Shown: positions 1 through 64,000 of the stretch, in pieces
How positions within the stretch are numbered: position 1 is the first letter of the stretch
Layout: each line of letters begins with the position of its first letter
Origin: Sulfurimonas autotrophica DSM 16294
Lineage (GTDB): Bacteria > Campylobacterota > Campylobacteria > Campylobacterales > Sulfurimonadaceae
Length of the DNA: 64,000 nt
Assembly: GCF_000147355.1 (NCBI RefSeq)
Contig: NC_014506.1
Coordinates: forward strand, 124,001 to 188,000
Direction: 5' to 3'
Program-made: the position numbers and the translations under genes
Notes under the pieces: model-generated
Database searches by the model: none
Told to the model about the DNA's origin: nothing
Seen by the model: only the letters and a program-made list of their open reading frames with translations

Positions 1-797
1 AATGGAAAGGGCAAAAAGTTGAACTTAACGGTCGTATAGTTTTTGTAGACGGGACAAAAGAGTCAACATTAGACCTTTTTGATGAACTGATAGAAAATCA
101 TAATATTGAGTTAAAAATACAGGTTGAAGTCACTTCTATAGAAAAAGAGGATGATTATTTTAATATTCATATGGCTGGCAGCACTATTATGGCAAAGAGA
201 GTTGTTGTTACTATAGGACGTATGGGCAAACCGAATAAGCCAAGTTATAAAATCCCTCCAAGTATCAGAAAAAAAGTAAATTATACCCTTGATGAATGTC
301 AGGATGGTGAAAAGGTCCTTATTGTGGGCGGTGGAGACAGTGCTGTAGAATATGCTGTGGATTTAGTCGGCAGAAATGAAGTCGCAATTTGCTACAGAAG
401 GGAAACATTTCGCCGTGCAAATCCTTTAAATCAAAGAAATATTGCCAATGCAATAGCTCATAATGAAGTACGACCGATTTTAGGTGTAAATATTGACGGT
501 CTTGAAGATGATAATGGTAGAGTGAAAGTTCTTTTTACTGAGATTGAACCGGAAACATTTGATAGAGTGATTTATGCTATCGGCGGAACAACACCAAGTG
601 CATTTTTAGCAAGCTCAGGTATAGAAGAAGAGGATGGAAAACCCAAATATGATGAGCATTACGAGACAAATATCAAAGGTCTTTTTGTAGCTGGAGATAT
701 AACACAAGAGAGCGGCGGAAGCATAGCGCTTGGACTGAACCAGGGCTATGAAATTGCCTGTTATATAAAAGGCGGATGTAAAAACTGTAAGGATTAG
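1..797 (+). CDS. FAD/NAD(P)-dependent thioredoxin reductase-like oxidoreductase, 5' truncated
   Basis: The frame is open from base 3 to the stop at 795-797, so the start lies left of the window and about 264 residues are visible. A second Rossmann motif (LIVGGGDSAVEYA) binds the nicotinamide cofactor, and the C-terminal NIKGLFVAGDIT motif is the FAD-binding signature of the thioredoxin reductase / YpdA class. An in-frame ATG at 171 is internal, because the coding frame continues upstream without a break. The end carries a CKNC pair that could be redox-active or bind metal. The substrate cannot be named; a ferredoxin/flavodoxin-NADP or bacillithiol-disulfide type reductase are alternatives. 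The stop overlaps the convergent downstream gene by 4 bp. Confidence 0.85.
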   Translation, partial: WKGQKVELNGRIVFVDGTKESTLDLFDELIENHNIELKIQVEVTSIEKEDDYFNIHMAGSTIMAKRVVVTIGRMGKPNKPSYKIPPSIRKKVNYTLDECQDGEKVLIVGGGDSAVEYAVDLVGRNEVAICYRRETFRRANPLNQRNIANAIAHNEVRPILGVNIDGLEDDNGRVKVLFTEIEPETFDRVIYAIGGTTPSAFLASSGIEEEDGKPKYDEHYETNIKGLFVAGDITQESGGSIALGLNQGYEIACYIKGGCKNCKD

Positions 798-1156
798 GTC
801 TTTGTCTCGGATAAAATCGCAGGGTCTTTTTCACTTATAATACCTTCTGGGGTATCAAGGATGAGTTCAATCTCGCAATGAAGATATTCTGAAGTGGAGA
901 GGGGCACAAAAGCAGGGTCTTCAAAGGCGGCTTTTTTTGCTCCGATTATTACAGCATCAGCCAAAGAGAGATTTTTGTCACTTTCATAAGAACCGCGAAG
1001 TTCATCATTTAAGTAAAGATTTGTAGTTGTTTTTACAACTTGATGCAGCAAAGGGTGTTCGCCTAAAAGAGATTTTTTGTCAATGCTGTTTTGTGCTTGA
1101 AGTACTTCTTGTATGGAATCGCGAGAGAGTTGCAGTAAAACAGAACGACTCATCAC
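794..1156 (-). CDS. Short AMMECR1-like protein (AmmeMemoRadiSam protein A type)
   Basis: At 120 aa this is shorter than the roughly 180 aa usual for AMMECR1 proteins. Recognition rests on order and spacing: an N-terminal helix (LLQLSRDSIQEVL), a strand with DELRGSYES (residues 51-59) where the family has the near-invariant LRGCIG, then the helix AKKAAFEDPAFVPLS (about 73-87) and a strand CEIELILDTPE. The C-terminal third of the family is absent. The Cys-Ile-Gly part of the signature is replaced, so the family function (itself poorly known, linked to a radical SAM enzyme and a Memo-like protein) may be lost or changed. An AGGAG ribosome site precedes the ATG. No radical SAM partner of that system is visible nearby. 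Confidence 0.65.
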   Translation of the reverse strand: MMSRSVLLQLSRDSIQEVLQAQNSIDKKSLLGEHPLLHQVVKTTTNLYLNDELRGSYESDKNLSLADAVIIGAKKAAFEDPAFVPLSTSEYLHCEIELILDTPEGIISEKDPAILSETKT

Positions 1157-1184
1157 ATACTCCTTTGCTCTTTTTTAATGTGAC

Positions 1185-1215
1185 CCACTATAATGAGCAA
1201 AGCCCATTATAGTGG
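1185..1215. repeat. Perfect 11-bp inverted repeat upstream of the AMMECR1-like gene
   Basis: CCACTATAATG at 1185-1195 is mirrored by CATTATAGTGG at 1205-1215, with a 9-nt loop. Each arm contains TATAAT, so the same sequence could serve as a -10 element in either direction. In the minus direction it sits about 50 bp before the AMMECR1-like start. It could be an operator, a promoter, or a bidirectional terminator for the antiporter side; there is no strong T-run to settle this. Confidence 0.45.
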
Positions 1216-1255
1216 CAGGGACTCAAGTCCCTACAACCCCCTAAAGCTACAAAAA

Positions 1256-2425
1256 CTAAAGTTTTTGAGAATTTAAGGACTTTCTAGATTTGTAGATATT
1301 TACTAATTTTATAACAATCATAACACTTATCACCTGAAACAGAGCCGCCAAAATAAAGGCATAGTAGTGAAACTTATCTATAGAGTTGGCTGTATACGCA
1401 AGGGTTGCCATCGCAATAAGAAGTGTCAACGGCATAGAGTGGGAAAGCCCGAATAAAATAGTGTCAACAAACCCCAGCTCTTTTACAAAGACCAAAGAAG
1501 CAAAAAGACGCATCAAAATCATAACTACGGTAATAATAACCGCTTCTTTTATAAGCCCGTTTATTAAAAGAGCATCAAGATTAAAAGAACTTCCGATATG
1601 AATGAAAAAGATAGGTATTAAAAACCCAAAGCCAAAAGATGCAAGTTTCTCAGGCAGCTGGTGTTTATGCTCAAAAAAAGTCGGAATAAATATACCTGCT
1701 AAAAATGCGCCAAAAGCAAGTTCAAGATGTAAAAAGAGCATGGCACCTATGAGCAGAAAAAATATACCCATTGAGAGACGAATGTCTTGCTCTTTGTTGT
1801 CATTGTGCGGCATCAGCGCTATGGCAACTTTAGGAAACCACCAAAATATAAGCTGCATTGAGCGAAACAGGATGAACATAAAGAGTAAAAATGCCAAAAG
1901 TGCCATAATCGTTTGAAAAAGCCCTAAACCAAAACCGGATTTTAAGGCTGCAGAAGTAATGGTAAGAATCACGATACTCACAACTTCACCTATCCCGCCG
2001 ACTGTCATTGAAAGAGTGAGCCAGGGAGTTTTTCCATACTCTTTTGACAAAGATGCAACCAGTCCGACAGAGATAAGCGGTAATAAAACCATAAAGATTT
2101 TTCCCAAATCAAACTGCATAGAAAAGGCGATAGAAAAGGCATATAACAGCACAAGGTATACAACAGCTTTTTTCATAATACTGCTAGGTGTTTTGAGGAC
2201 ATTTTTTAAGTTGATTTCTGTTCCGGCAATAAACATAAGGTACAAAAAGCCAAATTCAGCCACCAAATCAAAAAGATGCTCATCATGTAAAAAACCGACA
2301 TATCCCAGCAGAGAGCCTAGTATAATCTCTATAGGCGTAGTAGGCAGGCGTAAAAATCTGGCAATAAAAGGGGAAAATATAATAATGAGTGATATTGTAA
2401 TGATTAATACTGTATTGTCACTCAT
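1256..2425 (-). CDS. Cation:proton antiporter, CPA2 / KefB-like membrane domain
   Basis: This 389-aa inner-membrane protein is almost wholly hydrophobic, with about a dozen membrane segments. It has the CPA2 (Na+/H+ exchanger) layout: an N-terminal RLPTTPIEIILGSLLGYVG stretch, an AGTEINL motif, and a GGIGEVVSI segment in the core. It should exchange Na+ or K+ for protons. No C-terminal TrkA-N (RCK) domain is present, so it is the transport domain alone, unlike full KefB/KefC. It lies in the same direction as bioB and topA, with 26 bp to bioB. The ATG at 2425 is the first good start. Confidence 0.88.
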   Translation of the reverse strand: MSDNTVLIITISLIIIFSPFIARFLRLPTTPIEIILGSLLGYVGFLHDEHLFDLVAEFGFLYLMFIAGTEINLKNVLKTPSSIMKKAVVYLVLLYAFSIAFSMQFDLGKIFMVLLPLISVGLVASLSKEYGKTPWLTLSMTVGGIGEVVSIVILTITSAALKSGFGLGLFQTIMALLAFLLFMFILFRSMQLIFWWFPKVAIALMPHNDNKEQDIRLSMGIFFLLIGAMLFLHLELAFGAFLAGIFIPTFFEHKHQLPEKLASFGFGFLIPIFFIHIGSSFNLDALLINGLIKEAVIITVVMILMRLFASLVFVKELGFVDTILFGLSHSMPLTLLIAMATLAYTANSIDKFHYYAFILAALFQVISVMIVIKLVNIYKSRKSLNSQKL

Positions 2426-2451
2426 AAAATATTCCCCTTTTGTAAAATGAT

Positions 2452-3294
2452 TTATACGCGTTTGGCTACATCAAGACCGAGTGCTTTGAGCATCTCTAAA
2501 TCCTGACTCATTACTCGACCTTTTGTTGTCAAGTAGTTTCCTATAACAATAGAGTTTGTACCGTTTTCAAAAATCTCCGCCTGACGCGATCCAAACATAA
2601 GCTCGCGACCGCCTGCAACCATAATTCTATCAGCATCACAAAGTGTCTTTTTTGTGAGTCTTATAAGTGCGAGCGCTTCATCTGTCGTTAACGGATTTGG
2701 CTCGAGTTCAAGTGCTACATTATGATGGTAAAAGTTAATAGGCACAGAAGTAGGATTAAGTGATTTAAGAGAACTTAGCATTGAGATTCTGTCTTCTTGC
2801 GATTCGCCCAGCCCGAAAATTCCGCCGCTTATGAGCACTAAACCTGCTTCATTGACGTTTTGGCAGGTTTCATATCGCTCACTCCAAGGATGCGTTGTGC
2901 AAATCTGAGGATAAAAGGCTTCACTGGTTTCAAGGTTATGATTGTAGGCTTTGATGCCTGCTTCTTTTAAGACAAGAAGCTGCTCAACACTTGCTGTACC
3001 ATTACATGCAATCAGACGCAGCTGGGGCGCTACTTTTTGCACCTCTTTTGCAACATTGCAGACAAATGCCAATGTTTTATCAGTGAGACCTTTGTCGGCG
3101 GTAACGAGACAAAATCCAAGTGCACCGTTGTCTCTTGCCTGCACGGCTTCTTGACAGATTATATCCATAGGTTTTTGTTTGTAGCGTTCTATATCTGCTT
3201 TGTAGCGTACGCTCTGCGAACAAAACTTGCAGTCTTCCTTACATGTACCGCTGTTTATGTTACAAATGGAACATAAAAATATTTTTTCACTCAC
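2452..3294 (-). CDS. bioB: Biotin synthase
   Basis: BioB is a radical SAM enzyme that inserts sulfur into dethiobiotin in the last step of biotin synthesis. The radical SAM cluster motif CKEDCKFC is at residues 18-25 (C18, C22, C25), giving the CxxxCxxC pattern, and NFYHHNVALELEPNPL and MVAGGRELMFGSRQ are BioB-type blocks. The 280-aa length is shorter than the about 346 aa of E. coli and fits the compact Campylobacterota form. Its start overlaps the stop of the YfcE-like gene by 4 bp, suggesting translational coupling. No other bio genes are in the window. Confidence 0.95.
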   Translation of the reverse strand: MSEKIFLCSICNINSGTCKEDCKFCSQSVRYKADIERYKQKPMDIICQEAVQARDNGALGFCLVTADKGLTDKTLAFVCNVAKEVQKVAPQLRLIACNGTASVEQLLVLKEAGIKAYNHNLETSEAFYPQICTTHPWSERYETCQNVNEAGLVLISGGIFGLGESQEDRISMLSSLKSLNPTSVPINFYHHNVALELEPNPLTTDEALALIRLTKKTLCDADRIMVAGGRELMFGSRQAEIFENGTNSIVIGNYLTTKGRVMSQDLEMLKALGLDVAKRV

Positions 3295-3815
3295 TGCTTT
3301 TGCCTTTTATATGAAAAAGTTTTGTTTACACTGTAACTTTCTTCTTTTTTGTTTTGTGTATAGTAGTTTACTATAAATTCATCTTCGAGTACTTCAAGCA
3401 TAGCACATTCAGAAGTTGGCTTGTTTCTTGCACATACTTCACCGGGATTTAAAAAAAGAACACCCTTGATAAACTCCACTTCAAACTTATGAGTATGTCC
3501 AAAAATAATGACTTGGGCATCATTGCTCATATAAAATGGCAGGTGCATAAGCTTAAACTTTGTATTTGCCAGTTTAAAATAATAGGGTTCTTGAACTAAA
3601 TGGTATTTGTTGTGATACTCAACCAAATGGGCATCATTGTTCCCATATACGGCAATATACTTTTTTTCGCACTCTTTAAGCAGGTCAAGTATTTCTTTTT
3701 CAACAATATCTCCGGCATGTATAATAAACTCAGCACCGTTTTGTAAAAGCATATCAAGAGCCGCTTTGGCTTTTTTAACCTTTTTATGGGTATCTGAGAG
3801 TATACCTATCTTCAT
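3291..3815 (-). CDS. YfcE/MJ0936-family metallophosphoesterase
   Basis: A 174-aa calcineurin-like phosphodiesterase. The metal-binding blocks are in order: D8-T-H10, GD at residues 35-36, GNND at 58-61 and GHTH at 106-109, the standard dinuclear-metal arrangement. Family members hydrolyse phosphodiesters in vitro; the physiological substrate is unknown. It is sandwiched between topA and bioB with 4-bp overlaps on both sides, so the three genes form one transcription unit. Confidence 0.9.
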   Translation of the reverse strand: MKIGILSDTHKKVKKAKAALDMLLQNGAEFIIHAGDIVEKEILDLLKECEKKYIAVYGNNDAHLVEYHNKYHLVQEPYYFKLANTKFKLMHLPFYMSNDAQVIIFGHTHKFEVEFIKGVLFLNPGEVCARNKPTSECAMLEVLEDEFIVNYYTQNKKEESYSVNKTFSYKRQKQ

Positions 3816-6046
3816 TTTTTTGTATCTATCTCTTCTTTTGGTGTACGTGCCTTACACTTCACACACTCATAAACCTCTTTATTTCTGTACGTTCGAGGTG
3901 CTAAAACTCCGCTGCATCCTTCTTCTTTACATTTAATAGTCGTAGGTTCAAACTTCGAGATGAATTTACAATCAGGGTAATTTTCACATCCCCAAAAAGG
4001 ACCTCTGCGAGAGTTTTTCAGGCTGATTTTTCCGCCACAGTCAGGACACGGTGTTTCACTTACTTTTTCTTCGACATTGATGCTCTTTGTGTTTTTACAC
4101 TCTGGGTAATTTGAACATGCCAAAAATTCACCGTTACGGCCATTTTTCACTATCATATCTGCGCCGCATTTGTCACATTTTTCATCGGCAGTTGTCTCTT
4201 TTTTCTCAACTGCATTGCCTTCTTCGTCACACTGTTCTGTGTATTTACATTTAGGAAAACCGCTACATGCGATAAAGTTTCCAAAACGTCCGCTTCTAAG
4301 CAGTAACTCATGCTCTCCACATTTAGGACAAGTGCGTCCAAGCGGTTTTGCAAGCTTTAAAGAGACGATGTTTTCTTTACCCTCTTCTATCTGTTTCATA
4401 AACTTTTCATAAAACTCCAACAGAAGTTTTTGCCAGTCTACTTTACCTTCTGCAATCTCATCAAGTTCTTCTTCCATCTCAGCCGTAAAATTAATGTCAA
4501 CGATGTTTGGAAAGTTTTTCTCTAATATTTCTGTAACGGTAAAAGCAATCTCAGTAGGTATGATCTGTTTTTTTTCTATCGTTACATAAGTACGGTTTGA
4601 AAGTGTGGCAATCGTCGGCGCATAAGTTGAAGGGCGCCCAACACCCTCAGCTTCAAGCTTTTTAATCAAACTCGCTTCAGAATAACGAGACGGCGGCTCT
4701 GTAAAGTGCTGCTCAGGTTTTACGCTTTGTATTTCGGCTTTTTCACCCTCTTTGAGTGTAGGTAAAAGTTTATCTTTGTCTTCTGTACCCGTTACCGCAT
4801 AAAAACCGTCAAATATCAGCTTGCGCCCGCTTGCACGGAATTCATTTTCATTGCCCTTAAAGATGATGCTTTGCTGCTCGAAAATCGCATCTTCCATTTG
4901 GCAGGCCATGAAACGCTCATATATTAGACGGTAGAGTTTAATCTCATCCGCTTTTAAAAAGCTTTGTGCTACTTCAGGTGTGAACTGCAGCATGGTAGGA
5001 CGAATAGCCTCGTGTGCTTCTTGTGCACCTTTAGCTTTTTTTGTATAAATTTTCGGCTCTTTCGGCAGGTACTTTTTGCCGTAACGGTTTTCTATGATGC
5101 CGCGGACAGCGCCCACGGCTTCTTGTGCGAGGTTCAGTGAATCCGTTCTCATATAGGTAATGACACCTGAAGTTCCATCAGGAGTTTTTACACCTTCATA
5201 GAGAGTTTGGGCTATCATCATCGTCTTTTTCGGTGTAAATCCAAGCTTACTTGATGCAGTCTGCTGCAGTGTTGATGTCATAAACGGCGGCGGTGTTGAT
5301 GATTTTCTCTGTTTTGTTTCGATTTTAGCAATTGTAAAATTATCATTTTTTACACTTTGAGTAATTGTCTCTGCCTGCTCTTTGTTCTCAATAGAGAGTT
5401 TTGAGAGCTTTTTATCTTTGTGTTTTATTAAGTTTGCATCAATATTTGTTTTAAAAACGGTGTCAATGCTCCAGTATTCTTGAGGAACAAAGGCTTTTAT
5501 TTCACGTTCACGGTCAACTACAAGTTTGAGTGTTGAAGATTGAACACGACCGCCTGAAAGCCCTTTTTGAATCTTTGATGCTAAAAGCGGAGAGAGCTTA
5601 TACCCTACTATACGGTCAAGCAGACGACGTGCCTGTTGGGCATTTACCATGTCCATATCTATTTTACGCGCAGACTCTAAAGCATGTTTGATGGCCGTTT
5701 TTGTAATCTCATGAAAAACAATACGAGGCAACTCAAGCGGGTCTTTTTTGATAGCATGGGCGATGTGCCAGCCTATAGCTTCACCCTCGCGGTCCTCATC
5801 GGTCGCGATGTAGATAGTGTCGGCTTTTTTGGCTTTTTCTTTTATCTCTTTAACAGTGGGAGCATTCTCTTTTGCAACTGAATACTTAGGAACAAGTTCA
5901 TGTGTTTCTTCATCAAGTGTAATTCCAAAACGCGATTTTGGCAGATCTCTAATGTGTCCTTTGGAGGCAATAACATCATAGTCCTTGCCTAAAAAGTTCT
6001 TGATAGTCTTTGCTTTTGCGGGTGATTCGACGATTATTAAGTTCAA
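3812..6046 (-). CDS. topA: DNA topoisomerase I (type IA)
   Basis: TopA relaxes negative supercoils by a transient 5'-phosphotyrosine break. The N-terminal Toprim domain shows E7 in IVESPAKAKT and the acidic DEDREGEA block around residues 83-90. The active-site tyrosine is Y298 in ITYMRTDS. The C-terminus carries four zinc ribbons, each built from paired CxxC-type motifs (CPKCGEHE, CDKCGADM, CPDCGGKI, CKEEGC). The 744-aa length is normal. It heads the topA-yfcE-bioB run on this strand. Confidence 0.97.
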   Translation of the reverse strand: MNLIIVESPAKAKTIKNFLGKDYDVIASKGHIRDLPKSRFGITLDEETHELVPKYSVAKENAPTVKEIKEKAKKADTIYIATDEDREGEAIGWHIAHAIKKDPLELPRIVFHEITKTAIKHALESARKIDMDMVNAQQARRLLDRIVGYKLSPLLASKIQKGLSGGRVQSSTLKLVVDREREIKAFVPQEYWSIDTVFKTNIDANLIKHKDKKLSKLSIENKEQAETITQSVKNDNFTIAKIETKQRKSSTPPPFMTSTLQQTASSKLGFTPKKTMMIAQTLYEGVKTPDGTSGVITYMRTDSLNLAQEAVGAVRGIIENRYGKKYLPKEPKIYTKKAKGAQEAHEAIRPTMLQFTPEVAQSFLKADEIKLYRLIYERFMACQMEDAIFEQQSIIFKGNENEFRASGRKLIFDGFYAVTGTEDKDKLLPTLKEGEKAEIQSVKPEQHFTEPPSRYSEASLIKKLEAEGVGRPSTYAPTIATLSNRTYVTIEKKQIIPTEIAFTVTEILEKNFPNIVDINFTAEMEEELDEIAEGKVDWQKLLLEFYEKFMKQIEEGKENIVSLKLAKPLGRTCPKCGEHELLLRSGRFGNFIACSGFPKCKYTEQCDEEGNAVEKKETTADEKCDKCGADMIVKNGRNGEFLACSNYPECKNTKSINVEEKVSETPCPDCGGKISLKNSRRGPFWGCENYPDCKFISKFEPTTIKCKEEGCSGVLAPRTYRNKEVYECVKCKARTPKEEIDTKK

Positions 6047-6123
6047 ATAGTTTTCCTATATATAGTATAGTGATTTGGTTTTTGATTTTGGAAGTGTATC
6101 TAAAAAAGATTAAATTGTGAATT

Positions 6124-6468
6124 TTATGCAAAATCTAAAATAATTTGCACTCTTTGTTCAATCTCTAAAAGTTCCTGTTGGGATAGTGAAGTTATGACTT
6201 CTGATTGGAGTCTAGTGTTGTCAATGGTCCTAATCTGGTCACATAAAATTTCTGAAGTTTTTAAGAGTTTGTCTCTTAGTTGTACCCTCAAACGTAAAGG
6301 AAAAGAGTTTTCAACCAAAGATGTCGTAAGCGGTAAAATAATACATGTAGTATGCCCAATATCATTAAGTAAGTTTGTTTGGAGTACCAAAACAGGTCGT
6401 GTCTTACAAACTTTATGACCTTTTGAAGGATAAAGTTTTGCCAGATATATATTCCCCCGTTTAAACAT
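6124..6468 (-). CDS. Type II toxin, MazF/PemK family
   Basis: A 114-aa protein beginning with the MazF pattern RGNIYLAKLYPSKGHKVCKTRPVLVLQ, followed by IILPLTTS and a DQIRTID block that matches the conserved MazF core. The family are sequence-specific endoribonucleases blocked by a cognate antitoxin. It overlaps the ribbon-helix-helix gene 6461-6703 by 8 bp, the usual antitoxin-then-toxin order. The opposite-strand ORF here is a shadow. Confidence 0.9.
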   Translation of the reverse strand: MFKRGNIYLAKLYPSKGHKVCKTRPVLVLQTNLLNDIGHTTCIILPLTTSLVENSFPLRLRVQLRDKLLKTSEILCDQIRTIDNTRLQSEVITSLSQQELLEIEQRVQIILDFA

Positions 6469-6703
6469 GTTCCAATCCGTCTGTAATTGTATTATCCATA
6501 TCGAGTGTCACTTCACTATTAGATACCCTGACATTAAAAGATGCTTGTTCTATCTGTTTACGTAAGGCTTCTTTTTTGATATGTTTTTCATACTCTCTAA
6601 TAGCTTTTCGGATGAGCTCACTTTTACTAAGATGCAGACTCTTTGCCAGTTCCGTCACATGTTCAAAAAAAGTATCTTCTGTCTTGAGTGTAATAGTTTT
6701 CAT
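6461..6703 (-). CDS. Ribbon-helix-helix antitoxin for the MazF-like toxin
   Basis: An 80-aa protein with an N-terminal RHH fold: strand TITLKTEDTFFEHV, helix TELAKSLHLSKSELIRKAIREYEKHI. The C-terminal tail (NSEVTLDMDN) would wrap the toxin. It precedes and overlaps the toxin gene, and probably represses its own promoter. Confidence 0.88.
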   Translation of the reverse strand: MKTITLKTEDTFFEHVTELAKSLHLSKSELIRKAIREYEKHIKKEALRKQIEQASFNVRVSNSEVTLDMDNTITDGLEHV

Positions 6704-6765
6704 AAAAAGTCCTTTACTTGAAAAAGTAATACTATTTTACTTAAAATAAAATTATTTATCAATTT

Positions 6766-7086
6766 TTAACATTCTAGTTTTTCACAAAGGGTTTTCTTTA
6801 CATGTAAGAAGCTCTTTTCTTTGAGTGATGCTATAAACTTTGAGCCTTTTATTAAGGAGCTGTCTACTGCTGTTAATTTAGGAACTATGATGACAGAATC
6901 TTTTTTAAGCGAGCCGTCTGCAATATCCTCAGTTGTTATTTTAATGCCTTCTCGTGAGAGGTTACTTGTAAGCGGCAAAATGAGAAAATCATCTTTTGAT
7001 ATGCTTTGAAAAACCAAAACGGGACGTCCTTTACTTTTAGTAAAGTCAGAGTAGGGCATGTTTATGTAGTAGATATCTCCTACCAT
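6766..7086 (-). CDS. Second type II toxin, MazF/PemK family
   Basis: This 106-aa protein starts with VGDIYYINMPYSDFTKSKGRPVLVFQ and has FLILPLTSNLS, the MazF core pattern. It differs clearly in sequence from the MazF at 6124, so it is not a recent duplicate. It overlaps a Phd/YefM-type antitoxin by 7 bp; MazF paired with a Phd-like antitoxin is a known mixed combination. Confidence 0.87.
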   Translation of the reverse strand: MVGDIYYINMPYSDFTKSKGRPVLVFQSISKDDFLILPLTSNLSREGIKITTEDIADGSLKKDSVIIVPKLTAVDSSLIKGSKFIASLKEKSFLHVKKTLCEKLEC

Positions 7087-7337
7087 TGTGAGTAGTCCTC
7101 ATCTTCATCATCAAAATTATTTTTACTCAGACCGATGGCAATCTTTCCAAAATTGTCAATTTCATTGTCACTCCAAAAACTCCATTCATCTTGCGTGTTT
7201 TGTATCTTTTTGTATTTTTCATAGTCCATTACAACAACAAAAGGTTTGTCTCTTTTGGTTATAAGCAAATCATCACGCAGTGCTTCTTGGAGTCTCATAG
7301 AGTTTTGTTTTAGTTCTGAAGCAGATATTTTATGCAT
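7080..7337 (-). CDS. Phd/YefM-type antitoxin
   Basis: An 85-aa protein from the ATG at 7337, which has AAGGA 8 nt upstream; a longer frame from 7385 lacks such a site. The N-terminus (KISASELKQNSMRLQEAL, then LLITKRDKPFVVVMDYEKYKK) is the Phd/YefM DNA-binding fold, and the acidic C-terminus (DDEDEDYSQW) is the likely toxin-neutralising tail. It is coupled to the MazF-like toxin at 6766-7086. Confidence 0.82.
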   Translation of the reverse strand: MHKISASELKQNSMRLQEALRDDLLITKRDKPFVVVMDYEKYKKIQNTQDEWSFWSDNEIDNFGKIAIGLSKNNFDDEDEDYSQW

Positions 7338-7420
7338 AAGATGTCCTTTTTGTCTATTATAGCTATTTTGACTATTATATGTCAAATATAAAAAATTTTA
7401 TAAATTTTACATTTTTTTTC

Positions 7421-7447
7421 TAAAGTTATTTTTTTGGCTGTCGATTT
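7421..7447 (+). promoter_or_regulatory. Sigma-28 (FliA) promoter of the flagellin gene
   Basis: TAAAGTTA at 7421-7428 and GTCGATTT at 7440-7447 are separated by exactly 11 bp, matching the TAAAGTTT-N11-GCCGATAA consensus at most positions. Transcription should begin about 7455, after the ORF's earliest in-frame start, which supports the flagellin start at 7529. Confidence 0.85.
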
Positions 7448-7528
7448 AGTTTGAGTCTCGGGCAAGGAAGCCTAAAGATAAAACAAAAAACAAAGAGCGA
7501 AAGGCTCTTCCATAGAAAAGGATTTATT

Positions 7529-9565
7529 ATGGGTTTTAGAATTAACACAAACATTGCGGCAATGAACGCACACAGAAACTCTGTGAACACAAACTTAGGT
7601 TTAGACAAAAGTTTAAACAGATTGAGTTCTGGTCTTCGTATTAACACTGCTGCAGATGATGCTTCTGGTATGACTATTGCAGATAGCTTACGTTCACAGG
7701 CACAAGGTCTTGGTCAGGCTATTAACAATGCAAACGACGGTGTTGCTATTACGCAAACAGCAGATGGTGCTCTTGATGAGTATGTAAAAATTATTAATTC
7801 TGTTAGAACAAAAGCTATTCAAGCTGCTTCTGACGGTCAAAATACTGATTCTCGTGGAGCAATCCAAAAAGATATTGATCGTTTACTAGAAGAAGCAAAT
7901 AGCATTGCTAACACTACTCAGTTTAATGGTCAAAAACTTCTTGATGGTACTTTCTCAAACAAATCTTTTCACATTGGTGCATATGCTGGTGAAACTGTAA
8001 ACCTTTCGGTAGGAAATGTACAGACTGACAGTGTTGGTGACATTAAAAGTACAACAGGTTCTGAAACTAGAGCGGCTTTAGATTCTACAAACTTAGCTGA
8101 AGGTGCATCTGGGCAGGCTTTAAAAGCTGGGGAGTTGAAAATAAATGATACTGATATTTCATCTACAATCAACTCACTTTCACCTACGAAACTTACAGAT
8201 GCAGCAAGCGTAGCAGCGGCAATTACAAATGCTACTGATTTGGTTGCTGAGGGTCACAATAGTCTTACTGCAGCAGCAGCAGTTTCAGCTGGTACTATTG
8301 ATTCGACAAATTTCTTAAAAATTAATGGAGTTGCTATCGCTGATACAACTGTTGTAGCTAATGATTCAAATGGTGCATTGGTTCGTGCAATTAATGATAT
8401 TTCAGATCAAACAGGTGTTACAGCTTCTTTAAATACAGAAAATAAACTAGTACTAGAATCAAATGATGGTAGTAATATTTCAATCGCTACTCGTGATAAT
8501 GATGTTGATACTGTTACATTTACTGCATCAACAGGTGGTGGAGATGTTAGTGTAACAAACGCTAATGGTTTTTCTGTTACATATGCAGCATCTTCTGGAG
8601 ATACAGCTACTGCCATTGCAGCGGCAATAACTACTTTAATAAATGCAAGTAGTGACTTTGGAGCTGTTGCAACTGACACAGCTGATTCAGGGACTTTATC
8701 AATTGAACAATCAGTATTACAAGGTGCACAAACTATTACAGTTGCGGAAGCGAATGCTGATGGTGCTGGTGTGACAACAACTGATGGAACAAACGAAGCA
8801 TCAACAACATATACAGGATTAACAGCTGATAATGAAACAAATGGCTCTGGTGCTATTACAGCTACAATCAATTCTACAGCAACTGCAGCAGTAGTTATTG
8901 AAGCCGGACAATTAGTTATCAATGGTGTTGATTTAGCTGGAACTTATGGTGATGGTTCTACTGCTGGTTCTGCTCGTTCAGATCTTCAGTCAGCGATTAA
9001 AGACATTGATGGTATGAGTCAGTCATATATTGCTAAAGATGGTAAAATGGAATTAAGTGTCAACAATGGTGATGACCTTAACATAGCAGGAACTACAGCT
9101 AATTCAACTTATGGTCTTACAAAAGGTGTAACAAATCAGTCTAAAATGGGTTCAGTAGAAATCTATAGTGATAGTGCAGTAAAAGTGGGTGGGAATGATC
9201 CTGATTCATTTGGTTTTACATCTGGAACAAAAAATGTTATTGCGCAAGGCGCTTCTTTGGAAAGCATAGATGTTACAAGTCGTAATTCTGCTGAAGTAGG
9301 TATCTTAATCACAGATTCAGCTCTAAAACAACTTGATGGAACTCGTTCAGACCTTGGTTCTGTTCAAAATCAGTTAGAGTCTACTATACGTAACATTTCT
9401 GTTACTCAAGTAAATGTAACTGCTGCAGAATCTCAAATCCGTGATGTTGACTTTGCTGCAGAGTCTGCAAACTTTGCAAAACTAAACATTCTTGCACAGT
9501 CTGGTTCATATGCTATGAGTCAAGCAAACGCTGTTCAACAAAACGTGATGCGTCTACTTCAGTAG
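7529..9565 (+). CDS. Flagellin
   Basis: Flagellin is the filament subunit, exported through the flagellar type III apparatus. The start is the ATG at 7529, with AAAGGA 7 nt upstream; the open frame back to 7451 is leader RNA. The product is 678 aa. The N-terminal D0/D1 region begins GFRINTNIAAMNAHRNS and includes LSSGLRINTAADDASGM; the C-terminal D1/D0 region holds AAESQIRDVDFAAESANF and ends VMRLLQ. The centre (roughly residues 160-590) is a long Ala/Thr/Ser/Asp-rich region with many potential O-glycosylation sites. At about 680 aa it is longer than the about 500-575 aa common in Campylobacter. The adjacent Pse genes and Maf imply the central domain is glycosylated. Confidence 0.97.
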   Translation: MGFRINTNIAAMNAHRNSVNTNLGLDKSLNRLSSGLRINTAADDASGMTIADSLRSQAQGLGQAINNANDGVAITQTADGALDEYVKIINSVRTKAIQAASDGQNTDSRGAIQKDIDRLLEEANSIANTTQFNGQKLLDGTFSNKSFHIGAYAGETVNLSVGNVQTDSVGDIKSTTGSETRAALDSTNLAEGASGQALKAGELKINDTDISSTINSLSPTKLTDAASVAAAITNATDLVAEGHNSLTAAAAVSAGTIDSTNFLKINGVAIADTTVVANDSNGALVRAINDISDQTGVTASLNTENKLVLESNDGSNISIATRDNDVDTVTFTASTGGGDVSVTNANGFSVTYAASSGDTATAIAAAITTLINASSDFGAVATDTADSGTLSIEQSVLQGAQTITVAEANADGAGVTTTDGTNEASTTYTGLTADNETNGSGAITATINSTATAAVVIEAGQLVINGVDLAGTYGDGSTAGSARSDLQSAIKDIDGMSQSYIAKDGKMELSVNNGDDLNIAGTTANSTYGLTKGVTNQSKMGSVEIYSDSAVKVGGNDPDSFGFTSGTKNVIAQGASLESIDVTSRNSAEVGILITDSALKQLDGTRSDLGSVQNQLESTIRNISVTQVNVTAAESQIRDVDFAAESANFAKLNILAQSGSYAMSQANAVQQNVMRLLQ

Positions 9566-9669
9566 ATGCGTTAAGAGCGTAGCTCTTTCACGTTTCTTTA
9601 GAAAATGTTATGAGATTATTACAATAGTAATAATCGTTAAAGCAGCATTCAGTTGCTGTTTTATTTTGT

Positions 9670-9691
9670 ACCACTCTTTTTTTGGAGTGGT
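9670..9691 (+). terminator. Intrinsic terminator of the flagellin gene
   Basis: ACCACTC at 9670-9676 pairs with GAGTGGT at 9685-9691 around a T-rich loop, followed by GCTTTATTTTT. It lies 105 bp after the flagellin stop and just before the convergent maf stop. Confidence 0.75.
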
Positions 9692-9694
9692 GCT

Positions 9695-11710
9695 TTATTT
9701 TTCAGACCACTCTTCATAAACTTTCATTACTGATATATATAGATTCAAAATTTTAAGCAGTTGCTGTGTAAAGATTTGTTGTATTTCTCTTTGATGTATT
9801 TTTTTATTCTTTAAATTTTTTGTGTTAAATATATCAAATATATAGCTTGATATACTCTGTAAATATAAAAATAGGATATTATTGATATCATATACTCCAT
9901 TCTCATTTGTATTAACTAGTTCTTTGTAAAGCTCATGAAATCTGAAAATGAACTGTTCTTCTGTTGTGTTCAAAATAGAATCTTGATATTTTTTGATAAC
10001 TTTTATAAGTCGTTTAGCTTCTTTAATTTGTGCGGTAAAGTTGTTGAGTTCTTTTTTATTAAATGAAATATTGGAAATATTATTTAGAAATTCTTGCATC
10101 ATTTGGAATTCAATCTTTGCTACAATCGTTTCGTATTTTTTTGTTTCTATATTACTGGCATAAAGGGGAATGGTTCCTTGAAGATAAGCACCATTACTAA
10201 GATTGTATACTTTGCATTTATCATATAAGTATTGATTAGATATTATTTTTAAAGCTTCAATAGACATTTCATATAATGGTGTGGTAGGTACTTCATCTAA
10301 AAAATTTCCTTTTGTATATAATAGAGTTCCGTGTAGAGAAGTAAACTGTTCATTTTCTTTTGTTGTTTCTTCTACTGTACGTGCTTCTTTATGTCCAACT
10401 GTATGGTTACTCTTCGTTTGAGCATCTAGTGCTAAATCTAAACCTAAAAGATAGAGTTGTTGATTACCAAATATAAGAGTTAGAAAGTATGTTGCTTCTC
10501 CGATACTTGGACAAGTAGGGATTCTTGAATTAAGTTTATAGTGTGATGCAGTTTCAAAAAAATAGAGTTGATTGACAGGGATTTTGTCAACAACACTTCT
10601 AGCTACAACAGAAGACAATAAAAAGATAGTATTTTTAAAAAAAGTTTTTACATCAATACCGTAAAAAAATGTCACATCATCTGGTTCTGAATCCATATGG
10701 GCAACCATATTTGGTGCTACTCCTAATTTATGTAAAGTCTTAATGGAAGAGAGAACAGAAATGATAAAAAATTTATCTTTATTTTTTTGCAGCCATAAGG
10801 CATTTCTATCTAGAGATGGACCAGAAGCAATAAGCAGGACAGGCTTGTGTTTGAATGGATTATCATAGTGACTTGATATGTCGAAATTAATAAAAGGGTG
10901 TTTTTCTACAAGGTATTCAGGTGCTTTTAGAAATTCCCGTAAACTTTTGACATATGGACGAATATGATGCATAGATTTCACTATGTTAGATTGGATATCC
11001 TTGATGTCCTGGATGTTTTCTTCAAATAAAACGGAGTATTTTATATAATGATTGTACATATAAATTTGCATAAAAAATTGAGTAAATGAACTCATCTCGT
11101 GACTATCTTCCATGATGGAAAAAAATAAGCGAGCCGTAGAAGCAAGACTTGTGTAATCAGTTACAAATAGTGATAAACGAAAAATTTCAAGGTTGTTTTC
11201 CTTAATAAATAGCATTTTAGCGTTTATTTTATTTTGAATTTCTGTGATGTGTACTCCCAAGCCTACACCACAAAATACAAATTTAAAAATTTTTTCCATC
11301 TCATCATTTTTGGAAGTAATGTTTTTGTTGTACTGAATGATTTTTGCAGTAGCCCAAAGAGAACTTCTCAGATTTTTGGAAGTATCAAATATTTCTATAT
11401 CTTTTTCAGAAAGCTCCCTTGTGTTATAATAACCTTCTATGACATGATCGGATTTTTTAAAGTTAACATTATTTGCAAGATTTTTGGCATGTTCAAAGAT
11501 ATTTGTATTGTAAAGGTACCTATTTGATGAGAGTTCAAATATATCAAAATAATTATCTTTGAATTCAAGAGCATATCGTTCTTTATAAGAATTGTCATTA
11601 ATCGCTTGATTAAAGATTTTTATTTTTAAATAAAGTTCCTGGTGATTTTCTTGAAGATATCTTAGATTGCTTTCAAATAAGCGAATAGCTTGATCTTGTA
11701 TTGAGTTCAT
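9695..11710 (-). CDS. Motility-associated factor glycosyltransferase (Maf, DUF115)
   Basis: This 671-aa cytoplasmic protein belongs to the Maf/DUF115 family, which transfers nonulosonic acids such as Pse from CMP-sugar to Ser/Thr of flagellin. Diagnostic stretches are PVLLIASGPSLDRNALWL in the nucleotide-binding region, APNMVAHMDSEPDD, and PSIGEATYFLTLIFGNQQLYLLGLDLALD. It is last in the co-oriented glycan block and convergent with the flagellin. An AAAAGG site precedes the ATG at 11710. It is the only Maf-type gene in the window. The function is family knowledge; acceptor sites are not shown. Confidence 0.9.
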   Translation of the reverse strand: MNSIQDQAIRLFESNLRYLQENHQELYLKIKIFNQAINDNSYKERYALEFKDNYFDIFELSSNRYLYNTNIFEHAKNLANNVNFKKSDHVIEGYYNTRELSEKDIEIFDTSKNLRSSLWATAKIIQYNKNITSKNDEMEKIFKFVFCGVGLGVHITEIQNKINAKMLFIKENNLEIFRLSLFVTDYTSLASTARLFFSIMEDSHEMSSFTQFFMQIYMYNHYIKYSVLFEENIQDIKDIQSNIVKSMHHIRPYVKSLREFLKAPEYLVEKHPFINFDISSHYDNPFKHKPVLLIASGPSLDRNALWLQKNKDKFFIISVLSSIKTLHKLGVAPNMVAHMDSEPDDVTFFYGIDVKTFFKNTIFLLSSVVARSVVDKIPVNQLYFFETASHYKLNSRIPTCPSIGEATYFLTLIFGNQQLYLLGLDLALDAQTKSNHTVGHKEARTVEETTKENEQFTSLHGTLLYTKGNFLDEVPTTPLYEMSIEALKIISNQYLYDKCKVYNLSNGAYLQGTIPLYASNIETKKYETIVAKIEFQMMQEFLNNISNISFNKKELNNFTAQIKEAKRLIKVIKKYQDSILNTTEEQFIFRFHELYKELVNTNENGVYDINNILFLYLQSISSYIFDIFNTKNLKNKKIHQREIQQIFTQQLLKILNLYISVMKVYEEWSEK

Positions 11711-11765
11711 TAATGAAAACCTTTTTAAAAGTAAGTATCTTAATTGACAGCAATATTCATACCTA

Positions 11766-13076
11766 CTATGTTAATCTTGAAAATCCACTATGGCATACAG
11801 GAGTATTTAAATGTTCTTTAATTGTATTTTCTTTGATATATTTAGATAATAAAGAAAATACTTCATCAACTGCGTGTAGATATGCGTTAATGTCTTTGTC
11901 TTTTTGTGCATAAGATGCATAAAAAGCAGTAGTAGCTAAAAAACCTTTTTCCATCATAAGTTTTGTAAAGAGTGTTTTTAATTTTAATGCCTCTTTATGT
12001 TTAAAGCTAAAGTGTCCAAGTGGATAAATACCTCCTACCTCTATTTCTATATCATGAGATAGGGCAATATCGGTCCAACCATCCTGTATAGTCTTCCCTA
12101 TCTGTTTTAAATGTTGAGAGACATTATCTTTTTTTAAAGTGTTAATAGTGGCGATAGAAGAAACTAAACCAATCCTGTCTGTCCAGTAAGTACTGCTTAT
12201 AAATGTATCTTGCGCAGCGTCCATAACATCTTTTTTCCCGATAATAGCACCCATAGGGTAACCATTGCTTATTGCTTTACCAAATACTGCTATATCCGGT
12301 TTTATACCTAGTATAAGATGCGCTCCTCCGTGATTTAATCGCCATCCGGCAGTTATCTCATCAACAACTAAAACAATATTATCGCATTGAGTCTTTTCAT
12401 GAATTATATTTATGAAATCTTGTTCCGGATATGTATTTCTTAACGGTTCCATAACTATCGCCGCTATATTCCCTTTGTGCTCATTATAAAGTTTTGTAAA
12501 GCTTTCAATATCATTATATTTAAAAGGGAAAGATGTTCCTTTTAATCCACGTGGAACACCACGAGGGGATAGTCCAGGCAGCAGATGCCCATCCAATGCT
12601 TCAGTATCAGCAAGATTTGCAGCAAGATACCAATCGTGCCAACCGTGGTATCCACAAAATAAAACAATATCTTTTTGAGTTTTTGCACGAGCAATGCGAA
12701 CAGCAACTGCCATGGACTCACCACCTGTCCTTGTATAGCGTACCTCATCTGCCCAAGGATGAATTTTACACAAAAGCTCAGCTAATTCAACCTCTTCAGG
12801 TGCATTGAGTGTAGTCATATTTCCATTGTCTACAGCATTTTTTACGGAATCATTTACAATTTCATTTGCGTACCCAAGAATACAACTTCCAATACCCATG
12901 TAGCTCATATCTGTGTATTTATTGCCATCTAAATCCCATACTTGACATCCTTTAGCCTTAGAATAGTACGCAGGCCATAAATCAGGTAAGAACATCTCAG
13001 GCCTTTTAGATAATAGTTGAGTTCCTCCAGGAATTAGCTTTTTTGCTTTTTTGTATAAATCTTGTGATTTTCCCAT
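11766..13076 (-). CDS. Class III PLP-dependent aminotransferase
   Basis: A 436-aa protein of the glutamate-1-semialdehyde aminomutase / class III aminotransferase fold. It shows VLVVDEITAGWR (PLP-ring Asp) and VFGKAISNGYPMGAIIGKK with the likely Schiff-base lysine; RYTRTGGESMAVAVRIAR is the phosphate-cup region. Its ATG overlaps the cytidylyltransferase stop by one base (TAATG), so the two are coupled. Homologues of this type are seen in nonulosonic acid clusters beside SpsF-like and aldo/keto reductase genes. Its substrate, a sugar or a small precursor, is not known; it is not needed for the standard Pse pathway. Confidence 0.85.
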   Translation of the reverse strand: MGKSQDLYKKAKKLIPGGTQLLSKRPEMFLPDLWPAYYSKAKGCQVWDLDGNKYTDMSYMGIGSCILGYANEIVNDSVKNAVDNGNMTTLNAPEEVELAELLCKIHPWADEVRYTRTGGESMAVAVRIARAKTQKDIVLFCGYHGWHDWYLAANLADTEALDGHLLPGLSPRGVPRGLKGTSFPFKYNDIESFTKLYNEHKGNIAAIVMEPLRNTYPEQDFINIIHEKTQCDNIVLVVDEITAGWRLNHGGAHLILGIKPDIAVFGKAISNGYPMGAIIGKKDVMDAAQDTFISSTYWTDRIGLVSSIATINTLKKDNVSQHLKQIGKTIQDGWTDIALSHDIEIEVGGIYPLGHFSFKHKEALKLKTLFTKLMMEKGFLATTAFYASYAQKDKDINAYLHAVDEVFSLLSKYIKENTIKEHLNTPVCHSGFSRLT

Positions 13077-13858
13077 TAAGTGTCCTTTTGACGTAAATCT
13101 TCTTCTACTGATTTTAAATAACCTTCATTACGGTTAATATGACTATTTATATTAATAATATCTGGATTTTTCTCAAGATATGAGATAATATCAGTCAAAC
13201 TAAAATTATTATTACCAAAATGATTATATATTTTTTCTATCACTATGAAATCTTCTGGTTCATCAACTGTTAACCTCCATTGTGGATAAACTTCTTTCTT
13301 GAGTAAATTTACTGTTTTAAATAGTCCACTATCTCTAATAAATGGCGTTGCATGTTCAACTTGAGACGGCTTTTTTGTTAATTTATTTGCCATTTTTAGT
13401 GAAGCATATGTAAAAACTTCTACATCTAATCCATCTGGATAAATTGGTTTTACAGAATTTGTTAAATAGTCACAATCTGTCTCTAAAAATGCAGATATAG
13501 TTTCATCTATGATCTTTGAGTCATGAACTGGACAATCACCAGTGAGTCTTACGACAATATCATCATCATTTAAATTTAATTTCTTTAAGGCATCAATGAA
13601 TCTCTTTAATACATTATTTTTACTACCTCTGTAAATATTAAAACCATGATGAATTATTACCTGAGATAAATCATCATCACTTGCTTCATCACTAGTGGCA
13701 AGTATAAGCTCTGTTATATATTTTGATTTAGATATTCTATGAAGTTCATGGATTATCATAGGAGTATCCAAAAGTTTTTTCAATACTTTACCAGGTAATC
13801 TTGTTGAATCTGTTCTTGCTTGTAGCAGTGCTACTATTTGTTTTGCCATTTTGACCAC
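13076..13858 (-). CDS. SpsF-like cytidylyltransferase, probable CMP-nonulosonate synthase
   Basis: A 260-aa nucleotidyltransferase of the SpsF/NeuA/KdsB fold. The N-terminal ALLQARTDSTRLPGKVLK is the nucleotide-binding signature, and VRLTGDCPVHD supplies the metal-binding acid. No NeuA-like pseF is present in the block, so this is the best candidate to activate the sugar with CTP. In Bacillus, SpsF sits with an SpsE sialic-acid-synthase homologue, which supports this role. The start may be 13858 or, three codons on, 13849; the gene overlaps the aldo/keto reductase by about 25 bp at most. Confidence 0.75.
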   Translation of the reverse strand: MVKMAKQIVALLQARTDSTRLPGKVLKKLLDTPMIIHELHRISKSKYITELILATSDEASDDDLSQVIIHHGFNIYRGSKNNVLKRFIDALKKLNLNDDDIVVRLTGDCPVHDSKIIDETISAFLETDCDYLTNSVKPIYPDGLDVEVFTYASLKMANKLTKKPSQVEHATPFIRDSGLFKTVNLLKKEVYPQWRLTVDEPEDFIVIEKIYNHFGNNNFSLTDIISYLEKNPDIININSHINRNEGYLKSVEEDLRQKDT

Positions 13859-14751
13859 CTTATTGGATTATATATCTCTTCTTCTATATTTTCAAAATTA
13901 GCAATAATTTTAGTAATCATGTCATGATCTAATTTCTTAATATTTTTATAATTTTGAATATTTTCCTTGGCTTGATTTATATTATCACATCCAAAGAGTA
14001 TGAGTGAATTTTGAGCAACAGTATCAACAAAACTTAGTGCTAGTTCATTTTTTGTTATATGTAACTCTTTAGCAAATGCATTTAAAGTATCAAGATGTTT
14101 TTTTACGGATTGTAGTTGGGGAGGTATTTTATCTTTCTCCATCAGTAATAAACCTTGCAGATAAATACTTCTGATAGATATCAGTTTGTTTTTTTCCTTA
14201 GCTCTATGAAACCAATCTTCTTTTATGGCCCTTTGATCAAAGATATTAAATGGTATTTGAATGAAATTTATTTTATCATTTTCAATTGCTAAATTAAAAT
14301 CTTCTGATGTATAAATTGAAATACCAAAGTGCTTTATTTTAGAATTTTTTATGAGATTATCTACAATTAGAGAGTCATTTTCTTTCCAGTCATGTAAAAT
14401 TTTACTATCATGAAGAAGTAGGGCATAGAGTGAATCTATATTTAAATTTTTTAATGATGTTGAAATATTTGCTTGTATATTAGTTCGAAATAAACTTGAC
14501 TCAACTTTTGATACTATAAATAAGTTTTTGTTATTCGGCAAAGAATTCCCTAAAACTTTTTCTGCATCACCATATCCTTGAGCAGTGTCAAAGCAATTGA
14601 TCCCATTATTTGTAACATAATTGATAATTTCAGTCACATCTTTTTGTGATGGTTTTCCGCTTGTATTAGCTATGCCATAGTCTAGTCCAAATTGGACAGT
14701 CCCTAGCGATAATTTTGAGATTTTATCATTTTTAAATGTTATATATTTCAT
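13834..14751 (-). CDS. Aldo/keto reductase
   Basis: A 305-aa TIM-barrel reductase. KLSLGTVQFGLDYGIAN is the usual first block, and NCFDTAQGYGDAEKVLG contains the catalytic Asp and Tyr of the family; VSKV carries the catalytic lysine. It should use NAD(P)H to reduce a carbonyl. It overlaps pseI by 4 bp, so a role on the nonulosonic acid or its precursor is likely, but the substrate cannot be read from sequence. Confidence 0.85.
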   Translation of the reverse strand: MKYITFKNDKISKLSLGTVQFGLDYGIANTSGKPSQKDVTEIINYVTNNGINCFDTAQGYGDAEKVLGNSLPNNKNLFIVSKVESSLFRTNIQANISTSLKNLNIDSLYALLLHDSKILHDWKENDSLIVDNLIKNSKIKHFGISIYTSEDFNLAIENDKINFIQIPFNIFDQRAIKEDWFHRAKEKNKLISIRSIYLQGLLLMEKDKIPPQLQSVKKHLDTLNAFAKELHITKNELALSFVDTVAQNSLILFGCDNINQAKENIQNYKNIKKLDHDMITKIIANFENIEEEIYNPIRWSKWQNK

Positions 14752-15782
14752 ATTGTATCTATACTCAGAGGTGTGCCGTACTCATAATCTTTATCTGCAC
14801 ATTTACCTAAAAATTTATTTAAATATTTAGGATGTAATCCATAGCCCGGTCTTACACTTTTTATATTTTCAGTTGTAAATATTTCACCTTTTTTAATATC
14901 CTTAGATACATAAAGACTTCGACTAAATTGTCTATTTTTTTTCTTTTGTTCTGTCATGATATAGTCAACTTTACCAAGAAGTTTTTCAGTATCCCTAACT
15001 GCCTGTATCATAGCTTTAAATTCTTCTTTATCCATAGAAAAATCTGCATCTGCACCACCGATAGATTTATCTAAGATAAAATGTTTTTCTATCACCTTAG
15101 CCCCAAGTGTTACAGCAACTATGGGGGCAGTAGCCCCCATAGTATGGTCTGAAAATCCACTTACAACGTCAAATGTCTCAGCAAGATTTTTGATTGTCAA
15201 TAAATTTGCATCTTCTAAAGCAGCTGGATAAGCACTTGTACATTTTAAAAGAACTATCTCATTATTATCAACACTATGACAAATCTCAACTGCATCTTGT
15301 ATCTCATCGATAGTGGCGATACCTGTACTTATTATCATAGGTTTCATTTTGGAAGCTGTATAACGTATTAATTCATAATCAGTAATCTCAAATGAAGCGA
15401 TTTTATATGCAGAAGGATTAAACTGTTCTAAAAAATCAACAGCAGTTTTATCAAATGGTGATGAAAATATATCTATGCCTATTTCTCTTGCATAGTTAAA
15501 AAGTTCTTCATGCCATTCCCACGGTGTATAAGCTTCTTGGTATAGCTCGTACAAACTTTTTCCATCCCAAAGAGTTCCACCTTTGACAATAAAATCATCT
15601 TTTTTACAATCAAGTGTCATTGTATCAGCTGTATATGTTTGTAATTTAATACAGTTAGCACCTATCTCTTTTGCCGCCTTTATAGTCTTTTTCGCTATCT
15701 CTATTTTTCCACCATGATTTGCACTTAGTTCAGCTATGATGTAAACACCATCTTTTTGTAAATTAAAATTACCTATTTTCAT
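14748..15782 (-). CDS. pseI: Pseudaminic acid synthase
   Basis: PseI condenses 2,4-diacetamido-2,4,6-trideoxy-L-altrose with phosphoenolpyruvate to give pseudaminic acid. The 344-aa protein has the NeuB-type barrel (IIAELSANHGG at the N-terminus, NCIKLQTYTADTMTL, IISTGIAT, FSDHTMG, KVIEKHFILDKSIGGADADFS in separate blocks). It ends with an antifreeze-like SAF domain (RSLYVSKDIKKGEIF). Length is normal. It overlaps pseH and the aldo/keto reductase. A legionaminic acid synthase is an alternative, but pseB, pseC, pseG and pseH nearby favour Pse. Confidence 0.92.
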   Translation of the reverse strand: MKIGNFNLQKDGVYIIAELSANHGGKIEIAKKTIKAAKEIGANCIKLQTYTADTMTLDCKKDDFIVKGGTLWDGKSLYELYQEAYTPWEWHEELFNYAREIGIDIFSSPFDKTAVDFLEQFNPSAYKIASFEITDYELIRYTASKMKPMIISTGIATIDEIQDAVEICHSVDNNEIVLLKCTSAYPAALEDANLLTIKNLAETFDVVSGFSDHTMGATAPIVAVTLGAKVIEKHFILDKSIGGADADFSMDKEEFKAMIQAVRDTEKLLGKVDYIMTEQKKKNRQFSRSLYVSKDIKKGEIFTTENIKSVRPGYGLHPKYLNKFLGKCADKDYEYGTPLSIDTI

Positions 15783-16266
15783 TTTTTAACTCCATGCAAA
15801 TTACATCTTTGTTATTGACTATTTTCTTGCCAATTTCTTTAAAATTAAACTTTTTATATAAATTTAATGCTTTTTTATTGTTACTAAAAACTTCAAGTTT
15901 AAGCTTTTTAAGTTTTAGAATATCAAAAGCATACTCTATGCAAAGTTTTTCAAGTATGCTCCCCACTCCTGCTATTTTTTCAAAAGGATTTGCATACAGT
16001 CCAAATTCACACTCTTTTTTATTTGTATCTATATTTGTAAAATAAATTACACCTATTTGTTGTTCGTCCTTATCTACTACAAAATATTGTTTATCTTTAG
16101 TACTTTTTAAACTGCTTATAAAATTTAAATGATTATCAAGTAATATATTATCATCTGTGTACATCCATTTTTTTATAGTAGGATGATTTCTCCATGTTAA
16201 GATTTTGAGTTGAGTATCTTCATTTAATTCAATAAAATTTATTAAAGTAGCACCATTTATCTTCAT
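15769..16266 (-). CDS. pseH: UDP-4-amino-4,6-dideoxy-AltNAc N-acetyltransferase
   Basis: A 165-aa GNAT-fold acetyltransferase; AGVGSILEKLC is the acetyl-CoA pyrophosphate loop (Q/RxxGxG/A type) and ALNLYKKFNFKEIGK is the typical C-terminal GNAT helix and strand. PseH acetylates the 4-amino group made by PseC. Position between the deacetylase and pseI, with 4- and 14-bp overlaps, supports the assignment. Confidence 0.85.
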   Translation of the reverse strand: MKINGATLINFIELNEDTQLKILTWRNHPTIKKWMYTDDNILLDNHLNFISSLKSTKDKQYFVVDKDEQQIGVIYFTNIDTNKKECEFGLYANPFEKIAGVGSILEKLCIEYAFDILKLKKLKLEVFSNNKKALNLYKKFNFKEIGKKIVNNKDVICMELKNENR

Positions 16267-16943
16267 TTAATAACCCTTACACTCTTAAAAGCCTCAACAT
16301 ATTTTTTACCAACTCTCATACCTTGATATTTTGCATTTAGCTCTATGCCCTCTAAACTTCGTGGATGTGGATAGTCACAAAGTTCCGATTTATACTCTTG
16401 CATAGCTTGAATTTTCATGTCAATAGTTTCAGATATGTCAAAAAAAGTATCAGGCGAGAAAGATAATGGATAGTTCCACTCAGTAGATGAAAGTATCTCA
16501 AAACTATATATCTCTTTAACACATTCATCTTTCATAGGTCTTGTAGCTGTGATAACTGCTTTATACGTTAATTGATGATCAATATTCAAATCATGCTCAT
16601 AATGTGTAAATATAATATTTGGTTTTACCTCTTCTTTTACTTGGGATATTACTTTTACAATATCAAGCAAATCAACACTATCAAATCTATTGTCTGGAAA
16701 TGATTCTATAAAAACCTTTTTAATTCCTATAATATTATTTGCTTTTTGTATCTCAGTGTTTAAGAGGGCTATTTCATTTCTTTTGTTTTTTACAACTCTT
16801 TGTGCATCACGGCTTGTCTTTCCTTCGCCTAGTATTAAAGTATAGGCTTGATAGCCATCTTTTATAAGTCTAGAAACTGTACCAAAGCAGCCAAGAACTT
16901 CATCATCTGGGTGAGCTGCAACTATTAATATTTTTTTAGACAT
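16263..16943 (-). CDS. PIG-L/LmbE-family N-deacetylase
   Basis: This 226-aa zinc hydrolase has AAHPDDEVLG at residues 9-18 (H11, D13, D14), the zinc-binding AHPDD motif, and HYEHDLNIDH further on supplies the third ligand. PIG-L enzymes remove N-acetyl groups from amino sugars. It sits between pseH and a formyltransferase homologue with 4- and 8-bp overlaps. The likely job, by inference, is removing an acetyl from a Pse intermediate so that another acyl group can be put on. It is not part of the standard Pse pathway. Confidence 0.88.
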   Translation of the reverse strand: MSKKILIVAAHPDDEVLGCFGTVSRLIKDGYQAYTLILGEGKTSRDAQRVVKNKRNEIALLNTEIQKANNIIGIKKVFIESFPDNRFDSVDLLDIVKVISQVKEEVKPNIIFTHYEHDLNIDHQLTYKAVITATRPMKDECVKEIYSFEILSSTEWNYPLSFSPDTFFDISETIDMKIQAMQEYKSELCDYPHPRSLEGIELNAKYQGMRVGKKYVEAFKSVRVIK

Positions 16944-17631
16944 TTTCTATTACCTCAAATCTTCCAACTAGTTTTTTATTTTTCATATGTACTTCACTAA
17001 ACTCAATCTTTAAATTATCTAAATCAATATATGCTTTTGGATAATCTTCTGCATCTAACATTCTTATAAAATCATACAACTTGGTAATTGAAATTTCATT
17101 TATACTGTTCATGTTGCTTTCATGAGGTTTTCTTCTTTGAAATATAATTGATTTACCATTTTGTGCAAGTGGTAGTAAGGAGCTATTTAAAAATTTTGGT
17201 ATCATTTTTGAAAAAACAATATTTGATAATTTGATAAAATTTTCTTCAGCACTTCCAAGAGAAATATTAAAGTCCTCTTTTAGATAAATATCTCCTGTGT
17301 CCAAACCACTCTCTACTTTTAAAGCAGAAATCTTAGTGTCGTATATTTCTCTTACAATTAAGTTTTGAAGAGGACTTCCTCCCCTTCCAAATGGTAAATC
17401 AGTCATATGAAATATTATACATTCAAAATTCAAATATACTTCTTTTGGAATTATCCAGGACCAATGAGGGAAAAAGATATATTTTGGCCTTAATTCCAAA
17501 AGATAATCAATAGTTAGTTCATCTTTATTTGATATTAAATGAAACTTATATAATGCTGAATATTTTTCTTTTAGAGTAAAATAGTTTTGAATATTCCATT
17601 CTTTAATTGTTGCTATAACTATGTTATTCAT
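16936..17631 (-). CDS. Formyltransferase-fold protein, possible sugar N-formyltransferase
   Basis: A 231-aa homologue of methionyl-tRNA/sugar formyltransferases. The recognisable core is IFHMTDLPFGRGGSPLQNLI (about residues 73-92) and ESGLDTGDIYLKED (107-120). The family triad is Asn-His-Asp; here His75 and Asp111 are present, but the Asn normally two residues before the His is Ile73. The protein may therefore be inactive, use a different chemistry, or transfer another group. It overlaps pseG and the PIG-L gene by 8 bp each. The pairing suggests an N-formylated (or otherwise acylated) Pse variant; that is inference. Confidence 0.7.
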   Translation of the reverse strand: MNNIVIATIKEWNIQNYFTLKEKYSALYKFHLISNKDELTIDYLLELRPKYIFFPHWSWIIPKEVYLNFECIIFHMTDLPFGRGGSPLQNLIVREIYDTKISALKVESGLDTGDIYLKEDFNISLGSAEENFIKLSNIVFSKMIPKFLNSSLLPLAQNGKSIIFQRRKPHESNMNSINEISITKLYDFIRMLDAEDYPKAYIDLDNLKIEFSEVHMKNKKLVGRFEVIENV

Positions 17632-18568
17632 TATGTTTATCCAGTTTTTGAATTATATTCTTAATAGTTGTGTTTAAGTTCTTTATATTAAATTGTTCCA
17701 GTACTAAATATTTTTTTCTTTTTAAATATTGATACATGTCATTTTGATTGTCTGCTGTTTTGACAGCTATAAAAGGAAGGTTCATAAAAGATGCTTCATT
17801 TGCAGTAACACTTGGTGATATAATTGCAAAGTCAGATTTTTTCATAAGTTTTGCTATTTTATCTGAGTCAATATATAATTTTACCCACTTTTTATTTTCA
17901 ATATATTGTCTTAACTCATGCAAATTTTTGTTTGCACTTGTTGTAACTACATGTGTCTTTATATTATCAAAACTTTCCAATACATTTAAAATCTTTCTAG
18001 TAATATTTGAATGATCAGCACCACCCATTGCTAAGAAAATTTTGAATTTTGAATTTTTAGTTTTAAATCGTTGTTTTCTTTTTTTCTTCTGCTTGTAAAA
18101 CTCATCTCTTAAAAGTGTATATTGGCTACCACATCGAAGTTCGCAATTTTTAGGCACTAAATCTTTATATCTCTTTTTATCAGCACTGATATTGTGATTT
18201 AAAAGTATATCGCAATAGTGTTTTTCATAAGTATCATCAAAGCTAAGAAGAATTAACTGTGGATTATTCTCCTTTAATTTTTTCTCGAACTTATAGTCTA
18301 TTTCATAATGATCAATCACAAGCATATCTGCATTATATTTCTGTATCAGCTGATTCAACTCTTTCAATTGATTTGATTGTAATATCTCTAGTTTATATCC
18401 AGCTTCAAAGATTTTATGATTTATATTTCCAGACAAATTTTGAGTTGCAAAGATTATATTTGAATCTTTATACTGAGTAGCAAGAACTAAGTCTCGCATA
18501 ATATGGCCGGTGCCAATTTTTGAAGAGGAATCAGCTCGAAAGAGAATACTTTTTGTTTTATCTTTCAT
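17624..18568 (-). CDS. pseG: UDP-2,4-diacetamido-2,4,6-trideoxy-beta-L-altropyranose hydrolase
   Basis: PseG removes UDP from the altrose intermediate. The 314-aa protein has the GT-B-like fold with IGTGHIMRDL near the N-terminus, including the catalytic histidine (H22), LAMGGADHSN in the UDP-binding domain and ISPSVTANEASFM in the C-terminal donor site. The length is slightly above the C. jejuni enzyme. It follows a small HD-domain gene with an 11-bp overlap. Confidence 0.9.
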   Translation of the reverse strand: MKDKTKSILFRADSSSKIGTGHIMRDLVLATQYKDSNIIFATQNLSGNINHKIFEAGYKLEILQSNQLKELNQLIQKYNADMLVIDHYEIDYKFEKKLKENNPQLILLSFDDTYEKHYCDILLNHNISADKKRYKDLVPKNCELRCGSQYTLLRDEFYKQKKKRKQRFKTKNSKFKIFLAMGGADHSNITRKILNVLESFDNIKTHVVTTSANKNLHELRQYIENKKWVKLYIDSDKIAKLMKKSDFAIISPSVTANEASFMNLPFIAVKTADNQNDMYQYLKRKKYLVLEQFNIKNLNTTIKNIIQKLDKHNE

Positions 18569-18944
18569 TGGATCTGTCTATTGCAAGTATTTTAAGAGCA
18601 TTCATTAAATCGATTTCATAATGGAATAAAAAATCTTTCTCTGTGATTTTGGAAACTTCAAATATATTATGTAGTAGTGCTGTAATTAATATATCGACAT
18701 CAATGTTATTGTCAATTTGATATAAAATAACCGCGACTCTTAGCGGATGTACAATATATTCTAAAGAGTTTAAACCAGGGTGGGTAAATGTAATTTGATT
18801 GATATAATCAATAGTTTTCACTATCTTTCTTTTGTTCTCAACATTATTTTGTAAAAAATCTATCAGTTCATCATTGTACTTTTTATTAAAATGCTTGCGA
18901 ACAATTAAACGCTTTAATCTTTCTTCTTGTATATTTCTAATCAT
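18558..18944 (-). CDS. Small RelA/SpoT-like HD-domain protein with degenerate metal site
   Basis: A 128-aa protein resembling the N-terminal HD hydrolase domain of RelA/SpoT. LEYIVHPLRVAVIL (H66) matches the first His region, and ILITALLHNIFEVS (88-98) matches the family's AALLHDVVEDT. The key HD pair is His92-Asn93, and the ED that follows in RSH enzymes is Glu96-Val97, so ppGpp hydrolysis by the usual manganese chemistry seems unlikely. There is no synthetase, TGS or ACT domain. It lies between pseC and pseG and overlaps pseG, so it is co-expressed with the flagellin-glycan genes. It could be a nucleotide sensor or a structural adaptor; the role is unknown. Confidence 0.6.
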   Translation of the reverse strand: MIRNIQEERLKRLIVRKHFNKKYNDELIDFLQNNVENKRKIVKTIDYINQITFTHPGLNSLEYIVHPLRVAVILYQIDNNIDVDILITALLHNIFEVSKITEKDFLFHYEIDLMNALKILAIDRSNER

Positions 18945-18946
18945 GC

Positions 18947-20074
18947 TTAAAAACTACATCCTCTATGTGCATACTTATGAATGACATCTAAAAAGGTGTC
19001 AGCCACATACTTTGCATCATCCATACTCATTGTTTGATTACAGGGTATAGAGATTTCCGAGCGGTAAAAATCATTGGCAACGAGGAGAGAAGTCTCACCA
19101 AATTTTTCTTTGTAAAAACTATTTTGATAGATAGGTTTGTAATGGACTTGTACACCTAAACCTCTTTTTTGAAGCTCTTGAAATATATCCTCTTTTGGAC
19201 ATTGAAGTTCAGGGTTTAAGATAATAGGGTAGAGGTGTCTTGAACTTATAGAATTCTTTGGAATCTTTTGCGTGATAAACAACTTTTCACTTTTAAATCG
19301 TTCATCAAAGTAGTTAGCTATTGCATTTCTTTTGCGTATAAATGCATCAAGCTTGTTAAGTTGAGAACTGCCAAGCGCTGCAGCTACTTCTGTCATACGA
19401 AAATTGTAGCCCATGCTTACCATATCTGAATTCCAAAACTCTTTTTTTACCATTCCATGAGAACGGTAGAGTTTTAAAGCTGTAGCATATTCTTCATTGT
19501 CAGTAAGTACTGCACCTCCTTCACTTGTAGTTATAGGCTTAATAGCATGGAAACTAAAGATATTCATATCTGTAAAAGAGCCTATCTTTTTACCATCTAT
19601 AGAGGAGCCAAGAGCATGGGAAGCATCATCGATGAGTAGTAGATTATATTTTTTGGCAATCTCTTTTATCTGTTGTATTTCTACAGGTTTACCCGCAAAG
19701 TCAACTACGACAATGGCTTTTGTTCTTGGTGTAATAAGTTTTTCAATTTGTTTTTCATCAATATTGCCATCAAGTTTTATATCACACCAGATGGGAGTAG
19801 CACCCAAGGTAACAAACATATTTGAAGTGGCTACAAAGCTGATAGGAGTTGTAATGATTTCATCCCCCTCTTTTATTCCACAGACACTATAAGTAGCACT
19901 TAACGCTGAGGTCGCTGAGTTAAAGGCTACGGCATATTTTGCCCCAGCGTATTGGCATAAATCATTTTCAAATTGAGCAACTTTTGGACCCTGTGCAAGT
20001 AAATCACCTTTGAGAGTATCAACAACTGCAGTAATATCAGCATCATCAATAAGTTGTGTAGAGTAACTGAGCAT
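18947..20074 (-). CDS. pseC: UDP-4-amino-4,6-dideoxy-N-acetyl-beta-L-altrosamine transaminase
   Basis: PseC aminates the 4-keto sugar made by PseB, using glutamate and PLP. The 375-aa protein has the DegT/DnrJ/EryC1 fold: AVAFNSATSALSATY, LLIDDASHALGSSIDGKKIG, and FSFHAIKPITTSEGGAVLT with the PLP lysine. It abuts pseB and is followed by the HD-domain gene after 2 bp. Confidence 0.94.
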   Translation of the reverse strand: MLSYSTQLIDDADITAVVDTLKGDLLAQGPKVAQFENDLCQYAGAKYAVAFNSATSALSATYSVCGIKEGDEIITTPISFVATSNMFVTLGATPIWCDIKLDGNIDEKQIEKLITPRTKAIVVVDFAGKPVEIQQIKEIAKKYNLLLIDDASHALGSSIDGKKIGSFTDMNIFSFHAIKPITTSEGGAVLTDNEEYATALKLYRSHGMVKKEFWNSDMVSMGYNFRMTEVAAALGSSQLNKLDAFIRKRNAIANYFDERFKSEKLFITQKIPKNSISSRHLYPIILNPELQCPKEDIFQELQKRGLGVQVHYKPIYQNSFYKEKFGETSLLVANDFYRSEISIPCNQTMSMDDAKYVADTFLDVIHKYAHRGCSF

Positions 20075-21082
<1,008 letters not shown>

Positions 21083-21141
21083 TCAGTTATCCATTAATAA
21101 TTTGTCTCTTATTTAGCAATAATAGTTCCTCATTGTAAAGA

Positions 21142-22515
21142 TTAATTATTTTTACTATTTGCTTCTGCATCAATCATCATCTGAAGTGATGAAAACTGAG
21201 AGTTTATTCTGCTAATCATCGCATCATAGGCGATAAATTTTTTCTGTAGTATTTCATATCTGTTATCTAGACTGTCAGTTTGACGAGTATGTTGTTCTAC
21301 AAGACTATCTTTTTCGCTTTTTAATTGATCTGAAAAGTTACTCATTAGTTTTTTATAACCGAGATAATCATTCATTTTATCATTGAGTGTTGTGAAAACT
21401 CCATCTGTTGTTGAATCACCACGGAAAAATAACTCCATACCGGATGGATCAGAAGCAATTTTTGCATTTAATGTGGACGTGTTTAAACTCATAACTCCAT
21501 GTCTATCTATATCAATACCGTAGTCAATTAAAGAGTTTCCATTACTTCCTGCAACTTCAGTTACGACACTAGAAATCTCTCTAGAGATAGACTTGACAAA
21601 GCTTTCTCCATTAAAAATACCTACAGCACCGGTTTCTCTATCAGACTTAGTCATATCGTCCAGGTTTGATATAAGTGCATTATAACTTGAAACAAAAAGT
21701 GACATTTCACTTGATATTGCTGTTGTGTTTTGAGCGATACTTATGTTTGCATTATCTGTCGCTGCTTGATCTTGGTTAAGTGTTATTTTCACACCGTTGA
21801 GAAGATCTGATATCTCATTTGTAGATCTAGTAATCGTGATACCATTATAGTCAAATGTTGCTTCTTTTGCTGGCTGGATATTGTTGAGGTTGAGTGAAGT
21901 TTTTAAACTTTTGGCATTTGCATCACTATCATCATTTGTATCACTAAAGGTGATAGCTTGATTGGTTGTATCAGAAGTGATAGTCAATTCATAAGAACTC
22001 TCACCTGTTTGGAGTATAGAAGCTGTTACTTTATCTCCGGCTGCTTCGTTGATTTTGTCTCGTACAGTCTCGAGTGTATCAGCTGAAGTGTAGTCTACAT
22101 CAAAAGTATTTCCATCCGTTGTAAGAGAGAATGTACCACTCCCTAAGTCTGTAATTGCTTTTGTTTTATCAGTAACTGTAGCTGCATTCCAAACATCTTT
22201 TTGTGCTATAGAGACATTGGTGATGTTAAAGTTAGATACATCTGAGCCGCTCTCTGCTGTAATTGTTACTGCATCAGTGTTTCCACTTACAGCACGTCCA
22301 AGATAAGTGTTTTCACTGCTAAGGGTTGAAGCACTACTTTTGAATGTTGTCATAAGTGAATCAAGAAGTTTGTATGCATCATCTTTTTGATTTGAAAGAG
22401 TTATTTTGTTTTCTAAGGGTTTAATGATACTAGCTTCATCTGCTGCACGTAGTTTGTCTAAAACATCTGCGGTTAAAACCTGAGAACCGATTCCAAGTGA
22501 GTTTATGCCAGCCAT
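21142..22515 (-). CDS. fliD: Flagellar filament cap protein FliD
   Basis: FliD caps the filament and guides flagellin polymerisation. The 457-aa protein has the FliD N-terminus (GINSLGIGSQVLTADVLDKLRAADE in the first 30 residues, cited here in part) and the C-terminal heptad-rich helix that reads RQTDSLDNRYEILQKKF and then ISRINSQFSSLQMM. FDYNGITITRSTNEISDLLNGV is the Flagellin-IN-like block, and LNLNNIQPAKEATF precedes it. Start at 22515 has AAAGGA 8 nt upstream. It heads the minus-strand glycan block. Confidence 0.94.
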   Translation of the reverse strand: MAGINSLGIGSQVLTADVLDKLRAADEASIIKPLENKITLSNQKDDAYKLLDSLMTTFKSSASTLSSENTYLGRAVSGNTDAVTITAESGSDVSNFNITNVSIAQKDVWNAATVTDKTKAITDLGSGTFSLTTDGNTFDVDYTSADTLETVRDKINEAAGDKVTASILQTGESSYELTITSDTTNQAITFSDTNDDSDANAKSLKTSLNLNNIQPAKEATFDYNGITITRSTNEISDLLNGVKITLNQDQAATDNANISIAQNTTAISSEMSLFVSSYNALISNLDDMTKSDRETGAVGIFNGESFVKSISREISSVVTEVAGSNGNSLIDYGIDIDRHGVMSLNTSTLNAKIASDPSGMELFFRGDSTTDGVFTTLNDKMNDYLGYKKLMSNFSDQLKSEKDSLVEQHTRQTDSLDNRYEILQKKFIAYDAMISRINSQFSSLQMMIDAEANSKNN

Positions 22516-22549
22516 AATAAATCCTTTTGTATACCTAATTATTAGCTCT

Positions 22550-22576
22550 ATATCGGCTATTTTTTAAATATATTTA
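22550..22576 (-). promoter_or_regulatory. Sigma-28 promoter of fliD
   Basis: Read on the minus strand, TAAATATA (22576-22569) and GCCGATAT (22557-22550) are separated by 11 bp. The -10 element is a near-perfect FliA site; the -35 keeps TAAA. It lies 35 bp before the fliD start and may drive the whole fliD-pse-maf block. Confidence 0.75.
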
Positions 22577-22602
22577 ATTTTAGTATTTTACTAAAAAATT
22601 GC

Positions 22603-22629
22603 TAAAGAAAAAAAATGCCTTGTCGATAT
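22603..22629 (+). promoter_or_regulatory. Sigma-28 promoter of fliS
   Basis: TAAAGAAA at 22603-22610 and GTCGATAT at 22622-22629 with an 11-bp spacer fit the FliA consensus. It lies 32 bp before fliS and is divergent from the fliD promoter, leaving only 26 bp between the two -35 boxes. Confidence 0.8.
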
Positions 22630-22660
22630 ATTTCACATAAATAAAGAAATTGACAAAGGA

Positions 22661-23038
22661 TTGAATATGTATGCAGGGACAGCTTATAATACTTATGCAC
22701 AAAACAACGTAGGAATAGAATCGCCAAAAAAACTTATAGAGATGTTGTATGAGGGTGTATTGCGTTTTAACGCACAGACAAAAAAAGCGATTAATGACGG
22801 AAATACTGAGAAAAAAGTTTATTGGGTTAACCGTTCAATATCCATTATTTCCGAACTCATTTCTATTTTAGATATGAAAGAGGGGCAAATATCAGAATAC
22901 CTAGAAGGGCTTTATTCGTATGAAATTAAGCTTTTAGGTGCTGCAAGTCTGGAAAATGATGTGAGCAAAATAGATGAATGCACAAATGTATTTAAAGGGC
23001 TTTTGGAAGCGTGGAGAGAAAGTACGGATGTGGATTAA
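22661..23038 (+). CDS. fliS: Flagellin export chaperone FliS
   Basis: FliS binds the C-terminus of flagellin in the cytoplasm and prevents early polymerisation. The 125-aa protein begins with the family pattern NTYAQNNVGIESPKKLIEMLYEG and is all-helical to the end; length is typical. An AAAGGA site is 7 nt before the ATG. It overlaps the next small gene by 11 bp. Confidence 0.94.
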   Translation: MNMYAGTAYNTYAQNNVGIESPKKLIEMLYEGVLRFNAQTKKAINDGNTEKKVYWVNRSISIISELISILDMKEGQISEYLEGLYSYEIKLLGAASLENDVSKIDECTNVFKGLLEAWRESTDVD

Positions 23039-23282
23039 GCAACTTAAGATTGCTCTCGTTCAGCAAGATTTAAAGCAAGTAAATGATTTGTTGGACAATA
23101 TCCCTTTGTTTAAAAAAAAACAGGAGATGTTGGAGGCTTCTTGTTTGCTAAAAGAGGCGGCTAATATTTTCACAATATTGAAAAATGAAACAGCATTGTC
23201 GATGAAACAAATTCAAAAAAATAAGGATTTTCTAAATTCTACACAAGCAGATGCGACTGCCAAATTTGACATCACTTCTTAG
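23028..23282 (+). CDS. Small helical protein after fliS, FliT-like by position
   Basis: An 84-aa, mainly helical, lysine-rich protein. The ATG at 23028 has GGAGAG 9 nt upstream, inside fliS; the longer frame from 22974 has no such site. FliT chaperones (which bind FliD) sit in this place after fliS in many bacteria and have similar size and helical content. Sequence alone does not prove it; QEMLEASCLLKEAANIF has no motif I can call diagnostic. The 3' end overlaps the convergent dehydrogenase by 4 bp. Confidence 0.6.
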   Translation: MWIKQLKIALVQQDLKQVNDLLDNIPLFKKKQEMLEASCLLKEAANIFTILKNETALSMKQIQKNKDFLNSTQADATAKFDITS

Positions 23283-23971
23283 ACTTTTTTACTTATACCG
23301 AATTTTAAACTTCTTATGGTGTACTCACTTACCACTGCACCTTTTCGCATGTTTAGTATATGCTCTACAGTATCGGCAATGTCTGATGCGAACAGTTTCT
23401 CATCTTCTTTTTGACTTGTCTCAAACCGTAGTTCATCATAAAAATGACTTTCAGTCATATCAGGATTGATGTTTGTGATGCTGAGTGCACTTTTTCTTGT
23501 TTCTTCAAAGAGTGCGTCGCCAAAGGCTTTGAGACCTGCTTTTGTAGCAGAGTAAACAGCTGCAAATTTGCTCGCACGCAGGGCTTCGATGGAGTTAATG
23601 TTGATGAGGTAACCTTCGTTTTCTTTGAGTGAACGCAGAAGTGCATTTGTAAGTAACATTGGTGCTGTGAGATTTACAAAGGTCATACTACTGATGATGT
23701 TTACATGTAACTCTTCATGCGGTTCAAAACGACCGAATCCGGCACAGTTTATAAGTATAAATATATCTTCTTTTTTTAATTTTTCGCATAGCTTTATTGT
23801 ATCTTTTTCTTCTGCAAGATTACATGTAACGGCGCGAAAATATGCATGGTTAAAATCATCATCTTTTATGCTTCTGCTAACACCTATAACTTCAAACCCA
23901 AATGTTAGCAATTTGTTTGTTATTGCTTTTCCTATGCCGCTGCTTGCGCCTGTAACTATAGCTGTTTTCAA
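23279..23971 (-). CDS. Short-chain dehydrogenase/reductase
   Basis: A 230-aa SDR with VTGASSGIGKAI near the N-terminus (cofactor loop TGxxxGxG), INCAGFG for the NAG motif, and INSIEALRASKFAAVYSATKAG giving the Ser-Tyr-Lys catalytic set. Length and order are those of classical SDRs. The substrate is not apparent. It is isolated on this strand between two plus-strand units. Confidence 0.9.
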   Translation of the reverse strand: MKTAIVTGASSGIGKAITNKLLTFGFEVIGVSRSIKDDDFNHAYFRAVTCNLAEEKDTIKLCEKLKKEDIFILINCAGFGRFEPHEELHVNIISSMTFVNLTAPMLLTNALLRSLKENEGYLININSIEALRASKFAAVYSATKAGLKAFGDALFEETRKSALSITNINPDMTESHFYDELRFETSQKEDEKLFASDIADTVEHILNMRKGAVVSEYTIRSLKFGISKKV

Positions 23972-24003
23972 ATTTTACTCCACAATTTTGATATACTACA
24001 TGT

Positions 24004-24831
24004 ATGAAAAATATTTACATAACAGACCTGGATCACACATTTTTACGGACTGATTTGTCTTTGAGTGATTATACTAAAAAAATATGGAACTCGTATGCCT
24101 CTGAGTCAATTTTATCTATTGCAACGGCAAGAACATATAAAAAAACGGTACAATTTTTAGAAGGTGTTTCAGTAAATGCACCTATGATACTGCTGGATGG
24201 TGCGCTCATTGCTACGATGGATAAAAAAATTATAGATACAAAATTTATCGCTAAAGATACTGCTGATGAGATTATAGATGAGGGTGCAAAACTTGGTATT
24301 TACCCTTTTGTGCTTTCTTTGGTTGATAATGAACTTAATGAGGCATTTTCTTATTCTACGGCACTTAACAACTATCAAAGTGAAATCATCAAACGCTATG
24401 TAAATGACGATCATACACAGTCTTTTAAAGATTTAAGAGCCATGCAAAATAATTTCAAAATTGTTTATATGGGGGATGAGACTCTTTTGAGAGAATTAGA
24501 ATCAAATTTAAAAGTAATATACGAAGATAATTTAAAATTCATTTTAGCTCCTGAAGCTTATGTCGGCTGCTATTTTTTGACCATCCTACATAAAGATGCC
24601 GACAAATCTCACGGCATACAGAGTGTGAGCGAAGCAGCCGGTTTTGATTTGAAGAAGCTAACAGTATTTGGCGATAATTTTAATGACATCGGTATGTTTG
24701 AACTTGCAAATACTTCAGTTGCAGTCGCAAACGCCCAAGAGGGTGTAAAGCGTCGAGCGGATATAGTGTTAAAACATACGAATGATGAAGACGGAGTGGC
24801 GAAGTATCTTGCGGAGGTTAAAAATGCATAA
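24004..24831 (+). CDS. HAD-superfamily (Cof/IIB type) phosphatase
   Basis: A 275-aa protein. The nucleophile motif ITDLDHTFLRT holds D8 and D10, and FGDNFNDIGMF is the C-terminal metal-binding motif IV. The large cap between them is of the C2B type seen in Cof-like sugar phosphatases. The last 8 bp overlap a sugar-type transporter gene, and a hexose-phosphate mutarotase follows, so a sugar phosphate is a reasonable substrate guess. Confidence 0.88.
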   Translation: MKNIYITDLDHTFLRTDLSLSDYTKKIWNSYASESILSIATARTYKKTVQFLEGVSVNAPMILLDGALIATMDKKIIDTKFIAKDTADEIIDEGAKLGIYPFVLSLVDNELNEAFSYSTALNNYQSEIIKRYVNDDHTQSFKDLRAMQNNFKIVYMGDETLLRELESNLKVIYEDNLKFILAPEAYVGCYFLTILHKDADKSHGIQSVSEAAGFDLKKLTVFGDNFNDIGMFELANTSVAVANAQEGVKRRADIVLKHTNDEDGVAKYLAEVKNA

Positions 24832-26059
24832 GCAGTCAAGTTTTTTGGCTATGATTATTATAGGTGTGTTATTTTTTATATTTGGTTTTGTGACATGGCT
24901 CAACGGCTCGCTGATTCCCTATTTAAAAGTTATATGTGACTTAAATGAGTTTGAAGCACTTTTTGTTACCTTTGCTTTTTATATTGCTTATACTGTAATG
25001 GCTTTGCCGATGGCTGTGATTTTAGAAAAAACAGGGTACAAAAAAGGGATGGCACTGGGACTTTTTGTGATGAGTTTAGGCTCTTTGCTTTTTATTCCTG
25101 CAGCTCTTAGCGGTGAATTTTTAGTTTTTTTAGCGGCACTTTTTACACTTGGAACAGGACTGACAATACTGCAAACCGCTTCAAATCCCTACATAGTTTT
25201 ACTTGGTCCTATAGAATCAGCAGCTATGCGCATAAGTATAATGGGACTTATAAACAAAAGTGCAGGTGTTTTGGCTCCGCTGCTTTTTACGGCATTAATA
25301 CTCTCAGATATTGGCTCAAGCTCTCAGCTGGTAAGCACAAATACGCAAGAACTGGCATACAAACTTATAAAACCCTACATCATTATGTCAATTATGCTTT
25401 TAGTTTTAACGCTGTTTGTCTGGTTCTCCTCTTTGCCTGAATTGGAATTTGAAGATGATCCTTATGATGATGAAAATATTTTTGGTTTTCCTCGTGTCGT
25501 TTTAGGTGCTTTGGCACTCTTTTTTTATGTAGGTATAGAAGTTATTGCAGGTGATACCATAGGGCTTTACGGGCAAAGTCTGGGCATTGCCAATGCAACA
25601 GCACTAACTGCTTATACTATGAGCTTTATGGTTGCGGGCTATCTTGTAGGCGTCTTTTTTATACCGAAGTTTTTATCGCAGGAAAAAGCACTTGTTTCTT
25701 CTGCCCTTTTAGGCATTTTTTTCTTATTCGGGGTGGCTTTTAGCTCTACAACCGAGTCACACATCATCACAGGGCTCCCTGACAGTGTGGCCTTTGTGGC
25801 AATGCTGGGTCTTGCAAATGCACTTGTCTGGCCGACTATCTGGCCTTTAGCACTGCAAGATTTGGGCAAACATACGGCTAAAGGAAGTGCACTGCTCATT
25901 ATGGCAATAGCCGGAGGGGCAGTTTTACCGCTTGTCTTTGGAAAAGTGGCACAAATAACGGCAGATATGCAGATGTCATATCTGGTCGGTATTGTTTGTT
26001 ATGTAATGATCTTATTCTATGGACTTAAATGGCATAAAATGACGGGTTGGAGAGCATAG
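24824..26059 (+). CDS. FucP/GluP-type sugar MFS transporter
   Basis: A 411-aa inner-membrane carrier with about 12 membrane segments. FGFVTWLNGSLIPYLKVICDL at the N-terminus and LQTASNPYIVLLG are typical of the FucP family (proton symporters for fucose, glucose or galactose). The ATG at 24824 is chosen over an earlier in-frame start at 24782, because GGAGG lies 6 nt before it. It overlaps the HAD gene and abuts the mutarotase, forming a three-gene sugar-use operon. Confidence 0.88.
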   Translation: MHKQSSFLAMIIIGVLFFIFGFVTWLNGSLIPYLKVICDLNEFEALFVTFAFYIAYTVMALPMAVILEKTGYKKGMALGLFVMSLGSLLFIPAALSGEFLVFLAALFTLGTGLTILQTASNPYIVLLGPIESAAMRISIMGLINKSAGVLAPLLFTALILSDIGSSSQLVSTNTQELAYKLIKPYIIMSIMLLVLTLFVWFSSLPELEFEDDPYDDENIFGFPRVVLGALALFFYVGIEVIAGDTIGLYGQSLGIANATALTAYTMSFMVAGYLVGVFFIPKFLSQEKALVSSALLGIFFLFGVAFSSTTESHIITGLPDSVAFVAMLGLANALVWPTIWPLALQDLGKHTAKGSALLIMAIAGGAVLPLVFGKVAQITADMQMSYLVGIVCYVMILFYGLKWHKMTGWRA

Positions 26060-26060
26060 T

Positions 26061-26894
26061 ATGTATGCACTTAAGCAGTTCGACAATGGCTTTGAATATT
26101 TAGAAGTCAAAAATGAATCTGCCTATGCAAAAATAGCCCTGCAGGGTGCGCATATATTCTCATACAAAGTAAAAGAGCAAGAAGAATTTCTTTGGCTGAG
26201 TGCATCAAGCAAATTTGAAAACGGCAGTGCTATTCGGGGCGGTATTCCGATTTGCTGGCCGAGATTTGGCAATCTTGATGACACTTTGCCTCAGCATGGA
26301 TTTGTAAGAGTGTTTTTGTTTGAACTTGAAAAAGTTCAAGAGTTAAGTTTAGAACAGACAAAAGTTTATCTACGCCTGCAAGAGAGCGAAAAAAGTCGTA
26401 AAATATGGGATTTTAAATTTGAATTACAAATAATATTTACCATAACAAATAGGCTGAAAATTGAGATGATAACAACCAATACCGATACAAAAGCATTTTT
26501 TCTGACACAGGCTTTTCATACATATTTCCAAGTCTCAGATATCCACAATATCATTATTGAAGGCTTAAAAGGGAAAACATATCTTGATATACTGGATAAT
26601 GAAAAAAAAGTACAAAAAGAAAATTTGAGAATAAATCAAGAAGTTGACAGGGTGTACGAAAATGTAAGTAATGAAATAATTTTACATGATTTGAAAAAAA
26701 AGACAAGTATTAAAAGTGAAAATTCATCCTCCGTCATTATCTGGAATCCATGGATTGACAAATGTAAAACTATGAGTGCGATGGATGCTCAAGGGTATAA
26801 AAAGTTTGTATGTATTGAGAGTGCAAATGCTTTTGATGATTTTCAAATCATTAAGCCTAAGGAAACTTACTCCTTGGAAGTAATATACACTTAA
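26061..26894 (+). CDS. Glucose-6-phosphate 1-epimerase (D-hexose-6-phosphate mutarotase)
   Basis: A 277-aa aldose-1-epimerase-fold protein. GSAIRGGIPICWPRFG and LPQHGFVRVF are the signature of the YeaD/hexose-6-phosphate mutarotase branch, and LTQAFHTYFQVSD and VIWNPW hold further conserved active-site residues (His). It interconverts anomers of hexose 6-phosphate. It starts 1 bp after the transporter stop. Confidence 0.92.
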   Translation: MYALKQFDNGFEYLEVKNESAYAKIALQGAHIFSYKVKEQEEFLWLSASSKFENGSAIRGGIPICWPRFGNLDDTLPQHGFVRVFLFELEKVQELSLEQTKVYLRLQESEKSRKIWDFKFELQIIFTITNRLKIEMITTNTDTKAFFLTQAFHTYFQVSDIHNIIIEGLKGKTYLDILDNEKKVQKENLRINQEVDRVYENVSNEIILHDLKKKTSIKSENSSSVIIWNPWIDKCKTMSAMDAQGYKKFVCIESANAFDDFQIIKPKETYSLEVIYT

Positions 26895-26917
26895 CAAGGT
26901 TTTTTTATTCTTTTTAG

Positions 26918-26923
26918 TATAAT
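26918..26923 (+). promoter_or_regulatory. Probable sigma-70 -10 box
   Basis: TATAAT, with a T-rich upstream stretch and no clear -35, as is usual in Campylobacterota. It lies 29 bp before the GTG start of the exported protein. Confidence 0.5.
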
Positions 26924-26952
26924 GACATCATTAAAAAAAGAAGGAAGTAAGA

Positions 26953-27342
26953 GTGAAAAAAAGTATACTATTTATTTGTGGTGTGATTATGTCTATGCAG
27001 TTACATGCAACGGACGACACACTAAGCAGTGAGGGGAGTCATTTTCTTGGTGGGACGGCATTGGGTGCTGGTGCAACAGCAGTAGTAAATCAATTTGATG
27101 AATATAAACAAAACCGTAAGATAATAGGCTTTGGGATTAGTGCAGTATACGGCGTAGTCGACCAAACAATTCAGTATATCGAAGATGGCAATGCCGGCGG
27201 ACAACTTCTTGACCTTGGTGCGCATCTTCTTGGTTCAGCTCTTGGAGCTTGGGTAGCTGATGAATACATCTTATCACCTATAGTACAAGAATCAGAAACT
27301 GAAGGCAAATACCTGGGATTGGCTATGAATTACTCTTTTTAA
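26953..27342 (+). CDS. Small exported protein with signal peptide
   Basis: A 129-aa protein starting with GTG at 26953, 5 nt after AAGGAAG. Residues 1-19 form a signal peptide (positive KK, hydrophobic SILFICGVIMSM, cleavage near LHA/TDD). The mature part has glycine-rich stretches (FLGGTALGAGATAVV, HLLGSALGAWVADEYI) that could associate with membrane, and ends in YLGLAMNYSF, resembling an outer-membrane C-terminal Phe signal. I do not recognise the family. Periplasm or outer membrane is the likely place. Confidence 0.75.
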   Translation: MKKSILFICGVIMSMQLHATDDTLSSEGSHFLGGTALGAGATAVVNQFDEYKQNRKIIGFGISAVYGVVDQTIQYIEDGNAGGQLLDLGAHLLGSALGAWVADEYILSPIVQESETEGKYLGLAMNYSF

Positions 27343-27378
27343 AGAGTTTCAATACAATAGACTAAGATATAATTGCAT

Positions 27379-28002
27379 ATGGAATTTAATACAAACGATA
27401 CAAAGATTCTTTTAAATATTATGAAAAACAGACGCGATGTGCGAGGAAATCATTTTTTAAATACAGAGATAGAAGATAAAAACCTTCAACTTATACTAGA
27501 AGCTGCCTTAACTGCCCCCTCTGTAGGCTATTCTCAACCCTGGAAATTTATAGTTATAAAAGATGAAAATATAAAAGAAGAAATTTTGAATAACTTTCAA
27601 AATGAAAATGAAAAAGCAAAAGAGATTTTTAAAAACAAAAATTTATACCAAAAATTAAAACTTGAAGGTATTAAAGAAGCACCTATTAATATTGTTGTTT
27701 TATACGATGAGAGCGCTGAAGATATTTTAGGAATGACCAGTATGAAAAGTATGGGTGAGTATAGCGTTGTTTGTGTTATTCAAAATATGTGGTTAATGGC
27801 AAGGGCTTTAAATATTGGGCTTGGCTGGGTTAGTATCTTGAATGAACAAGAGGTTCTAAAGTCAATTAATGCACCTAAAGAAACAAAGCTTATTGCTTAT
27901 TTGTGTGTAGGTTATGTAGATGAATTTTTTAAGTCTCCTGAGTTAAAGATGCTAGGTTGGGAAGAAGAGAAAAAATTCGATGAGTGCGTGAGTTTTATCT
28001 AG
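27379..28002 (+). CDS. bluB: 5,6-dimethylbenzimidazole synthase
   Basis: BluB fragments FMNH2 with oxygen to make the lower ligand of cobalamin. The 207-aa nitroreductase-fold protein has the BluB blocks NRRDVRGNHFL, APSVGYSQPWKFIVI, YSVVCVIQNMWLMARALNIG and LGWVSIL. The ATG at 27379 is preferred over a TTG two codons earlier. It is the last chromosomal gene before the tRNA-Leu fragment that marks the element boundary. Confidence 0.85.
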   Translation: MEFNTNDTKILLNIMKNRRDVRGNHFLNTEIEDKNLQLILEAALTAPSVGYSQPWKFIVIKDENIKEEILNNFQNENEKAKEIFKNKNLYQKLKLEGIKEAPINIVVLYDESAEDILGMTSMKSMGEYSVVCVIQNMWLMARALNIGLGWVSILNEQEVLKSINAPKETKLIAYLCVGYVDEFFKSPELKMLGWEEEKKFDECVSFI

Positions 28003-28081
28003 TATCTTTACATGTAATGGATTGAATATTTAAGAGGGAAATAAGTTGTTAAGAAAGTCTATGATACCCATCATTAAGGGA

Positions 28082-28138
28082 TGGTGCGGATGAAAGGACT
28101 TGAACCTTCACACCTTGCGGCACCAGATCCTAAGTCTG
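28082..28138 (-). other. attL: 3' half of tRNA-Leu(UAG)
   Basis: On the minus strand this reads from the anticodon stem (CAGAC, anticodon TAG at 28132-28130) through a long type II variable arm (TGCCGCAAGGTG), the T-arm (GGTTCAAGTCC) and the acceptor strand to an encoded CCA at 28082. No D-arm or 5' acceptor strand is found on the element side. The fragment marks the original 3' end of a tRNA-Leu gene split by integration; the full gene should be rebuilt at the right end of the element, outside the window. Confidence 0.8.
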
Positions 28139-28239
28139 ATATCTATATATTATACCTAGTAATACCATGTTGTACATAGCCTATTTCTTGGGCTTCTATT
28201 AATATCATTATGCTATAGTGTTATATGGTTTTATATCTA

Positions 28240-28261
28240 AAACCGTACCCAAACCGTACCC
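28240..28261. repeat. Tandem integrase arm-type repeats
   Basis: AAACCGTACCC occurs twice head to tail, at 28240-28250 and 28251-28261, directly before the integrase gene. Short direct repeats containing GTACC near attL are typical arm-binding sites of tyrosine integrases of tRNA-integrated elements. Confidence 0.6.
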
Positions 28262-28282
28262 TTCTTAAAAATAGGAATATAA

Positions 28283-29452
28283 ATGGCACTAAACGATTCT
28301 TTAAAAAAAATTAATATATCTAGACTAGATACAACAGGATTATATCTAAAAGATGATTCTAATATTTTCTCTAAAAAAGAGATTAATAAAGATGATCTTA
28401 AAAAATTAGACTATGAATCTATCAGCATAGTACTCAAATTCTACTTTAGAAATAAACAAAAGAAAGAAACCGTATCTTATAATAATATAACTGGACTTCA
28501 AGCCATCAAAAAAGCAATAGCAACTAGAGCTGAACTAAAAGTTGAAATAGAAGAAACTGGAATAATTAAGAAAAAAGATTTCAAAACTTTAAGTGAGTAC
28601 TGGGATGAGTATGTCTTTTATAAAAGTTCTATATGGAGTCCAGATACTAAAGTCACAAATACTACTTTTTATGACAAATGGATAAGAGAACAAATTGGTG
28701 AGATTAATTTTGAAAAAGTAACAACTAGGGATTTACAAGATATCGTCAATTTAATTCTAAGAAGCAGTAATCCTAAAACTAAAAAACCTTATGCTACTCG
28801 TACTGCTCAAAGTGTAAAGCAACAGATAAGAGCTCTTTATAACTATTTTATTAAATCGAACATAACTAAAATAAATCCAGCTATTAATATTGAGATACCA
28901 AAATTTGACAATACTATAGATTTTGAACTCAGTGATGATGAGCGTAAAAAACTTTTTGAAGCTATAAACAACTATGAACTAGCAAAATTTAAAGGGGTAA
29001 TGCTTTTCTTATATTCCGGCAGACGTTTAAATGAAGTTCTAACACTAGATTGGCGCAATATACACTTTCATAAAAAAACATATACTATTGATTCCATATA
29101 TGCGAAGAATAGACGAACTCTCGAGTTCCCTATTCCTCCAGTATTAGAAGATTTCCTATTATCTTATCATCCAAAAAAAACTGGTTTAATTTTTGTGGCT
29201 CAGAAAGACCCAAATAAACCTCTAAGTCAAGAAACATTTCGACGACACTGGAAAATAGTTATTGACAGATTAGATATAGATAAAATGCGAATACATGACA
29301 CTCGCCATCTTCTAGGCAATACAATGATCAATAAAGGTTTTTCTTTGGAAGCTGTTGGTAAAACAATGGGACATAGCTCGGTGCATGTCACTACTAGATA
29401 TGCTAAGACTAATCTAAATACTGTTAATAATGTTTTGAATGATTATTTTTAA
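28283..29452 (+). CDS. Tyrosine-type integrase
   Basis: A 389-aa recombinase that should cut at the tRNA-Leu site. The catalytic residues are all present: R248 in SGRRLNE, H338 and R341 in IHDTRH, H364 in MGH and Y373 in TTRYAK. An N-terminal arm-binding domain and a SAM-like core-binding domain (about 100-195) precede the catalytic part. It lies 145 bp from the attL fragment and reads into the element. Confidence 0.95.
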   Translation: MALNDSLKKINISRLDTTGLYLKDDSNIFSKKEINKDDLKKLDYESISIVLKFYFRNKQKKETVSYNNITGLQAIKKAIATRAELKVEIEETGIIKKKDFKTLSEYWDEYVFYKSSIWSPDTKVTNTTFYDKWIREQIGEINFEKVTTRDLQDIVNLILRSSNPKTKKPYATRTAQSVKQQIRALYNYFIKSNITKINPAINIEIPKFDNTIDFELSDDERKKLFEAINNYELAKFKGVMLFLYSGRRLNEVLTLDWRNIHFHKKTYTIDSIYAKNRRTLEFPIPPVLEDFLLSYHPKKTGLIFVAQKDPNKPLSQETFRRHWKIVIDRLDIDKMRIHDTRHLLGNTMINKGFSLEAVGKTMGHSSVHVTTRYAKTNLNTVNNVLNDYF

Positions 29453-29674
29453 GATTAAATGACTTAATAATTTTTATTAATATAAAAGTTGTATCACTTG
29501 ATATATGGTTTAAATCAGACTACAGAACTATTTAGGACTTGTACGACTTATCGGACTTGTTTACACTACTATCACTTCCTCTTAGAAAAATTAAATTTTG
29601 ATATTTAAGTTAAGTTCAACTGTTAACATATTATAATATTTTAACTGCAACTTGAATATCCAAAGGACAAAATA

Positions 29675-30151
29675 TTGAGTAAAATAACTTTTGATCACAT
29701 TGGAAATCCTTCTCCATATAAAATCGTTCCTTTACTCAAGAGTGAATGTGAAGAGTATTTTGTTACTAATTTTGAAGATTCTCAAACACGACCTTTAAAC
29801 TGGAAAAAATACAATATTTATTCGCATAGTTTGAAAAATTTACTTATGAAACCTCTTATCCAATGGCTAGCAGGGAGTTTCACTACAACGAAATTAAATC
29901 CAGAAGATATTGATTTAGTTAATTTTATTGAATATATAGATTTTAAAAGCGAACTAGCTAATTTTGATATGAATAGATCTAATCATTTTCCAAAAAAACA
30001 ATATAACATTGATGGATACAATGTGCTTGTATTTCCTGAAGAACATCCTTATTATGTTAAAATGGTAGAAAGAAAAGCATATTGGAAAAAACAATTTGGA
30101 TCTGATAGAGATAACAATCCAAAAGCATTAATTGAGGTAACATACACATGA
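29675..30151 (+). CDS. Nucleotidyltransferase-like protein (DUF6932-like)
   Basis: A 158-aa protein from a TTG start at 29675 with AAAGGA 7 nt upstream. LAGSFTTTKLNPEDIDLVNF (residues 65-84) matches the GS...DxD core of the nucleotidyltransferase fold, in the form GSFxTxKxxPxDID seen in a small uncharacterised family that I recall as DUF6932. D78 and D80 would bind metal. It overlaps the ImmA/IrrE gene by 4 bp, so the two are coupled. Whether it is a toxin, an antitoxin or a modifying enzyme is unknown. Confidence 0.6.
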   Translation: MSKITFDHIGNPSPYKIVPLLKSECEEYFVTNFEDSQTRPLNWKKYNIYSHSLKNLLMKPLIQWLAGSFTTTKLNPEDIDLVNFIEYIDFKSELANFDMNRSNHFPKKQYNIDGYNVLVFPEEHPYYVKMVERKAYWKKQFGSDRDNNPKALIEVTYT

Positions 30152-30906
30152 AGTTAGAAGAACAACTTAATGATATAAAAAAAATGATTACCACCACTAA
30201 ACAACTTTTAGTCGATCACCCTAGTGATGAAATGCTACTTTATATGCTAGCTCAAGATGAAGAATTATATGCCCTCTCTATTGCAAAGGCATACTCACGA
30301 ATAATGCCATCATTTGATAATGCCGAAGATGTTATTAAAGCAATTTATTCGGAGAAACATAGCTCAGCTGTTGATCCTTTTCATATTGCTGATTTTTTAG
30401 GGATTAAAATCAAGAAAGATTTTCATCTTAGTGAAGGCATTGGTAAATGTGACTTCTATGAAGATCAAATTATTATTACATATAAACCTTCTAATCATTT
30501 TAGAGATAAGTTTACAATTGCACATGAGCTCGGCCATGTTTTTTTACATTTTTCCAAAGGATTAAGCCTTGAATTTACAGACTATGAAAGTGTTGTAGAT
30601 GAACCTATAATTGCAAATAACACTAGTTATAAACCTGTAATATCCGCTGCAAGACTATCTGCTCAAACTGATGATTTTGAAAAAGAGCAAGAAGCAAATA
30701 ATTTTGCTGGAGAACTTCTTGTCCCTCGCTTTATACTTGATAAAATTTTAAATAAACTTCCATCTGGAAAAGCTATCAATGCTTCACTTCTAAAAGATTT
30801 ATTTCAAGTATCACGACCAGTAATCCGAATTTCACTTGTAGACTATGGACTTTTAAATAGTGGAAAAGTTCTCGACGATATTAATATACAAAATAGAGGA
30901 TGGTAA
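30148..30906 (+). CDS. ImmA/IrrE-family metallo-endopeptidase
   Basis: A 252-aa zinc peptidase. FTIAHELGHVFLHF holds the HExxH motif at residues 126-130, and EKEQEANNFAGELLVP gives the third-ligand Glu region, followed by the helical tail usual in the family (VSRPVIRISLVDYGLL). There is no N-terminal XRE helix-turn-helix; instead residues 1-60 form a helical leader. ImmA-like peptidases usually cleave a repressor or partner protein. It is the middle gene of a three-gene operon. Confidence 0.85.
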   Translation: MKLEEQLNDIKKMITTTKQLLVDHPSDEMLLYMLAQDEELYALSIAKAYSRIMPSFDNAEDVIKAIYSEKHSSAVDPFHIADFLGIKIKKDFHLSEGIGKCDFYEDQIIITYKPSNHFRDKFTIAHELGHVFLHFSKGLSLEFTDYESVVDEPIIANNTSYKPVISAARLSAQTDDFEKEQEANNFAGELLVPRFILDKILNKLPSGKAINASLLKDLFQVSRPVIRISLVDYGLLNSGKVLDDINIQNRGW

Positions 30907-30907
30907 T

Positions 30908-32284
30908 ATGGAATTAATAGACTCCGACAAGATAGATATTCTTTCATTTGGGGATAGTGATATTAGTGTTCTTAAAGATAGTACAATGATTTTTTCCACT
31001 AAGATACCAGCATTTGATATTACTGCAACTACAGTTAAAGAATCCATTGTTGAAAATGAACATAGCTTTGAAGATGAACAAGAGACTAGTTATAAGTTAC
31101 ATATATCATCGTCATTAAATGGTGTGGAATACCAATTATTATGTGATGATCTGATTGATGATGCGGTTGTTGTTCAAATAGTAGAAATGGGAGATAGTAT
31201 ACCATCGTCTACATCTAATGTTATAGCTACATACGTACCTCTTGTAAAATATACGAATAGAACGATTGACTTATTATCTTGTATTATTCCTCAAGCTAAT
31301 AAGCAAATACTTCCACTAATAGACATACGAAAAGAAAAGCAAATAGTAAAATATGAAAAAGATAATTTTTATTTTCCTCATATCTTAGACTTGTGTGATT
31401 TACACACAGTCGCTAATCATCAGGAAAGGGAGGACATTAAGCTTTTAAGAAAAACAAACAAAACTAATCCTCCCGAAATTCCGGATGAGATTGAAATTAG
31501 ATCAACACCTGAGTCAATTATTTCTCAATATATAAGGTTGAAGAATAAAATATTATTTATGCCTGTATGTAGAATAGATACAGAAGAGTCTCCTACTCTT
31601 GAATTTGGAAAGTATGCAGATGCATTACTTGAAAATTTTGACAAAATCACACTAAGGGTAATGGGAACAAATAATTTTGAAAACAACATACAATCTTATC
31701 TAATGAAGTTCTCAAAAATTCTTCATTGTTCATGCATAATAATAGAGTTTAATGGTATTAAGCCAAATAGAGAAAGAGAAATTATTGAATATGTTTCTAA
31801 TCTCGATACAGATATTCAAATAATTTATGCAAAGGAAACTACAAACTATAAAGAACACTCTATTACTATTAATCATCTGAATATATTTCCGAATACTTCT
31901 CTATCTGGGTACTATGACAGACTGCAAGACTCTGACAGTTCTCTTTGGTATGCTGACTATTGTGGATATGATAGAGATACCGCAACAGAGTTTGTAATAG
32001 GTATGAAGCCTAATGCATCACTGTATCTGATAGCAAATGATGATGCTATGGATATTATTATATTAAAAGTAAAACACCCTACAGAAAGAGGTACCGCAAA
32101 ATGGACACTTTCTGCTCAAATGCTTATAAATAATTATGTTAAAACAGGTTTAGTTAATTCAAGATTTTTAGATGCTACTCATTGTAATTCATGTAATACA
32201 ATACTTCGTACTAGTTCCCTTACACTTGCTAGTGCAAAATATTTATCAATGTTACATAATGCCACTACTTTAGCTGTATTGTAG
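30908..32284 (+). CDS. Beta-family-like protein (phage Beta/sce7725 type)
   Basis: A 458-aa protein beginning at the ATG 1 bp after the peptidase stop; AGAGGA lies just upstream. YVPLVKYTNRTIDLLS followed by ILPLIDI (residues 109-140) is the opening pattern of the Beta protein family (YVPIxK...IxPLIEI), and SSLWYADYCGYD resembles its later acidic block. The first about 100 residues look like an added domain. Members commonly occur next to sce7726-like nucleases and ImmA-type proteins in variable islands; the function is unknown. The assignment is from pattern memory and is moderate. Confidence 0.5.
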   Translation: MELIDSDKIDILSFGDSDISVLKDSTMIFSTKIPAFDITATTVKESIVENEHSFEDEQETSYKLHISSSLNGVEYQLLCDDLIDDAVVVQIVEMGDSIPSSTSNVIATYVPLVKYTNRTIDLLSCIIPQANKQILPLIDIRKEKQIVKYEKDNFYFPHILDLCDLHTVANHQEREDIKLLRKTNKTNPPEIPDEIEIRSTPESIISQYIRLKNKILFMPVCRIDTEESPTLEFGKYADALLENFDKITLRVMGTNNFENNIQSYLMKFSKILHCSCIIIEFNGIKPNREREIIEYVSNLDTDIQIIYAKETTNYKEHSITINHLNIFPNTSLSGYYDRLQDSDSSLWYADYCGYDRDTATEFVIGMKPNASLYLIANDDAMDIIILKVKHPTERGTAKWTLSAQMLINNYVKTGLVNSRFLDATHCNSCNTILRTSSLTLASAKYLSMLHNATTLAVL

Positions 32285-32980
32285 TGGGTAATTAATATCA
32301 CTTTTATTACTTCTAAAGGCTTTTAAGTCTTTTAGCTTTTGAAACACACTAAATCCTAACTCAAATCTATTTTTTAAAACATACCTAAAAATTCTAACAC
32401 TATCTCTTTTTCCATAATTCTTAGAAAACAACTCTACTAATGTATCTTTATCATCACTCATTTTAAACTTTTGCTGTTTTAATCCTAAAAAGTACCTAAG
32501 TTCTTTTTTCCATAAGAATGGTGCAATATTAAAAGATGTTGCTAGTCTATTGATCCGTGCATCTTGAACAATACCAAAACAAACTTTATCATCTTTCCAA
32601 TAAGCTTTTATCAAACCTATATTAGATGGTAAATTTAAGCCTTTTAAATTATATTTACCGTCCCAGTATACTAAATAAACATACTCAAACATTTCACTAA
32701 ATCCATTTACTTGTGCATTTAATCTTTTCGTAGTATCAAAAGCACTTTTCACTTCGTAAGCGATACTATGACCATTTGAGACAACAACATCTGCTATTTT
32801 TGTGCCAAATGTAGTATTAACTGATATTTCAGTTGTTATAGTCTTATTGTCATACCTGTTATCTAACCACTCTATAAGTGAATAGGTAATAGTAGGTGCA
32901 TCAGCTCTTTTCATAGTTGAATTGTATCTATTATTCTCTTGTAGAAAAATATCTTCCTTCTTAAAATTTGTATATTTCAT
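32270..32980 (-). CDS. sce7726-like PD-(D/E)xK protein
   Basis: A 236-aa protein with E51, D64 in TKIADVVVSNG and E76-V-K78 in IAYEVKSAFDT, a complete PD-(D/E)xK nuclease core; RLNAQVNGFSEMFEYVYLVY follows as in sce7726-family proteins. The rest (about 150-236) is helical and basic. It is convergent with the Beta-like gene, overlapping by 15 bp. The sce7725/sce7726 pairing known from other genomes supports reading the four genes 29675-32980 as one module. Confidence 0.65.
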   Translation of the reverse strand: MKYTNFKKEDIFLQENNRYNSTMKRADAPTITYSLIEWLDNRYDNKTITTEISVNTTFGTKIADVVVSNGHSIAYEVKSAFDTTKRLNAQVNGFSEMFEYVYLVYWDGKYNLKGLNLPSNIGLIKAYWKDDKVCFGIVQDARINRLATSFNIAPFLWKKELRYFLGLKQQKFKMSDDKDTLVELFSKNYGKRDSVRIFRYVLKNRFELGFSVFQKLKDLKAFRSNKSDINYPLQYS

Positions 32981-33100
32981 TACATTGTTACGGTCTGATT
33001 GTATTTGTCTTGTATATAAAATAGTTCTTTTAAGTTTATATATTCACACCAACTATTTTGTTTAGTATTGTTTTTATAACCATTCTTGTAAAACTTCATT

Positions 33101-33352
33101 TTATATAAACTTAGCCAAACTAATCTTACACAAAGCGCTAACACTAATCCCAAGTTCTTTAGCATAAGCTTCTATCTTAGCTTTCTCTCCAGATGTGACA
33201 TTTATAAATATTTGTTCACTAGCTCTTTCACTAGCTTCTTTTTTAGGTCTACCGCCTTTATTCTTTTTCCCTTTACTCATATCAGCGGCAGCTATAAACT
33301 TATTTGTCTTCTCCGACGTATCAAGATCATCTAAATCTTTAATCTTTGCCAT
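33101..33352 (-). CDS. Ribbon-helix-helix partner of ParA (ParG-like)
   Basis: An 83-aa protein with a basic, disordered N-terminus (KGKKNKGGRPKKEASERA) and a C-terminal RHH fold (SEQIFINVTSGEKAKIEAYA, then ELGISVSALCKISLA). The layout is that of ParG/small CopG-type partition proteins that stimulate ParA and repress the operon. It follows parA by 43 bp, with an operator-like site between. Confidence 0.75.
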   Translation of the reverse strand: MAKIKDLDDLDTSEKTNKFIAAADMSKGKKNKGGRPKKEASERASEQIFINVTSGEKAKIEAYAKELGISVSALCKISLAKFI

Positions 33353-33369
33353 TTATATAATCCTTATTT

Positions 33370-33388
33370 ATTACTAGTATTATACTTA
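33370..33388. promoter_or_regulatory. Partition/operator site between parA and the RHH gene
   Basis: ATTACTAGTATTATACTTA. The reverse complement of the site at 34068-34086 upstream of parA matches this at 18 of 19 positions, so one protein, presumably the RHH partner, should bind both. Confidence 0.55.
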
Positions 33389-33395
33389 ATAAAAA

Positions 33396-34049
33396 CTAAT
33401 TATTTACTAGTTTTAATATCTCTTTAGTTAATTGCTTAATCTCTTGAGCAGCAGTACCTTTTTTATTGAGTTCTTTAACTGTTAATCCATCCCCATAACT
33501 ATTTTTGTAATCTGCCCTTGTATGGATTACACTATCTAGTAAATTAAAATATTTATTATTCTCTTTAATGTACTCACGTAGGTCTCTCAATTTATTTTTA
33601 GATCGACTATCTACATTGTTTAGAAGCACATTTGTTTTAATTTTCACATCAAGAGCTTCACTTGCTTCTTTTAATATTTTTCTGAACTTCTGTAAACCGA
33701 AGATCTCTATTTGAGAGATACCTACTGGAGTAATGATGATATCTGCTTTTATAAGTGCTGCTCTGTTAACATCACTATCATATCCACCACTATCTATGAT
33801 GAGCAGATTTTCTTTATTGCCGGAGTACTCATTAATGAAATTACTAAAATCTATGTCGCTCTCTTTGACACATTTAATGGTTGGTAAGTTTTCACTTATG
33901 CGCAGTTGATTAAAAAGTATTGCAGAGTTTTGAGAGTCAAGGTCGAGTAAAACTAAATCTTTGTACTTCTTTTGAAGTTGGTAAGCTACATTAATCGAGA
34001 CTGTACTTTTACCCACTCCTCCCTTTTGATGTCCAAATAAAACTATCAT
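33396..34049 (-). CDS. ParA-family partition ATPase
   Basis: A 217-aa ATPase with a deviant Walker A HQKGGVGKST at residues 7-16 (signature Lys before GGVGKST), LLIDSGGYDSD for Walker B and DLDSQNSAI for the A' region. The short form without an N-terminal HTH is the ParF/ParA-Ib type that works with a RHH partner, as here. It would stabilise the element when it is excised or replicating. Confidence 0.92.
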   Translation of the reverse strand: MIVLFGHQKGGVGKSTVSINVAYQLQKKYKDLVLLDLDSQNSAILFNQLRISENLPTIKCVKESDIDFSNFINEYSGNKENLLIIDSGGYDSDVNRAALIKADIIITPVGISQIEIFGLQKFRKILKEASEALDVKIKTNVLLNNVDSRSKNKLRDLREYIKENNKYFNLLDSVIHTRADYKNSYGDGLTVKELNKKGTAAQEIKQLTKEILKLVNN

Positions 34050-34067
34050 AATAAAACTCCTTTTAAA

Positions 34068-34129
34068 TAAGTATTATACTAGTAATTAACTTATTTATTA
34101 TAAGTATAATATTATCATAATATTAGTAA
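34068..34129. repeat. Repeated operator/centromere-like sites upstream of parA
   Basis: TAAGTATTATACTAGTAAT at 34068-34086 is followed by the same half-sequences TAAGTATAAT (34101-34110) and TATTAGTAA (34121-34129). The stretch is almost all A/T and lies directly before parA. It is the likely site where the RHH protein represses parA and where partition is nucleated. Confidence 0.5.
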
Positions 34130-34256
34130 ATAAAGAACAGTATTTTTATTCTTTTAAGTCAATTTATAGATTGTATATAGTCAATAAGATGGAAGAGAAT
34201 TATATTCCTTGCTAGAGGTGAGTAGCTCTAGCATTTAAGAAATAATATGTGATTTA

Positions 34257-34859
34257 TTACCGTGTACTTTTAACAAAGTACTCTCTATTTAAAGAGCTAA
34301 CTAGTTTTGAGTCAAGCACCTCTTGAGCATTAAATGTAGCATTACTATTAGCTCTAGGCTCGTTATGCATCTCTATTACATATCTAACACTTTTATGCAC
34401 GACACTACCACCTGTTAAAGTTGCATCTGTATATTGATTTGTCATAACATCACAATTATACTTGCCATGACCTAGCGTAAAATTATATTTTGGGTTAAAT
34501 CCAGCAATAAAACTACCTTCTCCATCATCACAAGCATCATATGCTTCTTGAATATTTGTTACTTTTCTATTTGTGAACTGTTTAGTAAGTTGTACCGGCT
34601 CTATAATTGTAAAATATTTATATCCTGCATCAGTAGTTGTTTGAGCTGCTACTGCAAATGAATACATATAGTTTGTTCTAACAACACTACCAACCATAAC
34701 ACCACCTAATGAAGTTGAGTCCTGATCAACTAAGATAACAACAACGGGCTTATTCTTATCTGGCACATGCAAATCTGTCATATAACTAGTAGTTACTCCA
34801 CAACCTGATAGCAATATACTTGCTGCAACAACTCCTGTGCTTATTATTTTTTTTAACAT
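34257..34859 (-). CDS. Lipoprotein of unknown function
   Basis: A 200-aa protein from the ATG at 34859, 7 nt after AAAAGGA; an upstream in-frame start at 34922 would spoil the signal peptide. Residues 1-20 end in the lipobox LLSGC, so the Cys is lipidated. The mature part has a conserved-looking PVVVILVDQDSTSLGGVMVG stretch and several Cys. I do not recognise the family. It faces an XRE regulator across two matching palindromes, which suggests its expression is controlled by that regulator. Confidence 0.75.
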   Translation of the reverse strand: MLKKIISTGVVAASILLSGCGVTTSYMTDLHVPDKNKPVVVILVDQDSTSLGGVMVGSVVRTNYMYSFAVAAQTTTDAGYKYFTIIEPVQLTKQFTNRKVTNIQEAYDACDDGEGSFIAGFNPKYNFTLGHGKYNCDVMTNQYTDATLTGGSVVHKSVRYVIEMHNEPRANSNATFNAQEVLDSKLVSSLNREYFVKSTR

Positions 34860-34916
34860 TTTTTTCCTTTTGAGTATTATTATAACTTGATGAATAATAC
34901 AGGATAGAACTTTAAT

Positions 34917-34934
34917 AAACACTTATAAGTGTTT
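34917..34934. promoter_or_regulatory. Perfect 18-bp palindromic operator O1
   Basis: AAACACTTATAAGTGTTT is its own reverse complement. It lies between the lipoprotein start (34859, minus) and the XRE gene (34988, plus). Confidence 0.65.
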
Positions 34935-34969
34935 GTGTTGGAGTAGTCTATAAAGTTAACATATCGAAA

Positions 34970-34983
34970 ACTTATAGGTGTTT
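34970..34983. promoter_or_regulatory. Second copy of the operator, O2
   Basis: ACTTATAGGTGTTT matches 13 of the last 14 bases of the O1 palindrome. The two centres are 49 bp apart. O2 ends 5 bp before the TTG start of the XRE gene, so binding would block its own translation initiation region or promoter. Confidence 0.6.
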
Positions 34984-34987
34984 ATAA

Positions 34988-35230
34988 TTGCTTGAATCTA
35001 ACCCTGATTTATTTCTTGATAAAATTGTAGAGAATGTTAAAATCGAGCGTAAAAAAAGAGACATAAGCCAGTTAAAACTAGCAGAGATATTGGACTTTTC
35101 TTCTCCAAACTATATTGCCAAAATTGAAACTAGAAAGCACGATGTTTCGTATAATTTACTTCATCTTTGTAAAATTGCCGCTTATTTTGAAATGGAAGTT
35201 GTAGACTTTTTACCAAAGAAATCGAATTAA
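34988..35230 (+). CDS. XRE-family transcriptional regulator
   Basis: An 80-aa Cro/C1-type helix-turn-helix protein: IVENVKIERKKRDISQLKLAEIL, then SSPNYIAKIETRKHDVSYNLL as the recognition and following helices. It starts at TTG 34988 with AGGTG about 10 nt upstream; no ATG is available. The matched palindromes in front of it are its likely operators. It may control the lipoprotein gene or element functions, like a phage-type repressor. Confidence 0.85.
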   Translation: MLESNPDLFLDKIVENVKIERKKRDISQLKLAEILDFSSPNYIAKIETRKHDVSYNLLHLCKIAAYFEMEVVDFLPKKSN

Positions 35231-35234
35231 TATA

Positions 35235-35990
35235 TCAAGAGTGTTTAGCCTTAATCTTTCGTAGATCTTCTCTTAACCTTGATAGTTTTGACAAAACACC
35301 TTTATCTTTTATATTCATCGCTTGGAGTTCATCACACTTATTAATCCCTAGTACTACACAATCATCTTTTATCTTAGTATATAGTTCTATAAGCTCTTGG
35401 AGCTCTTTCTCAACTCTTGCCGCTTCTATTGACAACTCCTTGCGAGTATGTAAGAACTCTGTAAATTGACCATCTCCTTCCTTAAACATTGGAATAGGTA
35501 ATTTAGATAAAGATGCTGCACTTAAGATTTTTCTATCTTTTGAGCCACATGTGATATGATTATCTAAGTACTCTCGAATATAAGGTAGTTGCAAATATGC
35601 TTGCACAAATAGCGGTGTTTCATTACATCTGTTGTGAGGAAATTGTATTCTAATCATAGAGTTGTTACCAACTATGACTCTCTTATAATTATTGCCTATT
35701 AGTCCAACCTTACCGACTTTGCCTCTTTGTGTCATGACTATATCACCAGGTTGTAAAATTTGTGATCTCATTGCAGCATAATTAGCCGGTCCTACTTCTT
35801 TTGGATTCTTTGGTATATATACCACTCCATATTTATTAATATTATTAAGAGATATCTCATCATAATCTGTATATGTACGATCCTTACCAACTCTTACTTT
35901 TGATATACCAGCTATTTTAGTAGTTATATCTTCTAACTTTACTATCTCTGTATTTGGGAACAGTGCTTTTAATTTAACTTCTAAATTCAT
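35235..35990 (-). CDS. Orphan half-size type I specificity subunit (HsdS-like)
   Basis: A 251-aa protein with one target recognition domain: VKLEDITTKIAGISKVRVG, then LQPGDIVMTQRGKVGKVGLIG and SKDRKILSAASLSKLPIPMF, and one C-terminal coiled spacer (RKELSIEAARVEKELQELIELYTKIK). Normal HsdS has two such repeats, as in the 442-aa HsdS at 39073. A half subunit could dimerise and form a full specificity subunit, or act with another methyltransferase. It is on the opposite strand from the hsd operon and separated by small genes. The stop is 4 bp from the XRE gene stop. Confidence 0.75.
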   Translation of the reverse strand: MNLEVKLKALFPNTEIVKLEDITTKIAGISKVRVGKDRTYTDYDEISLNNINKYGVVYIPKNPKEVGPANYAAMRSQILQPGDIVMTQRGKVGKVGLIGNNYKRVIVGNNSMIRIQFPHNRCNETPLFVQAYLQLPYIREYLDNHITCGSKDRKILSAASLSKLPIPMFKEGDGQFTEFLHTRKELSIEAARVEKELQELIELYTKIKDDCVVLGINKCDELQAMNIKDKGVLSKLSRLREDLRKIKAKHS

Positions 35991-36124
35991 TCTTTTACCC
36001 TTTGACTATACAAATTATAACATGGTAGTCTAAAGAAGAGTTAAGATATTAGTTGTATACTTTTACAAAGACTACATATAGAATATTTTGGTAGTCTTAT
36101 AGTTTAGGAGCTATTTTAATAAAT

Positions 36125-36367
36125 ATGAAAAATATCAATACATACTTAATATATAAAGCATATAACATAGCTATAGCACTTGATACTGACAACAACTCCC
36201 TGCTTAGCTATAGTTATCAAGATGAAGAAGTAAATATATCATCTCAAGGGATATTAACAACCGTTAATGCAGAGCTTGGAGCAATAATTGAGAGCTATTT
36301 TAAGATTAATTTGTCTGATTACGGAGTTGCACTATATGATGAAGTCCTTCAACTGGAAACAGCATAA
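36125..36367 (+). CDS. Small acidic protein of unknown function
   Basis: An 80-aa acidic protein (for instance LDTDNNSLLSYSYQDEEV and YDEVLQLE) with no membrane segment. I do not recognise it. Its stop is immediately followed by the ATG of the next gene (36368), so the two are coupled. No strong ribosome site is seen before its ATG. Confidence 0.55.
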   Translation: MKNINTYLIYKAYNIAIALDTDNNSLLSYSYQDEEVNISSQGILTTVNAELGAIIESYFKINLSDYGVALYDEVLQLETA

Positions 36368-36541
36368 ATGTCATTTGATTATTTTTGTAACAGTATAGAA
36401 TATATACCTGATGCAGATGGATGTATTAACACCTTGGTATTTTTCATTTTATTGATTGGATTTGCATTTATAGTTTTATTTAGTAAAAAGTATAAATATC
36501 TGATGGACTACTTTGAAGAGAAGTTTGGACATTGGTTCTAA
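36368..36541 (+). CDS. Small single-span membrane protein
   Basis: A 57-aa protein starting at the base after the preceding stop. One membrane segment (INTLVFFILLIGFAFIVLF, about residues 20-38) is followed by a basic, aromatic tail (KKYKYLMDYFEEKFGHWF). The short Cys-containing N-terminus would be outside. Function unknown. It was found by reading the sequence, being too short for a 60-aa cut-off. Confidence 0.55.
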   Translation: MSFDYFCNSIEYIPDADGCINTLVFFILLIGFAFIVLFSKKYKYLMDYFEEKFGHWF

Positions 36542-36582
36542 AATGTGCATTTAATTAAAGGAAGCGAAAAAAGGATTGAATA

Positions 36583-36933
36583 ATGTTAGAGTATCTTAAT
36601 TATGGAGGACTGGGTATATTTGTTTTTATTGCTATTATCATGATTATAATGGGTCATATGGAAAAAAGAACACCAGTAGGATCCTATATTTTTCTATTAA
36701 CAAGTATAAGTGCATTCCTGTTTATGGCTAATAATGAGTACACAACTGCTCTGCAAAATATCAATGATTTTAAAAATCAAAATGCTACTCTTAAATGTGT
36801 AAGTGGTGGAGGCTTATACACATCAGCTGACACCTACAGAGTATCACTTAACGATGGATGGAGCTTAGATAAAAATTACTTTATTAAAGAATCGTTTATG
36901 GTAGATGCTGATAAGTGTGAGAAATTTAGATGA
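36583..36933 (+). CDS. Small two-span membrane protein
   Basis: A 116-aa protein with two membrane segments (GIFVFIAIIMIIMG and GSYIFLLTSISAFLFMA), then a soluble C-terminal domain with two cysteines (ATLKCVSGGG and VDADKCEKF) that may form a disulfide in the periplasm. A GGA-rich site (AAGGAAGCG) lies upstream. Function unknown; part of the run of tiny genes before hsdM. Confidence 0.6.
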   Translation: MLEYLNYGGLGIFVFIAIIMIIMGHMEKRTPVGSYIFLLTSISAFLFMANNEYTTALQNINDFKNQNATLKCVSGGGLYTSADTYRVSLNDGWSLDKNYFIKESFMVDADKCEKFR

Positions 36934-36942
36934 GGAGGTAAT

Positions 36943-37050
36943 ATGGAAGATGGTATAGTAACTTTTATGGGTAGTCTTGCTTTAGGAGTGGTAATTTTTG
37001 CAGTTGTTCTTGGTCTTGGCAAAAAGTATAAAGATGAAGATCAACAATAA
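36943..37050 (+). CDS. Very small membrane protein
   Basis: A 35-aa peptide with a membrane segment (FMGSLALGVVIFAVVLGLG) and a charged tail (KKYKDEDQQ). GAGGAGG lies 6 nt before the ATG, one of the strongest ribosome sites in the window, which is the main reason to accept it. It resembles small CcoQ-like or holin-like peptides only in layout; no function is claimed. Confidence 0.5.
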   Translation: MEDGIVTFMGSLALGVVIFAVVLGLGKKYKDEDQQ

Positions 37051-37124
37051 ATCAATACTCGTTCTTATCCAAATATTATATAAAAAAGATATAATGACTA
37101 TAATTAAAATATAGGACATTATCA

Positions 37125-39083
37125 ATGGCAGAACAATCGATTTCAGCTCTAATCTGGTCAACAGCAGACCTTCTTCGTGGTGACTACAAACAATCAGATT
37201 ACGGTAAGATTATTTTGCCATTTACACTACTTAGAAGATTAGAGTGTGTTCTTGAGCCTACTAGAGATGATGTTTTAACAGAGAATGAAGCTAGAAAAAA
37301 CCTTGGTATCCCTATGGAGCAGTTTCTTACTCGTAAGTCAGGACATAGTTTCTACAACACTTCCAAATATACACTTACTAAGTTAATGTCAGATCCTAGC
37401 AATATTTCTCAAAACCTTGAGAGTTACATCAACGACTTTAGTCCAAATGCTAGAGAAATATTTGAAAAGTATGAATTTACTGCTCAGATAGACAAGCTCA
37501 ACGAAGCGAATCTTTTGTATCTTATCATAGAGAAATTTGCTACAGTTGATCTGCATCCAGATACTATTTCAAACCATGCAATGGGGATCGTATTTGAAGA
37601 GTTAATCAGAAAGTTTGCAGAGCAGTCAAATGAGACAGCAGGAGAGCACTTCACACCAAGAGATATAGTTAGGCTCACAACTTCACTACTCTTTTCTACA
37701 GATGATGATGTCCTCACAAAAAAAGGAATTGTAAGAAGTCTTTATGATCCGACAGCTGGTACTGGTGGATTTCTCTCTAGTGGTAGTGAGTATGTGCATG
37801 AACTCAACCCTGATGCAACACTCGTAACCTTTGGTCAAGAGTTAAATGGTGAGTCCTATGCTATCTGTAAAGCAGATATGATGATCAAAGGTGTACAAGT
37901 AGAGAACATCAAACATGGCAATACACTGAGCGATGATCAGCTAGGGGAAAACAAGTTTGATTATATGCTCTCTAATCCTCCCTTTGGTGTTGAGTGGAAA
38001 AAAGTTGAAAAAGTTGTAAAAGCTGAAAATGCAGAGCAAGGATATAACGGTAGGTTTGGTCCAGGGCTTCCTCGTGTAAGTGATGGTTCACTTCTATTCT
38101 TACTACACTTAGTTTCAAAGATGAGACCAAAAAGAGAGGGAGGGAGTCGTATAGGTATCATCCTTAACGGTTCACCTCTTTTTACTGGTGGTGCTGGAAG
38201 TGGCGAGAGTGAGATAAGAAGATATATTTTAGAGAACGATTATCTTGAAGCAATAGTTGCTATGCCTAACGATATGTTTTTCAATACAGGTATCGCTACT
38301 TATATCTGGATACTTTCTAATAATAAACCTGAGCATAGACAAGGGGAAGTACAACTTATCAATGCTTCAAGCATGGGTAATGCTATGCGAAAATCTTTAG
38401 GTTCTAAGCGTAAGTTCCTAGATGAAACACAGATAAGTGACATAGTGCGAATCTATGGGGAAAATGCAGCTGCTAAAATCTCTAAAATATTTAACATTAC
38501 CGACTTTGGTTATAGACGCATCACCGTTGAGAGATCTCTACAACTAAGCTACTTCCCACATGATGCAGACAAACTAGAGTCACTCCAAAATGACAAAGTA
38601 TTTGTGAAGATGAAAGAGCTTGGAGCGGAGATACTTACTGCTCTTGGAGCTATAGAGTCAGATAAGATTATGAGTCGAACAGAGTTCAAAAATGAGTTAA
38701 GTAAGAAGATGACAAGCAAACTTAGTGCTACCCAATTTAAGCTTGTCCAGAAGCATATCTCGATGCATGATGATGAAGCAGAACTGTGCAAAGACTCCAA
38801 AGGTAAGCTAGAAGCAAATGCAGACCTACGAGACTATGAGAACATTCCTCTAAGTGAAGATATAAATGAATATTTTGCAAGAGAAGTAACACCACATGTA
38901 CCACTAGCATGGATAGATGAGAAAAAAAGAGATGCTAAAGATGGGGAAGTAGGTATAGTCGGCTATGAGATACCGTTTAACCGACACTTTTACGAGTACG
39001 CACCGCCACGACCACTAGAAGAGATAGATGCAGAGCTTGAGACACTTAATGCTGAGATAATGGAGATGCTTCGTGAAATCTAA
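37125..39083 (+). CDS. hsdM: Type I restriction-modification methyltransferase subunit
   Basis: HsdM methylates adenine in the recognition site. The 652-aa protein has the N-terminal HsdM helical domain (LIWSTADLLRGDYKQSDYGK), AGEHFTPRDIVRL, SAM motif I DPTAGTGGFL (residues 208-217) and catalytic motif IV NPPFG (284-288). A -10-like TATAAT lies at 37099-37104, and AGGA precedes the ATG at 37125. It overlaps hsdS by 11 bp. Length is slightly above average. Confidence 0.95.
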   Translation: MAEQSISALIWSTADLLRGDYKQSDYGKIILPFTLLRRLECVLEPTRDDVLTENEARKNLGIPMEQFLTRKSGHSFYNTSKYTLTKLMSDPSNISQNLESYINDFSPNAREIFEKYEFTAQIDKLNEANLLYLIIEKFATVDLHPDTISNHAMGIVFEELIRKFAEQSNETAGEHFTPRDIVRLTTSLLFSTDDDVLTKKGIVRSLYDPTAGTGGFLSSGSEYVHELNPDATLVTFGQELNGESYAICKADMMIKGVQVENIKHGNTLSDDQLGENKFDYMLSNPPFGVEWKKVEKVVKAENAEQGYNGRFGPGLPRVSDGSLLFLLHLVSKMRPKREGGSRIGIILNGSPLFTGGAGSGESEIRRYILENDYLEAIVAMPNDMFFNTGIATYIWILSNNKPEHRQGEVQLINASSMGNAMRKSLGSKRKFLDETQISDIVRIYGENAAAKISKIFNITDFGYRRITVERSLQLSYFPHDADKLESLQNDKVFVKMKELGAEILTALGAIESDKIMSRTEFKNELSKKMTSKLSATQFKLVQKHISMHDDEAELCKDSKGKLEANADLRDYENIPLSEDINEYFAREVTPHVPLAWIDEKKRDAKDGEVGIVGYEIPFNRHFYEYAPPRPLEEIDAELETLNAEIMEMLREI

Positions 39084-40401
39084 GTATAAACCGTATCCTA
39101 GTTATAAGGATAGTGGGATTGCATGGTTGGGGGAAGTTCCTATCGGATGGGATGTTAGAAGGTTAAAGACTATTTTACAAGAACGGAGAGAAAAAAACAG
39201 TCCTGTTAAAACAAAGGATATTTTATCTTTGTGTATGTATAGAGGTGTGATTCCTTATTCTGAAAAAGGTAATAGTGGCAATAAAGCTAAAGATGATTTA
39301 ACAGCCTATAAGTTGGCATACCCTAATGATATAGTCCTAAATAGTATGAATGTTGTGGCAGGTTCAGTTGGGCTTTCAAAATATTTTGGAGCCGTTAGTC
39401 CTGTGTATTATATGCTCTATCCAAGAAAATCAACAGATGATATTTCTTATTTCAATGCTATTTTTCAGTCTGAAAGTTTTCAAAAAAGTTTAATTGGTTT
39501 AGGTAATGGGATACTTGTCAAGCAATCTGAAAAAACTGGAAAATTAAACACTATTAGAATGAAAATTTCAATGGATAGCTTAAATGATGTTTTAATGCCA
39601 ATTCCCCCTTTCCAAGAGCAACAAACAATAGCCAACTACCTCGACAATGCCACAGCAAAGATAGACACCCTCATCGAAAAGCAGACAAAACTTATAGCAC
39701 TCCTAAAAGAGAAACGCCAAGCTGTCATATCCACTGCTGTGACTCGTGGACTAGACAGTTCAGTACCTATGAAAGATAGTGGAGTTGAATGGTTGGGGGA
39801 GATTCCTGAACATTGGGAGGTTAAGAAGTTCAAGTATCTCTTTGAAATCAGAAAACGAATTTCTGGAAAGCTTGGATATGATATTTTGTCAATAACTCAA
39901 AAGGGAATTAAAGTCAAAGATATTGAAAGTGGTAAAGGTCAATTATCATCGGACTATTCAAAGTATCAACATGTATATAAAGGCGATTATGCAATGAATC
40001 ACATGGACTTATTAACTGGCTTTGTGGATTTATCAAAATATGATGGAGTAACAAGTCCTGATTATCGAGTGTTTTCAATTATTGAAAAAAATGCAGATGC
40101 AAATTACTATTTATTTTTACTTCAAATGGGATATATCAATAAAATCTTTTATCCTCTAGGACAAGGCTCATCACAATTTGGAAGATGGCGTTTACCTAGT
40201 GATGCATTTAAAGAGTTTCAAGCTCCTTTTCCACCTCAAGAAGAACAAAAGAAGATAGCTAAGTATATTGATGATAGCTTAACAAAGTTTACTAAACTTA
40301 CTACAAAAGCAACCAAAGCAATAGAGCTACTAAAAGAAAGAAGAACAGCTCTTATTAGTGCAATTGTTACTGGTAAGATAGATGTGAGGGAGATAGCATG
40401 A
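39073..40401 (+). CDS. hsdS: Type I restriction-modification specificity subunit
   Basis: A 442-aa HsdS with two target recognition domains. Each starts with the same pattern (KDSGIAWLGEVPIGWDVRR and KDSGVEWLGEIPEHWEVKK) and each is followed by a conserved helical spacer (EQQTIANYLDNATAKIDTLI and EEQKKIAKYIDDSLTKF). This gives a two-part recognition site whose sequence cannot be predicted. It overlaps hsdM by 11 bp and the DUF3800 gene by 4 bp. Confidence 0.94.
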   Translation: MKSKYKPYPSYKDSGIAWLGEVPIGWDVRRLKTILQERREKNSPVKTKDILSLCMYRGVIPYSEKGNSGNKAKDDLTAYKLAYPNDIVLNSMNVVAGSVGLSKYFGAVSPVYYMLYPRKSTDDISYFNAIFQSESFQKSLIGLGNGILVKQSEKTGKLNTIRMKISMDSLNDVLMPIPPFQEQQTIANYLDNATAKIDTLIEKQTKLIALLKEKRQAVISTAVTRGLDSSVPMKDSGVEWLGEIPEHWEVKKFKYLFEIRKRISGKLGYDILSITQKGIKVKDIESGKGQLSSDYSKYQHVYKGDYAMNHMDLLTGFVDLSKYDGVTSPDYRVFSIIEKNADANYYLFLLQMGYINKIFYPLGQGSSQFGRWRLPSDAFKEFQAPFPPQEEQKKIAKYIDDSLTKFTKLTTKATKAIELLKERRTALISAIVTGKIDVREIA

Positions 40402-41114
40402 GTAATAAACTTAAAATAAATATTTATTGTGATGAGAGTCGTCATACCTCAGGTGGTGACAGATACATGGTAATAGGTGCTATAAAGTGTGAAAGAGAGC
40501 TAAAAAGAGAGATAGTGCATCAAATACACAGTATGAAAAAAAAGCACAATGCACAAGGTGAATTTGGGTGGAAAAGATTATCTCCTAATAAAAAAGAATT
40601 TTACTTTGAACTACTAGAGCTATTTATAAATAATGATTTATCATTTAGATGTATAGTTGTTGATAAAGAGAAATTAGATCATGACCTCTACAACGATGGA
40701 GATAAAGAGTTAGGTTTTTATAAGTTCTACTATCTCATGTTAAAAGATACATTAGAACATGATAAAGAATATTATTTATATTTGGATTGGCAGCAGAATC
40801 GAGATCAACATAGATTTAGAAATTTAAAATATTTTCTTCAAAAAAAGCTTCAAGGTAAAGCAAAGATATCATGTTTAGAACCAGTAACTTCGACAAACCA
40901 ACCTCTTATAGAGTTAGCTGATTTATTTATGGGTGCAGTAGGTTATCAGTATAACGATAGAAATAGTAGTGATATAAAAATTGAATTTTGTCAAACATTA
41001 GCTGAGAAACTAAATGCTCTTAATAATAAAAACTTTAAGATGGGAAACCTCAAAACATTTACTGCAAAAAATGAAAAAAAGTTCAATATCTTTAAATGGG
41101 AGTCTTATCAATAA
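40398..41114 (+). CDS. DUF3800 domain protein inside the hsd operon
   Basis: A 238-aa protein with INIYCDESRHTSGGDRYMVIGA at the N-terminus (D12, E13) and LIELADLFMGAVGY near the C-terminus (Asp followed by a GxxxY pattern), the hallmarks of DUF3800, a family with an RNase H-like fold common in mobile elements and defence islands. It is translationally coupled to hsdS upstream and to the next gene (TAATG). Its role is not known; an accessory nuclease is the usual guess. Confidence 0.85.
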   Translation: MSNKLKINIYCDESRHTSGGDRYMVIGAIKCERELKREIVHQIHSMKKKHNAQGEFGWKRLSPNKKEFYFELLELFINNDLSFRCIVVDKEKLDHDLYNDGDKELGFYKFYYLMLKDTLEHDKEYYLYLDWQQNRDQHRFRNLKYFLQKKLQGKAKISCLEPVTSTNQPLIELADLFMGAVGYQYNDRNSSDIKIEFCQTLAEKLNALNNKNFKMGNLKTFTAKNEKKFNIFKWESYQ

Positions 41115-41623
41115 TGTCTGAAAAAGTATGGCCCTTGCTTAGATTTAAAGCAGATAATGATGATGAATTAAAAGAGATGTATAAAAAAGTTTATATTGAT
41201 GAATATGTAAATCAAGAGATATATGACTTTAATGGAAAAAGAGTGATTTTTCCTTACAGTCAGTTTGAACATGCTTTTTCTGAAAGTAGCAATTATAAAA
41301 CTAGTAATGGATATCATGATATACCATTCAGTAAAAAAAGAGCTAGGTATTTATTGTGGATTAAAAAAGTTATTATGAAAGATACAGGTAATATTGATTA
41401 TAAGCTAGAGTATCGTTCAGAAATGAAAACAAAAAAAGGGAAAAAAGTTACTGTAAGAATTTATGCTGTTATTGACGAACGATACATAGTTGTGCTGGAT
41501 CAGAAAGAAAATAAATTATATTTTGTAACAGGTATTCCACATGATAAAAATTCTTATAAAAGGATGGTTGAGAGGTCAGCATTATTAAAGCAGGAAAAAG
41601 TCCCCAGTTCTCTCGGCGACTGA
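41114..41623 (+). CDS. Unknown protein coupled to DUF3800
   Basis: A 169-aa soluble protein from the ATG at 41114, overlapping the DUF3800 stop by one base. It is rich in Lys, Tyr and Asp. YRSEMKTKKGKKVTVRIYAVIDERYIVVLDQ looks like a beta-rich core. I do not recognise the family. Gene order hsdM-hsdS-DUF3800-this-hsdR suggests it works with the DUF3800 protein. About 155 bp without a gene follow before hsdR, containing short GC-richer inverted repeats (CCAAAGCCTTTGG). Confidence 0.65.
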   Translation: MSEKVWPLLRFKADNDDELKEMYKKVYIDEYVNQEIYDFNGKRVIFPYSQFEHAFSESSNYKTSNGYHDIPFSKKRARYLLWIKKVIMKDTGNIDYKLEYRSEMKTKKGKKVTVRIYAVIDERYIVVLDQKENKLYFVTGIPHDKNSYKRMVERSALLKQEKVPSSLGD

Positions 41624-41778
41624 GGTTTGCCATTTTCCAAAGCCTTTGGCGAAGGAAACCAGTGCAAGCACATAGTGCAATTGTAACAAAGTAAACTAAA
41701 GGTTTAACTTAATGTTTAACTTTAAGTTGTATATGTGTAACAAACGGAAACAATATTAACTAGGATGGTATTTACAGT

Positions 41779-44700
41779 ATGAGCAAACATAAAGAAAGAC
41801 AGTTTCAAATAGAGATAGTAGAACACCTAAAAGCTAACAAGTATGTAGAGGGTGATGCAACACACTACGACAGAGAATTAGCACTCTACCCTAGTGACCT
41901 CATAAATTATATCAAATCTACTCAACCTCAAGCTTACGAAAAGATGCAAAAGAGAGAAGGCTCAAAAACTGATGAAGTGCTATGTAAACATGTAGCAAAA
42001 GAGATGGACAAGCATGGTTCGCTTCATTACCTAAGAAATGACCTCAAGTACATCGGTTCCAAGTTCAAATTATGTCAATTCAAACCAGAACTGCATAACC
42101 CTGATACTCAAGCTAAGTACGATGCCAATATATTACGAGTTGTTCAAGAAGTAACTACAAAAAGTGGAAATGAGCGAATAGATTTAGTGTTATTTCTCAA
42201 TGGTATTCCCATCGTTACATGTGAGCTAAAAACAGACTTCACACAAAATGTTCAAGATGCAGTTAACCAGTACAAATATGAAAGACCAGCAAAAGGTGAA
42301 GCACTCCTAGAGTTCAAGCGAAGAGCTTTAGTTCACTTTGCAGTAAGTAACGATGAAGTCTATATGACTACAAAGCTAGCAGGAGATAAAACTTTCTTTT
42401 TACCGTTTAATAAAGGTCAACTAGATGGTAGTGCAGGTAATCCACCTAATCCTAATGGGTATGCTACAAGCTATTTATGGGAAGAGGTGCTTCAAAGAGA
42501 TTCTATACTTAATATCATTGCTCGTTATATACACCTAGAAGTAAAAACAAAAGAGGATCATCAGGGTAAAAAAAGTAAGAGCGAAACGCTCATCTTTCCA
42601 AGATATCACCAACTAGATGTCGTAAGAAAATTACTAGCAGATACAAGAGAAAAAGGTGCAGGTAATCACTACCTAATACAGCACTCAGCTGGCTCAGGTA
42701 AGTCAAACTCTATAGCATGGCTATCTCATCAACTCTCATCTTTGCATAATGACCAAGAAGAGTCGGTCTTTAGTTCTGTTATCGTTATTACAGATAGAAC
42801 AGTACTAGACAATCAACTACAAGAGACAATATCGAGCTTTGAGCATAAAGATGGTGTTGTCGTTGGAATAAGTCGTGATGGTTCTAATGAATCTAAATCA
42901 GCTCAACTTGCTGACGCACTTGAACGCGGTGCTAAAATTATAATCACTACAATACAAACTTTTCCATTTGTACTAAAAGCGATTCAGAAGAGAACATCAC
43001 TTAAAAATAATAGTTATGCCATTATCGCTGATGAAGCTCACTCATCTCAAACTGGTTCAACCGCTAAACAACTACGAGAAGTTCTTACAGCAGAGCAAAT
43101 AGAAGAAGGTGTAGAACTGAGTGCAGAGGATATCATCACAGCTTCTATAGAATCACGAAGTGCGAGTACTAACCTAAGCTTCTATGCGTTTACTGCAACA
43201 CCAAAAACAAAAACATTAGAGATGTTTGGTGTACTGCCTAAACCAGATGAAGCACCATCCGAGACAAATAAACCTCAAGCTTTTCACTTATATACAATGA
43301 AGCAAGCAATCCAAGAGGGATTTATTTTAGATGTACTTCAAGGCTATACTACTTACAAGCTTTTTTATAAACTTGAGCATGCCAATATGAAGCATGATCA
43401 AGAAGTAGAAAGCAAGAGAGCTAAAGTAAAAGTTGCTAAATGGTTAAACATCCATCCTCACAATATTGCTCAAAAGATAGAGATTATTTGTGAGCACTTC
43501 AAAACTACAGTAGCACCACTACTAGACGGGCAGGCTAAAGCAATGGTAGTAACTTCAAGTCGAAATGCAGCAGTTAGGTATAAACTAGCATTTGATAAAT
43601 ATATACAAGAGCATGACATAGAGAAGATGCAGGCTATGGTTGCTTTCTCAGGCAAGATAGAGGATGATATAGAGGGAACTACAAAAGAGTACACTGAAAC
43701 TAGCATGAATCCTAATCTCAAAGGTAGAGAGATGCGAAAAGCATTTGACAGTAATGATTACCAGGTAATGCTTGTGGCTAATAAATTTCAAACTGGTTTT
43801 GACCAACCTAAATTGTGTGCAATGTATGTAGATAAAAAACTAGGTGGTGTTGATTGTGTACAGACGCTCTCAAGACTAAATAGAACTTATGCAGGTAAAG
43901 AACAAACTTTTATCCTCGACTTCTATAATGAAGCAGAAGATATAAAAGAAGCATTTGAACCATACTATAACACTACAGAGATAGAAGATGTGACAGACCC
44001 TAATATTGTCTACGACATGCAACACAAACTAGATGAGAGCGATATCTTTACAACTATGGATGTGGAGAACTATGCAAAGGCTTTCTTTAACCCTAAAGGC
44101 ACACAAGCTGCAATGAGCAGTGCAGTTAAACCCGCTGTAGATAGATATAAAAATAGATACAAATTAGCACTGGAGAATATCAATAGCGTTAAAGTTAATC
44201 TAGCAGAAGCTAAAAAGAATAAAGATGATGCAGGGATTCATAATTATGAGTTAGACTTAAAGGTTGCTAATGAAGATAAAAACGCACTCGATATCTTTAA
44301 AAAAGACCTTATTTCATTTTTACGAATGTATGAGTTCTTATCTCAGATAGTAGATTATGCAGATGAAGATTTACTCAAGCTTAGTGCATTTGTGAAAGCA
44401 CTCATCCCAAATCTAAAGACTTATGATCCTAAAGACCCTATAGATATATCAGAAGTACAACTCTCACATTACAAGCTACATAAACAAAAAAATCAAAATA
44501 TTGATTTGGTTGGTGATGAAGTGGAACTTGGTGCGATAGGTGAAGTAGGTTCAGCAGTAGCAAAAGATCCAGAAAAAGAGCTACTTTCAGCAGTACTCGG
44601 TCATATGAATGCGCTATTTGAAGGAAACCTTACAGATGAAGATATGATTAATTATGCCAATACCATTAAAGACAAGGTACTGGAGAATGATAAGGTAGTA

Positions 44701-44892
44701 GAGCAAGTGACTAATAATACCAAAGAGCAAGCGATGATGGGTGGATTTGCAGATGCTATTAATAGTGCGGTAATTGATAGTTTAGAAGTACATCAAGATT
44801 TGGCTACTCAGGTACTTGGTAAAGATAGGATACGAGCTGGGTTTGCGGATATCGTTTATGAGTTGATTGCTAAGGGATTAAAGGCTAGTTAA
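41779..44892 (+). CDS. hsdR: Type I restriction endonuclease subunit
   Basis: HsdR drives ATP-dependent translocation and cutting. The 1037-aa protein has the N-terminal nuclease domain with D135 and E149-L-K151 (IDLVLFLNGIPIVTCELKTDF), Walker A QHSAGSGKSN at 301-310, DEAH at 418-421, FTATPK for helicase motif III, and QTGFDQP and LSRLNRT for motifs V-VI. All key residues are intact, so the system looks active. It carries its own leader region rather than overlapping the gene before it. Confidence 0.95.
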   Translation: MSKHKERQFQIEIVEHLKANKYVEGDATHYDRELALYPSDLINYIKSTQPQAYEKMQKREGSKTDEVLCKHVAKEMDKHGSLHYLRNDLKYIGSKFKLCQFKPELHNPDTQAKYDANILRVVQEVTTKSGNERIDLVLFLNGIPIVTCELKTDFTQNVQDAVNQYKYERPAKGEALLEFKRRALVHFAVSNDEVYMTTKLAGDKTFFLPFNKGQLDGSAGNPPNPNGYATSYLWEEVLQRDSILNIIARYIHLEVKTKEDHQGKKSKSETLIFPRYHQLDVVRKLLADTREKGAGNHYLIQHSAGSGKSNSIAWLSHQLSSLHNDQEESVFSSVIVITDRTVLDNQLQETISSFEHKDGVVVGISRDGSNESKSAQLADALERGAKIIITTIQTFPFVLKAIQKRTSLKNNSYAIIADEAHSSQTGSTAKQLREVLTAEQIEEGVELSAEDIITASIESRSASTNLSFYAFTATPKTKTLEMFGVLPKPDEAPSETNKPQAFHLYTMKQAIQEGFILDVLQGYTTYKLFYKLEHANMKHDQEVESKRAKVKVAKWLNIHPHNIAQKIEIICEHFKTTVAPLLDGQAKAMVVTSSRNAAVRYKLAFDKYIQEHDIEKMQAMVAFSGKIEDDIEGTTKEYTETSMNPNLKGREMRKAFDSNDYQVMLVANKFQTGFDQPKLCAMYVDKKLGGVDCVQTLSRLNRTYAGKEQTFILDFYNEAEDIKEAFEPYYNTTEIEDVTDPNIVYDMQHKLDESDIFTTMDVENYAKAFFNPKGTQAAMSSAVKPAVDRYKNRYKLALENINSVKVNLAEAKKNKDDAGIHNYELDLKVANEDKNALDIFKKDLISFLRMYEFLSQIVDYADEDLLKLSAFVKALIPNLKTYDPKDPIDISEVQLSHYKLHKQKNQNIDLVGDEVELGAIGEVGSAVAKDPEKELLSAVLGHMNALFEGNLTDEDMINYANTIKDKVLENDKVVEQVTNNTKEQAMMGGFADAINSAVIDSLEVHQDLATQVLGKDRIRAGFADIVYELIAKGLKAS

Positions 44893-44934
44893 ATGCAGTA
44901 TTACTTAGAGAGTTGTTATTGATAGAAAAAACAC

Positions 44935-46818
44935 ATGTTAAATACTGAACAAATACTAATAAAAGTTGCACAATATTTTGATTTAGATCTCACTCGCTTA
45001 GGCATAAAACAAAGTACTGAAAAATCAAGACTTTATAAACATCAGTTAACAAAAGAGACTATAGAACATATTGTTAATAATATCTATAAAGAAATAGATT
45101 CACTCGATATAAATTCTTCTGTAAAGGAGATAATTGAAGAGTTTATGAAGCATTATGCTTACATCACCAAAGAAATATATAGTGCTTATGATGCAAAAAA
45201 AGAAAAAGAGATTGATTGGTTGTTGTTAAAACATTTTATCATTCCATTTTTTGCGATACGCTTAAGTCAAAATACTTCTTTTTATGATGATAGAATAGAT
45301 AAAGGTCTCCCAGGAGGAGACTTCTGGTACTTCCCCTCATTCGATTCTAATAGTTCAAAAATATGCTTTCCAGTAAATAAAATTATGAAATGGCTAATAG
45401 ACTTACATGGTGGTTCTAATCAAGATTTTTACTGTATGAAGAAATATGATTTTAATGAAAATGCATACCTCAATATTTCTGATAGCACTTTAAAAGACTG
45501 GCATGATAATCTTGTCTTACCTCAGGTCAAAAACATTAAAGAATTAGCATCATATAAATTTATATATGAAGGTGTTTTTAACAATAATCATGCGAACTCT
45601 ATAGAGGCTCAATTTAATTCTGCAATAGAGTTTATTAAATCAAAATCACTATCAGTAGATGAACTTAAACTAGAAATACCTAATCTGAATAATCTTTTAG
45701 ATAGGTTATATTCTGACAATCTATCAAATGAAGAAAAAGAAAGATTTGTTTTATATATAGAGCAACGATGGGCTAAACCTACACCAGAACAGATAGAGTA
45801 CTTGCTAACTGTATCGCGTGTATCACAAGCATGCTATAGAGCTTTGTGTGACTATTTTAATATAGACGAAGAATCTACAACAATAGATGAAAATAAGACG
45901 ATACAGTTAGTTGGGTTATTTTCATCTATTTACAACACAGAACTTGATTTAAGACTAAATGGCACCTCAAAAACATTAGGACTATTTGAATCATATATTT
46001 ATAACATACACAAAATAGAAGAACATACAAAAGAAGCATTAGATCAAATTATCGCTTCTATATACAATGAGATGAGACTAACAACGCATAACTATAATAT
46101 AGATGAAATACTTATACTATTTAGTCATAATAAGAAAAATAAGAAACAAGCTATTATGAATTTTGAGTCCAAAAGACTATATAGTAATCTTAAAAAGACC
46201 CAGAACCAACAAGTGTATCAGGCAATTAAGCATCTTAATGAAATAGTAGATGAAGACAAAATACTAAAATACATATACTCTATAACCAATAATGAAGTCT
46301 TGCATAATATTGGAGACTATTTTCAAGGGAACAACTATTTAACTAATGAGATAGTAGAACCAAATTTAGCAGTGGCATTAACAATTCATGTGAGATATTC
46401 TTTGGTTGCACACGATTTATTAAATAAACAAATTGCGTATAGTAAAGTTTTAAATCTTCTTACATTTTCATACTATCCAAGGATGTTAAATAAAGATGAT
46501 GTTGAAGAGTGGCTATTCGAGTTGGAAAAAATTTCAGATATAAATGATTTTAGAAGTAACCTAATTAACTTATCTTATCATGGATATCACCTCATAAATC
46601 AGCAGGATGAAATAAAAATTATTACACTTATTGAACAATATAAACGATCAATAAAAAAGATGAAACCTGAAGAGTACAATCCGCAATTTTTATTTGTAGC
46701 ACAAGATTACATGCTTAATATAGGAAATAAGAAACTATATAATAAACTTAAAAAAATAAATGAAAAACACTCTTTATATTCGGCACACCACAGCAATGAA
46801 TTCTATTTTTATAAATAA
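44935..46818 (+). CDS. Large unknown protein after hsdR
   Basis: A 627-aa, mostly helical, charged protein with no membrane segment and no nucleotide-binding loop that I can see. Features include YDDRIDKGLPGGDFWYFPSF near residue 125, KIMKWLIDLHGG, and a helix-rich C-terminal half. The ATG at 44935 lies 42 bp after hsdR. I do not recognise the family. Placement as the last gene of the type I operon suggests an accessory role in, or alongside, restriction. Confidence 0.7.
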   Translation: MLNTEQILIKVAQYFDLDLTRLGIKQSTEKSRLYKHQLTKETIEHIVNNIYKEIDSLDINSSVKEIIEEFMKHYAYITKEIYSAYDAKKEKEIDWLLLKHFIIPFFAIRLSQNTSFYDDRIDKGLPGGDFWYFPSFDSNSSKICFPVNKIMKWLIDLHGGSNQDFYCMKKYDFNENAYLNISDSTLKDWHDNLVLPQVKNIKELASYKFIYEGVFNNNHANSIEAQFNSAIEFIKSKSLSVDELKLEIPNLNNLLDRLYSDNLSNEEKERFVLYIEQRWAKPTPEQIEYLLTVSRVSQACYRALCDYFNIDEESTTIDENKTIQLVGLFSSIYNTELDLRLNGTSKTLGLFESYIYNIHKIEEHTKEALDQIIASIYNEMRLTTHNYNIDEILILFSHNKKNKKQAIMNFESKRLYSNLKKTQNQQVYQAIKHLNEIVDEDKILKYIYSITNNEVLHNIGDYFQGNNYLTNEIVEPNLAVALTIHVRYSLVAHDLLNKQIAYSKVLNLLTFSYYPRMLNKDDVEEWLFELEKISDINDFRSNLINLSYHGYHLINQQDEIKIITLIEQYKRSIKKMKPEEYNPQFLFVAQDYMLNIGNKKLYNKLKKINEKHSLYSAHHSNEFYFYK

Positions 46819-46913
46819 ATTGTACGACTTAGTATATAGCTTCTATATGCTATTTTTTATAAACTGCTGCTATCGGTTTTAATTAGCCGAAATAAATATT
46901 TAAAGGATCTGTT

Positions 46914-47006
46914 ATGGCAAAGTCAAGCGGATGTACTCCTCCAAATGGACCAAGTACTACGGGTAACCCATCTGGTGGCGGTAGAGGAAACTGTCCATCA
47001 AAATAA
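46914..47006 (+). CDS. 30-residue Gly/Pro/Ser-rich peptide
   Basis: The ATG has AAAGGA 6 nt upstream. The peptide has two cysteines (residues 7 and 27), and the centre reads PSTTGNPSGGGRGN. There is no signal peptide and no hydrophobic segment. A short peptide with such a regular PSxTGxPSGGGRxN pattern is unlikely to be random. I have an unverified impression that similar tiny proteins occur as hypotheticals in other bacteria. Function unknown. Confidence 0.45.
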   Translation: MAKSSGCTPPNGPSTTGNPSGGGRGNCPSK

Positions 47007-47104
47007 ATAGATTATCTATTTAAAATAGTAAAGAAGCACCTTATTGCTCTTTACTATATATGATAATTAATTTACAAATACATAAATTATAAAAAGGAAA
47101 AGGA

Positions 47105-47269
47105 ATGGCTTATTATCATTACCAATGTGAGCACTGTTTACAAACTACATATATGCATGATGATGGAAAAGACGATGATGTAATTGTGAATGCTTTTGAT
47201 GACTGTGGTTGTACGGACTACGATGATGAGTATGACAACTATGATGACGATGACTACGATGATGATTAA
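47105..47269 (+). CDS. 54-residue zinc-ribbon-like protein with poly-acidic tail
   Basis: A strong site (AAAAGGAAAAGG) lies directly before the ATG. The N-terminal half has CEHC (residues 8-11) and CGC (about 34-36), enough cysteines for one metal site. The last 20 residues are almost all Asp and Tyr (DDEYDNYDDDDYDDD). Highly acidic small proteins on mobile elements sometimes mimic DNA, but that is only an idea here. Function unknown. Confidence 0.5.
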   Translation: MAYYHYQCEHCLQTTYMHDDGKDDDVIVNAFDDCGCTDYDDEYDNYDDDDYDDD

Positions 47270-47402
47270 TAGTATATAACTACCAAAAAGATCGTCGAAT
47301 TTTACAAGAGTATAAAATAAACTGTGTAAACCTCAAATAAATTTATTGATATAGTTATCTCAAAATTATTGAGAAACTTATTTTGTTAAGGAAACACAAT
47401 AT

Positions 47403-47434
47403 TATAGGAAACAGCTGTTTCCCGTTTCCCTATA
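47403..47434. repeat. Nested palindrome beside the serine recombinase gene
   Basis: GGAAACAGCTGTTTCC (47407-47422) is a perfect 16-bp palindrome. TATAGGAAAC at 47403-47412 and GTTTCCCTATA at 47424-47434 make a second, overlapping inverted repeat. It lies 81 bp from the stop of the recombinase gene. It may be a recombination or regulatory site; without a T-run it is not a typical terminator. Confidence 0.5.
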
Positions 47435-47514
47435 AATGTCTCTACGGAAAAATATTAAGTCCACATGAAGTATGAGTAGAATTTTTAAGACAAGATTTAA
47501 ATGTGATTCATTTC

Positions 47515-48186
47515 CTAGTTGTCCAAATAATTAATCGCAAGCAAACTCACAGTTTTATCTTTATTTTGAGTAAGAATTTTATTTAACTCACTATTATTCA
47601 GAATATAGCTCCTCAAGCCAACATAAGTGCCAAACTCAATAATTTTATGAATAGAAGTAATTGATACATCTTTTAAAAGCATCTCTTTAATCTTCTCAAG
47701 ATATGGATCATACTTACTCTTAACTTTTTGTCCAGGCTTACGACCAAGTTTTTTGCCAGATGCTTTAGCAGCAGCAAGACCTTGTTTAGTTCTCATAGAT
47801 ATAAATTCACGTTCACTCTCTGCAAAATATGAGTAGATTGCAAGAAGCAGTTTATTATGTGCAGAGTTAAATGTTGATAGTTCTGGTTGACGAATGAAAA
47901 TAAGCTTTATACCTTTATCACTTAACTCTTGAATAAGATTCATTACATCCATCATATTTCTACCAAGTCTACTAAGCTCTGCAACAATCAAAGTATCATC
48001 TTTTTGAAGTCTATCTTTGAGTTCAGTGATTTTTCTTAACTTCTCACTTTTTCTTGAACTTATTTCAACTTCTATAAAATCATTAATTTTTAAACTATTA
48101 GAATGAGCATATTCTAAAATTAAGTGTTTTTGTTTTTGGTTATCTTGTTTATCAGTTGAAACTCGAATATAGCCTAAAATCATCAA
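47515..48186 (-). CDS. Serine recombinase (resolvase/invertase family)
   Basis: A 223-aa protein. The N-terminal catalytic domain has LGYIRVSTDKQDNQ (nucleophile S10), LIVAELSRLGRNMMDVM and EREFISMRTKQGLAAAKASGKKLGR, the standard resolvase blocks. A C-terminal helix-turn-helix follows (about 150-200). It could resolve cointegrates or invert a segment; no pair of matching res sites was found by eye, other than the palindrome at 47403. Confidence 0.92.
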   Translation of the reverse strand: MMILGYIRVSTDKQDNQKQKHLILEYAHSNSLKINDFIEVEISSRKSEKLRKITELKDRLQKDDTLIVAELSRLGRNMMDVMNLIQELSDKGIKLIFIRQPELSTFNSAHNKLLLAIYSYFAESEREFISMRTKQGLAAAKASGKKLGRKPGQKVKSKYDPYLEKIKEMLLKDVSITSIHKIIEFGTYVGLRSYILNNSELNKILTQNKDKTVSLLAINYLDN

Positions 48187-48302
48187 AAATACCTCTATTT
48201 TATTTTAGACCTATTATACAATCTATAAGACAATATAACTATATTCTAAACTGTTTATTTAACTAAAATATATATTTAGTTTATACGGTGGTTTATAGTA
48301 AA

Positions 48303-49658
48303 TTATTTGTTATCAGTTGAAACAATCATTGTAGTTGTTGAATAGGGATGTATATCAGGAAGAATGCTAACAATCTGTCCATCTTTAAAGTGATGATGTG
48401 CAATGGATGGAAATAAACCTTCGGGTACAGGAAATTTTGCATTAGGATTATGAAACATTGAAATTCCTTCTGCCCAACTTTCATTACTATCAATTCCAAC
48501 CTCATAAGAAATAAAGTCTGGCATAGATGCATTTTCATCATGCTTATGATAAAACCCAGATCTTATCAATTTAACTTTTTTATCTCCAAGTCCAGCTTGA
48601 TGCCCCATTCTATTAAATTTGGATAATGTCCCAGATGCACTAAATAATATAGCACTAATATTCTCTGCATCTTCTTGAAAGAAAAATCCTGATGGTATTT
48701 CTTTATCACCAAATTTATGAGTTTCAATTTTTAAAGGAGTAATTATAAGTTCTCCATCATCATTATAGGTATGCTCGTGATGAACAGCATATAAATATCT
48801 ATGTAGTGCGCTACCAGTCCATGTCATTGCCATATTATCATGAAAATCTGCGATAGCAAAGACTAGCGGGTTATTGGCTACATGGGATAATTTCCAGTAT
48901 TCTTTTTTTAATTTAGAAAACAATGGACTACCAAATTTAATGGGTATTTCATCTTTTAACCTTTCCATATCTTCTTCAAATGAAGATTCTCTTAGTCTCT
49001 CTTCAAAATTTTCTATTGGTGTATCTTCTTTACGACCAACTATTACAGCTTCAATAGCCACTTTATAGCCAAATTTTTCAACTAAAAAATCTGGTGCATG
49101 GTAATCACGATTCATGTAAAGGTTTTCTTCATAAAAATATGTATTTAAATATAATTCCCATAATCGTGCATCAAAACCATTAGATTGAAATTGTTCAATG
49201 TAGTTTCCATCAATATCAATAAAGTGAAGCATTAACTTTTGAATAATTTCTTTTGCAGCAGACTGTCCAATATCTTCATTCAATTTTTTAAAGAAAGGAT
49301 GTTGTTTTTCTTCTGAAACTATAAGTTTAAAAAAATCTAATATATTTTCGTTATCTCCTTGAGGAAATATTTTTTGCCCACTATCGGAATATGTTGTGAA
49401 AATTTCTATCATCCATACAAAGAGTTCTTCAAGTGTTGTATTGGACACAGTTATTTCTATAGCTCTATATTTTCCAACTTCATCTTTTCCTAAAATTGCA
49501 CAAGAATAATCATGATCTATAAGATCAAGAACAAAGACCCCTAATAATGATTCATCTTCATTACTGTACCATCCAAACTCTTCTCCAAAACCTTCTAAAA
49601 ATGGAGATTTAGAATGATTAACTAAAGCATTAAACCTTTTCTTATCGAGTATTCTCAT
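48303..49658 (-). CDS. Unknown protein with PD-(D/E)xK-like core
   Basis: A 451-aa protein. RLWELYLNTYF (residues 165-175), HAPDFLVEKFGYKVAIEAVIVG (PDF at 189-191, E203) resembles a restriction-endonuclease-like core of the form E...PDF...IEA, although the usual Lys after the last Glu is not seen (EAV). Similar proteins are sometimes annotated as glycosaminoglycan attachment site proteins. It follows the PIN gene by 24 bp, so it belongs to the four-gene unit ending here. Nuclease activity is uncertain. Confidence 0.55.
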   Translation of the reverse strand: MRILDKKRFNALVNHSKSPFLEGFGEEFGWYSNEDESLLGVFVLDLIDHDYSCAILGKDEVGKYRAIEITVSNTTLEELFVWMIEIFTTYSDSGQKIFPQGDNENILDFFKLIVSEEKQHPFFKKLNEDIGQSAAKEIIQKLMLHFIDIDGNYIEQFQSNGFDARLWELYLNTYFYEENLYMNRDYHAPDFLVEKFGYKVAIEAVIVGRKEDTPIENFEERLRESSFEEDMERLKDEIPIKFGSPLFSKLKKEYWKLSHVANNPLVFAIADFHDNMAMTWTGSALHRYLYAVHHEHTYNDDGELIITPLKIETHKFGDKEIPSGFFFQEDAENISAILFSASGTLSKFNRMGHQAGLGDKKVKLIRSGFYHKHDENASMPDFISYEVGIDSNESWAEGISMFHNPNAKFPVPEGLFPSIAHHHFKDGQIVSILPDIHPYSTTTMIVSTDNK

Positions 49659-49682
49659 TTACTGCCTCATATTTTATTCTTT

Positions 49683-50696
49683 CTATGTGTCTAACATATC
49701 CCATTCATCTCCAAGAACCCATCTTAAAGCTGAAAGCTTGCCATTGAGCATACCCCATTCAAAATCATCCATCGGTTCAAGTTTATCCCCATAAAGTGCT
49801 TCCATTCTTGCAGCTGATTCTAAAGCACCTTCCCATATATATTTAACTGTTTGATTTGGATTGTAACTATCATAGCCTTTTTCATCAACTACCTCATGCA
49901 TTCCACTTTCGATTTTATATCGTAAATTAAGATGTCTGTTGTACCATATTCTGTCACAGAACTCATTCGTATACTCTATTATGTCAAAAAAACCTCTTCC
50001 TTCGTCAAACCAAGATTCTTCAATCTCTATTTCTTCTAATGTGCCTGGAAATATTTCATTAATTGTATTGTATAAGTCTAAAGAATAATGAACATTTTCT
50101 TTGAAAAAATACTCATTAAACCCTTCATGAGCTTTTCTAGTATCTGCTTTTGAACTAAATTCATTTTTATTATGAGAAATAAAATAAAAGGAATCAGTTT
50201 CATTTAAATGACTGAAGAATAGCTCAATAAGCATAGAATCAGCCATATTGTTTTTACCATTATGAAATGGAGCTTCTTTTTTATAGGCTTTTTGAGCAGA
50301 AATAAGTTTTATTTCATCTGTTAGCTCTAGTTCTTCAGAAGATTCAAGAACTTCCCATATTAGATTAGTATGTTCAGAAATTGAATCGACCATAGTTGGA
50401 AGTTTATGATTAATATCATCCAAACCTTTTAGTGCATCCTCTTTATTACTGACTGTTGAATGTTCATGAATTAGGCTTTTCAAGTTTTTTATATTTTGAG
50501 AAATCTTTTTTCTTCCGATTTCAACTAGTTTATCTTTATTGTTAAGAAATTCCTCTTTTATTATTTTTGTTGTGATAATTTTTAATTCATTTGAATCAAT
50601 AAGTTGTTTTATTGCTAGTGTCAATGGCTTAAGTGCTGGATTTTTTGCTAAATCAATCCATACACAAGTATCAATCATTATAATATTTTTACTCAT
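49683..50696 (-). CDS. PIN-domain protein (DUF4935-like)
   Basis: A 337-aa protein beginning IIMIDTCVWIDLAKNP, with D9 as the first PIN acid; ITTKIIKEEFLNN carries the conserved Glu, and GKNNMADSMLIELFF the later Asp. These match PIN RNase domains of the larger DUF4935 type. The C-terminal 120 residues are an extra acidic domain. No antitoxin is adjacent; instead it overlaps a DUF559-like nuclease gene by 4 bp. Confidence 0.8.
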   Translation of the reverse strand: MSKNIIMIDTCVWIDLAKNPALKPLTLAIKQLIDSNELKIITTKIIKEEFLNNKDKLVEIGRKKISQNIKNLKSLIHEHSTVSNKEDALKGLDDINHKLPTMVDSISEHTNLIWEVLESSEELELTDEIKLISAQKAYKKEAPFHNGKNNMADSMLIELFFSHLNETDSFYFISHNKNEFSSKADTRKAHEGFNEYFFKENVHYSLDLYNTINEIFPGTLEEIEIEESWFDEGRGFFDIIEYTNEFCDRIWYNRHLNLRYKIESGMHEVVDEKGYDSYNPNQTVKYIWEGALESAARMEALYGDKLEPMDDFEWGMLNGKLSALRWVLGDEWDMLDT

Positions 50697-51223
50697 CCTA
50701 TCCCTTCTATTAGTAGATTATATAAAGATGGAGGTAGTACATAATTTATATTTCCATACTCATCATATTTTTGACCTAAAGATAAGATAATCTCATCTTT
50801 AACTATTTTAAACTTATCTAAATCTTTTTTAAATCGTATAATACCTAACTCACAAAAATATGCTGGCAACATAGCTTTAATATCAATAAATCCATGTGGA
50901 TATACTTGTTCAATATCAACATCTCTGTCAAACAATAATTCTACAATATCTTTTGACATTTGAATAAAATATGGAATTCTAACAATATCATATCCCATGT
51001 CTTTATATATATCATCTTTAAAACCATCTGTTAAAATATTATCTGGATTACTATAATGACCATACCCATCAAATTCTATTATCAACATAAGATCATCATT
51101 TCTGTAATCTGGTCTTTTTTGAATATCAGAATTTGGAACAACTCTATCTCTAATAAATTCATGTTTTGGAAATATCTGCTTTAAATATTTTCCTAATGAT
51201 TTTTCTGTTAAATAATTACTCAC
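50693..51223 (-). CDS. DUF559/Vsr-like endonuclease-fold protein
   Basis: A 176-aa protein with KRPDYRNDDLMLIIEFDGYGHY (D39, E50, D52), then KDDIYKDMGYDIVRIPYF. This is the pattern of DUF559 and very-short-patch-repair-like nucleases (PD...ExD...GHxxR or K and a following strand with RIP). It is coupled by 4-bp overlaps to the RDD protein before it and the PIN protein after it. Confidence 0.7.
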   Translation of the reverse strand: MSNYLTEKSLGKYLKQIFPKHEFIRDRVVPNSDIQKRPDYRNDDLMLIIEFDGYGHYSNPDNILTDGFKDDIYKDMGYDIVRIPYFIQMSKDIVELLFDRDVDIEQVYPHGFIDIKAMLPAYFCELGIIRFKKDLDKFKIVKDEIILSLGQKYDEYGNINYVLPPSLYNLLIEGIG

Positions 51224-51681
51224 TCTGAAAAATCCACAGCTTCAACTCTATCTAATTGCCTAATAACTACAGTATTAGCCAGTTTATCATGCCATCCTTG
51301 CTTTTTCTTATCCCATCCTACCCAAAATATCCCAAGCATCAGAGGAAACATTGACACAAAGTAACCTAAATATCTTCCAATAGCTTGTCCTACTGACAAA
51401 GGATTCCCAGTTGTTGCATCAACTACTGTTAAACCTAAAATCATCTTACCTGGTGTTGCAGATTTATAAAGCCAAAACACAATAACAACTATCGCCGGAA
51501 ATATATAATTTACCAAAAAGTCTGCCGGACCCATGAACATAGATTCATTCTCCCAAATAGCATCTCCATAAATCATTAACATGACCGGTACGGTTATCAA
51601 TAAGATCATAACTGTATCAAGCAGCGATGCTCCTACTCGTATCCAAAAGCCTGCATATTCTAAGTTATCGCTGTTTGACAT
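51220..51681 (-). CDS. RDD-family membrane protein
   Basis: A 153-aa inner-membrane protein with three hydrophobic segments. YAGFWIRVGASLLDTVMILL has the RDD pattern (Arg and Asp in the first segment), and SATPGKMILGLTVVDATTG is the conserved second block. RDD proteins are small membrane proteins, some linked to ion transport. Here it leads a nuclease operon and could anchor or act with the nucleases at the membrane. Confidence 0.85.
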   Translation of the reverse strand: MSNSDNLEYAGFWIRVGASLLDTVMILLITVPVMLMIYGDAIWENESMFMGPADFLVNYIFPAIVVIVFWLYKSATPGKMILGLTVVDATTGNPLSVGQAIGRYLGYFVSMFPLMLGIFWVGWDKKKQGWHDKLANTVVIRQLDRVEAVDFSE

Positions 51682-51742
51682 ATTTTTCCTTCGTTATTAG
51701 TTGTGTTTTTTAAGATTTATGCAGTTAGATTTACACTCTCAA

Positions 51743-51850
51743 TTACTTCTGTTGGTGTAATATTTGATAAAGATCACTTTCTTTATTATCTTTTTCTGCA
51801 ACATAGTATGCAACTACTGCAAAAATTACAGCTACTATCATTTCTAGCAT
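51743..51850 (-). CDS. 35-residue membrane peptide with a type IV pilin-like start
   Basis: From the ATG at 51850 (AAAGGA 7 nt upstream) the peptide begins MLEMIVAVIFAVVAYYVAEK and ends after 35 residues. Reading the frame a few codons further upstream gives KGFSMLE, the exact G/F-S-M-L-E type IV prepilin processing motif, with Glu at +5, but no standard start codon precedes it in frame before a TGA. It is either a small membrane peptide of the RDD operon or the remnant of a pilin gene. Confidence 0.4.
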   Translation of the reverse strand: MLEMIVAVIFAVVAYYVAEKDNKESDLYQILHQQK

Positions 51851-52018
51851 TGAGAATCCTTTGAAGTGAAACCTATGAATTTTATTATATCCAATATATC
51901 AAAAAAACAATTCACAATATCTGAGTAGTGTTCTCTAGTTGCCTGCATTGTTTAGTTCCTTTTTTTAAATATATGTATTACAAGTAATAAGCTCTAATGG
52001 AGCCCATTTATATAATTT

Positions 52019-52167
52019 TGGTGGTTAAATAATACTTTTTGACTAATTATCTTCAATTTTTCGTAATATCTTGAATTTTGGTGTTATTTTTTACTGAAAC
52101 GATACAGTATCAAGCTATTTTATTACAATTATCTGCAATATTTTAAAAAAGTATTATTTAACCACCA
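52019..52167. repeat. 22-bp perfect inverted repeats around a 105-bp core
   Basis: TGGTGGTTAAATAATAC plus TTTTT at 52019-52040 is exactly mirrored at 52146-52167. The ends read TGG...CCA. ATTTTG occurs at 52015-52020 and again at 52167-52172, possibly an overlapping target duplication. The 149-bp unit has the form of a miniature inverted-repeat element, but could also be a large stem-loop or a replication site. Confidence 0.55.
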
Positions 52168-52960
52168 TTTTGTATAGACATTTATAAAACTCCTCATTTA
52201 TAACATTTGTTAAGTACCAAATTATTCAGTTATTTTAAGTCACTGAACAGTGATGACTAAGAACAATTTCTAAGTTTATTCGCAGAGTTAAGCAATCTCT
52301 CTGAATCTTATATTTTAAGCCTATAATTTGACTAGGGCTAAGTCATTTTTAATATCCTAATTAATCTCGTGCTCACAACGAAACCGCATACAATCTTAAA
52401 AAATCATCTTTTCATCTTGCAAATGGATGAACACATTTTTGTCTAGTACAATTACCTAAGTACCTTTTCTATTATCCTCATTTTTCGCAGGTAAAACGAA
52501 CCCTATTTTAAAGGCAACAAACACCTAAAAAATCACACAAAATAAATTTCCTTTAATGGAAAAAAACTACAAAATAATCCATCACTATCATAAGCTAAAA
52601 AGCTAACTACAATCAGTGAACTAAATCACAATAAAAGCAGAGATTAAATATCAAATTATTATGCCTCAATAAAGGACAAGTCACACCAACGGACCAACTA
52701 ATAAAACGACAAAAACTAGTCAATATAAAATGCTCAAAAGCAATAAAGACAACCTCTCTTTATCAGAGGTATTAAACATATTTACAAGACTTCCCATCCG
52801 TAAAATCTAATGCCTAACTAAATAGACACAAAGAGTTTTTAACTAAATATCAACTGCATAGATTTTGAAAATATCACTTTAATAAAAAAATGAAAGCACG
52901 TTCGGAGTGCAAAGCCAGTTACTACAAAAATCTAAAAACGAATGTTGAACTCATATTATA

Positions 52961-53026
52961 ATCCAACGGCTCACTCGCCGTCAAGTTTCTCGCTCCGCAT
53001 TCAAACTTGACGGCGAGCCTTGTTCC
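52961..53026 (-). repeat. GC-rich bulged hairpin resembling an attC site
   Basis: GCCGTCAAGTTT and AAACTTGACGGC form a 12-bp stem around a 14-nt loop; outside it GGCTC pairs with GAGCC, with a bulge ACTC on one side. On the minus strand the end reads GTTGGAT, fitting the GTTRRRY core of integron attC sites, and the start holds GGAACAA, which fits only the AAC of RYYYAAC. The base composition is much richer in G+C than its surroundings. No integron integrase is present, so attC is unproven; a terminator or structured RNA is equally possible. Confidence 0.4.
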
Positions 53027-53193
53027 TACAATTAGGGTGTTTGATTAGTCTTTGATTACTCTTAACCTCTCTAAAATGTCCCACTATAATGTCCCAAGCA
53101 TTTTTAGCATAATTACCCTCAAGCGGAATAAGTACCCGTCATGTAATAATTGATTTTAGTGAATATTGAAATTGTTGGAAGAGTGTTACGAAG

Positions 53194-53592
53194 TTAATCT
53201 ATGTTCTTAGTTTTGCAAAATCTTTCGATATATTTGCGATTGAAGTAGTTGCGTTTATGCACAATATATTGATTAAGATACAAAGCAATTTTTGAATAGC
53301 TACTACCATTATTACGCATAGTTTTTATTAGCTCTTCTTGTGCTAAAGCAGTCCTGTATTTTTTAAATTTTAGCTTTTTTCTTTGCTCTTTTAGAGCAGC
53401 TTCTTTTTGCTCATTTTGCTTGAGAGTTGGAGTATAAATAGAATTAGAAAAAGCAGTGAGTTTGTTGTCGCAACCATACTTAATTTGAAGCTCAAAACTG
53501 TTCAAAATAATCATAATTTCTTCTTGAGCTTCTAGCTCAGTTTTATCAGAAATTCGATTATATAAGACCTCAATTGCTTTCTTAATTTTCAT
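53194..53592 (-). CDS. Small basic protein after the recombinase gene
   Basis: A 132-aa lysine-rich protein. The C-terminal part (TMRNNGSSYSKIALYLNQ, then NRKYIERFCKT) looks like a helix-turn-helix of the resolvase/recombinase-associated kind, preceded by a coiled-coil-like KEAALKEQRKKLKFKKY. It starts 10 bp after the tyrosine recombinase stop, so it is probably in the same operon and may be a DNA-binding accessory factor. Confidence 0.6.
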   Translation of the reverse strand: MKIKKAIEVLYNRISDKTELEAQEEIMIILNSFELQIKYGCDNKLTAFSNSIYTPTLKQNEQKEAALKEQRKKLKFKKYRTALAQEELIKTMRNNGSSYSKIALYLNQYIVHKRNYFNRKYIERFCKTKNID

Positions 53593-53602
53593 GCTATTTT
53601 TA

Positions 53603-54502
53603 TTACTTTAGATAGTGTTTTGTGATTTCAATGCGATGGTGACCAAGCTCAAAACTTACTCTTGCAAGTGCTTCTTTATAGCTCATTTTTTCTTGATATC
53701 TCGACATTTGTGATTGTGCATAATTGTATCTTAGCCCATGTGTTCCAGTCCATTTTTCTCCGGCTTTTGCTACACTGTTTTTTAAGTCTTTTAAATAAGT
53801 ATTGTAGCCTTGATAGTATGATCCATGTGCTTTTATCTCTTGTGTTATTTGATTAAATAAAACAGATGACAATTTTACATCTCTTTCATAACCTCCCTTA
53901 CCTTGTATTCTGATTGTATTGTTGTTAAGTAGTTGACTAGGTCTAATTAGAGTAGCCTCGCTAACCCTTAAGCCATGTTTTAATTGCAGTTGATAACCTA
54001 TTCTAGATTTTATTGACATATCACTTTTGAAAGATGCAGGGTTAATATATGCACGATTTATATGCTTTGATCTCACAGCAAACTGATTTATGTTTTTTCG
54101 AGCTTGCTTTAAATCTTCATGTGTAAATTGATTATTATGTGATTTTAGTTTATTCGGTATTTTTGATAGACCTACTTTAATTTTGGCTATATTACTAATG
54201 TAGGAACTTATACTATTCCTGACAAGTCCATCTTCTATTTTATCATTTACATATGCTAATACCACTTCCCCAGTTATTGCTTGCATATCCTTGATCTTAA
54301 AATTCTTTTTAGAATATGTTAGCAGTTCTTTTGCGATGCGTTTAGTTTCATCTTTCCATGAATAACCGTGAACATTCTCACTTACTTTATGCCCATTATG
54401 TCCACGATAGTCACTATTTGCTCTAGTCTCTCCTTTTGAAGTGTATAGCCCATCTATTTTACTCCATAGCTGATTAACTTGATTGTTTACACTACCTCTC
54501 AT
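53603..54502 (-). CDS. Second tyrosine recombinase
   Basis: A 299-aa protein from the ATG at 54502; an earlier start at 54604 would overlap the upstream gene by over 100 bp and adds an unlike N-terminus. Catalytic blocks: LKHGLRVSEATLI (first Arg), TGTHGLRYNYAQS (HxxR), FELGHHRIEITKHYL (His and terminal Tyr). The core-binding domain (ITGEVVLAYVNDKIEDG) comes before. It ends right at the nucleophile, which is unusually short at the C-terminus. Likely acts on element DNA, perhaps in the neighbouring gene-free region. Confidence 0.85.
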   Translation of the reverse strand: MRGSVNNQVNQLWSKIDGLYTSKGETRANSDYRGHNGHKVSENVHGYSWKDETKRIAKELLTYSKKNFKIKDMQAITGEVVLAYVNDKIEDGLVRNSISSYISNIAKIKVGLSKIPNKLKSHNNQFTHEDLKQARKNINQFAVRSKHINRAYINPASFKSDMSIKSRIGYQLQLKHGLRVSEATLIRPSQLLNNNTIRIQGKGGYERDVKLSSVLFNQITQEIKAHGSYYQGYNTYLKDLKNSVAKAGEKWTGTHGLRYNYAQSQMSRYQEKMSYKEALARVSFELGHHRIEITKHYLK

Positions 54503-54890
54503 AACCAGTAAGCTCGTTGAATGTACATTTAGAGAGAATTTTGTTAAGAATTTTAGTGATAATTCGGCACTCGTACTTTTCAAAAAAGTATTTTTTATCA
54601 TCAACTATCACTCTAAGGAAATGTTGATCTTGTTGTGAAACGATTTTAGCTGCATAACCACCTTTAGACCCTCTTGCATCTTTATAGTCAAGCTGATACT
54701 CTTTGTCTATATGTAGTTGATTAGAAACAAATGCACTCAGCAACTCAACAAAGTTATATATCTGAGTTCCATCTGTTATCTTGCTATCTCCATTTTTTAG
54801 AGTTTCAAATACAAACAGTGTCGAGTGCTTAGAATTTCCCGGTGTTGGTAGTACCTCTGCACTTAGGTCCTTATAGATTTTTATTTTCAT
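54492..54890 (-). CDS. Unknown protein before the recombinase gene
   Basis: A 132-aa protein with a beta-rich N-terminal half (STLFVFETLKNGDSKI, FLRVIVDDKKYFFEKY). No known motif. It overlaps the recombinase ATG by 11 bp and follows the 54892-55281 gene after one base, so it sits inside a four-gene operon. Confidence 0.6.
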   Translation of the reverse strand: MKIKIYKDLSAEVLPTPGNSKHSTLFVFETLKNGDSKITDGTQIYNFVELLSAFVSNQLHIDKEYQLDYKDARGSKGGYAAKIVSQQDQHFLRVIVDDKKYFFEKYECRIITKILNKILSKCTFNELTGYER

Positions 54891-54891
54891 T

Positions 54892-55281
54892 TTATACTTC
54901 TTTTGTGTAGTCTGGATATTCTATTTTATTTTTTATTTCAGCAAGTGTGTATACTGGAGCAATACCTATCAGATTTTCAATTCCAATGAATGCCACTTTT
55001 CTGTCCCCAAAAAATTCAACGCCATCAACTATAAATGCAGTTGGGCATATATGTGCATCGCATATACTTACAGTTGTGTAGTTTTTAGAAATATTTATAC
55101 TTGTTGATGAACAACCACCGCCACTACCATCTTCATACTTTTCAGCTTCTTTGTACTTTGTCACATCTAGTATTTTGGCTAAATTTTCTAGCTTGCCGTC
55201 AAACTCTATTTCCTCTAACTTAACATCTATATCGTACCCATTAGGTAGATTGTATTCCATCGTTGCTACTACAATTTTCAT
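54892..55281 (-). CDS. Unknown cysteine-containing protein
   Basis: A 129-aa acidic protein with GGGCSSTSINIS and VSICDAHICPTAFIVDG; three of its cysteines (in GGGC, SIC and HIC) could bind metal. An AAAAGGAAAA site precedes the ATG. No family recognised. It is followed at once by the 132-aa gene. Confidence 0.6.
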   Translation of the reverse strand: MKIVVATMEYNLPNGYDIDVKLEEIEFDGKLENLAKILDVTKYKEAEKYEDGSGGGCSSTSINISKNYTTVSICDAHICPTAFIVDGVEFFGDRKVAFIGIENLIGIAPVYTLAEIKNKIEYPDYTKEV

Positions 55282-55283
55282 AT

Positions 55284-55379
55284 CTATTTTCCTTTTTTTA
55301 GTTTGAATATATTTCTGATACCTGGTGTAAATATCGCACCTACTAATTCATACTCTTGATTTTTATCGTTTAAACTCAT
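55284..55379 (-). CDS. Possible 31-residue protein
   Basis: A short frame from the ATG at 55379, with AAAGG 9 nt upstream, ending 2 bp before the start of the next gene. The peptide reads NDKNQEYELVGAIFTP then GIRNIFKLKKGK. Good spacing to both neighbours and a ribosome site favour it, but length makes it uncertain. Confidence 0.4.
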   Translation of the reverse strand: MSLNDKNQEYELVGAIFTPGIRNIFKLKKGK

Positions 55380-55435
55380 TTTTCAACCTTTAACTTTAGG
55401 GTGTTGTTTAAACTTCCTAGCTATAATTCGATTAT

Positions 55436-55471
55436 GTAGGGAAGTCGGCTTTGATCGGAGGACTTCTCTAC
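55436..55471 (-). repeat. 11-bp hairpin downstream of traG-like gene
   Basis: GTAGGGAAGTC (55436-55446) pairs with GACTTCTCTAC (55461-55471), with one G-T wobble, around a 14-nt loop. It lies 28 bp after the traG-like stop. No T-run follows in the minus direction, so an mRNA-stabilising or Rho-assisted end is more likely than a classical terminator. Confidence 0.45.
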
Positions 55472-55498
55472 TCTCTTATGTTTCCATAACTTTACTCC

Positions 55499-58400
55499 TT
55501 ATTTTTCATTTCTATCAGCATCCATAAGTCTCTCAACCGCCGCTTGAATACCCTCAGAGGTCTCTTGGTTAAATTCTGTACCTAGAGCTATATCTTCTTG
55601 AATTCTTAGAGATTCTGCACTTGTGTCATTTCTAAAGAGAGTATCGTTTTTATTCGCTCCGTATATCTCTTGTCCTGCTGCATTAGTACTGAAGCCAGTT
55701 GATGTACTAATCGCTTGTTGCGTGTTAAATCCACTTGGAGTTGAGAATGCGGTTTGAACATGTTGTGGAACTGTAGATACAGGCTGAACACCTTTAACCC
55801 ATGATGGAGTAGTAAATCCATTACTATTAGATTTGAATTGTGCTTGCATCTGTTTTAGCTCATCCCCACCATAAGATGAATCTCCTAAGCTTGTACCAGA
55901 TGCATGTGCTATAGGATCAACTGCATCCATTATGTCTGATGCTGTCGCACTTACACTTCCTAGTGCCATAGCACCAGCACTCATTGCAATTTTTGTTTTC
56001 CACGAACCACCGCCATCCCAAACATTACTTAAAGCACTCATTCTTTTCTCGAAGAAACCTTTCTCGCTAGGTACCTGTAAGTTAGGTTTAGTATTTGCTT
56101 CTATCCTCTTCATATGTGCATCTTGCATTGCATTAATCTCCATAGCTTGACGACTTGCTACATTTGGATTATCTGGATTAAGTGCATTTTGTTGAGCATG
56201 AGTAGCTTTTAACTTATCCATATCAGAGTTATATTTTGTATCTTGATTTAAAATCTGTTCTTTTTTAAATTGTGCACCTATTTGTTCTGAAATTGATGGC
56301 TTGATACCTTGTTCAGATTTCGGTATAATAGTATTAGAATTTATATCAGGAGACTTTTTATGACTCACATCATTTTGATTGCTGTTGCTACTGCTATTGG
56401 CATTTTCGTTGGAGGTCTGGTTCTTTTCGGTGGATATGGTTTCATCCAGGGACTCAGAGGTAAAACCACTTCTTAGATTTTTACCTTTTTCATTTAGACT
56501 ATTTTTTGCATTATCCCATCCAGCTTTAATAAATCCTTTTTTATAATTAGGGTTGTCTTTCATAGCAACTTTGCCATTTCTAGTAACCTCACCATTTTCA
56601 TTAACACCAAAACCTTTCCCATTTGAATCAATAAATCCACCATTGCCATCAGGTTTTGCTCCATGCATATCTTCCATTTTCATAGGTATTTTCTCTGATG
56701 CTATATGTTTAGAATACTGATTAGCTGTTGCTAATCCTGCTGCTCCCATTGCTAACCCTACACCAACTGCACCAGCGAAACCACTTACGGAGTAATCAAG
56801 TTTAGAACCTCGTTCTGTACTATCTAAAGATGTTCCGGTAATTCTAGTGTTTCCATCCATATCTCTATCTATATTCATACTTGTTCCGGCTATTTGCACT
56901 TGCTTATCTCTTCCCATGTCTCCAGAGTTTAGAACTGCCATTGCATCAGAGAATTTTGTTCCTGTAGCTACTTTAATTGAGCCATCCTCCATTGTTTTAA
57001 CTAATCCTGCTCGCTCCATTTGATCCAGGGCTTGTGCTTCTTTCTCATCAGCTTGTTCACCTTCATATCCTTTTCTTGACATCATTAGTGCTTTTTTAAC
57101 TAATCCATTATTAGCTTCTTGATCTTCATCGAGTAGCATCTTCGCTTTATCTTTGCTAGCCTGTTGACTTGCCGTTTTTGCTTGACTCTCAGCAAATTGT
57201 TCTGGACTATCAAACTTTCCTGTAGTAGCTATATCAGCAGCAGTCTTACCACCGGCTAAAGTACCAGCAGTTTTTGCAAGTTTATCAGTAGCACTAGCAA
57301 GATCTTTAATACTAGAATCTAGCCCATCTTTAGCACCGGCTTGTTTTAGTTGGCTATCGAGTACTTCCTCTTGAGTTTTTGCTTTTACAGATGATTCTGT
57401 TGCATCTACTTTAACAGCACCCTCTACTCCGCCTTGTGCACCTAGCTTAGATTGTGTACTTTGTTGGCTACTCATTTCTCCATACATTGCATTTTGAGAA
57501 TAATTTACTCCGGCAATTTTATTTTGGTCTATTCCTATTGCTTGACCTAGTTGAGCATCTAGCTTAGATTGGTCTATACTATCTGTTACATCACTTAAGC
57601 TTCTACTCACTCCACCTGTTTGGTTTGCTTCATCTAACATATCCAACATTGCTTGTTTCTTTTGGGGATCTTTTTCATTCAATGCAGCATCAAATAAATC
57701 ACTTCTATCTTTAGAGGACATCTGCATCATTTTTTTACTATCAAGATTACTACCATAATCATCTCTTAGGTTATCGGCATGAGTTGCAGAGCTTATACCT
57801 TTTTCTTGAGCAGCTGTTACCATATCTTTGATTGCACCATCCAAACTACCATGTTTCATTATTTCAGCATGTGTTGAATCAATACCACCAAACTCTTGTA
57901 CTGCCGCATTGTCTTGCAATTTTGACATGGTTTTAATATCATCACCAGTAGCAGTTCTTTTATCCCATTCTTCACCAACACCCAAAAGAGAGTTTTCAGA
58001 TTTTCTTCCGGCTTCTTCTGAGCCACTTGAAGCTTTCTTAAATGCATCATTAAGAGTACCTTTTTCAATATCAAGTGCATTATGAGCACCTTGGGCTTGT
58101 GTCTCTTTATGTACAGATGCTATTGCATTACCACTAGCAATACTGTCTTCGTTCCATTGAGTGTTCTTATTGTCCATATCACTAAGATCATCTCTTCTAT
58201 CCGCAACTTTAGAAACAGTTTTAGCAGCTATGTGTCCATCTTGAAGTGCTGTAGATAAATAATCATCCATATTACCTACTTCACCGGCTCCTATCTGATT
58301 ATTAGCCTTTTGAGCAGAAGTCAAAGCAGCACCTTTTATAAGTGCTTCTGTTGCAGCATTACCGGCAAGTGTACCATCACTATTAAACGCACCAGTTTCA

Positions 58401-60487
58401 AGAAGTCCACGACCTGCTCCAACTTGATTAGCTACTGCGTTTGTAGCATTAGCTACTGTAGCACTAGCACTAGAGTCTAAATCAGATAGAGCAGCTGAAC
58501 CCATATCTTTACCGAACATTCCTATTGCTTGACCTTCACCAACTTTGCTAGTATCGTAACTTTCAGATTCACTTCTTAAGTCTGATGTCTTTTGAATCAT
58601 AGAACCCATAACCTCGCCATCTTCAAACGATACTGAGCCTGCGGTTTCCATACTTACACCACTTCCACCAAGTCCGGCTGTTTTATTAAAGCCTTGTGAT
58701 GATTGTACTGCTGAACCATGTATGAAGTTTTGAGCATTACCAGAGTGAAATATCTCCGAAGCTGCATTTGCATTTCCGATAGAAGATAGATTCTTCATCA
58801 TTTGGTTTTTAGCTTCAACTGCACTCATGTTTGATGGTTTAGTAAAGCCCTCATTAGTCAACCATGAAGAAGCATCTCTTTCATTTTTAGCATCATCAAG
58901 CATTTGCTTATCGATTTCTTGTTGTGCATCTCTATCTACAAGTGTGTCTTTAGCATCTGCTGCTACATTACCTCTAAACGCACCAGTTACTCCACTAATA
59001 CCTGCGGCTAAACCTTTTGTTTCTCCATAGAAAATAGCTGCTGTCACAAAAGGTACAGATATAACACCAATGATACCGGCTAGACCTGCCATATCTGCTT
59101 GTTGATACATAAACTCACTTATCTGAGTAGAACCAAACGGCATACCGGCATAACTTACTATTGCTTGTTGAGCGTTTTGAGCAGTGTAGTAAGAGATAAT
59201 ATTACTTACCAGGGCAAGTGATACTAGATTGAAGTTCATAGCGATATAGCCCATGAAAAAGTTAGCAACACCTTTAAAAGCATTAAAGCCCATAAATGTC
59301 ATAACTATAATCATTAAAGGAAAAATTCCCAACATCAACATCATAATAATAAAAACAGCATTAGGTAACATACGAGCCATCCACTCATACTTAGCTAATC
59401 CTTCAGTTCTTAAATTTGCGATTGTTTTCTCAATGGCTATTTCTGTCGCCATAGCAACACCATCAACACCGATACCATCTGTACTTAAATCTTTTGCTAA
59501 TGCTCTTGTAGCAGCACCTGTTATCATAGCCTTGCGAATATTACCAACTACAGTTTGCTGTACTCCTGCGTTCTCTCTCCATGCTTCATTAAAAGTTGCA
59601 CTAGATGTATCTACATTTGGAAAATTCCCTTGCAGAACATCTCCAAAATCACTCTCTAGTGTTGATGCTACACCACTTACATAGGTAGTATAGAGATTTG
59701 CACATGTATCACTTACCTCTGTAACACCCGTTGCATCTGTAAAAGTTACTCGCACATTACCAATATTCCCATCAAAATTAGCCGGATCATACATCTCTGG
59801 AAATGTCTTACTCGGTTTTATTAATTTTTGATGATTAGATGGTACTTTGAGTGCTTCAATTACTAAACATTGATGTACATACTGTTGCATGTTATAAACA
59901 TCACTACTTGAATTGACATCAAGGTTATTGAATGTTCCTAGTATTAATGCTTCCTGAGAGATATGTGACATCTCTTGAAAACCTAAAGTTGAAAACTTAC
60001 TACCAGTGCTTGTTGCATCCCAACTATTGTCAGTTAAATCAATAAAGAGAGAAACCAACATAGAAGAACTAGCAGGAATAAAAGCAATCATATAAGGAAC
60101 ATTATCGACTTTACGATATCCACCGTCTGGTACGGAGTAGTTGATTAAGCCTTTATCTACACGTAGATCTGTAATATGTACATTAACTGTAGGAACGAAG
60201 AAAAGAGCATAAAGAGTGATAGGAGCAAATAGAGCTTTGATTATCTCATTGTAATCTCCATCTTTTACTTTCCAACCTGAGATAACTATTGCCATTGTAA
60301 CACCGATACTGATGATTATTTGTGGTGTTGGAGAGTTTACTATGGTGTTAATAAACTCGTAAATTTTAGCTATAGCGGTAACATCACCATATACATATAT
60401 TGGGAATGCATTAACCCATGTAATTTCTGCGGCATTAAGATTAACACCGCATAGAAGTAGCATTAAAATAAATAGTTTATTTTTCAT
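55499..60487 (-). CDS. TraG-like mating-pair stabilisation / entry-exclusion protein
   Basis: A 1662-aa protein. Residues 1-19 are a signal peptide (cleavage near LNA/AEI). TM segments occur around 50-115 and 370-500, and the N-terminal 480 residues look like the TraG_N domain of F-type conjugation (for example ITWVNAFPIYVYGD, VPYMIAFIPASSS). The remaining about 1150 residues are hydrophilic, Ala/Asp/Ser/Lys-rich and helical. F TraG is about 940 aa, so this C-terminal part is greatly extended. In F the N-terminus aids pilus assembly and the C-terminus enters the recipient membrane contact for exclusion. It is the last gene of the tra unit. Confidence 0.8.
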   Translation of the reverse strand: MKNKLFILMLLLCGVNLNAAEITWVNAFPIYVYGDVTAIAKIYEFINTIVNSPTPQIIISIGVTMAIVISGWKVKDGDYNEIIKALFAPITLYALFFVPTVNVHITDLRVDKGLINYSVPDGGYRKVDNVPYMIAFIPASSSMLVSLFIDLTDNSWDATSTGSKFSTLGFQEMSHISQEALILGTFNNLDVNSSSDVYNMQQYVHQCLVIEALKVPSNHQKLIKPSKTFPEMYDPANFDGNIGNVRVTFTDATGVTEVSDTCANLYTTYVSGVASTLESDFGDVLQGNFPNVDTSSATFNEAWRENAGVQQTVVGNIRKAMITGAATRALAKDLSTDGIGVDGVAMATEIAIEKTIANLRTEGLAKYEWMARMLPNAVFIIMMLMLGIFPLMIIVMTFMGFNAFKGVANFFMGYIAMNFNLVSLALVSNIISYYTAQNAQQAIVSYAGMPFGSTQISEFMYQQADMAGLAGIIGVISVPFVTAAIFYGETKGLAAGISGVTGAFRGNVAADAKDTLVDRDAQQEIDKQMLDDAKNERDASSWLTNEGFTKPSNMSAVEAKNQMMKNLSSIGNANAASEIFHSGNAQNFIHGSAVQSSQGFNKTAGLGGSGVSMETAGSVSFEDGEVMGSMIQKTSDLRSESESYDTSKVGEGQAIGMFGKDMGSAALSDLDSSASATVANATNAVANQVGAGRGLLETGAFNSDGTLAGNAATEALIKGAALTSAQKANNQIGAGEVGNMDDYLSTALQDGHIAAKTVSKVADRRDDLSDMDNKNTQWNEDSIASGNAIASVHKETQAQGAHNALDIEKGTLNDAFKKASSGSEEAGRKSENSLLGVGEEWDKRTATGDDIKTMSKLQDNAAVQEFGGIDSTHAEIMKHGSLDGAIKDMVTAAQEKGISSATHADNLRDDYGSNLDSKKMMQMSSKDRSDLFDAALNEKDPQKKQAMLDMLDEANQTGGVSRSLSDVTDSIDQSKLDAQLGQAIGIDQNKIAGVNYSQNAMYGEMSSQQSTQSKLGAQGGVEGAVKVDATESSVKAKTQEEVLDSQLKQAGAKDGLDSSIKDLASATDKLAKTAGTLAGGKTAADIATTGKFDSPEQFAESQAKTASQQASKDKAKMLLDEDQEANNGLVKKALMMSRKGYEGEQADEKEAQALDQMERAGLVKTMEDGSIKVATGTKFSDAMAVLNSGDMGRDKQVQIAGTSMNIDRDMDGNTRITGTSLDSTERGSKLDYSVSGFAGAVGVGLAMGAAGLATANQYSKHIASEKIPMKMEDMHGAKPDGNGGFIDSNGKGFGVNENGEVTRNGKVAMKDNPNYKKGFIKAGWDNAKNSLNEKGKNLRSGFTSESLDETISTEKNQTSNENANSSSNSNQNDVSHKKSPDINSNTIIPKSEQGIKPSISEQIGAQFKKEQILNQDTKYNSDMDKLKATHAQQNALNPDNPNVASRQAMEINAMQDAHMKRIEANTKPNLQVPSEKGFFEKRMSALSNVWDGGGSWKTKIAMSAGAMALGSVSATASDIMDAVDPIAHASGTSLGDSSYGGDELKQMQAQFKSNSNGFTTPSWVKGVQPVSTVPQHVQTAFSTPSGFNTQQAISTSTGFSTNAAGQEIYGANKNDTLFRNDTSAESLRIQEDIALGTEFNQETSEGIQAAVERLMDADRNEK

Positions 60488-60710
60488 TTTTATGCTCTTT
60501 TATTTTTATATAAAGATTAGTAATAATCGCGATAGCTATAATTAAAATACTAAAATTAACCGTATACTGTAGTGTCTCAGGCTTTTGCAATATGATTAAT
60601 AACCACTGTTCAAATTTTTTAAATTGTGTACCAATATTTGGTGGTAATATATATAATATTGACAACAGTAGCACTACATAAACTATGTATATTTTTAAAA
60701 ACTTTTTCAT
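60477..60710 (-). CDS. Small two-span membrane protein between traN-like and traG-like genes
   Basis: A 77-aa protein with two membrane segments (IYIVYVVLLLSILYILPP and NFSILIIAIAIITNLYI) and a basic C-terminus. It overlaps both neighbours (4 and 11 bp), so it is an obligatory member of the transfer operon. No family recognised; small membrane partners of TraG/TraH type are common in F-like systems. Confidence 0.65.
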   Translation of the reverse strand: MKKFLKIYIVYVVLLLSILYILPPNIGTQFKKFEQWLLIILQKPETLQYTVNFSILIIAIAIITNLYIKIKEHKNEK

Positions 60711-62221
60711 CTCATTTCCTCTAAAATTCTCTCCGCATCTGAAGAGTCAATTAGCATATCTTCTCCACCAAATTTTTCTAAAAGAACATCTATGTATTCT
60801 CTTGTATCAATACACTTATGCGTAAACTGATATGCACCCATTCTCTCAGACAGTGTAGCATCAGCAGGAAGATTAACCCCATTAACACTCGAATCTAACT
60901 CATCCGGATCACATGCACTAAAACTGATAACCTCTAGCTCTTTTAAGGTAATATCCGTACAATGCTCCCAATCTTTCGCAAATTGAGCCTTAGATTGCTC
61001 TACTATAATACGTGTAGTTTTATCGTCATAGCAACAATATCTAAATCGCCTCTGATATGTATTCCAGGTCTTATCCCCTTCTTCAATAACTTCTATCAAA
61101 TGGCACATGTCATATTTCTTAGCATGATATGTTGCCTCGTGCCTTGATCCTTTTTCTTTTGCATCATCCAAATTATTACAAGTGTCAATACTTGATGAAA
61201 AACTATCATACATTTTTGAGAGTACCTGTGCAGCTAAGCCTACAAGGGGATTAATTGCACCCAAAGCCATTAAAGCTAGGTTTTTAGCAGATAATAGTGA
61301 ACTTGCATCATCCGATGAAGAGCTGCTACCACTTCCTGAATCCATGCCATTGACACAAGCCGCCAACTGTAATGTTGTCATTGCTGCTTTTATTTTCAAA
61401 GCTTTCTCTTTGGCATCTTTGGCGGCTTTTTGTGCTTCAGCAGAACTTAATCCTATTTTATTGACATCACCGGCGATAACTTTAAGAGTAAGTACTCCAG
61501 TTCCTACACCATCGATAATGACCATGTTGTCGACAATATCGGGATTATTATTAACCATCTCATTATATTCGTCCTCAGGGATTGTAAAAATATTTGTATC
61601 ATCATCTGCAACATCATTGCCCTCACAAATCTCATCTACTGGATCACATGGTTCTCCATCATCTTGATACTCTTCCATCATTTTTCCGGTGTCTAAGCCT
61701 GCCCTTGCCGCACATACTGCATATCTGGCGATTTGTTTTGCAGTCTCACTGGCAGCTTGTGTTCCAGTGGTAGCAAGTCCTCCACCGGCTCCACCACTAA
61801 CCGCAGATAAAGCAAATCCAGCAAGGACATAAGGATCACTCATCCAATCCCAATTGCCATCATCGGAGCCATCCATGCAGAGACCATGCCATCCACTCCA
61901 TAGACCGTTTATCTTATCGTAAGCTTGAGCAACACCAAGTACTTCGCCAATAGTTCCTTGAAAATTTTCTGACTCATAATAGATGTCATGTTTTAAACCA
62001 CTCACATTATAATCTTGATATTCCTCTTTCCAAGTCTTACAACTACCTATTTTTGTTGTAGTATCTGTACACTCAAAAGTAAACTCTTCTTTTGTGTAGA
62101 CTCTTTTACCGCTTACATCACCGGTGTAACCAAATGGTTGCGATGATACTATCCTGCAACTCTCCTTGGCATTTAGCACAAGAGCAAATGATATAATTAT
62201 GGTTATTATTTTTTTGTGCAT
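60707..62221 (-). CDS. TraN-like mating-pair stabilisation protein
   Basis: A 504-aa cysteine-rich exported protein. The signal peptide is residues 1-17 (KKIITIIISFALVLNA). The C-terminal block YQRRFRYCCYDDKTTRIIVEQ matches the TraN pattern CCF...LARIIQEQ, followed by a conserved-looking TLKELEVISFSACDPDEL. A Gly/Ala-rich middle (SAVSGGAGGGLATTG) may insert in the outer membrane. TraN contacts the recipient cell in F-type conjugation. The match is in the C-terminal half; the N-terminal half is novel. Confidence 0.7.
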   Translation of the reverse strand: MHKKIITIIISFALVLNAKESCRIVSSQPFGYTGDVSGKRVYTKEEFTFECTDTTTKIGSCKTWKEEYQDYNVSGLKHDIYYESENFQGTIGEVLGVAQAYDKINGLWSGWHGLCMDGSDDGNWDWMSDPYVLAGFALSAVSGGAGGGLATTGTQAASETAKQIARYAVCAARAGLDTGKMMEEYQDDGEPCDPVDEICEGNDVADDDTNIFTIPEDEYNEMVNNNPDIVDNMVIIDGVGTGVLTLKVIAGDVNKIGLSSAEAQKAAKDAKEKALKIKAAMTTLQLAACVNGMDSGSGSSSSSDDASSLLSAKNLALMALGAINPLVGLAAQVLSKMYDSFSSSIDTCNNLDDAKEKGSRHEATYHAKKYDMCHLIEVIEEGDKTWNTYQRRFRYCCYDDKTTRIIVEQSKAQFAKDWEHCTDITLKELEVISFSACDPDELDSSVNGVNLPADATLSERMGAYQFTHKCIDTREYIDVLLEKFGGEDMLIDSSDAERILEEMR

Positions 62222-62227
62222 TTTTAA

Positions 62228-62479
62228 TCACAGACTACGTCTGTATATTCTTTTTGCAGTGCCGTATTTATCGTTAGTCTCCAGTTCACCATCTATCATC
62301 ATCTGTCTAATTTTCTGTTCGCTGATTTTTGTAATTATGTGAGCTTGTTTTACTGTAACCAGTTCATCGTTCGGAGTATTCTCATTTAGAGTATTCTCAT
62401 TTAATTTTTTTTCTATTTTTCGTTGAACCAATAAAATCTCATTAAGTATATTACTATCAACTATAATTGCATTTTGCAT
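62228..62479 (-). CDS. Small helix-turn-helix protein leading the transfer genes
   Basis: An 83-aa protein. The C-terminal half, LVTVKQAHIITKISEQKIRQ then MMIDGELETNDKYGTAKRIYR, is an excisionase/MerR-like winged helix (DeoR-like DNA binding of the kind ...vkeaa.i...s...ir..i..G.l). A short repeat NENTLNENTPNDE precedes it. It is 6 bp before the traN-like gene. It may regulate the transfer operon or excision; the repeats at 62505-62600 are candidate sites. Confidence 0.75.
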   Translation of the reverse strand: MQNAIIVDSNILNEILLVQRKIEKKLNENTLNENTPNDELVTVKQAHIITKISEQKIRQMMIDGELETNDKYGTAKRIYRRSL

Positions 62480-62504
62480 ATTTTATCCTCTTGTGTTATA
62501 CTAC

Positions 62505-62600
62505 TTAGTATCATATATTGTATGTTAGTATTATATATTGTATAGATAATAAAGTCAAGGATTTAGTATAATTTATAATACTATTATCTTATATATTGTA
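62505..62600. repeat. Iteron-like repeats between divergent genes
   Basis: TTAGTATCATATATTGTA (62505-62522) and TTAGTATTATATATTGTA (62525-62542) match at 17 of 18 bases with a 20-bp period, and a third partial copy TTATATATTGTA is at 62589-62600. Between them TAGTAT...ATACTA (62563-62582) forms an inverted repeat. They lie between the transfer regulator (minus) and 62617 (plus), in very AT-rich DNA. Operators or iterons of a replication origin are the likely reading. Confidence 0.6.
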
Positions 62601-62616
62601 CTTTTAAAGGATTAAA

Positions 62617-63186
62617 ATGAAATTAGAAGAAATTATCATGAAGTTATTTGGTTTTTCAAGACCAACATATTTTAAAAAAAAAAGAGAACAACTACCTATA
62701 ATGGTTTTACTTGAACAATATTTCAGCAAACAGGAGTTAGAGGAGTTCGTAAAAAACAACCAAATCAAAAAGTTTGAATTAATTAAGAACATGAATTTTG
62801 AAGAGTTAAAAAATAAAATAAACCAACCGAATAGAGACTTTACTCAAGCAGTCCACATCAATCGCCTACTAAATTCGACCTTTAACACCAAGGCTCTAGC
62901 ATATCTATACTTCCTTCTTGAAAAATATGATATTAAAGATAGTGCTGATCTTTATAAATTTAATATTAAAAAAGATCAAGAACATTTCTTTATACGTTTT
63001 ATGTCAGACTGGTTTCATGATGAAAAAGCCAATGTTCTTTCGTTTGCACGCAACAGAAAAGAATTTAATGAATATTCTGAATTATATCTTATGAAGGAGG
63101 AAATTAATTTTATTTTTCAAAACAAAGAAGTATTCATATCATCAGTACATAAAATACTACAACAAAAACTAAAAAAAGGAGTTTAA
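62617..63186 (+). CDS. Unknown helical protein divergent from the transfer operon
   Basis: A 189-aa charged, helical protein starting at ATG 62617 with AAAGG 7 nt upstream. The N-terminus (MKLFGFSRPTYFKKKREQLPIMVLL) resembles a DNA-binding helix-turn-helix start seen in small plasmid-type regulators. No clear family. Given its place at the repeats, a role in copy control or transfer regulation is possible. Confidence 0.6.
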   Translation: MKLEEIIMKLFGFSRPTYFKKKREQLPIMVLLEQYFSKQELEEFVKNNQIKKFELIKNMNFEELKNKINQPNRDFTQAVHINRLLNSTFNTKALAYLYFLLEKYDIKDSADLYKFNIKKDQEHFFIRFMSDWFHDEKANVLSFARNRKEFNEYSELYLMKEEINFIFQNKEVFISSVHKILQQKLKKGV

Positions 63187-63204
63187 AATTCTTTCTTTAA
63201 ATTA

Positions 63205-64000
63205 TTATGTAGGAACCTCTGGGTATCTAAATAAAACCGCATTCCAGTACTTTAGAGGATAAATACTTCGTTCCTCAGCCTCAAGTACTATTACCCTTAT
63301 AGAGCTAATGACACCATCAACTTTTTGAACTAAAATCTTGATTATTTTTGAGTATCTTTTTACTGTTCTAGGGGAAACTTTTGCTTGTTTAGCGATGTTT
63401 GAGTAGGTTAATTTAGTTTTATGTCGCAATAGTAATTCGAAAGCTACTTTAATCTTGGCTGCTGTCTTAATGCGCTTAATATCTTTTGTCCGTGTTGCAG
63501 ATTTACTTTGTCGTCTTGAGACTTCTTTTATATAATTTATTGGAGACATATTGGTTATCTTTTTAAACTTCATAGCTCCTGTTCTATACTTATGAGCTGC
63601 TTTAAAATTATTCTTATTCTCTTCGCAAAATGCTAGAACTGACTTTATGATTGCTTTTTGTTTTATAGGCTCATCAAACTGTTCGTTTAGAAGTTCTGCT
63701 CGTTTCTGTAGCTTTTCTAATAGATTGCTATGCTTTGCTACTTTATATCCATATAGTCGTAGCTGATTAAACAGATCTATATGTCTGCTTCCAGTACTCT
63801 CATACTCAGCTAAATCTGTATGCTGAGAAACTTTGTACTTCTCTTCTTTAATGATGAAGTTTTTAAAGTCTTCTAGGTCATACCCAAGATCATTATATGT
63901 AATTCTATATAGTTCATTGTTGAGAAAGTTTTTTGTTTGATGGTTTTGATATGCTTTATCTGCACCTATGAGTAGCTTTATACTATCAACTATGGTTTTG
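63205..64000 (-). CDS. Unknown helix-turn-helix protein, 5' end outside the window
   Basis: The frame runs without a stop from the window edge to 63205 (about 264 residues visible); an in-frame ATG at 63573 is internal, because the frame stays open and reads as protein upstream. The visible part is helical and basic; near the C-terminus KLTYSNIAKQAKVSPRTVKR is a helix-turn-helix. FKNFIIKEEKYKV and LRLYGYKVAKHSNLLEKL precede. A replication or regulatory protein of the element is possible; no catalytic motif is seen. Confidence 0.65.
   Translation of the reverse strand, partial: KTIVDSIKLLIGADKAYQNHQTKNFLNNELYRITYNDLGYDLEDFKNFIIKEEKYKVSQHTDLAEYESTGSRHIDLFNQLRLYGYKVAKHSNLLEKLQKRAELLNEQFDEPIKQKAIIKSVLAFCEENKNNFKAAHKYRTGAMKFKKITNMSPINYIKEVSRRQSKSATRTKDIKRIKTAAKIKVAFELLLRHKTKLTYSNIAKQAKVSPRTVKRYSKIIKILVQKVDGVISSIRVIVLEAEERSIYPLKYWNAVLFRYPEVPT

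Follow-up and report, generated by a model that had tools for sequence, protein, structure and literature searches.

A candidate anti-phage cassette of Sulfurimonas autotrophica resembles a hybrid of gop-beta-cII and PD-lambda-2 with a predicted DUF6932 nucleotidyltransferase

The window analyzed here is a stretch of 64,000 nucleotides from Sulfurimonas autotrophica DSM 16294 (NC_014506.1, positions 124,001 to 188,000). It carries four intact genes without internal stops, here called A to D, next to a tyrosine recombinase gene that lies 222 bp upstream of gene A (Table 1). Genes A and B overlap by 4 bp, B and C are separated by 1 bp, and C and D converge with a 15-bp overlap. Scans for promoters and terminators gave no excess over shuffled sequences. 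A search for attachment-site repeats between positions 27300 and 60000 gave none that was usable; in the 20 of 32 families listed, the direct repeats were either short or diverged.

Table 1. Genes of the cassette and the adjoining integrase (positions in the window).
Feature	Position	Strand	Length	Description
Tyrosine recombinase (integrase)	28283-29452	+		PF00589, 77.9 bits
Gene A	29675-30151	+	158 aa, TTG start	DUF6932, predicted minimal nucleotidyltransferase; slot gene
Gene B	30148-30906	+	252 aa	M78 (ImmA/IrrE-type) zinc metallopeptidase
Gene C	30908-32284	+	458 aa counted from ATG	Divergent Beta-family protein
Gene D	32270-32980	-	236 aa	sce7726-family (P4 cII-like) predicted PD-(D/E)xK nuclease

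Gene A is a member of the DUF6932 family (Pfam PF22014; 94 bits, with the cut-off at 27) and matches the PADLOC model PDC-M63A (3.3e-19). At E ≤ 1, these were the only hits in the two collections, with no HigB/RelE family in Pfam and no gop match in PADLOC, which may hold no PD-Lambda-2_A model. Residues G67, S68, D78, and D80 are invariant in all 41 rows of an alignment that contains none of the plasmid proteins of the XRE-M78 type described below, and D113 is kept in at least 90% of them; the plasmid proteins retain the first four residues and carry E in place of D113. The AlphaFold model of gene A (pLDDT 93.4) retrieves nucleotidyltransferases as its top structural matches in VIA-align (best Z 6.5 with 98 aligned residues and an rmsd of 4.1). 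The first 15 rows are presumably all nucleotidyltransferases, judged in part by their titles; of the five with the best Z, one is a putative nucleotidyltransferase and the others are AadA entries. Further matches include a HEPN-MNT complex (8xeh, Z 5.2) and an MNT antitoxin (8xeo, Z 5.0). The best Foldseek match (E 0.2) is not significant alone, and a search of solved structures with the DUF6932 sequence profile gave nothing significant (best 0.16 for a designed protein, 0.91 for DNA polymerase beta). The structural match is thus consistent with a nucleotidyltransferase in kind but modest. Taken together, the GS...DxD...D/E active site and the modeled fold point to a minimal nucleotidyltransferase of the Pol-beta superfamily, as the original prediction had supposed from D78 and D80. 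No part of gene A is strongly hydrophobic (the mean over 19 residues peaks at 0.68, versus 2.0 in Gop of phage P4).

Gene B contains a Peptidase_M78 domain (PF06114; 42.7 bits against a cut-off of 22, residues 84-226) with the HELGH motif beginning at residue 126. A segment of about 60-80 residues precedes this domain, and Pfam reports no helix-turn-helix (HTH) in the protein at E ≤ 1. Its best PADLOC match is capP (2.1e-15); capP and RmrA both match unspecifically, and PD-Lambda-2_B reaches E 0.0063 over only 27 residues. An N-terminal helical hairpin that by eye seemed common to gene B and other DUF6932 partners was rejected, since its profile gave gene B 2.8 bits and shuffled sequences up to 6.5 (scores came back for 292 of 300 shuffles); the XRE-M78 partners of plasmid DUF6932 proteins scored no better. 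We found no relatives of gene B in viral_contigs and four weak records among plasmids (L014-L017), none of which covers 80% of the protein or has DUF6932 or Beta called beside it. A sequence search of solved structures with M78 returned nothing.

Gene C falls below the cut-off of the Pfam family Beta_protein (PF14350; 13.4 bits against 27, E 0.054). A profile built from 15 other Beta proteins nevertheless matches its residues 108-436 with an E-value of 4.6e-10 (in a search space of one sequence), which upholds the Beta-family likeness first proposed for it. An N-terminal extension of about 108 residues precedes the matched part; Y, P, P, and D columns are invariant in a 14-row alignment including gene C, and gene C lacks the family's W...HH end. 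No PADLOC model matches gene C, the PD-Lambda-2_C and beta models included. No relatives were found in viral_contigs, plasmids, and phages, and among 149 related genomes the search found gene C itself only. Sequence searches of solved structures with Beta gave nothing usable (best 0.25), and a fold model of the Beta protein made from a 5-row alignment was discarded (mean pLDDT 31.5).

Gene D belongs to the sce7726 family (NCBIfam NF033832; 92 bits against a cut-off of 70) and matches the PADLOC model cll (6.1e-25). Residues E51, D64, E76, and K78 are invariant in 12 of 12 aligned rows and form an E...D...ExK core. The intact PD-(D/E)xK core originally read from D64, E76, and K78 is therefore conserved, and gene D is predicted to be a nuclease. 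The best match of sce7726 among solved structures by sequence, a viral fusion glycoprotein (0.0068), was taken as chance. Since PADLOC models match A, D, and unspecifically B, but not C, loci of this kind are probably undercounted.

The original prediction had called this cassette a candidate undescribed module, but parts of its plan are known. PD-lambda-2 is described as a HigB-like gene followed by Xre-M78 and Beta genes that protects against phage (Vassallo et al. 2022, PMC9519451); its Xre-peptidase B is toxic alone and rescued by A, while its Beta protein C is needed for defence and dispensable for toxin neutralization. The window shares with it the tightly packed order of a variable "slot" gene, an M78 peptidase, and a Beta-family gene directly after the peptidase, although the PD-Lambda-2_C models of PADLOC miss this last protein. 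It differs from PD-lambda-2 in that the slot holds a DUF6932 nucleotidyltransferase instead of a HigB-like protein, the peptidase is not fused to an Xre HTH, and a convergent sce7726 nuclease is added. The latter is a feature of P4 gop-beta-cII, which is reported to protect against lambda and P1 and in which gop, the gene in the slot, is toxic when beta is missing (Rousset et al. 2022, PMC9122126). The P4 system is laid out as gop, beta, and convergent cII (sce7726), adjoining int, and the window has the same convergent Beta/sce7726 pair beside an integrase. Yet the P4 slot is filled by the small membrane or coiled protein Gop, the P4 system has no M78 gene, and A and C of the window do not match the gop and beta models.

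Two further systems resemble gene A on its own. The PADLOC candidate PDC-M63AB has a DUF6932 protein of the same family, but the window has an M78 peptidase in place of the usual M63B partner of about 310 aa, and no M63B match lies downstream of A. In HEPN-MNT (HepT-MntA) systems, the partner of the antitoxin whose fold the model of gene A resembles is a HEPN RNase and not a metallopeptidase; MntA is reported to adenylylate and block HepT (PMC7641770).

The four families also occur together elsewhere. All six retrieved plasmid records with a PD-lambda-2-type DUF6932 protein and an intact Beta gene (L034, L037, and L085-L088, from Rhizobiaceae and Marinibacterium) have the order DUF6932, XRE-M78, Beta, and convergent sce7726, and an Acinetobacter plasmid has it too, with an interrupted Beta gene and beside Tn7-like genes. 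In two of the six records, Pfam confirmed DUF6932 (119 and 102 bits), HTH_3 with Peptidase_M78, and Beta (261 and 239 bits), and PADLOC assigned A to PDC-M63A, B to PD-Lambda-2_B (8.5e-76 and 9.1e-74), and C to PD-Lambda-2_C (6.4e-38 and 8.1e-37). Conserved order in other genomes had been named in advance as a check on the module, and its recurrence in distant bacteria indicates that the arrangement in the window is more than chance. The version in the window was found in one genome only. PF14350 Beta occurs in 7 of 397 Campylobacterota genomes, at all seven loci with sce7726 and at five with M78 directly before Beta. Five of these loci read sce7726, membrane protein, M78, Beta, and at two sce7726 converges with Beta; the slot holds a membrane or helical protein (a membrane protein in six of seven). 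DUF6932 loci from the scanned genomes have M63B in 33 of 44 cases and a called M78 or Beta gene in none. Viral scans found 3 loci with P4 Beta and 25, nearly all close copies, with E. coli Beta, and none with the Beta queries A4 and L030.

Judged by the layouts of gop-beta-cII, PD-lambda-2, and the Campylobacterota Beta loci, the cassette appears to be a hybrid variant, its toxin/antitoxin slot occupied by a minimal nucleotidyltransferase. The trees of A and of D suggest that the four genes came together in the lineage of the window independently of the version on plasmids. This result is weakened by long branches, and the tested clades were named after seeing the tree, so that their p values carry less weight than they appear to. 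The tree of A used 72 distinct sequences out of 86 labeled rows, excluding matches weaker than 1e-8 and leaving out the window copies L001 and L005 as well as L006, L065, L075, and L079 (L034 is labeled "other" despite its M78 and Beta genes); that of D used only matches below 1e-25 from loci up to L126 and the window, with identical sequences represented once.

A defence function, judged by analogy to these relatives, is likely. The idea of a defence module thus stands as far as a real four-family unit with experimentally tested anti-phage relatives is concerned, while its parts are not entirely new. Other observations speak against this reading: the tested DUF6932 pair PDC-M63AB is reported to have given no protection in the host and with the phages tried (PMC12409345), B of the window has no HTH, and C is very divergent. 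We favor, with some reserve, a mobile anti-phage system of the PD-lambda-2/gop-beta-cII kind that would act by toxin-antitoxin-like abortive infection. The PD-lambda-2 plan suggests a toxin-antitoxin pair of A and B together with Beta instead of the chain of sensor, regulator, and effector proposed at first, and we consider such pairing of A and B slightly more probable than its absence. The nucleotidyltransferase would take the place of PD-lambda-2 A and keep the M78 protein harmless, most simply by nucleotidylation in the way that MntA adenylylates HepT, although an antitoxin working by nucleotide transfer is a tentative proposal. Phage infection would be read via Beta, which would be required for defence and whose role as the phage-dependent trigger is conceivable at somewhat less than even chances. 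Freed B would then cleave host or repressor proteins and stop growth while the nuclease D attacks DNA; that D cuts DNA is reasonably probable.

The roles of A and B could also be reversed. AbiE/MenT-type toxins modify tRNA or another host target, and the nucleotidyltransferase A could do likewise, with M78 and Beta restraining or releasing it. The modeled fold of A would fit, as would the toxicity of gop without beta in P4 and the occupants of the slot elsewhere, i.e., a membrane protein at most Campylobacterota Beta loci and, in PD-lambda-2, a homologue of HigB-like toxins. We regard this as rather unlikely because in PD-lambda-2, the system nearest in plan, it is the peptidase that is toxic and the slot protein that rescues, and because the structural matches of A include MNT antitoxins of two-gene systems. 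It is improbable that the cassette is a chance neighborhood in which a DUF6932-M78 stress module lies next to a Beta/sce7726 module of the gop-beta-cII type, each of them integrase cargo. In the fetched stretches, each half does occur without a called copy of the other's hallmark gene, namely DUF6932 and XRE-M78 without Beta in Tolypothrix and Roseovarius (L119 and L120) and convergent Beta and sce7726 without M78 in E. coli, P. putida, and Rhodococcus (L021, L023, L036, and L038), but the tight packing of A, B, and C, the same four-family order on alphaproteobacterial and Acinetobacter plasmids, and M78 directly before Beta in most Campylobacterota loci argue against coincidence. More doubtful still is a regulatory role for the mobile element, with the M78 protease cleaving a repressor and the cassette serving as a DNA-damage switch for excision. 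The nearby integrase, the capP match of B, and the precedent of ICEBs1, where inactivation of the repressor ImmR by proteolysis depends on ImmA (PMC2701414), would agree with it, but Pfam finds no XRE partner in the cassette, and Beta, sce7726, and the tested anti-phage relatives would be left unexplained.

In the literature searched, we found neither a DUF6932 nucleotidyltransferase in the slot nor the union of all four families described, no experimental study of the four genes in their DUF6932 version, and no paper with the name DUF6932. The cassette links two separately described anti-phage systems through a Beta/sce7726 core with an exchangeable slot, and it gives DUF6932 a testable role. 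It is possible, though we would not quite call it probable, that Beta and sce7726, often accompanied by M78, make up a portable chassis that accepts unrelated slot proteins, be they membrane or coiled as in P4 and Campylobacterota, HigB-like as in PD-lambda-2, or DUF6932 nucleotidyltransferases. The nucleotidyltransferase version would then have been assembled at least twice, with one origin on the plasmids of alphaproteobacteria and Acinetobacter and another in the lineage of the window. If so, gop-beta-cII and PD-lambda-2 would belong to one modular class of defence systems, and the nucleotidyltransferase would represent a new class of enzymatic antitoxin (or toxin) acting on or with a metallopeptidase.

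The original prediction of a compact four-gene cassette just inside an integrase was borne out in its coordinates, both overlaps and the intergenic gap: genes A and B overlap by 4 bp, B and C are 1 bp apart, and C and D converge with an overlap of 15 bp. Gene C, matched across residues 108-436 by a profile built from 15 other Beta proteins (E 4.6e-10 in a search space of one sequence), is judged by its sequence a divergent Beta protein with an additional N-terminal segment of about 108 residues.

Genes of the cassette and the surrounding region (window positions)
Feature	Position	Strand	Assignment
Integrase	28283-29452		end 222 bp before A
Gene A	29675-30151	+	DUF6932, PF22014, 94 bits
Gene B	30148-30906	+	Peptidase_M78, 42.7 bits
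Gene C	30908-32284	+	divergent Beta_protein; Pfam match sub-threshold, 13.4 bits
Gene D	32270-32980	-	sce7726, NF033832, 92 bits
ParA-like ATPase	33399-34049	-	from search match
Half-length orphan type I specificity (S) subunit	35235-35990	-	PADLOC Specificity_I 2.1e-12
Type I M	37125-39083		by eye
Type I S	39073-40401		by eye
DUF3800-like gene	40398-41114	+	by eye; between type I S and R genes
Type I R-like	41779-44892		by eye
Resolvase-type serine recombinase	47515-48186	-	by eye
TraG-like conjugation protein	55499-60487	-	by eye

Key residues are conserved in the DUF6932 and sce7726 families. Among 41 aligned DUF6932 proteins, a set that leaves out the type found beside XRE-M78 genes on plasmids, G67, S68, D78 and D80 never vary and at least 90% have D113; the plasmid type keeps the first four and has E at the D113 position. 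All 12 sce7726 proteins aligned share E51, D64, E76 and K78, and gene B carries HELGH at residue 126. The AlphaFold model of gene A is confident (pLDDT 93.4). Foldseek alone gave nothing significant for it (best E 0.2); six of its first eight matches are nucleotidyltransferases (CdnC twice, Tam41, 1ylq, HI0073 and TdT), and one of the other two is the SO_3166-SO_3165 pair. With VIA-align, rows 1-15 are all nucleotidyltransferases, including a HEPN-MNT complex (Z 5.2) and an MNT antitoxin (Z 5.0), with a best Z of 6.5 (98 residues, rmsd 4.1), values that the tool itself describes as modest. Fold and residues together persuade us that A is a minimal nucleotidyltransferase by fold, modest as these Z values are.

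The cassette resembles two known anti-phage systems that differ in the gene preceding the M78 or Beta gene, a slot filled by a HigB-like protein in PD-lambda-2, Gop in P4 and A in the window. P4 carries gop followed by beta and a convergent cII annotated as sce7726, adjoining the P4 integrase, and gop-beta-cII guards against lambda and P1 according to Rousset et al. (PMC9122126). PD-lambda-2, as described by Vassallo et al. (PMC9519451), combines a HigB-like protein with an Xre-peptidase and a relative of a P4 antitoxin. As early as 2009, Makarova et al. predicted a place for Xre-COG2856 protease fusions in toxin-antitoxin systems of three components whose toxin is RelE or PIN (PMC2701414). 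The name DUF6932 did not occur in the open-access literature searched, and what was consulted there on sce7726, PD-lambda-2 and gop-beta-cII gave no description of a DUF6932 version of either system and no DUF6932 system shown to defend; PDC-M63AB, a DUF6932 pair, reportedly gave no defence in the host in which it was assayed (PMC12409345).

Since A stands in the position of PD-lambda-2 A and is by fold a minimal nucleotidyltransferase, as is MntA, the antitoxin of HEPN-MNT that adenylylates its toxin (PMC7641770), it might restrain peptidase B through nucleotide transfer. Infection, read via Beta, would lift this restraint, and nuclease D would contribute DNA cleavage. In PD-lambda-2, Vassallo et al. 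report that the Xre-peptidase is toxic and that cells are rescued by A; for P4, Rousset et al. cite toxicity of gop when beta is absent. The opposite polarity, with A as the toxin, is kept as a rival to restraint of B by A. The best PADLOC match of B is CapP, which degrades the repressor CapH (PMC12255303), and the cassette holds no HTH partner for B.

Recurrence of the four families in a conserved order, the check named in the original prediction, was found on plasmids. In many of them Beta and sce7726 converge: with an E. coli Beta protein as query, sce7726 is annotated under the match in 16 of 17 records (the query's own, L021, included) and present but unannotated in the remaining one (L034), and with the Marinibacterium Beta it is annotated in 16 of 27, L034 again having the unannotated gene and the others including XRE-Beta loci without sce7726 under the match. 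The complete order of DUF6932, XRE-M78, Beta and convergent sce7726 stands in six fetched records, from Marinibacterium (L034), Agrobacterium fabrum (L037), Rhizobium lentis (L085), A. tumefaciens (L086), Sinorhizobium terangae (L087) and S. meliloti (L088), of which L037, L085, L086 and L088 are near copies of each other and two were run against Pfam. Four further records have DUF6932 and Beta by search matches only. On an Acinetobacter pittii plasmid (L118, L039), the four-family order adjoins Tn7-like genes, and an IS30-flanked insertion with blaNDM-1 interrupts Beta. PD-lambda-2-type DUF6932 occurs in 28 plasmid records, 11 among the Marinibacterium-Beta matches and 17 not; two of the latter were fetched and have DUF6932 followed by XRE-M78 with no Beta called. 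In both, a cyanobacterial (L119:5001-8569) and a Roseovarius plasmid (L120:4932-8489), DUF4186 comes next together with a similar-looking gene whose Roseovarius copy is annotated radical SAM, apparently a different conserved neighbourhood.

Window-type DUF6932 mostly keeps other company. Its partner is M63B, the second component of PDC-M63AB, at 33 of 44 loci in a genome scan, and M78 or Beta was called at none of the 44. Six of the other 11 (L042, L043, L045, L047, L048 and L051) have a helical-looking protein of 75-141 aa after DUF6932, which may be its minimal partner; downstream genes at the remaining five are mixed or unclear. The DUF6932 proteins of these six belong to a Bacteroidota group. 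At another locus (L077), a similar helical start, by eye, is fused to a HEAT-like repeat downstream of DUF6932. In a set of 29 viral loci that includes many near copies, M63B is found in 26, an uncalled M63B-like gene lies beside DUF6932 in one (L116), and M78 follows about 175 bp after DUF6932 in two (L096, L097); Streptococcus phage MissE1 has DUF6932, a gene for 55 aa and M78 in this order.

Within Campylobacterota, a search of 397 genomes found the Beta family (PF14350) in 7, window C being too divergent to be counted. sce7726 accompanies all seven and M78 five (L152-L156), where sce7726, a membrane protein, M78 and Beta run in one direction, apparently a gop-beta-cII/PD-lambda-2 hybrid. 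In the other two, Beta with its convergent sce7726 is preceded by a membrane protein (L033) or a small helical one (L032), with no M78 called within 4 kb. DUF6932 was above the cut-off in four of 298 genomes, the window included; across 149 related genomes C matched only itself at E <= 0.001, and of 99 genomes one other than the window's own holds a relative of D (E 2.4e-7).

With its ParA-like ATPase, resolvase-type serine recombinase and TraG-like protein, the surrounding region is a possible integrative conjugative element with several defence genes. The orphan S subunit points the other way from the type I system at higher coordinates, and S-subunit switching is possible.

The window cassette and its plasmid counterparts appear to have been assembled separately. 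The tree of A sets the plasmid type (9 rows) apart from every other row, the window included, on a 100/100 branch, and the window groups with six rows (100/96), five from Bacteroidota and one from a further bacterium. Holding window and plasmid type together was rejected (p 0.0245, 10-row set), and far more strongly with an 8-row set that drops the two rows lacking Beta, in a tree where the branch of the window row is long (1.68) and for groups picked after the tree was seen. In the tree of D, where most deeper branches are weak, the window nuclease pairs with that of L033 (97/99), a Campylobacterota locus with a membrane protein in its slot, and lies apart from the plasmid set. Taken together, the two trees, that of A as support and not as proof, suggest that the slot acquired a nucleotidyltransferase on at least two occasions.
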